Assembly (NCBI GenBank): GCA_022780025.1
Contig: JALEXS010000049.1
Location: forward strand, 1 to 38,237
DNA from: Mollicutes bacterium
Lineage (GTDB): Bacteria > Bacillota_I > Bacilli_A > RFN20 > CAG-826
DNA: 38,237 nt
Reading direction: 5' to 3'
The notes beneath the pieces were generated by a model. The model searched no databases. It saw only the letters and a list, made by a program, of their open reading frames with translations, and was not told the DNA's origin. The first letter of the stretch is position 1. Each line of letters begins with the position of its first letter. Position numbers and translations under genes: made by a program. Shown here in pieces: positions 1 to 38,237 of the stretch.

Positions 1-171
1 GGAACAATTAAAAATGAGTTCTTTTATCCAAATGATTGGAAATATACAACATGTGATGATTTTATTACTGAATTAGAAAAATATTTAATCTGGTTTAAAA
101 ATAAACGAATTAAGAAACGATTAGGATATTTATCCCCAAAAGAATTTATGTTAAATTATAATCAATATTAG
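1..171 (+). CDS. IS3-family transposase (OrfB), C-terminal 56 residues only
   Basis: The reading frame is open from the first base and stops with TAG at 169-171, so only the C-terminus of a larger protein is visible. The residues end in a pattern typical of IS3/IS150-type OrfB integrases: a run ending in EKYLIWFKNKRIKKRLGYLSP, matching the family signature of an aromatic residue, N/K-KR, then a basic stretch and G-x-LSP near the C-terminus. In the full family the protein is a DDE (rve) transposase that cuts and joins element ends; the catalytic D, D and E residues would lie upstream of the window. The remnant cannot show whether the full gene is intact. It reads toward the origin side and lies in front of a non-coding stretch. 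Confidence 0.8.
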   Translation, partial: GTIKNEFFYPNDWKYTTCDDFITELEKYLIWFKNKRIKKRLGYLSPKEFMLNYNQY

Positions 172-203
172 TCCAAAAAAATATCCGCATCCCCTTATGT
201 ACA
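1..203 (+). mobile_element. 3' end of an IS3-family insertion sequence
   Basis: The element consists of the transposase 3' end plus a short tail. After the stop codon, the sequence GTCCAAAAAAATATCC followed by a C-rich stretch and TGTACA (198-203) resembles the right terminal repeat of IS150-like elements, which read TGTAC at the tip and TTTGGAC about 25 bases inside when viewed from the outer end. The exact boundary is a guess, because the left end and the target duplication are outside the window. Confidence 0.5.
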
Positions 204-311
204 TTTTATATCCGTGATTAACAAAGTAAGAGTAGGAAGTCTATATATTGGTAGAAATAGAGTAAGCATTATTATCTAATATTTTTTATATGGGGCGGGA
301 AAGAAAATATG

Positions 312-338
312 AAAAAAGATCTAGTGTTAGTAGATCTT
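312..338 (-). terminator. Rho-independent terminator downstream of rlmD
   Basis: Perfect 8-bp stem AAGATCTA (316-323) and TAGATCTT (331-338) with a 7-nt loop. On the minus strand the stem is followed by four more T residues (315-312). It lies about 150 bases beyond the rlmD stop and in the right orientation for that transcript. The stem is GC-poor, so efficiency is uncertain. Confidence 0.55.
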
Positions 339-370
339 AATTTGTATTTTGTGTTGTGATTAATTAATTC

Positions 371-435
371 TTTGTGAGTAAGTTATCTGTGATAAGGGTT
401 AGATATAAGCTTTGTGTGTGAGTTATTGTGATAAA
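371..435. repeat. Two imperfect direct repeats, 40-bp period
   Basis: Copies at 371-396 and 411-435 share TTTGTG, AGTTAT and GTGATAA. The first copy holds a small dyad, TTATC-TGT-GATAA (383-395). A weaker partial copy (TTTGTG...TTGTGAT) precedes them at about 348-360. There are too few and too divergent copies for a CRISPR. Confidence 0.4.
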
Positions 436-491
436 AGATTTTGTGCAAATTAGAATAAATTAGATTGTGCTTTTACAATTTTAGATATTTC

Positions 492-1844
492 TTACTTCTT
501 TAACGATAACGCTACAACCGTTTCAACGTGATATGTTCTAGGAAACATATCCACAAAGTCTATAGAATTTATATTGTAATATTCTTTTAATATTGATAAA
601 TCTCTAGCTAATGTTCCAACATCACAAGAGATATAAACAATCTTTTTAGGTGAAGATTTTATTAATGATTGAATAAATTTATCATCTAATCCTTTTCTTG
701 GTGGATCTACAAATACACAATCAAATTTTTCTTTAAACATATATTCACTAGCATCCATACAATAATAAGAAGCATTAGTAATATTATTAATTTTAGCGTT
801 AAGTTTAGCATCTTTAATAGCATCACTAACTATCTCAACTCCTACTATTTTTTTCAAAAACCCTGCAGAAGTCAATCCAATTGTTCCAATTCCACAATAT
901 GCATCAAGTACAGTATCATCTTTTGTTAAGTTAGCTTTTTCAAAAGCTAACTTATATAATACTTCACATTGATCATGATTTACTTGATAAAAAGATTTAG
1001 AAGAGATTCTAAATTTTACTCCTAATAAGTAATCTTCAATGTATCCTTTTCCATATAATACTTCTTCTTTTTCACCTAATATGACATTAGTTTTACGACT
1101 ATTAATATTTAATAATAAAGTAGTTATATTAGGACATGCTTTTATTAATGCTTTAGAAAATGTATTCTTATTTTTAAATTTATTATTAGTAACTACTAAA
1201 GTAACCATTATTTCTTTAGAAATTTTACCTACTCTAATTAATACATGTCTAATATCACCAGTTAGTTTATCTTCATCATAAGCAGTTATATGTAATTCTT
1301 TCATTAATCTAGAAATATTTTCTAAGATTTTAACGTGACAATCATCTTCTATTACACATTCTTTAATTGGTACTATATCGTGACTTTTAAATTTATAAAA
1401 GCCATATTCTAAACGATGTTGTTTATCATATCCAAAAGGAATTTGGATTTTATTACGATAATAATAAGGTTCTTTCATTCCATGAATTAAAATATCTTTA
1501 AAATTTAATTTAGCTATTTTATTAATAGTATTTGTTGCGATTAGTTTCTTATATTCTAATTCTTTTTGATAATCTAGATTTTGAAAAGAGCATCCACCAC
1601 AACTAGTAGCACATTTACATTTAGGATTAATACGATATTTACTAGTTTTAGTAAGTTTAACAATATGACCTACATCATAATCTTTTTTTCTATATAAAAT
1701 CTCGACATCTGCTTCTTCATCTATTAACAAAGAAGGAACAAATATTGTTCGATTATTATATTTAGCTAATCCTTGTCCATCAAAAGTAAAATCTACACAT
1801 TTTACATGGACAATTTTTTTATTAAATTGATTTTTAACCTTCAT
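492..1844 (-). CDS. rlmD: 23S rRNA (uracil-5)-methyltransferase, RlmD/RlmCD (TrmA/RumA) family
   Basis: This 450-residue protein has the complete RumA layout. An N-terminal TRAM RNA-binding domain spans about residues 8-65. A 4Fe-4S cluster is predicted from Cys76, Cys82, Cys85 and Cys163, with the same spacing as in E. coli RumA. A Rossmann methyltransferase domain follows, with the SAM motif DAYCGIGTIG at 314-323, DPPRKG at 380-385, the nucleophilic Cys407 in YISCDVGTLARD and the terminal general base in HVETVV (Glu441). The family transfers a methyl group from SAM to C5 of a uridine in 23S rRNA (U1939 in E. coli; U747 and U1939 by the single Bacillus enzyme RlmCD). Which site is used here cannot be read from sequence. 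The start overlaps the upstream hypothetical gene by 11 nt, suggesting translational coupling, and a hairpin at 312-338 probably ends the transcript. Confidence 0.93.
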   Translation of the reverse strand: MKVKNQFNKKIVHVKCVDFTFDGQGLAKYNNRTIFVPSLLIDEEADVEILYRKKDYDVGHIVKLTKTSKYRINPKCKCATSCGGCSFQNLDYQKELEYKKLIATNTINKIAKLNFKDILIHGMKEPYYYRNKIQIPFGYDKQHRLEYGFYKFKSHDIVPIKECVIEDDCHVKILENISRLMKELHITAYDEDKLTGDIRHVLIRVGKISKEIMVTLVVTNNKFKNKNTFSKALIKACPNITTLLLNINSRKTNVILGEKEEVLYGKGYIEDYLLGVKFRISSKSFYQVNHDQCEVLYKLAFEKANLTKDDTVLDAYCGIGTIGLTSAGFLKKIVGVEIVSDAIKDAKLNAKINNITNASYYCMDASEYMFKEKFDCVFVDPPRKGLDDKFIQSLIKSSPKKIVYISCDVGTLARDLSILKEYYNINSIDFVDMFPRTYHVETVVALSLKK

Positions 1845-2277
1845 TAATTATCTTTCCTATTGTTTCAATAGCATCAAAATAAGTAGGTTTTAAGCTATCT
1901 ACATTATTAATATTACCTAATACAAATTCTTCATATTCATTAATTTTATATTTATTAATTATTTTCTTAAATAATAATCTATTTGCTTTGTAGTCTAAGG
2001 AAATAGCACTACTTCCACATTGAATTACTATAAATTTAGGTATTTTAATTAGGAAATCTCTATTAAATAAGAATAGATTTTCAAAACTACGGTTACTAGT
2101 AAAGATTACTACACTATCTTTATCTATAAAATTTTTATATAAATCTACATCTTTTTCATCAAACTTTAAACTTTCGATATAGTAATCGTTAGATAATAAA
2201 ATGTCGCCAAATTTAATTATCAATGGCTTAATATCTTGATAAATAGATTTATCTAATAACACTAATATTCTTTTCAT
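1834..2277 (-). CDS. Hypothetical protein, 147 aa, co-transcribed with rlmD
   Basis: I do not recognise this protein. It is 147 residues with no signal peptide and no obvious membrane segment. Alternating hydrophobic strands (RILVLLDKSIY at the N-terminus, DSVVIFTSN mid-protein, IPKFIVIQCGSSAISLD) suggest a small alpha/beta, Rossmann-like fold, but no catalytic motif stands out. A GTG nine bases upstream (2286) is in frame, but it is part of the Shine-Dalgarno AGGTG (2288-2284), which sits 6 nt before the ATG at 2277, so the ATG is the better start. It overlaps rlmD by 11 nt and shares its promoter, so a role near RNA modification is possible but is only guilt by association. Confidence 0.75.
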   Translation of the reverse strand: MKRILVLLDKSIYQDIKPLIIKFGDILLSNDYYIESLKFDEKDVDLYKNFIDKDSVVIFTSNRSFENLFLFNRDFLIKIPKFIVIQCGSSAISLDYKANRLLFKKIINKYKINEYEEFVLGNINNVDSLKPTYFDAIETIGKIINEG

Positions 2278-2283
2278 TTTTTT

Positions 2284-2302
2284 CACCTGTTTAGATATTA
2301 TA
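2284..2302 (-). promoter_or_regulatory. -10 box and RBS of the hypothetical/rlmD operon
   Basis: On the minus strand a perfect TATAAT (2302-2297) lies 19 nt before the ATG at 2277, with AGGTG (2288-2284) in between. A poor -35 (TTGTGT-like) lies about 16 nt further upstream. This is a short but ordinary SD-containing leader and contrasts with the divergent gene at 2365. Confidence 0.6.
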
Positions 2303-2331
2303 TACGATAATTAAATTGACACAATAATATA

Positions 2332-2358
2332 TTTACTTTTTTAATGTCGTGATATAAT
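2332..2358 (+). promoter_or_regulatory. Promoter of the Ig/VanZ gene, apparently leaderless
   Basis: A perfect TATAAT at 2353-2358 ends only 6 nt before the ATG at 2365, so transcription should begin at or within a base or two of the start codon. A TTTACT at 2332-2337 could serve as a -35 (15-nt spacing). No Shine-Dalgarno precedes the ATG, and an in-frame TGA at 2350-2352 rules out a longer protein. Confidence 0.6.
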
Positions 2359-2364
2359 TATTGC

Positions 2365-5300
2365 ATGCGTAAAGGATTAATTAAAAACATATTTAAATGG
2401 GGATCTTTAAGTGCTTACATAATATGTGCTTTAACCATACTTATTGAAAGTGGTATTGATGGAAAAAATAGTGCTGATCAATCAAATTCTGTTACTGATC
2501 AGATTCAAGATGCTATTGATAAAAGTCATGATAATAAAACTATAAAAGAAATTACTAATTTTAATATTTCTTTTAATAATCCTAATAGTAATAATACTTA
2601 TTTTGTTGGAGATAATCTTACTTATACAATAGATTACACTCCTAGTGATACTAGTTTTAAAGAATTAACTTGGTCTATATTAGATCCTTCCATTTTAAAA
2701 GTTAGTGAAGCTACTCATACTATTTCTTTTGAAAAGAAAGGATATACTAAATTAACAGTTACTAGTAATAGAAAATCTTCTTTAGTTCAAGAATTTGAAT
2801 TTTATGTTCAAAATATTCCTGTTGAATCAATAGAAATTACTTCTAAACCTACTTACCCTTTAAATATTGGGGATAGTTTTGATATTTTAACTAATGTTTT
2901 ACCTAATAATGCTACTAATAAAAATTTAACTTATTATAGTAGTGATAATGGTGTTGTTGCTATTTCTAATAGTACATTATTTGCTAAAGGTTCAGGTAAA
3001 GCTACAATTTTAGTTTCTAGTGAAGATTCTCCTTCTATTAATGAATCTTTTGAAGTTGAAGTTAATAAACCTATTGAAACTAAATACTATATTAAAAGTA
3101 TCAATGTAAAAGATAATAATAAAATTTTAACTGAAAGAAATAAGTCACTAACTGTTACTGGGACTTATACTGATTCTTCAGCAGATTTTGATATTAATAA
3201 ACTTAATATATCAATATTAGATTCTAATGATTATATTCAAATTTTACAAAAAAAGTTGACTTCTAAAGGGAATTTTTCTTTTTTAGTGAGTTTAAATAAT
3301 TCTAAATTAGAAGAAATTAAAACATTAAACAATTATAAAATACCTTTAAGTGTTCATTATGAAGAGTTAGATGAATCATTTAAGAAAACAACTTATATTA
3401 CAGTTTCTAAACTTTTATTATTAAATAAATCTGATATTGGAAATGTCAATACAAACACTAAAGAGTTAAAGTATACACACTTTATGTCTTATGAAAGTGA
3501 AGTTAGTTTATATAAAGATGTTTTAAAAATTACTATTCCATTTAAAGTAAGTACAACGAATTATAATATCAATAATTATAGATGGGAAATATATACTAGT
3601 AATAATTCTAATTATGAAGTTAATACATATTTTAAAATGAGTTCTTCTTATAATTCTATATCTTTAACTCCTATTAGTAGTGATTTACCACCAAAAGGAT
3701 ATATAAGATATATACCTAATAAAGATATTATTGATGAATTCATTGATTTTAGTTTTAATTATTCAAATTATAAAGATGAAAATAGTAAAATAACAGATTT
3801 TAACTTTACTAAATTTAAAGAAAATAGTACTACTAATTTCTTTATAGAAAATGATGATAATTATAAAAATATCTTATCTACTTCTATTTCAGTTAGTTCA
3901 TCTACTCCAAGTAATGTTAAATCTAGTTTAATAAATAGTAGATTAATTATAGATTTAATTGATGATGATGGAGTAGTTAGTTTTATTGATGATGAAATAG
4001 GAAATCATATAGGATTAAAGTTTAATAAAGTAGGAACAGCTACTTTAACTTTAAAATCAGTATTAGCAACTAATTTATCTATTAAAAAATATTATTTAGT
4101 TGCTAATAATACTCCTAATAAAGCATCATTATTAGCTAATGGAGTTGAAGTTACATCAAATAATTTATCATTAGGAAAAGATCAAAAGATTGTTTTTGAT
4201 TCTAAAACATCATTTGTTACTAAATTTAGTGATAATTCTACTATTACAATTCCTTTATATTCAGATATTAGTTGGTCTTATGATAAAAAATATGAAAATA
4301 ATATAATCTTTGTTGATAGTACTCATACTATTCAAGGATTAAAGCAAGATAATAGTGAAGATAAAGCTATTATAGATTTTACTCTTAAATATAATAATAT
4401 TGATATAACTGATTTATTAATAATAGATTCAGTTAATGTTGTAGTTACTTATATTCCTATTGATTCTAAGGTATTTAATTTTAGTTATGAAACTGTATCT
4501 ATTATTAATGAATATAATTCTATTAACAAAGAATATACTAAAGTTCCTTTATATACTCAATTTTATATAAGACCTATATTTAATAATGATGCTACTAATA
4601 AAATTGTATCTTATAAGTCTAGTAATGATAAAATTTTAACGATTGATCCAGAAACTGGTTTAGCTACTGCAAATAAAATAGGTAAAATTACTATTACAGT
4701 TACATCTTTAGATGATGAATCTATTTCAATTAGTAAATCTATGACTATAATTGATACAGTTTCTCCATTTATATTAGATACTAATAAATTTAAGCCATTA
4801 TCTATTAAAGAAATATATAAAGATGATAACACTACTATTGATTATTATGATGTATCTTTAGAGTATGGTATTTCTTATCAAATTTATATAAAACCTTTAA
4901 AAGAATCTACATCTACTACATTGACATTTAAGCATTTAGATACTAGTAAAGAAAATAAAAAACATAGTGTTACCATTGACAAATCAGGAAGAATTACAAC
5001 AAAAGATATTGGTAAAGATATTATACAAATTATTTATGGAGATACTAAAGGTAATAACACTTATAGTCAAATAATTCATTTTAACGTAACTAGAAATCAT
5101 CGTTTTACTTTCCATGAACTTTCTCTTATTGTAAGAAAATCATTAGGACATTTTGGTTTATTTGCTTGTACTGCTTTAGTTGGTTTAATATTTATTTGTT
5201 TAGCTTTTAAAAATAATTTAATTAGAATTTATGCTTCTTTAGTTAGTATGGTTTTAGGCTTTAGTTTAGCAGGATTTAGTGAATTGATTCAAAAATATAC

Positions 5301-5460
5301 TCCAGGTAGAGCTTGTACTTGGACTGATATTGGTATTGATACATTAGGTTATGCTTTTACTGTTGTTATTTCTTTAATTGTTTTTGCATCAATAATATTA
5401 TTTAAATATATCTATAAAAAATATAAAAAAGATAAAGAAGAAATAAAAAACAAAGAGTAA
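2365..5460 (+). CDS. Ig-like (BIG2-type) repeat surface protein embedded in a split VanZ-family membrane domain
   Basis: 1031 residues. A first transmembrane segment (about 12-29) is followed by a stretch containing GKNSADQSNSVTDQI, which resembles the conserved region after the first helix of VanZ proteins. An extracellular region of about 850 residues follows, rich in Asn, Ser, Thr and Asp, with Ig-like/BIG2-type modules: about 66-148, 152-234 (with NNATNK and a G-x-A-T-I strand) and about 700-798 (NNDATNK...GKITITV). The C-terminus returns to VanZ: VRKSLGHF (923-930), ELIQKYTPGR (973-982), TDIGIDTLG (987-995) and three helices (about 927-948, 954-973, 989-1013), then a lysine-rich cytoplasmic tail. 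So the Ig array seems to sit in the loop between VanZ helices 1 and 2. VanZ homologues are mostly of unknown function; teicoplanin resistance should not be assumed. It is head-on to replication, monocistronic and probably leaderless. Confidence 0.8.
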   Translation: MRKGLIKNIFKWGSLSAYIICALTILIESGIDGKNSADQSNSVTDQIQDAIDKSHDNKTIKEITNFNISFNNPNSNNTYFVGDNLTYTIDYTPSDTSFKELTWSILDPSILKVSEATHTISFEKKGYTKLTVTSNRKSSLVQEFEFYVQNIPVESIEITSKPTYPLNIGDSFDILTNVLPNNATNKNLTYYSSDNGVVAISNSTLFAKGSGKATILVSSEDSPSINESFEVEVNKPIETKYYIKSINVKDNNKILTERNKSLTVTGTYTDSSADFDINKLNISILDSNDYIQILQKKLTSKGNFSFLVSLNNSKLEEIKTLNNYKIPLSVHYEELDESFKKTTYITVSKLLLLNKSDIGNVNTNTKELKYTHFMSYESEVSLYKDVLKITIPFKVSTTNYNINNYRWEIYTSNNSNYEVNTYFKMSSSYNSISLTPISSDLPPKGYIRYIPNKDIIDEFIDFSFNYSNYKDENSKITDFNFTKFKENSTTNFFIENDDNYKNILSTSISVSSSTPSNVKSSLINSRLIIDLIDDDGVVSFIDDEIGNHIGLKFNKVGTATLTLKSVLATNLSIKKYYLVANNTPNKASLLANGVEVTSNNLSLGKDQKIVFDSKTSFVTKFSDNSTITIPLYSDISWSYDKKYENNIIFVDSTHTIQGLKQDNSEDKAIIDFTLKYNNIDITDLLIIDSVNVVVTYIPIDSKVFNFSYETVSIINEYNSINKEYTKVPLYTQFYIRPIFNNDATNKIVSYKSSNDKILTIDPETGLATANKIGKITITVTSLDDESISISKSMTIIDTVSPFILDTNKFKPLSIKEIYKDDNTTIDYYDVSLEYGISYQIYIKPLKESTSTTLTFKHLDTSKENKKHSVTIDKSGRITTKDIGKDIIQIIYGDTKGNNTYSQIIHFNVTRNHRFTFHELSLIVRKSLGHFGLFACTALVGLIFICLAFKNNLIRIYASLVSMVLGFSLAGFSELIQKYTPGRACTWTDIGIDTLGYAFTVVISLIVFASIILFKYIYKKYKKDKEEIKNKE

Positions 5461-5476
5461 ATATCTCTTTGTTTTT
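5446..5476. terminator. Bidirectional terminator between the Ig/VanZ gene and metG
   Basis: Near-perfect inverted repeat AAAAACAAAGAG (5446-5457) and CTCTTTGTTTTT (5465-5476) with a 7-nt loop. The A-run and T-run flanks allow termination in both directions, which fits the convergent genes ending at 5460 (plus) and 5507 (minus). The left arm overlaps the last codons and stop of the plus-strand gene. Confidence 0.85.
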
Positions 5477-5506
5477 ATAAAAATCATTGTAAAACTAAAC
5501 TATTTT

Positions 5507-7093
5507 TTATTTATTTGTCATTAAACTCTTAACGAATTCTACATCATCATTATTGAGTCTAGGGAATAAAACTTCGCCTTTAGATACTTTTTTATTAGCT
5601 AAAACTTTAGTATCAAATACGTTGTTATAATCTCTTTCGGTTTCGTTTAAAGAAAGATAATCAAATACTTTATCTGCTTTAGTAACTAATATAGGTTTTA
5701 ACATTGCTGTTGAAATAGAAATTACATAAGCTAAATGAGCCATAACTGATTTTAGATTTTCAATTTTAGTTTCATCTTTAGCTAAAGCCCAAGGTGCATT
5801 ATCTTCAATATATTTATTAGCTACATTTAATAAATTCATTACATCAATATAAGCTTCTGTAATATGAAGATCATCCATTTTATTTTCAAAAGATACTTTA
5901 GTTTCTTTAGCCAAATCTTCTATAATTTTATCGTTATCATTTATTCCTTCTTTATATTCAGGAATAATTCCATCAAAATACTTAATTATCATTGACAAAG
6001 TACGGCTAACTAAATTTCCATAATTATTAGCTAAATCCATGTTAATTCTTTCGATAAATTGTTCCGGAGTAAATTGTCCATCTTGTCCAAATATTATTTC
6101 TCTAGCAAAATAATATCTTAAAGCATCTACACCATATTTTTCTATTAATGGGAATGGTGAAACAACGTTTCCTTTAGATTTAGACATTTTCCCATCTTTC
6201 ATCATTAATAAGCCGTGAACAAAAACTTTATCTGGTAGCCTTAATTTCAAGGCACTTAAAAATTCTGGCCAATAGATTGTATGGAATCTTGTGATATCAG
6301 CTCCAATAACATGAATAATTTCACTTTCTTCATCTTCCCAGAATTTCTTATATAAGGTTTCATTACTACTTCTATATCCTAACGCACTTAAATAATTAAA
6401 TAAAGCATCAAGCCAAACATAAGCAACATGCTTTTCGTTTTCCAAAATAGGAACACCCCAAGAGAATGAAGTTCTACTAACACAAAGATCTTCTAATCCT
6501 GGTTTTATGAAGTTATTTTCCATTTCATGCTTTCTACTTACAGGATAAATACTGCCTTCTTTTTCAAAAAAAGTCTGCAATTCTGGAAGATATTTTTTGG
6601 TTTTGAAAAAATAACAATCTTCCATTTCTTTTTGTACAGGTCTACCACAGTCTGGACATAAGTGCTCTTCCCCAACTTGAGTATCAGTCCAAAAAGATTC
6701 ACAAGGGGTACAATACCATCCTTCATATTGTCCTAAGTAAACATCATCGTTTTTTATAAAATCAGAAAAAACGCTTTGAACTACATGGATATGTCTTTCA
6801 TCAGTTGTTCTTATAAAATCATCGTTAGAAATTTGCATTACATCCCATAATGTTTTAAACTTAGCAACAATTTCATCAACATATTCTTTAGGAGATTTAC
6901 CTGCTGCTTTTGCATTCTTTTCAATTTTTAATCCGTGTTCATCTGTACCAGTTAAAAAATATACTTCGAAATGTCTTTCTCGTTTATAACGTGCAAAAAT
7001 GTCACATATAGTTGTGCAATAAGCATGTCCAATATGTGCGTTACCACTTGGATAATATATTGGTGTAGTAATATAAAATCTTTTCTTTGTCAT
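5507..7093 (-). CDS. metG: Methionyl-tRNA synthetase, short form
   Basis: This class I aminoacyl-tRNA synthetase charges tRNA-Met in the cytoplasm. The 528 residues show HIGH at 20-23, the connective-peptide zinc ligands Cys128, Cys131, Cys146 and Cys149, and KMSKS at 302-306, followed by the helical anticodon-binding domain. The protein ends at about residue 528, without the C-terminal EMAPII-like tRNA-binding domain carried by the longer B. subtilis form. That domain is absent in several bacterial lineages, and this does not look like a truncation. The ATG at 7093 has an AAGGAG (7104-7099) 5 nt upstream. The gene lies just behind rpmE and its hairpin terminator, with no separate promoter visible in the 49-bp gap. 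In B. subtilis metS sits next to tatD; here the two are 28 kb apart on opposite sides of the origin. Confidence 0.96.
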   Translation of the reverse strand: MTKKRFYITTPIYYPSGNAHIGHAYCTTICDIFARYKRERHFEVYFLTGTDEHGLKIEKNAKAAGKSPKEYVDEIVAKFKTLWDVMQISNDDFIRTTDERHIHVVQSVFSDFIKNDDVYLGQYEGWYCTPCESFWTDTQVGEEHLCPDCGRPVQKEMEDCYFFKTKKYLPELQTFFEKEGSIYPVSRKHEMENNFIKPGLEDLCVSRTSFSWGVPILENEKHVAYVWLDALFNYLSALGYRSSNETLYKKFWEDEESEIIHVIGADITRFHTIYWPEFLSALKLRLPDKVFVHGLLMMKDGKMSKSKGNVVSPFPLIEKYGVDALRYYFAREIIFGQDGQFTPEQFIERINMDLANNYGNLVSRTLSMIIKYFDGIIPEYKEGINDNDKIIEDLAKETKVSFENKMDDLHITEAYIDVMNLLNVANKYIEDNAPWALAKDETKIENLKSVMAHLAYVISISTAMLKPILVTKADKVFDYLSLNETERDYNNVFDTKVLANKKVSKGEVLFPRLNNDDVEFVKSLMTNK

Positions 7094-7110
7094 AAATACT
7101 CCTTATAAAT

Positions 7111-7132
7111 AAAAACCATCCAAACTGGATGG
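7111..7132 (-). terminator. Terminator/attenuator between rpmE and metG
   Basis: On the minus strand CCATCC, a 5-nt loop and GGATGG are followed by TTTTT (7115-7111). The T-run ends 17 nt before the metG ATG and 6 nt before its Shine-Dalgarno. It should terminate rpmE transcripts; metG expression would then need read-through or a promoter inside rpmE. Confidence 0.75.
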
Positions 7133-7142
7133 CTCTATTTTC

Positions 7143-7367
7143 TTATTTCTTTTTGTTATTTTCAATGGATTTTGACCATTTCTTATTGAAACGAGCAACT
7201 TGACCATCATTTTGAGCAAATCTTTGTTTGCCTGTGTAGAATGGATGACAATTACTGCAAGTATCAACACGGATTTCATCTAATGTTGATTCTGTTTCAA
7301 ATGTATTACCACAAGAAATGCAAGTAACTTTACATTTGTGATAATTTGGGTGTATTCCTTCTTTCAT
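7143..7367 (-). CDS. rpmE: Ribosomal protein bL31, zinc-binding type
   Basis: A 74-residue 50S subunit protein starting [10 protein letters not shown], the standard bL31 N-terminus. Two CxxC pairs (Cys16/Cys19 and Cys37/Cys40) make it the zinc-containing (C+) paralogue rather than the zinc-free type induced under zinc starvation. FYTGKQRF in the middle and the lysine-rich tail are also typical. An in-frame ATG lies 17 codons upstream (7418), but it sits at or before the expected transcription start of the strong promoter at 7423-7451, whereas the ATG at 7367 has AAGGAG just upstream and matches the family start, so the shorter form is chosen. A 6-bp hairpin (TTGAAT/ATTCAA, 7386-7409) lies in the leader. 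Confidence 0.95.
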
Positions 7368-7422
7368 ATTTTTACTCCTTCCGCCTTGAATTACTAAATC
7401 TTTATTCAAAGAAAGCATTCAT

Positions 7423-7451
7423 ATTATATAAATTGTTTGCTTAATTGACAA
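7423..7451 (-). promoter_or_regulatory. Sigma-A-type promoter of rpmE
   Basis: On the minus strand: TTGTCA (7451-7446), a 17-bp spacer, then a perfect TATAAT (7428-7423). This is one of the best promoter matches in the window. The expected start at about 7416 gives a leader of around 50 nt to the rpmE ATG. Confidence 0.8.
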
Positions 7452-7454
7452 GTT

Positions 7455-8477
7455 TTATTTCTTATCCTTTTTATGTTCGTTATAAACTTCCTCATAAATA
7501 GTTTTTAATTTTTGTCCAATAACTTCAATTCTTCTATCCTTTACTACTTCATATCCGTTTTTAGTAATAGTAGAATTGTCATTTTCTAATATAAATTTAA
7601 GTTTATTAACGAATTCCATAATTGAGTTAGCTTTATAACAATTTACACCATCTTCTAACCAATCTTTATATGTAGGGATATTACTTAATAATACTGGTGT
7701 ATAACTAGCTAAAGCTTCAAGTACTACAATACCTTCAGTTTCTTCTTTAGTTGGAAATAAGAAGCAAGAAGCATATTGTAATGCACCTTTTAAGATATCA
7801 TTATCTATATATCCAGGCATTATTACGTTACGAGGTCTATTTCTAATAGCTTTATTGATCTTATGTGGTAGAGCAATTTTAGCCATATCGCCAAACCAAA
7901 TAAACATTACATCAGGGAATTCTTTAGCAATTCTAAAAAATTCAATAATTCCTTTTCTCCCAAAAGGAATTCCAATACCAACAACTACTTTTTTATTATC
8001 TTTGATATCAAAACAAGCTTTAAATAATTCTACTTTTTCTTTATCAGGTAGATATTCTTTTAAATCTAAGCCATTACTAACAGCATATACTTTGCATTTA
8101 ACGCATTTATAAGATTCTATTACACTCTTACTATATTCAGTTGGAGTTATAATTGCATCTGCGTATTTAAAGCATTTCTTAATAGAATTTTTAGAAAAAA
8201 TAGATAAAATTTGCCATAATCTAAAACTATTTTTCATATCAGAAAATATAGAATGTCCATGAACTATTAATGGCATATTTTGTTTTTTTATAAATCTTTC
8301 AATTTTATGAGATTTTGGCCAGAGTGTATTAACGTGAGCGATATCGTAATTGTCTCTTATATCTAATGTAATGTCGACTTTAGCACTCTTCAATGCTTTA
8401 GTTTGTAATAATAAAGCTCGCCCAATACCACTTTTTCTTATTAAATTTTGTCCTTGAAAATACAAAAAAACTTTCAT
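7455..8477 (-). CDS. GT4-family glycosyltransferase, resembles diacylglycerol glucosyltransferases
   Basis: 340 residues with the GT-B two-domain layout and no transmembrane helix. The N-terminal acceptor domain has the SGIGRALLLQTKAL segment (16-29) and HGHS (73-76). The C-terminal nucleotide-sugar domain shows GIPFGRKG (169-176) and the retaining GT4 signature E-x7-E (Glu246 to Glu254 in KEETEGIVVLEAL). The N-terminal pattern (short start, YFQGQN, SGIGRA, then DNYDIAHVNTLWPKS) recalls the processive glycolipid synthases of Acholeplasma (alMGS type) and streptococci, peripheral membrane enzymes that move glucose from UDP-glucose to diacylglycerol. That substrate assignment is an inference from memory of the family and could be wrong; another lipid or surface-glycan acceptor is possible. 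The start codon has no clear Shine-Dalgarno and a TATAAT only 9 nt away. Confidence 0.82.
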   Translation of the reverse strand: MKVFLYFQGQNLIRKSGIGRALLLQTKALKSAKVDITLDIRDNYDIAHVNTLWPKSHKIERFIKKQNMPLIVHGHSIFSDMKNSFRLWQILSIFSKNSIKKCFKYADAIITPTEYSKSVIESYKCVKCKVYAVSNGLDLKEYLPDKEKVELFKACFDIKDNKKVVVGIGIPFGRKGIIEFFRIAKEFPDVMFIWFGDMAKIALPHKINKAIRNRPRNVIMPGYIDNDILKGALQYASCFLFPTKEETEGIVVLEALASYTPVLLSNIPTYKDWLEDGVNCYKANSIMEFVNKLKFILENDNSTITKNGYEVVKDRRIEVIGQKLKTIYEEVYNEHKKDKK

Positions 8478-8486
8478 ATCTCTAAT

Positions 8487-8492
8487 ATTATA
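8487..8492 (-). promoter_or_regulatory. -10 box of the glycosyltransferase gene, near-leaderless
   Basis: Minus-strand TATAAT at 8492-8487 ends 9 nt before the ATG at 8477, so the transcript should start about 2-3 nt before the codon. No -35 match and no Shine-Dalgarno were found. Confidence 0.45.
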
Positions 8493-8517
8493 TTATTTTA
8501 AAAATAAATTAAAAGAT

Positions 8518-8537
8518 TATAATATCAATAACGGAGG
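8518..8537 (+). promoter_or_regulatory. -10 box and RBS of tldD
   Basis: TATAAT at 8518-8523 and a strong GGAGG at 8533-8537, 7 nt before the ATG at 8545. The -35 region is AT-only and not recognisable. It is divergent from the glycosyltransferase promoter, with the two -10 boxes about 25 bp apart. Confidence 0.6.
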
Positions 8538-8544
8538 TAGTTAA

Positions 8545-9954
8545 ATGTTAAACGAAAAGTTAGCAAAAGAAATTTTAAACATTTCTATTGAAACCGGCTG
8601 TGATTTCGCTGAACTCTATTATGAAGACACATTTACACAATCTTTAATGGTTGAGAATGGCTTAGTTGATAGTATAGGAACTTCAGTTGTAAATGGTGTC
8701 GGATTAAGATTATTAAAAGATTATAAATGTGTATACGGTTACACAAATGATGTCACTGAAAAAGGCTTAAAGAAATTAGCTTATGACTTAAGAGCTTCAT
8801 TTGATTCAAAACAAGAATTAGAAAAAATAAGTGGTTTTAGCAAGGTTATTGCAAAAAATTTCCATAAAAAATGTACTTCTCTTGTTTCAGTAAGCAAAGA
8901 AGAAATAGTTAATTTATTAAAGAAAATTAATGCAATAGTTAAAGATTATGACAATAGAATTGTCAAAGTAAACACAGGTTTTTTAATTACTACAAATAAA
9001 GTTACAATTTATAATAGCAAAGAAAAAGTAATAAAGAATTCAAGAGAATACGGAAGATTATTTATTAGTTCAATCGCTAGTGATAACGGAAAAATTGAAA
9101 CTAGATTTGATGGACCAGGATCTCAAGGTGGTTGGGAATATTTCACCAATACATTAAACCTTGAAAATCTTGCTAAAGAACATGCTGAAAAATTAATTTT
9201 AATGCTTGGTGCAAAAGAATGTCCAAGTGGAAAATATCCAGTAATTATTGGAAATGGTTGGGGTGGTGTTATTTTCCATGAAGCTTGCGGACACCAATTA
9301 GAAGCTTCTTGTGTTGGAAAAGGCTTATCAGTTTTCAGTAATAAATTAGGTGAAAAGATTGCTAATGATTGTGTTAGTGCTTATGACGATGGAACTATTC
9401 CAAACGAATGGGGAAGCAACTTAGTTGATGACGAAGGAAATGTAACTAATAAAAATCTTTTAATTGAAAATGGTATTTTAAAAGGCTATTTAATTGATGA
9501 TTTTACAGGTAGAAGAATGAATTTACCTGGTAATGGTGCATGTCGTAGACAAAGTTATAAATATACTCCTACTTCAAGAATGTCTAACACTTATATTGCT
9601 CCTGGTAAATATACTCCAGAAGAAATTATTAAAAACACAAAATTAGGTTTATACGCTGTTAGTTTTGGTGGCGGTAGTGTTAATCCTGCAACTGGTGAAT
9701 TTAATTTCGGTTGTAGTGAAGCTTACATTATTAAAGATGGTAAAATCTTAGAACCTGTTAGAGGCGCTACTTTAGTAGGAAAAGCAACAGAAATTTTGAA
9801 ACATATTGATATGGTTGGAAATGATTTAGCATTTGGCCAAGGTAATTGTGGTGCTAGTAGTGGTTCAATACCTGTAGATGTTGGTCAACCTACAATTAGA
9901 GTTGATGAAATTACTGTTGGTGGAAGAGGAGGAAGCATTAATGAATATAAATAA
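8545..9954 (+). CDS. tldD: TldD-family metallopeptidase subunit
   Basis: 469 residues. The metal site of TldD is complete: HEACGH (245-250), the HExxxH motif with both His ligands, and Cys435 in GNCGASSG, which corresponds to the third ligand of E. coli TldD. TldD pairs with the non-catalytic TldE, and the heterodimer threads and degrades unfolded or modified peptides; in E. coli it matures microcin B17 and cleaves CcdA antitoxin. No RiPP precursor or antitoxin is visible in this window, so the local substrate is unknown. The partner gene follows with a 14-nt overlap. The ATG has a strong GGAGG. The gene is head-on to replication, unlike most neighbours. Confidence 0.95.
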   Translation: MLNEKLAKEILNISIETGCDFAELYYEDTFTQSLMVENGLVDSIGTSVVNGVGLRLLKDYKCVYGYTNDVTEKGLKKLAYDLRASFDSKQELEKISGFSKVIAKNFHKKCTSLVSVSKEEIVNLLKKINAIVKDYDNRIVKVNTGFLITTNKVTIYNSKEKVIKNSREYGRLFISSIASDNGKIETRFDGPGSQGGWEYFTNTLNLENLAKEHAEKLILMLGAKECPSGKYPVIIGNGWGGVIFHEACGHQLEASCVGKGLSVFSNKLGEKIANDCVSAYDDGTIPNEWGSNLVDDEGNVTNKNLLIENGILKGYLIDDFTGRRMNLPGNGACRRQSYKYTPTSRMSNTYIAPGKYTPEEIIKNTKLGLYAVSFGGGSVNPATGEFNFGCSEAYIIKDGKILEPVRGATLVGKATEILKHIDMVGNDLAFGQGNCGASSGSIPVDVGQPTIRVDEITVGGRGGSINEYK

Positions 9955-11260
9955 ATTTTATAAAGATGCTAAAGATAGTGGAATTGAAGTAAGTGAAGTA
10001 TGGTTTACAAAATCTACTCAGTTCGATATTTCATTATTTAGAGGCGAAATCGATAATTATACTTCTTCTACTTGTGGAAAAATATTAGCTAGAGGTATTT
10101 ATAACGGAAAATTAGGTTATTGTTCAACTGAAAAATTCGATAGAACAACTTTCCCTTTTATTATCAAAACCATTAAAGATTCTTCTTCATTAATTGAGAA
10201 AAAAGAAGAACCTATAATATTTAGAGGAAGCCCAAAATATTATAAAAAAAATACATTTTCAGAGTCTCTTGAAAATGTACCTGCTACTGAAAAAGTCAAT
10301 ATTCTTCATTTATTAGAAGATTATTGTAAATCTTTAGATAATAGAGTTACTGATGTCGAAGTTTCATATGGCGAAACATCTGGAGAAACTCTTTTCTCTA
10401 ATTCTTATGGTTTAAAATTAAAATCCAAGAAAAACTATTTCACTATTTTCTGTAGTGTTATTGTAAAAGATGGTGATGAAACCAAAATGAATTATGATGT
10501 ATTCTTTGATAACGATTTTTCAAAGTTCGAATATAAAGCTTTTGCTAAAAGTATAGTTGATAATACATTAAGTTTATTACATGGTGAAAACGTTAAAAAC
10601 GGAACTTATAAAGTTGTTTTAAATAATGAATCAGTTTCTAATTTATTAAACGCTTTCTTAAGTAATGCTTCTGCTGAAAAAGTACAAAAACATTCATCTA
10701 AATTTGAAGGTAAATTAGATACTCAAATTGCTTCTAAAAAGTTAACTATTTATGAAAAACCACTTTTAGATAATATATTTAGATCTTATTTTGATGATGA
10801 AGGTGTAGCTAAAAAGAATAAAACTGTTGTTGATAAAGGTATATTAAAAACATACTTCTATAATTTAGAAACAGCTGCTAAAGATAATGTTGAATCAACA
10901 GGTAATGGTGCTAGAACTGGAAGTAAAATAGTTGTAGATTTCTCTAACTTAGTTATAAAGCCAGGAAAACAAACCGAAGATCAATTATTTGAAACAATTA
11001 AAAATGGTCTTTATATTACTGAATTAAGTGGTTTACATGCAGGTTTAAATGCAGAAAGCGGAGACTTCTCATTAGAAAGTAAAGGCTATTTAGTTAAAGA
11101 TGGTAAAAAGGATAAAGCATTAGGTTTATTTGTTTTAAGTGGAAATATCTTTACTTTATTTAATGATATTATAGCTATTGGTAATAATTCAAAATTATTA
11201 ATTGATAGTAACGTTTTACCATCTATTGCATTTAAAAATTTAAAATATTCTGCTGAATAA
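9941..11260 (+). CDS. tldE: TldE/PmbA-family subunit of the TldD/TldE protease
   Basis: 439 residues and homologous in overall shape to TldD, but without an HExxxH motif, as expected of the structural TldE/PmbA partner. Recognisable family features are the N-terminal strand-rich start (ISLFRGEIDNYTSS), the Y-F-D-DEGV segment, and the C-terminal GLHAGLNAESGDFSLESKGYLVKDG region that mirrors the end of TldD. An open frame extends upstream to 9878 inside tldD, but the ATG at 9941 has an AGGAGG at 9927-9932 (8-nt spacing) and matches the usual N-terminus, so the gene overlaps tldD by 14 nt. The two should be made in equal amounts from one mRNA, ended by the hairpin at 11288-11313. Confidence 0.93.
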   Translation: MNINKFYKDAKDSGIEVSEVWFTKSTQFDISLFRGEIDNYTSSTCGKILARGIYNGKLGYCSTEKFDRTTFPFIIKTIKDSSSLIEKKEEPIIFRGSPKYYKKNTFSESLENVPATEKVNILHLLEDYCKSLDNRVTDVEVSYGETSGETLFSNSYGLKLKSKKNYFTIFCSVIVKDGDETKMNYDVFFDNDFSKFEYKAFAKSIVDNTLSLLHGENVKNGTYKVVLNNESVSNLLNAFLSNASAEKVQKHSSKFEGKLDTQIASKKLTIYEKPLLDNIFRSYFDDEGVAKKNKTVVDKGILKTYFYNLETAAKDNVESTGNGARTGSKIVVDFSNLVIKPGKQTEDQLFETIKNGLYITELSGLHAGLNAESGDFSLESKGYLVKDGKKDKALGLFVLSGNIFTLFNDIIAIGNNSKLLIDSNVLPSIAFKNLKYSAE

Positions 11261-11287
11261 TTAATAATATTAAATCATTTGCAAATA

Positions 11288-11313
11288 AAAAATCCCATCA
11301 ATTTGGGATTTTT
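11288..11313. terminator. Bidirectional terminator between tldE and the DegV gene
   Basis: Perfect 10-bp inverted repeat AAAAATCCCA (11288-11297) and TGGGATTTTT (11304-11313) with a 6-nt loop and T-runs on both strands. It serves the convergent tldE (plus) and degV (minus) transcripts. Confidence 0.9.
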
Positions 11314-11335
11314 CTTTGCAAAACTCAACTATTTT

Positions 11336-12196
11336 TTAAGAATTTAAGATATAGAGAATACCAATTGTTTTAGGTCCACAATGAGAACAAACAGTACAAC
11401 CAGCTTCAGTTATATGTATATTTTCTTTAGGAATATATTTAACTAATTCATCATAAATATATTTATCAAAATCATCAATTCTTCCACTATGAGTAATAAA
11501 AACACAGCTTGTATCCATATTTGGAAGATCTTTTTTAAATTCTTCAATTTGCTCATTTACAGCATTAACGTATTTACCACGAGGCTTTTTATAAACAACA
11601 AGTTTATTATTAATAATTTTTGCAATTGGATGAATCTTTAAAGCGTGAGCAAATATCATTGTCATACCAGAACATCTACCACCTTTATAAAGATAATCTA
11701 ATCTATCAATACAGAACTTTGTACTAACTAAAGGTACTAATTTTTCTACATTTTCTTTAATATCTTTTAAAGACATTCCTTCATCTCTAAATTTACAAGC
11801 TTTTATAACTAATAATCCAGTTCCAGTTGATAAATTTTGACCATCAACTATTGCAAATCTACTTTGATCTTCAAATTCTTTACTAGCTATTACAGCGTTA
11901 TTAAATGAACTAGATAATCCACTACCAATACCTATATAGAAGATATCATTGCCTTTATTATATTCTTCTTCAAATGCTTTCATAAATTCAGAAACATTGA
12001 TAGCACCCGTTTTTGGTAATGTATTTAATTCTTCTTGCTTTTTATAAACATCTTCACAGAATATATCAACGCCATCAAGATATTGTCCACCATTATCAAA
12101 AGTAACGTGTAATGGAAGAACTTTAATCTTATATTTTTCTATTAAATCTTTAGATAAATCACATGTTGAGTCAGTAAATATTATTATTTCTTTCAT
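11336..12196 (-). CDS. DegV family fatty-acid-binding protein (FakB-like)
   Basis: 286 residues with the whole DegV fold: the N-terminal FTDSTCDLS strand-loop (8-16), the GIGSGLSSSFNNA segment that binds the fatty-acid carboxylate region, the FCIDRLDYLYKGGRCSG domain junction and the terminal SHCGPKTIGI. DegV proteins of Firmicutes carry a fatty acid in a buried tunnel and present it to the kinase FakA, giving acyl-phosphate for phospholipid synthesis. The partner fakA is not in this window. Which fatty acid is bound, and whether this is FakB1- or FakB2-like, cannot be told from sequence alone. The gene stands alone, with its own promoter (TATAAT 12220-12215) and an AGAGG Shine-Dalgarno about 8 nt before the ATG. 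Confidence 0.92.
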   Translation of the reverse strand: MKEIIIFTDSTCDLSKDLIEKYKIKVLPLHVTFDNGGQYLDGVDIFCEDVYKKQEELNTLPKTGAINVSEFMKAFEEEYNKGNDIFYIGIGSGLSSSFNNAVIASKEFEDQSRFAIVDGQNLSTGTGLLVIKACKFRDEGMSLKDIKENVEKLVPLVSTKFCIDRLDYLYKGGRCSGMTMIFAHALKIHPIAKIINNKLVVYKKPRGKYVNAVNEQIEEFKKDLPNMDTSCVFITHSGRIDDFDKYIYDELVKYIPKENIHITEAGCTVCSHCGPKTIGILYILNS

Positions 12197-12214
12197 AAAT
12201 TAACCTCTTTTATT

Positions 12215-12220
12215 ATTATA
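12215..12220 (-). promoter_or_regulatory. -10 box of the DegV gene
   Basis: Minus-strand TATAAT, 18 nt before the ATG, with AGAGG between. A TTATAA 17 nt upstream is a poor -35. It is divergent from the mscL promoter. Confidence 0.5.
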
Positions 12221-12287
12221 TCAAAAAAGTGCTTTTATTATAATATTTTATTAGGATATACACTATTTAACGATATTTTAATTGTGT

Positions 12288-12306
12288 TATAATCATTTTA
12301 AGGAGA
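12288..12306 (+). promoter_or_regulatory. -10 box and RBS of mscL
   Basis: TATAAT at 12288-12293, then AAGGAGA at 12300-12306, 6 nt before the ATG at 12313. The -35 is not recognisable in the AT-rich upstream sequence. Confidence 0.6.
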
Positions 12307-12312
12307 AAATTT

Positions 12313-12846
12313 ATGAAAAAATTTAAAGTTAAAAAGATTAAAATCTGGGAAGAATTCAAAGCTTTTATATCTAGAGGTAGCGTATTAGATATGGCTGTTG
12401 GTGTTATTATTGGTACTGCATTTACAGCAATAGTTAACGCCTTAGTTAAGGGTATTTTAATGCCTATTATTTCATTAGCAGTTCCAGCTGGCTTAGATGG
12501 TCTTGTAACTGTTTTAAATCCAGATAAAGCTAAATTTATTGAAGGTACTACTGAAGCAGCTAACAAAGTGGTTTATTGGGGTGTTGCTTATGATAAAACT
12601 TTAGTAAACGTAATTGATTGGGGTGCATTTATTAACGCTATAATTAATTTCTTATTAATCGCATTAGTTTTATTTACTATATTAAAAGTATTTACTATTT
12701 TAAATAATAAAAGAAAGGCAATTGAAGAAAAATTCAAAGAGGAAGAACCAGCTCCAGCACCTGAAGAACCAGTTATCCCAGAAGATATCTTATTATTAAG
12801 AGAAATTAGAGATTCTTTAAAAGAAAATAAAGATAAAAAAGAATAG
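12313..12846 (+). CDS. mscL: Large-conductance mechanosensitive channel MscL
   Basis: This inner-membrane pentameric channel opens under high membrane tension and releases solutes during hypo-osmotic shock. The N-terminus WEEFKAFISRGSVLDMAVGVIIG is the family hallmark: an amphipathic helix followed by TM1 (about 24-50). TM2 spans about 101-125, followed by a charged cytoplasmic helix. At 177 residues it is longer than the usual 120-150. The extra length comes from a longer extracellular loop (about 55-100) and an acidic, Pro-rich linker (EEEPAPAPEEP) before the C-terminal bundle helix. It has a clear AAGGAGA Shine-Dalgarno. Its stop codon directly abuts the stop of the convergent gene with no spacer and no obvious terminator. 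Confidence 0.96.
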   Translation: MKKFKVKKIKIWEEFKAFISRGSVLDMAVGVIIGTAFTAIVNALVKGILMPIISLAVPAGLDGLVTVLNPDKAKFIEGTTEAANKVVYWGVAYDKTLVNVIDWGAFINAIINFLLIALVLFTILKVFTILNNKRKAIEEKFKEEEPAPAPEEPVIPEDILLLREIRDSLKENKDKKE

Positions 12847-13959
12847 TTATTTTAAATTTAATCTTTCTTTGACATCTTGAAGAAGTCTTACTTCTTCATC
12901 TTTATCACCAGGAAGAATACGTTTTAAAATCTTATTGCTTCTTTCTAAAGCACGATCGACTTCGCTCGTGCTTTTTTCTATTCTATAAGCATAAAATAAA
13001 TAATATCTTATAGAGAACATATCATTACATAGCCTAATATATCTTTTTGTTTCATCATTTAATTGATCATAAATTTCTTTAGCTTTATCATCTTCATTTA
13101 ATAAGAAATAAACATATGATTTATAAATTGTTGCATCTCTTAATGTTGATTTTGAAACGTTTTTTGGATTATTAATTACATTATCAGCAATTTCAATTGT
13201 TTTATCTGGATCTTTATTAACATAATTTAAAGCACTTAATAAATTAACTTTTGCAGCAAAATCAGTGATTGTATCAAATGTTTTTATATCACCATAGTCT
13301 GTTCCAAGTAATTTACAACCTTTAACTCTAAGTAATTCATTATAAGCTTCAGTATTAATCTTTTTATTTAAAAATACTAATCTATATCCATCATTCATAG
13401 AATCTAATTTTGCAGGGAAATAATTATAAATATTAATCATTGCACCAATACAAGTAACAATAAAGAAGCCATATTTAACTAACATTAAAGAAGTGTTAAT
13501 GGTGCTATCTGCAATATAATTAAATAAGAAAATGCATACTGCTACTTCAATTAAGAAAAATACTATTGGTAAAAATATATTAGCCATTGGTTTAGCTTTT
13601 TCTTTTTCAGGTGTAATAATAGTTTCACCAGTTAATCCATCAAAAGTTTTAAATAAAGAAAATTTCCATTTTAATTTATCTTCAGCTTCTTTTTCTTTAT
13701 AAAAGGCAAATGAAAGAATATTGCATGATAAAATTGAATATCCACCAATTTTAGCACCTAATAAATGTCCTAATTCAATCAAAACACCATTTAAAACAAT
13801 ACCTATTAATAAACAAACAAGCAAAAACAAAAAAGATGCTCCACCACTAGGTATTAAGCCACTTTCAATAGATGGTTTTACTATTGTAAGTCCTACTATT
13901 ACGGCAAATGCAATCATAATAATATAGACTAATAAACTCATTACATCATCTTTAGTCAT
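12847..13959 (-). CDS. Polytopic membrane protein, degenerate M50 (site-2 protease)-like, with TPR-like C-terminal half
   Basis: 370 residues. Hydrophobic segments lie at about 10-27, 42-61, 128-148 and 158-180. The second one ends in VLIELGHLLGAKIGGY (59-74), which matches the M50 site-2 protease pattern HExxH followed by a K-x-x-G-Y turn, except that the first His is Ile61; Glu62 and His65 remain. A later FPAKLDSMNDGYRL segment (181-194) resembles the second, Asp-containing S2P motif (D190-G191). The cytoplasmic C-terminal half (about 200-370) is helical, with repeats resembling TPR units (IYKSYVYFLLNEDDKAKEIYDQL). So it may be an inactive rhomboid/S2P-like scaffold, or an enzyme using an altered metal site. 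Function unknown. The ATG at 13959 follows a GGGGGT Shine-Dalgarno. It lies 73 bp from the TetR gene but probably has its own promoter. Confidence 0.65.
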   Translation of the reverse strand: MTKDDVMSLLVYIIMIAFAVIVGLTIVKPSIESGLIPSGGASFLFLLVCLLIGIVLNGVLIELGHLLGAKIGGYSILSCNILSFAFYKEKEAEDKLKWKFSLFKTFDGLTGETIITPEKEKAKPMANIFLPIVFFLIEVAVCIFLFNYIADSTINTSLMLVKYGFFIVTCIGAMINIYNYFPAKLDSMNDGYRLVFLNKKINTEAYNELLRVKGCKLLGTDYGDIKTFDTITDFAAKVNLLSALNYVNKDPDKTIEIADNVINNPKNVSKSTLRDATIYKSYVYFLLNEDDKAKEIYDQLNDETKRYIRLCNDMFSIRYYLFYAYRIEKSTSEVDRALERSNKILKRILPGDKDEEVRLLQDVKERLNLK

Positions 13960-14003
13960 AATTTGACCCCCTTACTACAACAAGTATGCAAAGGATATTT
14001 TTA

Positions 14004-14031
14004 ATTTTATCATAGAAGACAATTAATACAA
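14004..14031 (-). promoter_or_regulatory. Candidate promoter of the M50-like gene
   Basis: Minus strand TTGTAT (14031-14026), 16-bp spacer, TAAAAT (14009-14004). It lies right after the TetR stop codon and gives a leader of about 38 nt. The boxes are imperfect and the region is AT-rich, so this is tentative; read-through from the operon upstream is the alternative. Confidence 0.35.
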
Positions 14032-14032
14032 A

Positions 14033-14548
14033 CTATTTTACTAAACATTCATCAATGAAACTGAACTCTTTTGTAAATCTTTTGAATATAGAACATAAGT
14101 TTTTATAATTAAAATTATTTTCTTTATATAAAGAAATAGTTATTTCATTAAGACCTTTTGATATAAATTTTATAAAATTAATATCACAAAGTTTTTTCTT
14201 ATAATCATATAAGCCTTTTAAACTTCTATAATAATAAGAACTAACAAATTCTTCTAATATTGAAGAGGCAAAAGTATCTAATATAGCTTTACATAAATAG
14301 TCGTTATTTTTTAAAAAAGCCTCTAAATCCTCAATTATTTTTTTAAAATCGCTATTTTTATTAGACTCAATTTTCATCTCATAAAAGATAGAAAAAATTA
14401 AATCATATATACTTGGATAATGATAATAAAATGTTTGTCTTTTCATTTTTAATTTATCACAAAGCATGATAACACTTATGTCTTCTATTGGATAAATTTT
14501 TAATAATTCTAAAAAAGAATCTTGGATCTTTTTTTCACTCTTACTCAT
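14033..14548 (-). CDS. TetR-family transcriptional regulator
   Basis: 171 residues. The N-terminal helix-turn-helix covers about residues 5-46 and ends in the family signature KLKMKRQTFYYHYPSIYDL (33-51), with YYHY at the DNA-contact helix end. The C-terminal ligand/dimer domain is helical and of the type found in short TetR-like regulators. It is the last gene of a three-gene operon: its ATG overlaps the TGA stop of the P-type ATPase (ATGA), giving translational coupling. A repressor encoded at the end of its own operon commonly controls that operon by feedback, and a 15-bp palindrome over the operon promoter (19820-19834) is the obvious candidate operator. The ligand is unknown; a peptide, drug or metal-linked signal is conceivable given the transporters. 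Confidence 0.85.
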   Translation of the reverse strand: MSKSEKKIQDSFLELLKIYPIEDISVIMLCDKLKMKRQTFYYHYPSIYDLIFSIFYEMKIESNKNSDFKKIIEDLEAFLKNNDYLCKAILDTFASSILEEFVSSYYYRSLKGLYDYKKKLCDINFIKFISKGLNEITISLYKENNFNYKNLCSIFKRFTKEFSFIDECLVK

Positions 14549-17019
14549 TTATGACTCCTTTTTAAGAATTTAATTATTTGTTTACGATATGTGCTAATTA
14601 CAAAGCTAATAGCCATTAAACCAAAAGCTACAAAAATTAAAATTGTTAATGTATAGCCATAACTTGGATCAATTAACGGTCTTATATCTAGTAAATTAAA
14701 CTTCGTATAAATAGAAATTAAAAACATAAACGCAACAGAAATAGCACTTCCTATCAATATAATCGTACGATAGAAATTAAATTTATAACAAGTTTGAACT
14801 AAAACAAAAAATGATGTAATAGAAATAAAATATACTGAAATAGTTATAATATCAGGGATAGAATTAACACCATAATTACTATACGAATAAATAAATAAAC
14901 CCATAATTAAACCAGAAATTATACAACCATTAGGAACAGCCTTTTTAAAAATATTACCTAAAAAATTACCTTCAAGTTTCTCATTATTAGGTTCTAAAGC
15001 AAGTAAGAAAGCAGAAATTCCTATAGTTACAATTTCCCAAGAATAGAAATTATTAGGAACAAATGGCCATGAAACTGGTTCATTTACTTGAGCTAAAGTA
15101 ACAATACTATATAAGATAAAGAATATATTTAAAGTAATACTAAATATAGTCTTAGTTAAAAACAACGAACATGTTCTTTGAAGATTATTAATAACTCTTC
15201 TTCCTTGAGCAACAATTTCAGGCAATGATTCAAAATCATTATTAGTGAGAACTAAATTAGCTATATCTCTAGCAGCTCTACATCCACTTTTAACGCTTAT
15301 AGAAACATCTGCACTTTTCATAGCTAAAATATCATTAATACCATCACCAAACATTGCGACATTTAATTTATTATCACGCAATGTTTTAACAATTACTTCT
15401 TTTTGCTCTGGTGTAACTCTTCCAAAAACATTATATTTTGTAGCTACTTCTTTAACTTCATCTAAAGACATTCCTTCTAAAGAAATATATTTATCAGCAT
15501 TTTTAATACCAACTTGTTCAGCAATTCGACTAACTGTTAAAGGATTATCTCCACTTATAACTTTTATATTAACATCGTTTTGAATAAACCAAGAGATGGT
15601 TTCTTTTGCTTTATCTCTAATTCTATCTTGAATAATAACTAAACCAATCGGAGTGATTCTATTAGGTAATTTATCATTAACTATACCCTTATTAGATTGT
15701 CCAATAACTAAAACTCTAAATCCTTCTTCGCTATATTTATCAATCTTAGCTTTTAACCCTCTATCATTAGTTAAATCAAAGAATCCGTATGCGCCATAAA
15801 CAATAGTTCCAACATCTTCTAAAGTAGCAGCAGAATACTTAATTGAACTATCAAAAGGTATTTGATTTGTAGATCTAAATATTTCTTTTCTTCCACAATA
15901 ATCTTCTAAAGCCATCGCAGTAAAATTATCATCTTGTGTAGCATATAAAACTGAAGAAATATATGCTTCTATTTTTCCTTTTACATATTTCTTTTCATTC
16001 AATATTTCAATATTATATACTGCCATAGAACCGTCAGTAATAGTTCCTGTTTTGTCAATGCAAAGTGTATCAACTCTAGCTAACGTTTCTGTAGAATATA
16101 AATCTCTAACAAGAACATTTTTCTTACTTAATTCAATCGTTCCTACTGCTAAACTAGTTGAAGCTAATAAATACATTCCAGAAGGAATCATTGAAATAAG
16201 ACTTCCTGCCATTTGACCAACATTATCAACAAATGCTTCCCAAGAAGAAAAAGCAGCTTCCATAATTCCTTTTTCTATTAAGACAACAAGGCCAATTAAT
16301 ATAACGATAAAAGAAATAATTTTAAATAAATAGTTGAGTTTAGAATAGATTTGCGATTTTGGACGCTTATATTCTTTTGATTTTGATTGTAATTCTTGAA
16401 TATAATTTTGTGCTCCAGCTCGTTCTACACGTGCTCTAATTTCTCCATTAGTAACATATGTTCCACTATAAATCATATTACCTGCAATCTTTTTTACAGG
16501 TATAGATTCTCCAGTAATTAACGATTCATTTAGTGAAGCTTTTCCAGTTAAAATAATTGCATCACAAGGAACATTATCATCACTTTTTAAAATAAGAACA
16601 TCATCTAAAACAATATTTTCAGGATCTATTGATTTAATTTTACCTTCTCTAATTACTTTTACTTTACTTTTATTTGTCAGCGATAAACGATCAACCATTC
16701 TTTTTGCTCGAATATCTTGCATTAATCCAATAGTAGTATTTCCAATTAAAATAATTAAAAATACACAACTAGTCCATAATCCTGCAGCAATTAAAATTAC
16801 ACCTATAACAACTAATAAAATATTAAAGAATGTGAAAACATTTTTAATTATAATATCAAGATAACTTCTATTAACCTTAACAGTTGTGTTATTAGTTAGA
16901 TTTTGTGAATTTCTATAATTAATTTGATAAGTAGATAATCCAAAATCACTTCTAGATAAAAATCTTTTTACGCCTTCTATAGGATTACTTACATTAATAT
17001 CTTTATGCTTTTTAAACAT
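14545..17019 (-). CDS. Cation-transporting P-type ATPase (CtpE/Exp7-like)
   Basis: 824 residues, with a single-chain P-type ATPase layout: actuator motif LITGES (167-172), phosphorylation site DKTGT at Asp322, and the hinge GDGIND with the following SADVSIS, then four or more C-terminal transmembrane helices. There is no N-terminal heavy-metal-binding domain and no CPC in helix M4. Instead M4 reads MIPSGM (277-282), where Ca/Mg pumps have PEGL. The overall pattern (NVLVRDLYSTETLARVDTLCIDKTG) fits the poorly characterised CtpE/Exp7 group of Actinobacteria and Firmicutes, whose mycobacterial member is linked to calcium. Ion and direction remain inference. The start ATG shares a base with the ABC transporter stop (TAATG) and has its own AAGGAG, so the two are translated together. 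Confidence 0.88.
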   Translation of the reverse strand: MFKKHKDINVSNPIEGVKRFLSRSDFGLSTYQINYRNSQNLTNNTTVKVNRSYLDIIIKNVFTFFNILLVVIGVILIAAGLWTSCVFLIILIGNTTIGLMQDIRAKRMVDRLSLTNKSKVKVIREGKIKSIDPENIVLDDVLILKSDDNVPCDAIILTGKASLNESLITGESIPVKKIAGNMIYSGTYVTNGEIRARVERAGAQNYIQELQSKSKEYKRPKSQIYSKLNYLFKIISFIVILIGLVVLIEKGIMEAAFSSWEAFVDNVGQMAGSLISMIPSGMYLLASTSLAVGTIELSKKNVLVRDLYSTETLARVDTLCIDKTGTITDGSMAVYNIEILNEKKYVKGKIEAYISSVLYATQDDNFTAMALEDYCGRKEIFRSTNQIPFDSSIKYSAATLEDVGTIVYGAYGFFDLTNDRGLKAKIDKYSEEGFRVLVIGQSNKGIVNDKLPNRITPIGLVIIQDRIRDKAKETISWFIQNDVNIKVISGDNPLTVSRIAEQVGIKNADKYISLEGMSLDEVKEVATKYNVFGRVTPEQKEVIVKTLRDNKLNVAMFGDGINDILAMKSADVSISVKSGCRAARDIANLVLTNNDFESLPEIVAQGRRVINNLQRTCSLFLTKTIFSITLNIFFILYSIVTLAQVNEPVSWPFVPNNFYSWEIVTIGISAFLLALEPNNEKLEGNFLGNIFKKAVPNGCIISGLIMGLFIYSYSNYGVNSIPDIITISVYFISITSFFVLVQTCYKFNFYRTIILIGSAISVAFMFLISIYTKFNLLDIRPLIDPSYGYTLTILIFVAFGLMAISFVISTYRKQIIKFLKRSHK

Positions 17020-19784
17020 TATTCACTCCTTAAAGCAATAACTGGATCTTTTTTAGCTGCAACTCTAGCAGGAATTAAACCACTAAAGAAAGTTAATAAG
17101 ATAGATATAATGATTAAAATTAATGCATGCAATGGATTCAAAGAAGCAATACCCCCTAAATTATATTCAGGATATATATGATTTAATATTTGGTTAATTG
17201 GGAAGCATACAATATAAGCAAATAAGCACCCTATTATTCCAGCTAATCCACCGATAATACAACTTTCAGCTTCAAATAATCGCCCAACATCCTTTTTCCT
17301 AGCTCCAACTGCTCTTAATATACCTATTTCTTTTGTTCTTTCTATAACAGAAACATAAGTAATAATACCAGTCATAACACAACTAACTAATAAAGAAATT
17401 GAAGCAAATATGATTAAAACTATAGATATAACATTAATCATTTGGCCTAAGCCATCAGTAAATTCTCCAGCTATATCAGTGTAATAAACTTGTTCTTGTT
17501 CATTACTTGCATGATGAGGATCATCTTTTTTAATTTCATTATAATTATCTAAAGCAGATAATAATTTACTTTTACTAGATAAATCTTTAGGAAAAACAAT
17601 TATAGATTGAATTGAACTATATGTATTTATATAACCAAACAAACTAATTAATGTATCGTAAGCTTTAGTAACCTCTTCTTCAGTAGCAGTCTCAGTAAAT
17701 CCAGCTTTAATAATATTAAATAATTTTTGAATATATAACATACTGTTTAAGCCATTATTCATCAAAGATTCTTGAACAATATTTACACCTAAATTACTAG
17801 CAACATTCAAAAAAGAAGTAATTCCGTTTGTATAATAAGCAATGCCACTACTATCATAAGCGTAGAATGTAAAGTATTTATCAATGATAGAATTAATTTC
17901 TTTATATGCTCCTGTAGCGTCATTCAAACTTTTTAATTTGTTAAATAAACTAGTTAAATCATTAATAACATCGTCGATTACGTATTTATCATTTGTAGTA
18001 GGATTTACTTTATTAAAAGAATAATTTTTTGAAAAATTATTGGCGATTGGGGCGTTTTTATTTTCATTAGTCAACTTTTCTTGTAATTTAGTAGTATAGC
18101 AAAGTCCACTTGCCATCATTTGAATTGTACTATTTTTGCTTGGTCTTAATACTCCAGTAATTTTTAATTCCATACCTAAAGATTCGTCAACGAACATATC
18201 TTTATAATCTTTAGCTGCTTTATATGTATATAAACTTCTATCATGATTATAATTATCTTTAGTTACACTATTATCAATTTTTGTTTCTTTATAAAATTCA
18301 TCATTAGAAAATATTTTAAATTTCTTATTATATAAATCACTGAACTTAATAGGTTCCATATTTTTAGGATCTACATCACTACCATAAAATCCTAATTCTA
18401 TTAAAGTAGTTGGTGAGATTCTATTATATTGATCTATAACTAAAACTAATTCATTTTCATTTTGAGGATATGTTCCATCAATTAAATCATAAGTTTCTGT
18501 AATATATTTTTCTTCACCATATAAAACATGGAATAAAGTAGTTGGAACTCCAGTTACGCTATTAAGCATTGACCCGAACGAGATATTAGTTTTATTATTT
18601 ACAATCTTATAACTTCCATCAGGAAAATCAGTCATTAAATTAAATGAATAACTATTTCCATAACTTATTATATAATCATTAAGATATTTCTTATCATCTC
18701 TTAAATATTTTAAATAATTTAAATATTTCTCATTAAAATTATTATATTTATAAGTAACATTTGTTGTATTACTAATATAAGGATAAACAAGATTTGTATC
18801 TCCGAATTTAGGAGGTAATTTAATAGAATCATCTTGAGTATATTTAGCAGTATAAGCAGAAATATTAACAGGCATCATTGAAGCTGTTTGACTTTCAATT
18901 CTTTCTATATAATTAGAAAAGCCATTTGATAAAGCTAAAACAAGAGCAACACCAATAATACCAAAACTAGAAGCAACGCTTGTTAAAATAGTTCTTCCTT
19001 TTTTAGTTAATAAATTCTTTAAAGAAATCTTTAAAGCAGTGAAAAAGCCCATTGAAGTCTTTTCTTTTTTGTTTGGTATTTTATTTTCTACTATATCCTT
19101 ATATATATAAGGCTTACTATCGCTTTCAATTTCACCATCTTTTATACGAATAATTCTTGTAGCATATTTATTAGCTAACTCTTGATTATGAGTTACCATA
19201 ATTACTAATTTAGTTTTAGAAATTTCTTCTAATAAATCCATAACTTGAATAGATGTAACACTATCAAGAGCACCCGTTGGTTCATCTGCTAAAATAATTT
19301 CAGGATCATTTACTAAAGCTCTAGCAATAGCAACTCTTTGCATTTGACCACCAGAAAGTTGATTTGGTTTTTTATTATAAATATTTTCTAAGCCAACAGT
19401 TTTTAATGCTTTTTTGGCTTTTTCTAATCTTTCTTTTTTATCGACTCCATCAAGAGTTAAAGATAATTCAACATTTTCTAATAAAGATAAATGAGGGATT
19501 AAGTTATAACTTTGAAATACAAAGCCTATTCTTTTATTACGATAATTATCCCAGTCTTTATCAGTATAATTTTTAGTAGATACACCCTCAATTTGGAGAT
19601 CACCACTACTATATTTATCTAAGCCACCAATTATATTTAATAAGGTAGTTTTACCACATCCACTAGCACCTAAAATAGCACAAAACTCACCCTTTTTAGG
19701 AAAGGAAATATTAATATTTTTTAAAGCAGGAAATAGCGTTTTATCTACTTCGTAATTTTTACAAATATTGATTAAACTTAACAT
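17019..19784 (-). CDS. MacB-like ABC transporter, ATPase fused to FtsX-type permease with large extracellular domain
   Basis: 921 residues. The ATPase domain (about 1-225) has Walker A GASGCGKTT (39-47), signature LSGGQ (143-147), Walker B IILADEP (163-169) and the switch His in VTHNQ. It belongs to the LolD/MacB/BceA group. After a linker comes one transmembrane helix (about 265-285), an extracellular region of roughly 500 residues, then the FtsX block with three helices including ERTKEIGILRAVGARKKDV and the terminal PARVAAKKDPVIALRSE. Proteins of this mechanotransmission class do not pump small solutes across but move peptides or lipoproteins, or drive envelope enzymes. A TTG eight codons upstream (19808) is in frame, but the ATG at 19784 has GAGGT before it and matches the ATPase start. 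First gene of the operon with the P-type ATPase and TetR regulator. Confidence 0.9.
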   Translation of the reverse strand: MLSLINICKNYEVDKTLFPALKNINISFPKKGEFCAILGASGCGKTTLLNIIGGLDKYSSGDLQIEGVSTKNYTDKDWDNYRNKRIGFVFQSYNLIPHLSLLENVELSLTLDGVDKKERLEKAKKALKTVGLENIYNKKPNQLSGGQMQRVAIARALVNDPEIILADEPTGALDSVTSIQVMDLLEEISKTKLVIMVTHNQELANKYATRIIRIKDGEIESDSKPYIYKDIVENKIPNKKEKTSMGFFTALKISLKNLLTKKGRTILTSVASSFGIIGVALVLALSNGFSNYIERIESQTASMMPVNISAYTAKYTQDDSIKLPPKFGDTNLVYPYISNTTNVTYKYNNFNEKYLNYLKYLRDDKKYLNDYIISYGNSYSFNLMTDFPDGSYKIVNNKTNISFGSMLNSVTGVPTTLFHVLYGEEKYITETYDLIDGTYPQNENELVLVIDQYNRISPTTLIELGFYGSDVDPKNMEPIKFSDLYNKKFKIFSNDEFYKETKIDNSVTKDNYNHDRSLYTYKAAKDYKDMFVDESLGMELKITGVLRPSKNSTIQMMASGLCYTTKLQEKLTNENKNAPIANNFSKNYSFNKVNPTTNDKYVIDDVINDLTSLFNKLKSLNDATGAYKEINSIIDKYFTFYAYDSSGIAYYTNGITSFLNVASNLGVNIVQESLMNNGLNSMLYIQKLFNIIKAGFTETATEEEVTKAYDTLISLFGYINTYSSIQSIIVFPKDLSSKSKLLSALDNYNEIKKDDPHHASNEQEQVYYTDIAGEFTDGLGQMINVISIVLIIFASISLLVSCVMTGIITYVSVIERTKEIGILRAVGARKKDVGRLFEAESCIIGGLAGIIGCLFAYIVCFPINQILNHIYPEYNLGGIASLNPLHALILIIISILLTFFSGLIPARVAAKKDPVIALRSE

Positions 19785-19804
19785 ATATACCTCGTAAAAA
19801 GTAT

Positions 19805-19834
19805 ACAATAATTGAATATTTTTACATAGTAAAA
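19805..19834 (-). promoter_or_regulatory. Promoter and candidate TetR operator of the ABC/P-ATPase/TetR operon
   Basis: On the minus strand TTTACT (19833-19828), a 17-bp spacer and TATTGT (19810-19805) make a plausible promoter. A perfect 15-bp odd palindrome TTTTACATAGTAAAA (19820-19834) covers the -35 box. That position is ideal for a repressor, and the operon encodes a TetR protein as its last gene. Operator identity is inferred from position and symmetry only. Confidence 0.5.
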
Positions 19835-20278
19835 TTATCTAATTCTTTGAAAAAATTTATTCATTAAATTATTTATCTCATTATTTAAAATGTTGTGTTT
19901 AATAGAGATTCCATTATCAAATAAATAATCAGATAAATAAGTTAGGCTTAATTCGTTAAATTTTGAATCAACTCCATAAATAATTTCTTTAATTCTTGAT
20001 TGAAGAATTGCACTAGTACACATTAAACAAGGTTCCATGGTGACATAAATTTTATAATCATTTAATCTCCATGAATTAGTAACTTTAACTGCTTCTTTTA
20101 TTGCTAATATTTCAGCATGCGCTGTAACATCATTTAATTTTTCTTTTTTATTATGTGCTTTAGAAATAATGTTATAGTTTTTATCAACTATAACTGCTCC
20201 AACTGGAATTTCTCCTTCTAAAAAAGCAAGGTTAGCTTCTTTAATCGCAATTGACATTATTTCTTCGTCTTTATTCAT
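19835..20278 (-). CDS. tadA: tRNA-specific adenosine deaminase (A34 to I34)
   Basis: 147 residues. The zinc deaminase motifs are intact: HAE (His54, Glu56) and PCLMC (Cys84, Cys87), with the N-terminal IPVGAVIV strand of the family. The enzyme converts A34 to inosine in the tRNA-Arg(ACG) anticodon, allowing CGU/CGC/CGA decoding. An upstream in-frame ATG at 20308 lies inside the SRP RNA gene and is not believable; the next ATG at 20278 gives the usual length. No Shine-Dalgarno precedes it, but TATAAT lies 12 nt away (20296-20291), so a very short leader is likely. In B. subtilis tadA and the SRP RNA are also neighbours, followed by dnaX-recR; here dnaX and recR are missing and the transporter operon follows. 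Confidence 0.94.
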   Translation of the reverse strand: MNKDEEIMSIAIKEANLAFLEGEIPVGAVIVDKNYNIISKAHNKKEKLNDVTAHAEILAIKEAVKVTNSWRLNDYKIYVTMEPCLMCTSAILQSRIKEIIYGVDSKFNELSLTYLSDYLFDNGISIKHNILNNEINNLMNKFFQRIR

Positions 20279-20290
20279 AAATCTAATTTT

Positions 20291-20296
20291 ATTATA
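20291..20296 (-). promoter_or_regulatory. -10 box of tadA, near-leaderless
   Basis: Minus-strand TATAAT in the T-rich tail just after the SRP RNA end, 12 nt before the tadA ATG at 20278. The predicted leader is about 5 nt and has no Shine-Dalgarno. It could equally be part of the SRP RNA terminator tail. Confidence 0.4.
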
Positions 20297-20302
20297 AAAT
20301 AA

Positions 20303-20385
20303 AGCCATCGCACAGATTAATACATTTCTTAAGGCTGCTATGTTCCCATCCTGACCTGGTTCGAAAGATTAACTCGCGATGGCTC
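20303..20385 (-). ncRNA. ffs: Signal recognition particle RNA, small bacterial type (4.5S-like)
   Basis: On the minus strand the sequence ACCAGGTCAGG, then GGGAACA and AGCAGCC forms the conserved SRP RNA domain IV hairpin that binds the Ffh M-domain. The ends pair perfectly as AGCCATCGC (20384-20376) with GCGATGGCT (20311-20303), closing an RNA of about 83 nt, and T-rich sequence follows (TTTATTTTAT). This is the short form, without the Alu domain of the 270-nt B. subtilis scRNA; the short form fits Mollicutes and several other Bacilli-related groups. It lies between serS and tadA. With YidC encoded at the other side of the origin, it belongs to the membrane-protein insertion pathway. Confidence 0.95.
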
Positions 20386-20389
20386 TATT

Positions 20390-20395
20390 ATTATA
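20390..20395 (-). promoter_or_regulatory. -10 box of the SRP RNA gene
   Basis: Minus-strand TATAAT (20395-20390), 4-6 bases before the first paired base of the RNA, preceded by TG. It lies just past the serS stop codon, so the -35 region (a weak CTTAAA at 20418-20413) falls inside the serS 3' end. Confidence 0.6.
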
Positions 20396-20397
20396 CA

Positions 20398-21678
20398 TTA
20401 TTTTTTGATAGGTTTAAGTATTTTTATTCCACCCATGAAAGGTTGTAGTACTTCTGGGATTAAAACACTGCCATCTTCTTGTTGATATTGTTCTAATAAA
20501 GCAGGGAAAACACGGCTTGTTGCTAATCCTGATCCATTTAATGTATGGCAGAAATGCATTTTTCCATCTTTATCTTTATAACGGATTTTTCCTCTACGAG
20601 CTTGATAATCACGTGCATTAGATACACTAGAAACTTCTTTATAAATATCTAAGGATGGTAAATAAACTTCTAAATCATAAGTTCTAGCCATTGAGTGAGA
20701 ACAATCAGCAGCTGCTAACTTAGAAATACGATAATGTAATCCAAGACCTTCTAATAAAGCTTTTGCTTTTCCTAATAATTCTTCAAAAGCTCTATCACTA
20801 TCATTATCTTCGGTATATTCAACCATTTCTACTTTATTAAATTGATATCCACGAATCATACCTCTTTCTTCACTACGATAACTTCCAGCTTCTTTTCTAT
20901 AGCAAGGAGTGTAAGCAAAATATTTTTTTGGTAATTCTTCATTTGATAAAACTTCATCTCTATGTAAATTAACTAATGCAGTTTCAGCAGTTGGTAATAA
21001 GAATTTTTTAGGTGTAAGATCACTTATTTCAAATACATCTTGTTCGAATTTAGGGAATTGACCAGCAGTAAATCCACTTTCATAATTTAATAAGTGAGGT
21101 GGCAAAATAAATTTGAATCCATCTTTTAAGTGATTAGCAATAAAGTAATTAATTAATGCCCATTCTAATAAAGCACCTTTATCTGTATAAATCCAAGTAC
21201 CATGTCCACTAATTTTAGCAGCACGATTGTAATCGATTAATCCTAAAGATTCAGCTAATTCAACATGGTTTTTAAGTTTAAAATTAAATTTTGGTTGTTC
21301 TTTATAGAAATAAATTGGTTTATTATTTTCTTTTCCACCTGGAAGAAGATCTTCATCAGGTAAGTTTGGTAAAGCAAAAGCAATTTTATTAATTTTTTCT
21401 TCAAGTTCAGCTAAACGAGTTTCACTTTCTTTATTTTGTTCACCTAATTCTTTAACTTGTTTAAATATAGAAGCAACATCTCCCCCTTCTTTTTTAACTT
21501 GAGGAACTGATTTAGATAATTTATTTTGAAGTGCTTTATTTGATTCAACTTCAACAATTAACTTCTTTTTTTCTTTGATAAGGCTTACTAATTCGTTTAA
21601 GTCTACATCGTATTCTTTTCTTCTTAATAATTCTTGAACATGTTCTGTGTGTTCAACTACATAGTTCAAATCTAACAT
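20398..21678 (-). CDS. serS: Seryl-tRNA synthetase
   Basis: 426 residues, a class II synthetase that charges tRNA-Ser (and tRNA-Sec where present). The N-terminal antiparallel coiled-coil arm that grips the long variable arm of tRNA-Ser spans about 25-100. The catalytic domain shows TAETALVNLHRDE (230-242), motif 2 around YRKEAGSYRSEERGMIRGYQF (260-280) and motif 3 TLNGSGLATSRVFPALLE (379-396). Length and motifs are normal. The ATG at 21678 has AAGGAG about 7 nt upstream and lies 14 nt after the gyrA stop, so serS probably belongs to the long dnaN-to-serS transcription unit. No T-box leader is seen in the short spacer. Confidence 0.97.
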   Translation of the reverse strand: MLDLNYVVEHTEHVQELLRRKEYDVDLNELVSLIKEKKKLIVEVESNKALQNKLSKSVPQVKKEGGDVASIFKQVKELGEQNKESETRLAELEEKINKIAFALPNLPDEDLLPGGKENNKPIYFYKEQPKFNFKLKNHVELAESLGLIDYNRAAKISGHGTWIYTDKGALLEWALINYFIANHLKDGFKFILPPHLLNYESGFTAGQFPKFEQDVFEISDLTPKKFLLPTAETALVNLHRDEVLSNEELPKKYFAYTPCYRKEAGSYRSEERGMIRGYQFNKVEMVEYTEDNDSDRAFEELLGKAKALLEGLGLHYRISKLAAADCSHSMARTYDLEVYLPSLDIYKEVSSVSNARDYQARRGKIRYKDKDGKMHFCHTLNGSGLATSRVFPALLEQYQQEDGSVLIPEVLQPFMGGIKILKPIKK

Positions 21679-21692
21679 AATTTCTCCTTTTT

Positions 21693-24248
21693 TTATTCGA
21701 CTTCTAGAGGGTTTTCACTAGAATTATCGGCATTTTCATTATTATCAGGTGTAACTTCTTCTTCAGTATGAGGAATAATTGTAAAGCCAGATACTAATTC
21801 ATTTTCTCTTAAATTAATAACTTTTACACCTTGAGAATTTCTACCACATTCTCTAACTTGACCAAGTGGAGTTCTAATAACTGTACCAGCATTAGTGATA
21901 ACAACAACATCTTCATCACCTTTAACTATGTTCATACCAACTAACAAACCAGTCTTATCAGTTGTTTTGATAGTAATAACACCACCAGCTCCACGTTTAG
22001 TTTGTCTATAATCTTCTAATGGTGATAATTTGCCTAAGCCGTTTTCACTTAAAACAAATACTTTATCACCGCTAAGAGAAGTAGATAAAGCAACAACTTC
22101 ACCACCTTTAGTGTTAATACCTTTAACACCTGCAGCAGTTCTACCCATTGCTCTAACATCATCTTCTTTAAATAAGCAAAGCATACCTTTATTAGTAGCT
22201 AAAGCGATTAAAGCGTCGCCATCTGTAACACAAACATTTAATAAACTATCATCATCTTTAAATGTAATAGCATATTTTCCATTTGCATTAATACGTTGGA
22301 ATTCTTCTAATTTTGTACGTTTTACGATACCTTTTTTAGTTGCAAAGAATAAATATTTTTCATTATATTCATCACAATCAATTAAAGAGACAACTCTTTC
22401 GTCTTTTTCTAAATCAATTAAATTACCAACTGGTATACCTTTTCCTTGTCTAGAAGCAGCTAAAATTTCATGACCTCTTCTTCTATAAACTCTACCTTTA
22501 TTAGTAAAGAATAATATATCAGTATGAGTATTACTTGAAACCATTAACTTAACTTCATCATCTTCATATACTGTCATACCTTTAACACCAGTTCCACCAC
22601 GATTTTGTGCTTTAAATTCATCATTAGACATACGTTTAATGTAACCTTTTTCAGTTAAAGTAATAACAATATCTTCTTCAGGGATTAAATCTTCATCATC
22701 TAAAGAAGTAATTTCGGTACTGATAAAGCTTCTTCTATCATCACCATATTTCTTTTTAATTTCTTCTAATTCTTTAATAACTTCAGCTAATAAGTTTTCA
22801 TAACTTGAAAGAATCATAGTATAACGATTGATATTATTAATTAATAATTCTTTTTCATCTAATAATTTTTGAGTTTCTAGTCCGGTTAATCTACCTAAAG
22901 TCATAGCAACAACAGCTTTAGCTTGAGGTTCACTTAAACCAAATTTTTCCATCAAATTATTAGAAAAATCTTGGGGATTAGCAGAGTTTTTTGCTAAATG
23001 AACGACTTCATCAATGTTGTCATGAACTTTTAAAAGACCTTCAACAATATGTTTTCTATCTTCATCTTTCTTCTTTAAGAATTTAATTTTTCTTTCTTCA
23101 ACATTGATTTGGTGATCTAAATAATCACTAATTAATTCTTTAAGTGATAAAACTTTAGGTGCGCCATTTGTAATACATAAATTAATAACACCATAAGAAA
23201 CTTCTAATTGTGTATTTTTAAATAATTGATTTAAAACAACTTGAGGAACAACATCTCTACGGCATTCAATTTCGATATTAACATTACCTTTTGAATAATC
23301 TTTTATAGAGGTAATACCTTCAATTACTTTATCACGAGCAAGTTCACCGATTTTACTAACTAAAGCAGCTTTATTAACTTGATAAGGAATTTCACTGATA
23401 ATAATTTTGCTTTTACCATTACTCATTTCCTTAATTTCGGTTTTTGCTCTTAATCTAAAAGTACCTCTACCTTTTTCATAAGCATCACGAACGCCGCCTA
23501 AACCATAAATAATTCCACCTGTAGGAAAATCTGGTCCTTTAATAATTTTCATTAATTCTTCAGTAGTAATATCTCTATTTTTACTAAAAGCAACGATACC
23601 ATCGATAATTTCTTTTAAATTGTGTGGTGGCATTTTAGTAGCCATACCAACAGCAATACCATCACTTCCGTTTATTAATAAATTAGGAATTTTAGAAGGT
23701 AAAACTTCTGGTTCTTCTAATGAACCATCATAGTTTGGTACAAAATTAACTGTATCTAAATTGATGTCTCTAACCATTTCTGAAGCAATTTTGCTCATTC
23801 TACATTCGGTATAACGCATAGCAGCAGCTTCATCACCGTCCATAGAACCAAAATTACCATGTCCATCAGCTAATAAATAACGCATTGAGAAAGGTTGAGC
23901 TAATCTAACAATTGTATTATAAATTGCAGAATCACCATGAGGGTGATATTTTCCCATGACTTCACCAACAATTCTTGCTGATTTTACAAATGGTTTATCG
24001 CTAGTATAACCAGCATCATACATACCATAAATACATCTTCTATGGACTGGTTTTAATCCATCTCTAACATCTGGAATAGCTCTAGAGACAATAACAGACA
24101 TTGCATAATCTAAGAAACTATTTTGAACTTCAGTAGATATTTCAGTATCTTTTAAAGAAGGTACAATTCCAGCTTCATAAGAGGCATTTTCTTGTTTTAA
24201 TTTTTCATCTTCAGTTAATATTTCTTCATTTTTAATATCTTCACTCAT
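21693..24248 (-). CDS. gyrA: DNA gyrase subunit A
   Basis: 851 residues: the breakage-reunion subunit of the A2B2 enzyme that introduces negative supercoils. The catalytic Tyr is Tyr146 in MRYTECRM. The quinolone pocket reads HPHGDSAIYN (102-111), so the Ser83-equivalent is retained (Ser107) but the Asp87/Glu88-equivalent is Asn111. A GyrA-box-like QNRGGTGVKG near residue 530 and the following beta-pinwheel repeats identify it as gyrase rather than topoisomerase IV ParC. The N-terminus is extended by about 30 mostly acidic residues before the conserved SFLDYAMSVIV region, and the C-terminus ends in a short acidic tail (EEEVTPDN...). AGGAGG precedes the ATG by 6 nt; the gyrB stop is 11 nt upstream. 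Confidence 0.97.
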   Translation of the reverse strand: MSEDIKNEEILTEDEKLKQENASYEAGIVPSLKDTEISTEVQNSFLDYAMSVIVSRAIPDVRDGLKPVHRRCIYGMYDAGYTSDKPFVKSARIVGEVMGKYHPHGDSAIYNTIVRLAQPFSMRYLLADGHGNFGSMDGDEAAAMRYTECRMSKIASEMVRDINLDTVNFVPNYDGSLEEPEVLPSKIPNLLINGSDGIAVGMATKMPPHNLKEIIDGIVAFSKNRDITTEELMKIIKGPDFPTGGIIYGLGGVRDAYEKGRGTFRLRAKTEIKEMSNGKSKIIISEIPYQVNKAALVSKIGELARDKVIEGITSIKDYSKGNVNIEIECRRDVVPQVVLNQLFKNTQLEVSYGVINLCITNGAPKVLSLKELISDYLDHQINVEERKIKFLKKKDEDRKHIVEGLLKVHDNIDEVVHLAKNSANPQDFSNNLMEKFGLSEPQAKAVVAMTLGRLTGLETQKLLDEKELLINNINRYTMILSSYENLLAEVIKELEEIKKKYGDDRRSFISTEITSLDDEDLIPEEDIVITLTEKGYIKRMSNDEFKAQNRGGTGVKGMTVYEDDEVKLMVSSNTHTDILFFTNKGRVYRRRGHEILAASRQGKGIPVGNLIDLEKDERVVSLIDCDEYNEKYLFFATKKGIVKRTKLEEFQRINANGKYAITFKDDDSLLNVCVTDGDALIALATNKGMLCLFKEDDVRAMGRTAAGVKGINTKGGEVVALSTSLSGDKVFVLSENGLGKLSPLEDYRQTKRGAGGVITIKTTDKTGLLVGMNIVKGDEDVVVITNAGTVIRTPLGQVRECGRNSQGVKVINLRENELVSGFTIIPHTEEEVTPDNNENADNSSENPLEVE

Positions 24249-24259
24249 ATTTAGCCTCC

Positions 24260-26362
24260 TTAAATATCAAGATTTTTAACGAATTTAGCATTCTTTTCAA
24301 TAAATTCACTACGTGGAGCAACTTCTTCACCCATTAAATCACTGAATACTTGATCTGCTAACATTGCATCATCAACAGTAACTCTAAGCATTTTACGCTT
24401 TGTTGGATCCATTGTAGTTTCTTCTAATTGATCAGCATCCATTTCACCAAGTCCTTTATATCTTTGGTAAGGATAACCTGGCTTTAATTCAAGTTTAGAT
24501 CTAACTATTTCAAGTTGTTCATCACTATAGCAATAATATGCTTGTCCTTTATATTCAATTTTATATAAAGGAGGTTGAGCAATATAAATATAGCCATGAT
24601 CGATTAAAGGTTTCATAAATCTATGGAAGAATGTTAATAATAAGATTCTAATATGAGAACCATCAACATCAGCATCGGTCATAATAACGATTTTATGATA
24701 TCTAATTTTAGCAATATCAAAATCTTCACCAAATCCAGCACCAATTGCAGCAATCATATTACCAATTTCAGCATTATCATAAATTCTATGAATTTGAGCT
24801 TTTTGGACATTTAAAATCTTACCTCTTAAAGGTAAAATTGCTTGAGTTCTACTATCTCTACCGGCTTTAGCACTACCACCAGCAGAATTTCCTTCAACAA
24901 TAAATAATTCGCATTCTTCTGGATTATTTGAACTACAATCAGCTAATTTTCCAGGTAATGTGTTTATTTCTAAGACATTTTTACGACGAATATTATCTTT
25001 AGCAGCTCTAGCAGCAAGTCTAGCTTCATAAGCGCTTTTAATTTTATTCATAATAATAGTAGCGATTGGTTTATTTTCTAATAAGAATTTTTCTAATTTT
25101 TCACCAACAACGTTACTAACTAATTTTTTAACTTCAAGATTACCTAATTTACCTTTTGTTTGGCCTTCATATTGTGGATTAGGGTGTTTAACTGAAATAA
25201 TTGCAGTTAAACCTTCTTTACAATCATCAACTGTAATCTTTTCTTTATCATTATCTTTTAAGAATTTATTATTACGAGCATAGTTATTAAATACACGAAC
25301 AATTGCTAAATTAAAGCCATCTTCATGCATACCACCATCGCCAGTAGCAACATTATTACAATAGCTATAAATTTTATCGTTATAAGAACTTGTATATTGC
25401 ATAGCTACTTCAACATAAATTAATTCTTTATTATCGTTTTCGATAAATTCTTGAGCACCATCGCAATAAATAACATCTTCAAATAATCTATTAGCATCTT
25501 TATTTAAGAATTGAACGTATTCTTTAATACCACCTTCATAGCAATAAGATACATCAACTTGTGGGGTTACTCTTAAATCATGTAAATTAATTCTTACACC
25601 TCTATTTAAGAAAGCCATTTGTCTTAATCTATTATTTACAATATCAAAATTAAAGACTGTAGTTTCTTTAAAGATTTTAGGATCTGGTTTAAATGTAACA
25701 AAAGTACCGGTATCATCGCATTTATCAATAATTTTTAATCTATCAACAGCGTGTCCACCATTTTCAAATCTTATATAATAAACATTTCCATCACGATGTA
25801 CATAAATATCAACAAAACTACTTAAAGCGTTAACAACACTAGCACCAACACCATGTAATCCTCCAGATACTTTATATCCTCCACCACCAAATTTACCACC
25901 AGCGTGAAGGACAGTATAAACAGTTTCAACAGCGCTTAATCCTGTTTTTTCAACTACATCGCAAGGAATACCACGGCCATTATCTTTAACTGTAATAGAA
26001 TTATCAGGATTAATGGAAACATCAATTTCATTACAATATCCAGCTAAAGCTTCATCAATACCATTATCAACAATTTCCCATACTAAATGATGTAAACCAG
26101 TGCTACTAGTAGAACCGATATACATACCAGGTCTTTTTCTAACAGCATCAAGACCATCTAAGACAGTAATATCTTTACCTGTATAATCTTCTTTAGCTTT
26201 TTCTAATTCTTTTTCATCAATTCCAGTAATAATTGTATCTGAAAGATTTTCATCTACATTCTTTTCTTGCTCACTGAAACCTTCTTTTTCATCAATTAAT
26301 TGACTTTCAAGAGTTTCTTCTTCATTAATTTCTTCATCTTTCTTTTTTTCTTCTACCATCAT
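24260..26362 (-). CDS. gyrB: DNA gyrase subunit B
   Basis: 700 residues: the ATPase subunit of gyrase. The GHKL ATPase site is intact (HLVWEIVDNGIDEA with general base Glu96, then DNGRGIP), followed by the transducer domain and the TOPRIM domain with VEGNSAGGSAK (489-499) and the metal-binding TDADVDGSH further on. The usual EGDSAGGSA motif has Asn492 in place of Asp, the position of the known D426N quinolone change in E. coli. The first 58 residues are a strongly acidic, low-complexity extension before TGKDITVLDGLDAVRKRPGMY, absent from most gyrases. Two ATGs lie together (26362 and 26359); GGAGG is 4 and 7 nt away, so either may be used. The start overlaps the recF stop by one base. Confidence 0.97.
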   Translation of the reverse strand: MMVEEKKKDEEINEEETLESQLIDEKEGFSEQEKNVDENLSDTIITGIDEKELEKAKEDYTGKDITVLDGLDAVRKRPGMYIGSTSSTGLHHLVWEIVDNGIDEALAGYCNEIDVSINPDNSITVKDNGRGIPCDVVEKTGLSAVETVYTVLHAGGKFGGGGYKVSGGLHGVGASVVNALSSFVDIYVHRDGNVYYIRFENGGHAVDRLKIIDKCDDTGTFVTFKPDPKIFKETTVFNFDIVNNRLRQMAFLNRGVRINLHDLRVTPQVDVSYCYEGGIKEYVQFLNKDANRLFEDVIYCDGAQEFIENDNKELIYVEVAMQYTSSYNDKIYSYCNNVATGDGGMHEDGFNLAIVRVFNNYARNNKFLKDNDKEKITVDDCKEGLTAIISVKHPNPQYEGQTKGKLGNLEVKKLVSNVVGEKLEKFLLENKPIATIIMNKIKSAYEARLAARAAKDNIRRKNVLEINTLPGKLADCSSNNPEECELFIVEGNSAGGSAKAGRDSRTQAILPLRGKILNVQKAQIHRIYDNAEIGNMIAAIGAGFGEDFDIAKIRYHKIVIMTDADVDGSHIRILLLTFFHRFMKPLIDHGYIYIAQPPLYKIEYKGQAYYCYSDEQLEIVRSKLELKPGYPYQRYKGLGEMDADQLEETTMDPTKRKMLRVTVDDAMLADQVFSDLMGEEVAPRSEFIEKNAKFVKNLDI

Positions 26363-27432
26363 TAATCCTCCGATAAAATTACTTGATTATCTTTTACTTC
26401 ATAAGTATTAGATAAATTTATATTTCCTGTACCAGTAATAAATACTTGTTCAAATTCATTTAAATATTTAATAAGCAATTGTTCATGATTCTTGTCTAAT
26501 TCACTTAATACGTCATCTAATATAACAACAGGTTTTGAGTCGTTATCGTTTTTTAAATAGTATGTAGATAATTTTAAAGCTAAAATAACCATTCTATTTT
26601 CACCTTGAGAGCCAAATTTTGATATATCCTTATTATCTACTTCAATATTAAAATCTTCTTTGTGTACGCCTTTTGTAGTGATTTTTTTATTAAGATCTTC
26701 TTTATAAGATAAATTATATAATTTAAGTGCTTCTTTTTTATAATTTTCAAGATTATCAATAAAAGGTTTATAAATGATTTTTATATCTTTAGTTTTATTA
26801 TTAATCTTTTCATAAGTTAGACTTATTAATTCATTTAATTTATCTATATATTTTTTTCGATAATTATAAATCACGTATGAATAATCAATTAATTGATAAG
26901 TTAACGCTTTTATTAAATTTATATCAATATTATCTTTTTTTAATTCATCATTACGACTTTTTAAGATTTTTTCATAATTAGATAAAGTATTTCGATATTC
27001 ATTATTTAATCTAGAAATTAATAAATTTAAAAAATATCTTCTTTCATTAGGTGATTCTTTCATTAAATTTACATCATTAGGAGTAAATACGATTGTATTA
27101 AAATATTTTAATAATTCACTTATTTTAAAAACTTTTGAATTATCAATGTTTATTTTTTTACCATCTTTATCTAAATAAATACTTACTTTATTAGTTTTAT
27201 TTGAATTCTTAATAGTTCCTTTTACTAATAAGTGATTTTCATTTATTTTAATTAAATCTAAGATTGTATTTGTTCTAAAACTTCTTCCATAAGATAAAAA
27301 GTTTATTGCTTCTACAATATTTGTTTTACCACTACCATTATTTCCAAAAATATAATTAATTCCTTTTTTAAAAGATAAAGATAACTCTTTATAATTACGA
27401 AAATTAATTAAATCAATACTTTCAAGAATCAT
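26362..27432 (-). CDS. recF: DNA replication and repair protein RecF
   Basis: 356 residues, an SMC-like ABC ATPase that binds single-strand/double-strand junctions and, with RecO and RecR, loads RecA at gaps. Walker A GNNGSGKT is at 30-37, the signature-like GSQGENRMVILALKL (containing the Q-G-x-x-R element) lies in the C-terminal third, and Walker B PVVILDDVLSELD follows. Length is slightly below the usual 360-375. The start codon overlaps the yaaA stop as ATGA, and the stop overlaps the gyrB start, so translation of yaaA, recF and gyrB is coupled. recR, which acts with RecF and normally lies near tadA in Bacilli, is not in this window. Confidence 0.96.
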   Translation of the reverse strand: MILESIDLINFRNYKELSLSFKKGINYIFGNNGSGKTNIVEAINFLSYGRSFRTNTILDLIKINENHLLVKGTIKNSNKTNKVSIYLDKDGKKINIDNSKVFKISELLKYFNTIVFTPNDVNLMKESPNERRYFLNLLISRLNNEYRNTLSNYEKILKSRNDELKKDNIDINLIKALTYQLIDYSYVIYNYRKKYIDKLNELISLTYEKINNKTKDIKIIYKPFIDNLENYKKEALKLYNLSYKEDLNKKITTKGVHKEDFNIEVDNKDISKFGSQGENRMVILALKLSTYYLKNDNDSKPVVILDDVLSELDKNHEQLLIKYLNEFEQVFITGTGNINLSNTYEVKDNQVILSED

Positions 27433-27656
27433 TTACTTATTTCAAAAAACAGTGAGTTATTAATATTAACTATGTCTTTATCTCTAAGTTTCTTTCCACG
27501 TTGAGTAGTAAGTTCATTATTAACAAAAATTTTATTAGTCATAATAAATTGTTTAGCTTCACCGCCGTTAGTTATTACATCAGCAAATTTTAAAAATTGG
27601 CCTAATGTAATATATTCAGTAGAAATTTTTACTATTTTTACATTTTCTTTAGACAT
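27429..27656 (-). CDS. yaaA: S4-domain RNA-binding protein YaaA (RlbA)
   Basis: 75 residues, almost all of it one S4 RNA-binding domain (TLGQFLKFADVITNGGEAK, then FVNNELTTQRGKKLRDKD). The gene between dnaN and recF is a fixed feature of Bacilli origins; the B. subtilis product has been linked to ribosome assembly, though its exact target is poorly defined. AAGGAG lies 7-8 nt before the ATG at 27656. It ends in TGA within ATGA at the recF start. A perfect inverted repeat (27666-27688) overlaps its Shine-Dalgarno and a TATAAT box, which could give it both its own promoter and a means to mask the ribosome site in read-through mRNA from dnaN. Confidence 0.93.
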   Translation of the reverse strand: MSKENVKIVKISTEYITLGQFLKFADVITNGGEAKQFIMTNKIFVNNELTTQRGKKLRDKDIVNINNSLFFEISK

Positions 27657-27665
27657 AAAATAACT

Positions 27666-27688
27666 CCTTTAATATTATATATTAAAGG
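27666..27688 (-). promoter_or_regulatory. Inverted repeat containing the yaaA -10 box and part of its RBS
   Basis: CCTTTAATA, 5-nt loop, TATTAAAGG form a perfect 9-bp dyad. On the minus strand its centre holds TATAAT (27679-27674), with a TTTAAA 17 nt upstream as a weak -35, and its last bases are the AAGG of the yaaA Shine-Dalgarno. Transcripts starting here cannot form the hairpin, while dnaN read-through transcripts can. There is no T-run after it, so it is not a standard terminator. Confidence 0.45.
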
Positions 27689-27725
27689 AAGTCTATTTTA
27701 AAGAGTTTTTGCTTATTTAAAATGC

Positions 27726-28847
27726 TTAATATGTTCTAACTGGTGTAATTAGTTGAATTACAGAATTATCGTTTTTATTTAAGATAGTAAATGGTTTCAT
27801 TTCACCTAAGAAATTAATTGTAACATCTTCGCAGTTTAATGCTTTAATAGCACTCTTAACGTATTCGTTATTAAATGAAATTTCTAATCTATCACCTTTA
27901 AATTTAAAATTACTTATATTTTCAACACCGCTACCAATTTGTTGAGATTTAGAACTTACTTCAACTTTATTTTCGTTCATTGTTAATTTAACAATAAATT
28001 CACGATCACTTGAGAATAAAGAAACTCTTTCCATAGCGCTAACTAATTCATTGCTATTAACTTCTAATGAATAATAGAAAACCTTAGGAATAATATTTCT
28101 AGTATTTGGATAATCACCAACAATTAAGGTGGATTGAATTAATGTATTATCTAAGCAAAATAAAACTTTTTTATCACTTATATAAAATTCTATAGCGTTT
28201 TCAGTAGAAATTGTTCTTAATACTTCTTGTAATGTTTTACCAGGAATATTAGCATTTAATTTCTCGTTAACTGTTACTTCTAATTCTTTTCTAGCTAATC
28301 TAGCTCCATCTGTTGCTGTAAAAATTAATTTTGATGTATCACTTTCAATATTTACTGCAGTTAATTGAGGTCTATTATCTTTTTGTGATACCGCAAAAGA
28401 AACTTGGTTAATAGTTTCAGAGAAAGTTTTTGTTAATAAAGTTATATGAGCTCCAACTTCTTCAAAATCTATATCTTTAAATTCTTCTAATCTAATACCA
28501 TTTAACTTAAAGTTAGATTTATCATTTTCAATTCTAACAATAGAATCATCGATTACTTCAAAAGATACTTCATCTCCATCAATTCTTTTAATAATTTCAG
28601 TTAATAAAAAAGAATTAACTAAAATACCACCATAAACCATATCTCTTATGATTTGTTTATCGTTTACTATAATTGGTAAATAATGTCTTATTGATATAGT
28701 TCCATTAGTTCCTGTTATATATAAACCTCTATCGACTAATTCTAATTTTAAATTGCATAAAATTGGGTCAGTGCTTTTTTGAGGACTTACTCTACTAGCG
28801 ATTAGAAGAGCTTTTAGAAAATTATCTCTTACAATTTTAAATTTCAT
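27726..28847 (-). CDS. dnaN: DNA polymerase III sliding clamp (beta subunit)
   Basis: 373 residues, the normal length for the three-domain beta clamp, which forms a ring dimer around DNA and tethers the replicative polymerase and many other partners through its hydrophobic cleft. The N-terminus (MKFKIVRDNFLKALLIASRVSP) and the C-terminal LITPVRTY that lines the partner-binding pocket are both canonical. It follows dnaA by 109 bp on the same strand. AAAGGA lies about 8 nt before the ATG. The dnaA-dnaN spacer holds two DnaA boxes (28908-28924), so DnaA may control this gene as in other bacteria. Confidence 0.97.
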   Translation of the reverse strand: MKFKIVRDNFLKALLIASRVSPQKSTDPILCNLKLELVDRGLYITGTNGTISIRHYLPIIVNDKQIIRDMVYGGILVNSFLLTEIIKRIDGDEVSFEVIDDSIVRIENDKSNFKLNGIRLEEFKDIDFEEVGAHITLLTKTFSETINQVSFAVSQKDNRPQLTAVNIESDTSKLIFTATDGARLARKELEVTVNEKLNANIPGKTLQEVLRTISTENAIEFYISDKKVLFCLDNTLIQSTLIVGDYPNTRNIIPKVFYYSLEVNSNELVSAMERVSLFSSDREFIVKLTMNENKVEVSSKSQQIGSGVENISNFKFKGDRLEISFNNEYVKSAIKALNCEDVTINFLGEMKPFTILNKNDNSVIQLITPVRTY

Positions 28848-28907
28848 AATTCGTTCCTTTCTTGTTATTTATTTATAATAAATATATATAATAATATTAA
28901 TAATGAG

Positions 28908-28924
28908 TGTGGAAATGTGGATAA
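28908..28924 (-). promoter_or_regulatory. Pair of DnaA boxes in the dnaA-dnaN spacer
   Basis: On the minus strand a consensus TTATCCACA (28924-28916) is followed by ATTTCCACA (28916-28908), in tandem with a shared base. They lie between dnaA and dnaN, and could be a second origin cluster (as in the bipartite B. subtilis oriC) and/or an operator for dnaN. Confidence 0.75.
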
Positions 28925-28956
28925 CTACCTATTTTTTACAAAAAGTATCGATTCCA

Positions 28957-30318
28957 TCACGATAATTGCTTTTTTAATTTGTTGATAACTGTTAACATTT
29001 TGTCATCAGTTTTCAACATTTTTTCAATTTTATTCACACTGTACATAATTGTAGCGTGATCTCTATTAGAGAATAACTCTCCAATTCTAACAAAAGATAC
29101 ATCTAACATTGTTCTAATAAGATATATAGCGACGTGTCTAGCGGTAGCAACTTGACTAGTTTTTAATTTACCAGTTATTTGAGGAACACTTACACTATAA
29201 TAACTACTTACAGCATTTAATATTTTTTGTTCGCTTATTTTTGATTTATTTTTCTTTGTATCTATTAAAGAAGATAAAGCATCGTTAGTTATATCCATAT
29301 CTATATGGCTTACATGATTAATTGACGAATAAAAGATTAATCTATTTAAAGCACCTTCTAAGTTTCTAATACTGTTTTTAAAGTTAAAAGCGACAAATTT
29401 AATAACTTCTTCATCAAAATTTTCAATAGATAAGCCAGAATTAACTATTTTTTTCTTTAAAATCTCTTCACAAAGTTCAGCTGTAGGAGTTTGTATTGAT
29501 ATTGTTAAACCTCTTAAGAAACGAGTGACTAATCTATTGTCTAATCCATTAAGTTCGTTAGGTAAACGATCACAAGTCAAAACTATTTGCTTATTGGTTT
29601 TAACTAAAGATTCGAAAACACTAAAGAAAAATTCTTCTGTTTTTGTTTTATTTTGTAACATTTGAATATCATCTATTAATAAAATATCAAAACTTAAAAT
29701 ATAATCTTTTAAATTATCTTCAGTTTTTTCTCCGTTAACATATTTAATATATTCATCAATAAATTCTTGAGATGAACAAAATAAGATTTTCTTTATTGGA
29801 GTCCTTTCTTTTATATAGTTTCCAATAGCGTTTAATAAGTGTGTTTTTCCTAAGCCTGATTGACTATAAATGAATAGTGGATTATAGTCGGTTCCTGGTG
29901 CACTTGCGATATATAAAGCAGCTGTGTAAGCTTCTTGATTAGTTGATCCAACAACGTAATTATCAAAATTATATGCGGGTTCTAGATAGTTATTTTCAAA
30001 AAAACGAGGTTTTTTGATTAAATCTTTATTTTTATTTTCTTGTTTTTTTAAATCTTCTTCGAGACCGTAAACAAGTTTAAAATTTGTTCCACTGACATTA
30101 TTTACTATATCTAAAAGCATGTCGTTGTACTTGTCTTCAAGAATCTTTGTAGATAAAGAATTAGCACAACTAATGATCATTTTATCGTTATCTATTTTGA
30201 AAATATACGTATCTTTGAAAAACGCATCGTAAACACGATCTTCATTTAATGTAGCCTTAACTTTTTCTAAAATTCTTTTCCGAAGCATGTTCACTTCGCT
30301 AACACTCGACAAATCCAT
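28957..30318 (-). CDS. dnaA: Chromosomal replication initiator protein DnaA
   Basis: 453 residues with all four domains: N-terminal interaction domain (about 10-88), variable lysine-rich linker, AAA+ ATPase (about 112-330) and C-terminal DNA-binding domain with TARHVAIYLIRTML and the DnaA signature FSNRDHATIMYSV. The P-loop reads YSQSGLGKTHLL (151-162); the first glycine of the usual GxxxxGKT is Ser152. Walker B is ILLIDDIQML (212-221). DnaA binds the boxes in the adjacent spacers and opens the origin. The ATG at 30318 has AGAAGG 8 nt upstream. A TATAAA/TAAAAT-rich sequence at about 30325-30365 probably contains the promoter, but no box pair is convincing. Confidence 0.97.
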   Translation of the reverse strand: MDLSSVSEVNMLRKRILEKVKATLNEDRVYDAFFKDTYIFKIDNDKMIISCANSLSTKILEDKYNDMLLDIVNNVSGTNFKLVYGLEEDLKKQENKNKDLIKKPRFFENNYLEPAYNFDNYVVGSTNQEAYTAALYIASAPGTDYNPLFIYSQSGLGKTHLLNAIGNYIKERTPIKKILFCSSQEFIDEYIKYVNGEKTEDNLKDYILSFDILLIDDIQMLQNKTKTEEFFFSVFESLVKTNKQIVLTCDRLPNELNGLDNRLVTRFLRGLTISIQTPTAELCEEILKKKIVNSGLSIENFDEEVIKFVAFNFKNSIRNLEGALNRLIFYSSINHVSHIDMDITNDALSSLIDTKKNKSKISEQKILNAVSSYYSVSVPQITGKLKTSQVATARHVAIYLIRTMLDVSFVRIGELFSNRDHATIMYSVNKIEKMLKTDDKMLTVINKLKKQLS

Positions 30319-30375
30319 AATAAATACCTTCTATATTTTACTAGTTGTTAATTAATTTATAAAGTAGAAAAGAGG

Positions 30376-30398
30376 AAATATTAAGTTTTCCACATTTT
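30376..30398 (+). repeat. 23-bp perfect direct repeat with DnaA box, copy 1
   Basis: Identical over 23 bases to 30565-30587 (189 bp apart); it contains AAGTTTTCCACATTTT. A third, shorter match (AAGTTTTCCACATTT) lies at about 30509-30523. The extended identity beyond the 9-bp box suggests duplication, or selection on the flanks. Confidence 0.85.
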
Positions 30399-30564
30399 GA
30401 TTCTAAAAATGTTCGATATCATGATAAAAATAGCTTTTCCACAACTTGAAAATGTGGATAAATGTGGAAAGATTTCCACATAACAATCAAAATTGTGAAT
30501 AAATAATAAAGTTTTCCACATTTCAACAATTTTGTATATATAAAAACTATCGACAACATCGATA

Positions 30565-30587
30565 AAATATTAAGTTTTCCACATTTT
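30565..30587 (+). repeat. 23-bp perfect direct repeat with DnaA box, copy 2
   Basis: Second copy of the repeat at 30376-30398; same orientation, with its DnaA box at 30575-30583. It lies closest to the candidate unwinding region. Confidence 0.85.
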
Positions 30588-30674
30588 CAAAAACGCGAAT
30601 TCCACATACTGTTAAAGTGTGAATAACTATATTGATAACTTTTTTATTAAAAAACACAATAAAACTATAAATGT

Positions 30675-30727
30675 TTGACTTATATGTATAAATACATATA
30701 TAATTTTCTTTGCTTATTATTAGGAGG
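30675..30727 (+). promoter_or_regulatory. Promoter and RBS of rpmH
   Basis: TTGACT (30675-30680), 18-bp spacer, TATAAT (30699-30704), then AGGAGG (30722-30727) 9 nt before the ATG at 30737. It is likely the main promoter of the rpmH-rnpA-yidC-jag-mnmE run, as no other clear promoter is seen until the weak box before ispE. Confidence 0.8.
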
Positions 30728-30736
30728 ATTATACAT

Positions 30737-30871
30737 ATGAAAAGAACATATCAACCAAACAAATTACATTACGCAAGAGTAAGTGGATTTAGAGCAAGAA
30801 TGGCTTCACCTACAGGAAGAAAAATTTTAGCAAATAGAAGAGCAAAAGGTAGAAAAGTCTTAGTCGGCTAG
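30737..30871 (+). CDS. rpmH: Ribosomal protein bL34
   Basis: This 44-residue protein reads MKRTYQPNK at the start and [19 protein letters not shown] in the middle, the unmistakable bL34 pattern, ending KGRKVLVG. It is a small, very basic component of the 50S subunit near the exit tunnel. It is too short for many gene finders. Residues 10-16 (LHYARVS) differ from the usual KRKRAKT/KHKRVHG, so this part is less basic than normal. It has a strong promoter and AGGAGG, and rnpA follows three bases after the TAG stop. The rpmH-rnpA pair next to oriC is conserved across bacteria. Confidence 0.97.
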
Positions 30872-30874
30872 TTA

Positions 30875-31222
30875 ATGAAAAAAGTAAATACAGTTAAAAA
30901 ATATCGAGAGTTTAAAGAAATATTAAAAATAAGACATTTTTATAAAAACGAATTATTTTGTGTTTATTTTAGAGAAAATGATTTTGGTTATACTAGAGTC
31001 GGATTATTAATTACAAAAAGAAATGGTATAGCTGTTATTAGAAACAAAATTAAAAGACAAGTTAGAAGTATTGCTGATGGCGTATTTGATTATAAAAAGA
31101 ATTTAGATGTTATTATTGTAATAAATAAAAAATACGATCCAAACGAATATGTTAAAAACAAAGAAAAACTTGAAGAGCTACTTCTACCCTTGTTAGGAGA
31201 AAATAATGAAAGAAAAAAGTAA
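30875..31222 (+). CDS. rnpA: Ribonuclease P protein component
   Basis: 115 residues. The RNR signature is RNKIKRQVR (56-64), preceded by the central cleft strand RVGLLITKRNG. The protein binds the catalytic RNase P RNA and helps recognise the 5' leader of precursor tRNAs. The RNA partner gene is not in this window. There is no Shine-Dalgarno; its ATG comes 3 bases after the rpmH stop, so it relies on coupling, which would keep its output well below that of L34. It overlaps the yidC start by 17 nt. Confidence 0.95.
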   Translation: MKKVNTVKKYREFKEILKIRHFYKNELFCVYFRENDFGYTRVGLLITKRNGIAVIRNKIKRQVRSIADGVFDYKKNLDVIIVINKKYDPNEYVKNKEKLEELLLPLLGENNERKK

Positions 31223-33071
31223 CAAAAAGAAAATTTTTGGGATTGCTGGCTTATTTGGGTTTTTGACTCTTATATTATCTAGTTGTAATAGTTTTTGTAG
31301 TGCATTAGATAGCGCAACTTATCGTTACGCATACGATCCAGTTAATACACAATTTTTTGATAGCAAAGAAAAAGCAAATACTTATGTTTATAACGCTTTA
31401 ACTAATTCAGGTAAAAAAGAAGTTTATTTTAGTGATAAAGTAACTAAAGTTACTACTGAAAATGTAGCTGATTTAAAAGTTAAAGTTTTTAATAGTACAA
31501 CAAACGCCTTAGAAGAAAAAAATATTATTGAAGAAAATAATTCTTTTTTCACATTATCAGGAACTTCATCTGATAGTTTATATTATTTAAGAAGCGCAAC
31601 TATTACTACTTATGCTTATACGCTTGATAAGGAAGAAAAAAAGAATTGGACTGCTTCTTATACTACATTTAGTAAAAATTCTTTTATAAGTAGTGTTGAT
31701 ACAACTGCTAAAACTAATGGTGTATCTTTACCAGCAAATGAATATTGGAATGAATTAGATAAAAAAGTAATCGATTACATGTATGAAAAAGCAAAAGATT
31801 ACTTACCTACTATATCTTATAATTCAACTTTTGAATTATTCTATGGATATACAAGTAACGAATATGATGATTATAAAGCTAATCCAACCAAGGAAAAAGA
31901 AAATATCTTATTAAATGGTGGTGAATATTCAATAGGTGGCACTACAACTAAAGTTTTAGGAAGAAATAATGCTTTATTTACAAAATATGGTAAATATAAA
32001 TTTGTAACACCTGAAACTGAAAAGAAAGTTGAAATGAGTCAAGGTGATTATTGGACAAATATTCAAACTTGGAATAATCAAATATTAAAAGAAAAGAATC
32101 TTGTTGATGGTTATGGAATTAATGATGATTATTTATCTTTATATAAATCTGCATTAAATACAAAACTTACTACTTTAAAGAGTTGTTTCACTATTGATGA
32201 TGGATATTATGGACATTTAAATGATGATCCTTTATCAGATACTGTTCAATTTACAAATAAATCAAGTTGGAAAGATGCTTGGAGTCATGGCTGGATTGAA
32301 GGATTACTTGTTTATCCAGTAGCTTATATGACAGAGTACTTCTCTCACACATTTGGAATGAATGGTTGGGGACAAATTTCAGCTGTTTTACTTGTCACAG
32401 TTATTGTTAGAGGTATATTTATGTTGATATCATTTAAATCAACTTTATCTCAACAAAAAATGCAATATTTACAACCTGAAATTGCTAAATTACAAGAAAA
32501 ATACCCAAATAGTAATACAAATGAATATGAAAAACAAAGATTAGCTCAAGCTCAAATGAATCTGTATAAACGTTATAAAATTCGTCCTTTTGGATCAATT
32601 TTGATAATGATTGTTCAATTCCCAGTATTTATTGCTGTTTGGAATGGTTTAGGTGCCGCAGCTAGTTTATCTAGAGATGCTGTCTTAGGTCTTAGATTAA
32701 GTGATACTATTTCAAGTGTTTTATTTAATTGGAGTAATTGGCCAGGATTACAATGTTGGACTGCTTTAATGTTAATTATATTAATGTCTGGAACACAAAT
32801 TTTATCTATGCAATTACCACAATGGTTAAGTAAAAAACGTATGAAAAACGTTGCAAAAATGCATAAAAATCCTGCAGCTAATAACTCTCAAAAACAAATG
32901 AAAGTTGTTTCTTGGGTTATGACTGGATTTATTATAATTATGGGCTTCACTCTCCCAGCTGCTATGGGTGTATATTGGTTCGCTGGTGCATTATTCTCAA
33001 TGATTCAAACTTTAATTATGCACTTTGTTTTACAAAAGAAAGGTGGCCTTTCAAAAAAAGGAGATAAATAA
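31206..33071 (+). CDS. yidC: Membrane protein insertase YidC, enlarged lipoprotein-type
   Basis: The N-terminus has a basic start, a hydrophobic segment and a lipobox LSSC with Cys27, so the protein is predicted to be a lipoprotein exported and cut by LspA. Residues about 28-360 form an extracytoplasmic domain rich in Tyr, Lys and Asn that I do not recognise. The insertase core covers about 365-612: the membrane segment with the conserved groove Arg402 (VRG), the cytoplasmic hairpin QPEIAKLQEKYP, then helices with PFGSILIMIVQFPVF and FTLPAAMGVYWFAG. Typical Firmicutes YidC/SpoIIIJ proteins are only about 255-310 residues and lack such a domain; at 621 residues this resembles the long forms in Mollicutes-like groups. 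GGAGA lies before the ATG, inside rnpA. Confidence 0.94.
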   Translation: MKEKSNKKKIFGIAGLFGFLTLILSSCNSFCSALDSATYRYAYDPVNTQFFDSKEKANTYVYNALTNSGKKEVYFSDKVTKVTTENVADLKVKVFNSTTNALEEKNIIEENNSFFTLSGTSSDSLYYLRSATITTYAYTLDKEEKKNWTASYTTFSKNSFISSVDTTAKTNGVSLPANEYWNELDKKVIDYMYEKAKDYLPTISYNSTFELFYGYTSNEYDDYKANPTKEKENILLNGGEYSIGGTTTKVLGRNNALFTKYGKYKFVTPETEKKVEMSQGDYWTNIQTWNNQILKEKNLVDGYGINDDYLSLYKSALNTKLTTLKSCFTIDDGYYGHLNDDPLSDTVQFTNKSSWKDAWSHGWIEGLLVYPVAYMTEYFSHTFGMNGWGQISAVLLVTVIVRGIFMLISFKSTLSQQKMQYLQPEIAKLQEKYPNSNTNEYEKQRLAQAQMNLYKRYKIRPFGSILIMIVQFPVFIAVWNGLGAAASLSRDAVLGLRLSDTISSVLFNWSNWPGLQCWTALMLIILMSGTQILSMQLPQWLSKKRMKNVAKMHKNPAANNSQKQMKVVSWVMTGFIIIMGFTLPAAMGVYWFAGALFSMIQTLIMHFVLQKKGGLSKKGDK

Positions 33072-33073
33072 AA

Positions 33074-33724
33074 ATGAAAAAAATAACTGAAAGAACATTA
33101 GAAGATGCAATTAAAACAGCATGTAAAGAAATGGAATGTGAAGAGTCTGATTTAATGTATTCTGTTTTAGAAGAAAAGAAAGGATTATTCAAAAAAGCTA
33201 TTATTGAAGTATATGACGTTGCTGATGTAATTGAATATGCTGAAAATTATATTAAAAACCTTATTTCCGGTTTAGGTTTAGAAGTTTCTTTACAAACAGT
33301 TTATCGTGATGAAATTGCTAAAATCTTAATTGAAACTAATAAAAATAGTTTAATTATTGGTCAAAACGGTTCTACTCTTCAATCTTTAAATGAATTAGTT
33401 AAATTAGCAGTTAATTCTAAATTTAAAAAGAAATTTAGAATCTTACTTGATATAAGTGATTATAAAGATAAAAAATATCGTAGATCAATAGCAACTGCTA
33501 AGAAAATTGCTAAAGAAGTATTAAAAACTCATGTTGATGTTAAATTAGATCCAATGACACCAGATGAAAGAAAGAAAGTTCATACAGCTTTAGCTTCATT
33601 TAAAAATATTAAAACTGAATCTATTGGTGATGGAAAAGATAGAGCTATCGTTATTAAGTATATTGGTAATGATAATAAAGCTACTACTTCTACTCCAAAA
33701 GAAGAAAATACTGAAAACGAATAA
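33074..33724 (+). CDS. jag: RNA-binding protein Jag/KhpB
   Basis: 216 residues. The N-terminal Jag_N domain (1-50) contains EEKKGLFKKAIIEVYDV, followed by a KH domain with the IGQNG loop (95-99) and an R3H domain with Arg166 and His170 in PDERKKVH. The protein binds RNA and, with KhpA, affects cell elongation and division in streptococci; its fixed position after yidC is conserved in Firmicutes. Its short C-terminal tail is acidic and polar. The ATG follows the yidC stop by 2 nt, and the AAGGAG inside the last yidC codons is its ribosome site. Confidence 0.95.
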   Translation: MKKITERTLEDAIKTACKEMECEESDLMYSVLEEKKGLFKKAIIEVYDVADVIEYAENYIKNLISGLGLEVSLQTVYRDEIAKILIETNKNSLIIGQNGSTLQSLNELVKLAVNSKFKKKFRILLDISDYKDKKYRRSIATAKKIAKEVLKTHVDVKLDPMTPDERKKVHTALASFKNIKTESIGDGKDRAIVIKYIGNDNKATTSTPKEENTENE

Positions 33725-33726
33725 AT

Positions 33727-35049
33727 ATGTTAGAAACTATCGTTGCTTTAGCTACTCCACCTTTAAGGAGTGCACTTGGTATTGTTAGATTAAGCGGCAG
33801 CGATTGTTTCAAGATTGTCTCAAATTTTTATTCAAAAAATTTAGTTGGACTTACTCAAAACTCATTATTACACGGATATATAAAAGATGGTGATAATGTT
33901 GTTGATGAGGTAGTCCTTCTTTTGTATAAAGGTCCTAGATCTTTTACAGGAGAAGATAGTGTTGAAATAATTTGCCACGGATCTCCGTTAATATTTAATA
34001 AGATTATATCTTTAGCTATAAAATTTGGTGCTAGGATGGCTGAAAGAGGAGAATATTCTTCTCGTGCTTTTTTAAATGGCAAATTAGATTTAATTCAAGC
34101 TGAATCCATTAATGATTTAATCAGCGCTGAAACTGAAGAAAGTAAAAACATGTCTATGATGTCTTTACAAGGAGAAACATCAAAATTAGTTTTACCTATA
34201 AAAAAAGAAATCGGAGATATGTTAGCACATATTGAAGCTAATATTGATTATTCAGAATATACTGATATTGAAGATGTAAATTCTGAAGAAATACTTGAGT
34301 TTTGCAAGGATATTGAACAAAAAGTGGCTGTTTTAATAACTGATGGTAGAAAAGGAAAAATTATTAAAGAAGGAATAAATGTTGTAATTGTAGGCAAACC
34401 AAATGTTGGTAAATCTTCTATTTTCAACGCCTTGCTTAAAGAAGATAAAGCTATTGTTAGTGATTATAAAGGAACCACAAGAGATGTTGTTGAAGGTAAA
34501 ATAAATTTAAACGGTGTTTTAATTAATTTATATGATACTGCTGGAATCCGTGATTCAAGTGATTATATTGAATCGCTTGGTATAAATAAAAGTAAAGAAA
34601 TGCTTAAAAAGGCAGATATTATTTTAATGGTTTATGATAGTCCAATTCATACTGAAGAAGATTTAACTATATTAAATATCATTAAAGGTAAAAATATTAT
34701 AGAAGTTTATAATAAAACTGATATTAATCAATATGATAAAGATTTATTAACAGTAAGTGCAATTAGTAAAAATGTTAATTCTCTTATTAATAAAATGTTA
34801 GTAGTTTTAGATTTAAAAGAAGAAAATTATAAAACTCCATCTTTAGCAAACGAAAGAGAAATTGGATTATTAGAAGCTTGTTTAGAAGAAATAAATGAAG
34901 CTAAGAAATTAGCTATTGATGGTATTTCAATTGATTTAATAAGTGAACATATTAGAAATGCTTATTTAAAAATATTAGCTTTAACAGGCGAAAATTATGA
35001 TTTTGATATGGCGAAAGAGATTTTTTCTCGTTTCTGCTTAGGTAAATAA
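33727..35049 (+). CDS. mnmE: tRNA modification GTPase MnmE
   Basis: 440 residues. The N-terminal formyl-THF-binding domain begins ETIVALATPPLRSALGIVRLSG. The helical domain is interrupted by a Ras-like G domain, with G1 GKPNVGKS (223-230), the potassium-sensing Asn in it, and G3 DTAG (270-273). The C-terminus carries the catalytic FCLGK (436-440). MnmE with MnmG makes the 5-carboxymethylaminomethyl group on U34 of tRNAs for Lys, Glu, Gln, Leu and Arg. In most Bacilli mnmG and rsmG follow mnmE; here tatD follows directly, so the partner gene is elsewhere. The start is 2 nt after the jag stop, with no separate Shine-Dalgarno. Confidence 0.97.
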   Translation: MLETIVALATPPLRSALGIVRLSGSDCFKIVSNFYSKNLVGLTQNSLLHGYIKDGDNVVDEVVLLLYKGPRSFTGEDSVEIICHGSPLIFNKIISLAIKFGARMAERGEYSSRAFLNGKLDLIQAESINDLISAETEESKNMSMMSLQGETSKLVLPIKKEIGDMLAHIEANIDYSEYTDIEDVNSEEILEFCKDIEQKVAVLITDGRKGKIIKEGINVVIVGKPNVGKSSIFNALLKEDKAIVSDYKGTTRDVVEGKINLNGVLINLYDTAGIRDSSDYIESLGINKSKEMLKKADIILMVYDSPIHTEEDLTILNIIKGKNIIEVYNKTDINQYDKDLLTVSAISKNVNSLINKMLVVLDLKEENYKTPSLANEREIGLLEACLEEINEAKKLAIDGISIDLISEHIRNAYLKILALTGENYDFDMAKEIFSRFCLGK

Positions 35050-35050
35050 T

Positions 35051-35824
35051 ATGATTTTTGACACACATATTCATCTTAACGATGATGCTTTATTAAATGA
35101 TATAGATAGTTTAATTAATAACGCAAAAGAAAAAGGCGTTAATAAGTTTTTGTGTGTAGGATTTGATATAAATAGTAGTAAAAAAGCAATCGAATTAGCA
35201 AATAAATATGATTGTATATATGCAACTATTGGAATTATTCCAACTGAGCATAAACAATATAACGAAAACTCAATTAAAGAATTAGAAGAACTTCTGCTTA
35301 CTTCGAATAAAATTGTAGCAATCGGAGAAATTGGCTTAGATTATTATTGGGAAAATGAACAAACTATTAAAAATAAACAAAAAGAAATGTTTATTAAACA
35401 AATTGAATTAGCTAACAAATATAATTTACCTATTTCAATACATTGTAGAGATGCAATACAAGATACTTTTGATATATTGAAAGTATATAAAGTTAATAAT
35501 AAAGGTATAATGCATTGTTATAGTGGATCATTAGAATCAGCTAAAGAATTTATTAAGTTAGGTTATAAAATAGCCTTTGGTGGAACATTAACATTTAAAA
35601 ATTCTATAAAAAGTAAAGAAGTTTTAAAAGGAATACCTTTAACTTCAATAGTTTTTGAAACTGATGCTCCATATTTAGCACCTATTCCTTATAGAGGAAA
35701 ATTAAATATACCTGAATATATTTATGAAACTGTAAAATATGCCGCTAATCTATTAAATATAGATATAAACGAATTAGAAGAAATTACTTATAATAATTCG
35801 CTAGAAATTTTAAAATTAAAATGA
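35051..35824 (+). CDS. tatD: TatD-family metal-dependent deoxyribonuclease
   Basis: 257 residues, a TIM-barrel hydrolase. Metal ligands are visible as DTHIHL (His6, His8), GEIGLDYYW (Glu93), SIHCRDA (His131), MHCYSG (His155) and ETDAPYL (Asp205). Family members remove nucleotides from DNA 3' ends and take part in DNA repair. It sits one base after mnmE and overlaps rnmV by 4 nt (ATGA). The tatD-rnmV-rsmA order is conserved in Bacilli, normally downstream of metG; here metG lies on the other side of the origin and mnmE takes its place. Confidence 0.95.
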   Translation: MIFDTHIHLNDDALLNDIDSLINNAKEKGVNKFLCVGFDINSSKKAIELANKYDCIYATIGIIPTEHKQYNENSIKELEELLLTSNKIVAIGEIGLDYYWENEQTIKNKQKEMFIKQIELANKYNLPISIHCRDAIQDTFDILKVYKVNNKGIMHCYSGSLESAKEFIKLGYKIAFGGTLTFKNSIKSKEVLKGIPLTSIVFETDAPYLAPIPYRGKLNIPEYIYETVKYAANLLNIDINELEEITYNNSLEILKLK

Positions 35825-36372
35825 AAAGAAAGATTAATGCACTTATAGTTGTTGAAGGAAAAACCGATATAGATTTCTTATCAAGTTTTTTAGATACAGA
35901 TTTTTATAGTGTTAATGGTAGTGCTATTAATAATAAAGATATAGATTTTTTAAATAATGTATCTTTAACAAGAAAAATTATTATTTTAACTGATCCTGAT
36001 TATCCTGGTCAAAAAATAAGAGATACAATCAATAAAAATGTTAAAAATAATATTTATAATGCTTACGTAAGAAAAGAATTTTCTATAAAAAATCATAAAG
36101 TTGGAGTTGCTGAGTCTACTATCAATGAAGTTAATTACGCTTTAGATAATTTAGTTGAATATAATGATGAAAATATAGAAAAATCTGATTTAAAATTAAA
36201 TGATTTATATGAGTTAGGGATAATTGGTAATGAAAATAGTTCTATTTTAAGAAATAAATTTGATGATTATTATCATTTAGGGCACTCTAATGGAAAACAA
36301 TTATTAAATAAATTACGTTTTTTAGGTATAAATAAAGATAAATTGATGGAGATTTTAAAGAATGTTAAGTGA
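35821..36372 (+). CDS. rnmV: Ribonuclease M5 (5S rRNA maturation)
   Basis: 183 residues. The N-terminal TOPRIM domain shows the catalytic Glu12 in VVEGKTD and the metal-binding Asp58 and Asp60 in LTDPDYPG. RNase M5 cuts both strands of the 5S rRNA precursor, with uL18 acting as cofactor. The protein is typical in length for the family. It starts inside the tatD stop (ATGA) and its TGA lies 11 nt inside rsmA, making a tightly coupled trio. Confidence 0.95.
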   Translation: MKRKINALIVVEGKTDIDFLSSFLDTDFYSVNGSAINNKDIDFLNNVSLTRKIIILTDPDYPGQKIRDTINKNVKNNIYNAYVRKEFSIKNHKVGVAESTINEVNYALDNLVEYNDENIEKSDLKLNDLYELGIIGNENSSILRNKFDDYYHLGHSNGKQLLNKLRFLGINKDKLMEILKNVK

Positions 36373-37180
36373 AAAAGAAATTAAAGATTATTTTTTATTA
36401 GTAAATTCCCATGCTAAAAAAGAATTAGGACAAAACTTTTTAATAGATGAAAAAGTTTCTTTAGAAATTGCTAATAATTTAGAATTAAAAGAAACTGATT
36501 CTTTACTAGAGATTGGTCCTGGATTAGGCGCTCTTACTTGTAATTTAATTGGTAAAACTAATAAATATACAGTTGTAGAATATGATGAAAAATTTGTTAA
36601 ATTTCTTAACATGAGTTATAGAGATAAAAATATCGAAATCGTAAAAAACAACATATTAAAATATAAAAATTTTTCGTTTAATAAAATAACTGGAAATTTA
36701 CCTTATTATATTTCTACAGATATTTTAGAATTTATACTTACAAAATTCCCAAATTTAGAAATCGGTGTCTTTATGACACAAAAAGAATTTTTCGAAAGAA
36801 TAACTACAAAAAACAAAAGAGATAAAGGTCCTATTAATTATTTAATAGAATATTTGTATAACATAAATAAAATACTAGTTGTTCCTTACACTTCTTTTTT
36901 TCCGATGCCAACTGTTGCTTCTATAGTTTTTAAAGTTGAGCGAAAACAAGAAAAAGACTTTAGTTTTGCAATGTTTTTGTACAAAATCGCAAGTATTTTA
37001 TTTATAAATAGAAGGAAAAATCTCGCAAATAATTTAAAATCAATTTTAAAAACTGATGAAATAAATCTTGTTTTGGAAGAAACTAACACCTCAAAAGATT
37101 TAAGAGCTGAAGACTTAACTTTAGAAAATTTAGTAAACATAACAAATGTTATATTGAAACTTAAAAATAGAAATTTATAA
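36362..37180 (+). CDS. rsmA: 16S rRNA dimethyladenosine transferase RsmA (KsgA)
   Basis: 272 residues. The SAM motif is EIGPGLGALT (50-59) and the target-adenosine motif is NLPYY (112-116), preceded by KKELGQNFLID, the KsgA N-terminal mark. The enzyme dimethylates two adjacent adenosines near the 3' end of 16S rRNA, a late quality step of 30S assembly; loss of it confers kasugamycin resistance. GGAG about 10 nt upstream lies within rnmV. It is not an Erm-type enzyme: the gene has the conserved rnmV-rsmA context and the usual KsgA length. Confidence 0.96.
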   Translation: MLSEKEIKDYFLLVNSHAKKELGQNFLIDEKVSLEIANNLELKETDSLLEIGPGLGALTCNLIGKTNKYTVVEYDEKFVKFLNMSYRDKNIEIVKNNILKYKNFSFNKITGNLPYYISTDILEFILTKFPNLEIGVFMTQKEFFERITTKNKRDKGPINYLIEYLYNINKILVVPYTSFFPMPTVASIVFKVERKQEKDFSFAMFLYKIASILFINRRKNLANNLKSILKTDEINLVLEETNTSKDLRAEDLTLENLVNITNVILKLKNRNL

Positions 37181-37181
37181 T
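37176..37181 (+). promoter_or_regulatory. TATAAT box immediately before ispE
   Basis: TATAAT overlaps the rsmA stop codon and ends 9 nt before the ispE ATG. There is no Shine-Dalgarno in the spacer. If used, transcripts would start about 2-3 nt before the start codon. No -35 is evident. Confidence 0.35.
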
Positions 37182-37190
37182 ATTGAATAT

Positions 37191-38090
37191 ATGATAGTAA
37201 AAGCACACGCTAAAATTAATTTAGCATTAAATGTATTAGATAAAAGAGATGATGGCTACCATAACTTAGAAACAATTATGGTACCACTTGATTTGCATGA
37301 TAGTTTAGAGATTACAGTTTTACCTAACTTAGATAGTGATGATTTCGTAACTTGTGATGAATGTTCATTAAAAATTAATAAATATAATTTATGCCATCAA
37401 GCGATTGATTTATTAAGAAAGCAATATGGTTTTAAACAAAAAATTCGTGTTGATATTCATAAATCTATTTTTATTCAATCCGGATTAGGTGGTGGAAGTT
37501 CAGATGCTGCCGCAACTATTAGGGGCATTGTTAAATTACTTAATTTAAAAGTTACTGATAAAGAATTAGAAGAAATTGCTATTAAAATAGGATCAGATGT
37601 TCCTTGGTCAATATACGAAAAACCAGCAATTGTTCGTTCTAAAGGCAACGAATTAGAATTTTTCGATACAAAAACTCATGATGAATATGTGTTGTTAATA
37701 CAACCTCATATGGGATTATCTACTGCTGAAGTATTTAAAGAATATGATAATTATGAACCAATGCCAAATTGTGATATATATAAAGCTAGAGATGCATTTA
37801 TAAATGATGATTTAGAATCTTTAAAAGATAACGCTATTAATGCATTACAAAGACCTGCTTTTAATATGTTACCTGCTTTAGAAAATTTATATAACTTAGT
37901 CAAAGAAGAGAATGTCGATTATTTAGCAATGACTGGTGCTGGAAGTTCTTTATTCTGCTTAATTAGAGATAAAAAGAAAGCAAAAAAATTAGAAGAAAAA
38001 TATTATAAATTAGGTTATAACGTAGAGTTAACAACGTTTTATAAACCTACTGAAGAAAAGATAAATTTCTTTAAAAAACTTAAAAAATAA
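37191..38090 (+). CDS. ispE: 4-diphosphocytidyl-2-C-methyl-D-erythritol kinase
   Basis: 299 residues, a GHMP kinase. Motif 1 AHAKINLALNV carries the catalytic Lys8, the ATP loop is SGLGGGSSDAAAT (97-109), the active-site Asp is Asp136 in KIGSDVPW, and the C-terminal motif is TGAGSSLFC. IspE phosphorylates CDP-ME in the methylerythritol phosphate (MEP) route to isoprenoids, so this organism probably makes isoprenoid precursors by MEP rather than by mevalonate. The gene lies 10 nt after rsmA without a Shine-Dalgarno. An insertion sequence begins about 10 bp after the stop, with no terminator in between, so ispE transcripts may read into the element. Confidence 0.95.
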   Translation: MIVKAHAKINLALNVLDKRDDGYHNLETIMVPLDLHDSLEITVLPNLDSDDFVTCDECSLKINKYNLCHQAIDLLRKQYGFKQKIRVDIHKSIFIQSGLGGGSSDAAATIRGIVKLLNLKVTDKELEEIAIKIGSDVPWSIYEKPAIVRSKGNELEFFDTKTHDEYVLLIQPHMGLSTAEVFKEYDNYEPMPNCDIYKARDAFINDDLESLKDNAINALQRPAFNMLPALENLYNLVKEENVDYLAMTGAGSSLFCLIRDKKKAKKLEEKYYKLGYNVELTTFYKPTEEKINFFKKLKK

Positions 38091-38100
38091 TAAGGATCCC

Positions 38101-38237
38101 TGTGAACCCCAAAATTAAAACTTAATTATTGGAGGTTAGCTTTATGAAGATTTCTTTAGAAAAAAAGAGGGAAATTATTTTGGTTGAACACTTGGAATAT
38201 CACATTCCTTTGTGTTATTTGGCAAGAAAATATGGAA
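38101..38237 (+). mobile_element. 5' end of an insertion sequence, probably IS3 family
   Basis: The element appears to begin with TGTGAACCCCAAAATT at about 38101, a TG-starting, C-rich tip as in many IS3 ends, followed by a short AT leader, GGAGG and an orfA-like start. It continues past the window, so the other end and target duplication cannot be checked. The tip does not match the putative right end at 172-203 well, so the two fragments may be different elements. Confidence 0.5.
38144..38237 (+). CDS. IS3-type OrfA helix-turn-helix protein, N-terminal 31 residues
   Basis: The frame starts at an ATG 8 nt after a strong GGAGG (38131-38135) and is cut by the window edge. It begins MKISLEKKREIILVEHLEY and then PLCYLARKYG. 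The pattern of a basic start with KR-E-I/V, followed by a helix-turn-helix ending in L-A-R-K-Y-G, resembles the OrfA DNA-binding proteins of IS3/IS150-type elements, which bind the element ends and are normally frameshifted to OrfB. With only 31 residues, another transposase-associated HTH family is possible. Confidence 0.6.
   Translation, partial: MKISLEKKREIILVEHLEYHIPLCYLARKYG

Follow-up and report, generated by a model that had tools for sequence, protein, structure and literature searches.

Known VanZ proteins and related architectures

VanZ proteins are common in bacteria. Their biochemical role is not established, and the present proposal has them catalyze cleavage or transfer at lipid-linked precursors of walls and polysaccharides. 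In the main text of their survey of the Lipocone superfamily, Burroughs and colleagues (PMC12419801) propose a lipid II model for VanZ-2 (PF04892), predict outward-facing pockets, and describe fusions of VanZ to extracellular ligand-binding domains, including Ig domains, with ligand-regulated catalysis as the suggested consequence. The published fusions are arranged as SP+X+TM+Lipocone or Lipocone+TM+X. In that account, handles, caps, and clasps are known to occur in the H1-H2 linker, and TelC, CapCone, and ClaspCone carry linker elaborations that cover the pocket. Members of the superfamily are characterized by a cone-shaped bundle of four helices, with the pocket at one end, and by chemistry on lipid head groups.

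The protein encoded at positions 2365 to 5460 of the window (the whole 38,237-nucleotide stretch analyzed) shares with VanZ-2 the four core helices, the H1-H2 handle, the ExxQ and DxxxD motifs and, by predicted topology, the outward-facing pocket. It differs in that approximately 850 residues of Ig modules stand between the handle and H2, and in an H2 motif, RKxxGH, that is one residue longer than the published RKxxH. Like the published fusions, it combines VanZ with extracellular Ig modules, but here X lies inside the Lipocone domain and is tethered at both ends. TelC, CapCone, and ClaspCone likewise elaborate the linker, although with short caps or clasps and no long Ig array. Short VanZ proteins that are intact (such as L049, L051, L082, and L107, from the same order) have both halves, the motifs, and the helix plan, whereas their H1-H2 linkers span 26 to 40 residues and contain no Ig modules. 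Mammalian PepT1 and PepT2 are also multi-pass membrane proteins with Ig-like modules in one extracellular loop. They belong to a transporter family unrelated to VanZ and have two such modules only. The first-pass annotation knew of no described system with this architecture. A long Ig array inserted in the H1-H2 linker was indeed not found in the main text of PMC12419801 or elsewhere in the openly readable literature, but Ig-VanZ fusions as a class are known in other arrangements.

An array of Ig-like modules interrupts a VanZ domain

The open reading frame at 2365-5460 encodes a VanZ domain into which an Ig array is inserted; its parts are as follows.

2365..5460, plus strand: VanZ gene with the Ig array in the H1-H2 linker, 1031 residues (exact reading frame bounds, Pfam)
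2371..2451, plus strand: H1 of the VanZ domain, residues 3-29, the first transmembrane helix (AF2, homology to H1 of short VanZ relatives)
2455..2541, plus strand: G33-x-x-S36-x-x-x-S40 motif and handle helix, residues 31-59 (conservation; handle present in both models)
2545..5109, plus strand: extracellular array of about eight Ig-like modules, residues 61-915 (Pfam, AF2, Foldseek)
5110..5205, plus strand: H2, residues 916-947, with the RKSLGHF motif and H929 as a predicted pocket residue (AF2, alignment)
5215..5295, plus strand: H3, residues 951-977, with E973 and Q976 of ExxQ (AF2, alignment)
5320..5454, plus strand: H4, residues 986-1030, with D988 and D992 of DxxxD; R982 lies just before H4 (AF2, alignment)

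When the whole protein was compared to Pfam, the VanZ profile matched residues 901-1005 (profile positions 34-124 of 126) with 34.1 bits, above the gathering score of 30.1 bits. The first-pass annotation had read the gene as a split VanZ domain whose halves, once joined, should match the VanZ profile, and this was borne out: residues 912-1031 alone scored 33.5 bits (profile 62-124), and joined to residues 1-57 they scored 43.0 bits over positions 3-124 of 126. A near full-length VanZ domain is thus reached only with the halves joined, and all of its helices are present in the AlphaFold2 (AF2) model. The N-terminal part alone (residues 1-57) had no Pfam match and was therefore tested separately, using a profile built from the N-terminal part (H1 and motif) of 18 short VanZ proteins of about 165 residues that are intact and belong to the same order. 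With this profile, the N terminus of the 1031-residue protein reached 22.0 bits (E 5.6e-6, Z=1000), and at least 16 bits were obtained for 34 of 40 inserted relatives; three of the 40 (L038, L062, and L063) fell below 10 bits, so the motif erodes in places. Among 1049 control N termini, the two that exceeded 9.0 bits are both N-terminal halves of other Ig-VanZ genes cut by runs of N, and none of the approximately 1047 true controls scored above 9 bits. By these profile comparisons, each of the two parts, N- and C-terminal, is homologous to the corresponding end of intact short VanZ proteins.

The AF2 model, made from a 20-sequence alignment (mean pLDDT, 81.8; pTM, 0.44), has helices at residues 3-29 and 33-59, strands from 65 to 909, and helices at 916-947, 951-977, and 986-1030. 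In a structure model of the intact short relative L107, helices lie at 2-28, 35-51, 61-90, 95-122, and 130-160. The five helices follow in identical order in the two proteins, which places the array after the handle helix and before H2. Its earlier placement in the H1-H2 loop holds, except that it starts after the second, handle helix and not directly after helix 1. The handle, a helix typical of the VanZ-Skillet clade, corresponds to residues 33-59 here and 35-51 in the short relative; S36 and S40 are invariant and G33 is nearly invariant among 20 short, mid, and long proteins. Only three helices, not the complete set that would have spoken against a split domain, follow the array, and H1 precedes it; the gene thus departs from the SP+X+TM+Lipocone plan, in which a complete Lipocone comes after X and TM. 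By homology, H1 probably packs against H2-H4. The N terminus, the C terminus, and the H2-H3 loop are lysine rich, and a four-helix topology with both termini inside and the array outside would fit. No solved structure related to VanZ by sequence was found, and a fold search with the short VanZ model yielded no match at E <1.

The Ig-like loop of about 850 residues noted earlier is present, although only three of its approximately eight modules are of the Big_2 type (PF02368) in Pfam (55.6 bits for the whole protein over three stretches, cutoff of 22.8 bits). The modules outside these stretches had no Big_2 match in Pfam and appear Ig-like by predicted structure only; the count of about eight is a reading of the AF2 strand list. 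A fold search with the whole model returned nuclear pore chains, S-layer proteins, Robo, and cadherins at TM-scores of 0.04 to 0.25, and these matches therefore tell only that the region is an Ig array. Searches of plasmid and phage collections gave matches to the Ig modules only. Judging from the topology, the array would extend above the pocket on the outer side of the cell and, fixed to the membrane at both of its ends, would form a loop and not a rod.

Predicted pocket residues are conserved in short and inserted proteins

In an alignment of 67 proteins, H929, E973, Q976, R982, D988, and G995 are identical in 23/23 short and 44/44 inserted forms; of the 70 proteins considered, none was excluded for missing motifs. 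The DxxxD motif of H4 corresponds to D988-IGI-D992, where D988 is present in 67/67 proteins and D992 in 58/67, the remainder having N. The R, K, and H of the H2 motif RKSLGH are kept, with the spacing one residue longer than RKxxH in the 23 short and 44 inserted relatives alike. The six invariant residues are kept although the VanZ base is only 49 to 58% identical between near relatives. This conservation argues that, whatever the activity of VanZ may be, the inserted forms have retained it. The predicted pocket residues are the H, E, Q, R, and D.

Distribution of inserted VanZ proteins

A search of genome contigs with the single protein gave no match, and an alignment query was needed to find relatives. 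VanZ was matched in 151 of the 245 genomes of the GTDB order, and, as the first-pass annotation had anticipated for related genomes, the same architecture recurs: VanZ frames of 500 residues or more occur in at least 63 of the 245, which puts the inserted form in dozens of gut bacteria related to the window genome. Among 70 VanZ-2 proteins examined in detail, the H1-H2 linkers fall into three classes, of 26 to 40 residues (25 proteins), 365 to 465 residues (24 proteins), and 757 to 960 residues (17 proteins), with four left unclassed. From their lengths and the strand list, we estimate that the mid and long classes hold roughly four and eight modules. The short, mid, and long versions found in nature allow comparison, and the architecture is a well-defined means of linking an outer array to an enzyme in the membrane.

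Two further families of the class (G307 and G511) also contain inserted VanZ proteins, as do contigs labeled Clostridia, where Pfam did not name the modules of the inserts that were scanned. On one contig labeled Clostridia bacterium (L102:866-6230), three inserted-VanZ genes of 575, 609, and 581 residues are consecutive. The tree of short and inserted forms requires four changes, of which well-supported branches force only one, so a single and a multiple origin of the insertion are both compatible with it. The genus of the window genome has named relatives that include Candidatus Onthovivens merdipullorum. At least 11 of the 25 other genus genomes have no VanZ match, so the function is dispensable. 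In one genome with an intact long form, a second VanZ copy has decayed and contains several stop codons (G006:C36:5630-6202).

Genomic setting and divergence

The gene lies between metG and an rlmD-like gene.

492..1844, minus strand: rlmD-like RNA methyltransferase, left edge of the insertion site (metG-rlmD site comparison)
1834..2286, minus strand: divergent reading frame of 150 residues without a Pfam match; a similar-sized frame is at the same place in L033
5446..5476, no strand assigned: terminator-like hairpin of 12 pairs between the convergent VanZ and metG genes
5507..7093, minus strand: metG, right edge of the insertion site (metG-rlmD site comparison)

The VanZ gene is solitary, being divergent from the 150-residue frame and convergent with metG, and comparison of the relatives' neighborhoods revealed no conserved operon partner. 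The metG-rlmD pair is kept throughout the genus. Ig-VanZ stands between the two genes only in G000 and G017 and adjoins metG in G020, where the contig ends after the gene; it is absent from the other readable metG-rlmD sites, at several of which metG and rlmD are 8 to 50 bp apart. Ig-VanZ was therefore gained at these few sites or lost elsewhere. The long VanZ genes of other genus members are located at different places in the genome.

Across the shared sites, metG is 76 to 79% and rlmD 74% identical, and the VanZ-Ig protein is 34 to 36% identical. Within the protein, identity falls from 49 to 58% in the VanZ base to 32 to 44% at the array ends (the membrane-near modules) and 25 to 31% in the mid-array (residues 241-720), a gradient that would suit a conserved base bearing an exposed tip that changes.

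Cell wall and polyprenyl enzymes of the host

The window genome, which is 94.7% complete, contains no match to PF00905, PF08245, PF01255, or PF00953, the profiles for transpeptidases (penicillin-binding proteins [PBPs]), Mur ligases, UppS, and MraY/TagO-type enzymes; the positive controls for this search were matched in 10 to 14 of 14 genomes. A further 13 genomes of the genus lack UppS as well, and six of these carry a long VanZ; genome incompleteness is thus an unlikely cause. Some genomes of the genus do have UppS (e.g., G008, G004, and G011), and it is absent from 14 including that of the window; this patchiness suggests recent loss of polyprenyl carrier synthesis. Within the genus, UppS is present in 4/4 genomes with a short VanZ and absent from 7/8 genomes with a long VanZ and UppS data, a pattern that shared ancestry may explain. 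Related RFN20 families have been reported as peptidoglycan deficient and lacking sortases (PMC10868615), and the window genome probably belongs to one of them.

PBPs were detected in only 29 of the 245 genomes of the order, so VanZ is common without a wall. We also considered insertion as a response to wall loss, in cells with neither a wall nor sortase anchors. PBPs occur in 12/63 genomes with inserted forms versus 17/182 without; wall-less genomes do not carry inserted forms more often, and wall loss therefore fails to explain the insertion. In cells that lack wall enzymes, UppS, and MraY/TagO, a VanZ that is conserved and has an intact predicted pocket offers a natural test of the lipid-linked-precursor proposal.

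Candidate functions

The first-pass annotation had suggested adhesion, cell-surface scaffolding, or sensing, which stay candidate roles. Our best guess is a receptor-coupled lipid head-group enzyme. The protein would be a VanZ-2-type Lipocone with about eight Ig-like modules in its extracellular H1-H2 linker, just after the handle helix. The array would bind a surface ligand, whether a host or bacterial glycan, a protein, or a neighboring cell, and, once bound, would act through H1/handle and H2 to control or position a lipid head-group reaction in the pocket. The substrate in this host would be an outer-leaflet phospholipid or glycolipid and not lipid II. With enzymatic activity and ligand both proposed, we give this explanation about even chances; that the openly readable literature yielded no enzyme activity for any VanZ-2 protein counts against it, as do the lack of a conserved operon partner, the dispensability implied by the genus genomes with no VanZ match, and a fast-changing array that fits plain adhesion or phage pressure equally well. 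More tentatively, the doubly membrane-tied Ig loop may be a receptor that opens and closes the VanZ pocket in cells without peptidoglycan and polyprenyl carriers, which, if true, would mean a VanZ-2 substrate other than lipid II.

The VanZ bundle could instead be no more than a compact four-helix anchor for an adhesin or S-layer-like array, its pocket chemistry being irrelevant. Foldseek matched the array to the S-layer proteins EA1, Sap, and SbsC (E 2e-17 to 1e-13, at TM-scores of only 0.11 to 0.14 by query length), phmmer matched a Sap fragment (E 0.0048), and an anchor of this kind would suit wall-less families reported to lack sortases (PMC10868615). However, the pocket residues are kept in all 44 inserted proteins as strictly as in the short ones, and the PBP counts do not tie the insertion to wall loss; we regard the anchor as possible but doubtful. 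In an improbable alternative, the array is a variable surface facing phage or host and is marked above all by diversification under attack, and VanZ modifies surface lipids or glycolipids in the contest. The contrast between the distal array (25 to 31% identity) and the flanking metG (76 to 79%) agrees with this, as does a gene that comes and goes at the metG-rlmD site, and for Skillet-3 fusions the main text of the Lipocone paper suggests diversification through an arms race (PMC12419801). Weak constraint on spacer modules would also give fast change, however, and contact with phages is conjectural.

Two further explanations fare worse. That the whole-protein VanZ match covers the C terminus only might suggest an ordinary signal peptide followed by Ig modules and an incomplete, three-helix VanZ remnant. 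This is contradicted by the homology of the N-terminal part to H1 and the handle of intact VanZ, by the invariant S36 and S40, and by the lack of any transmembrane helix directly before RKxxGH that could serve as H1, and we consider it very unlikely. Action on lipid II or undecaprenyl-linked precursors, as proposed for VanZ in walled bacteria in connection with lipoglycopeptide resistance, has in its favor the family resemblance and the finding that VanZ lowers teicoplanin binding in S. aureus and S. pneumoniae (PMC7146870). The host genome lacks the transpeptidase, Mur ligase, UppS, and MraY/TagO-type enzymes, however, and UppS is missing from the 13 other genus genomes noted above; lipid II is thus an unlikely substrate, the lipid II model for VanZ-2 does not fit this host, and we find this last explanation scarcely credible.

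Other features of the window

Positions 21693-38090 encode gyrA, gyrB, a recF-like gene, dnaN, and dnaA, then yidC, jag, mnmE, and tatD, and continue with a Toprim/DUF4093 protein, an rRNA adenine dimethylase, and a GHMP kinase. This is a replication-origin region, and the VanZ-Ig gene is therefore close to the origin. For some Onthovivens genomes, a reassignment of CGG to tryptophan has been predicted (PMC13092985); the 29 genes of the window contain a single CGG codon, codon 13 of dnaA (28957-30318), and the VanZ-Ig gene contains none. The reading frames at 12847-13959 (370 residues) and 14033-14548 (171 residues) are without a Pfam match, and the former has a relative in L034. The YidC-like insertase at 31206-33071 starts with a lipobox-like sequence (LILSSC), and about 390 residues precede its 60KD_IMP domain.
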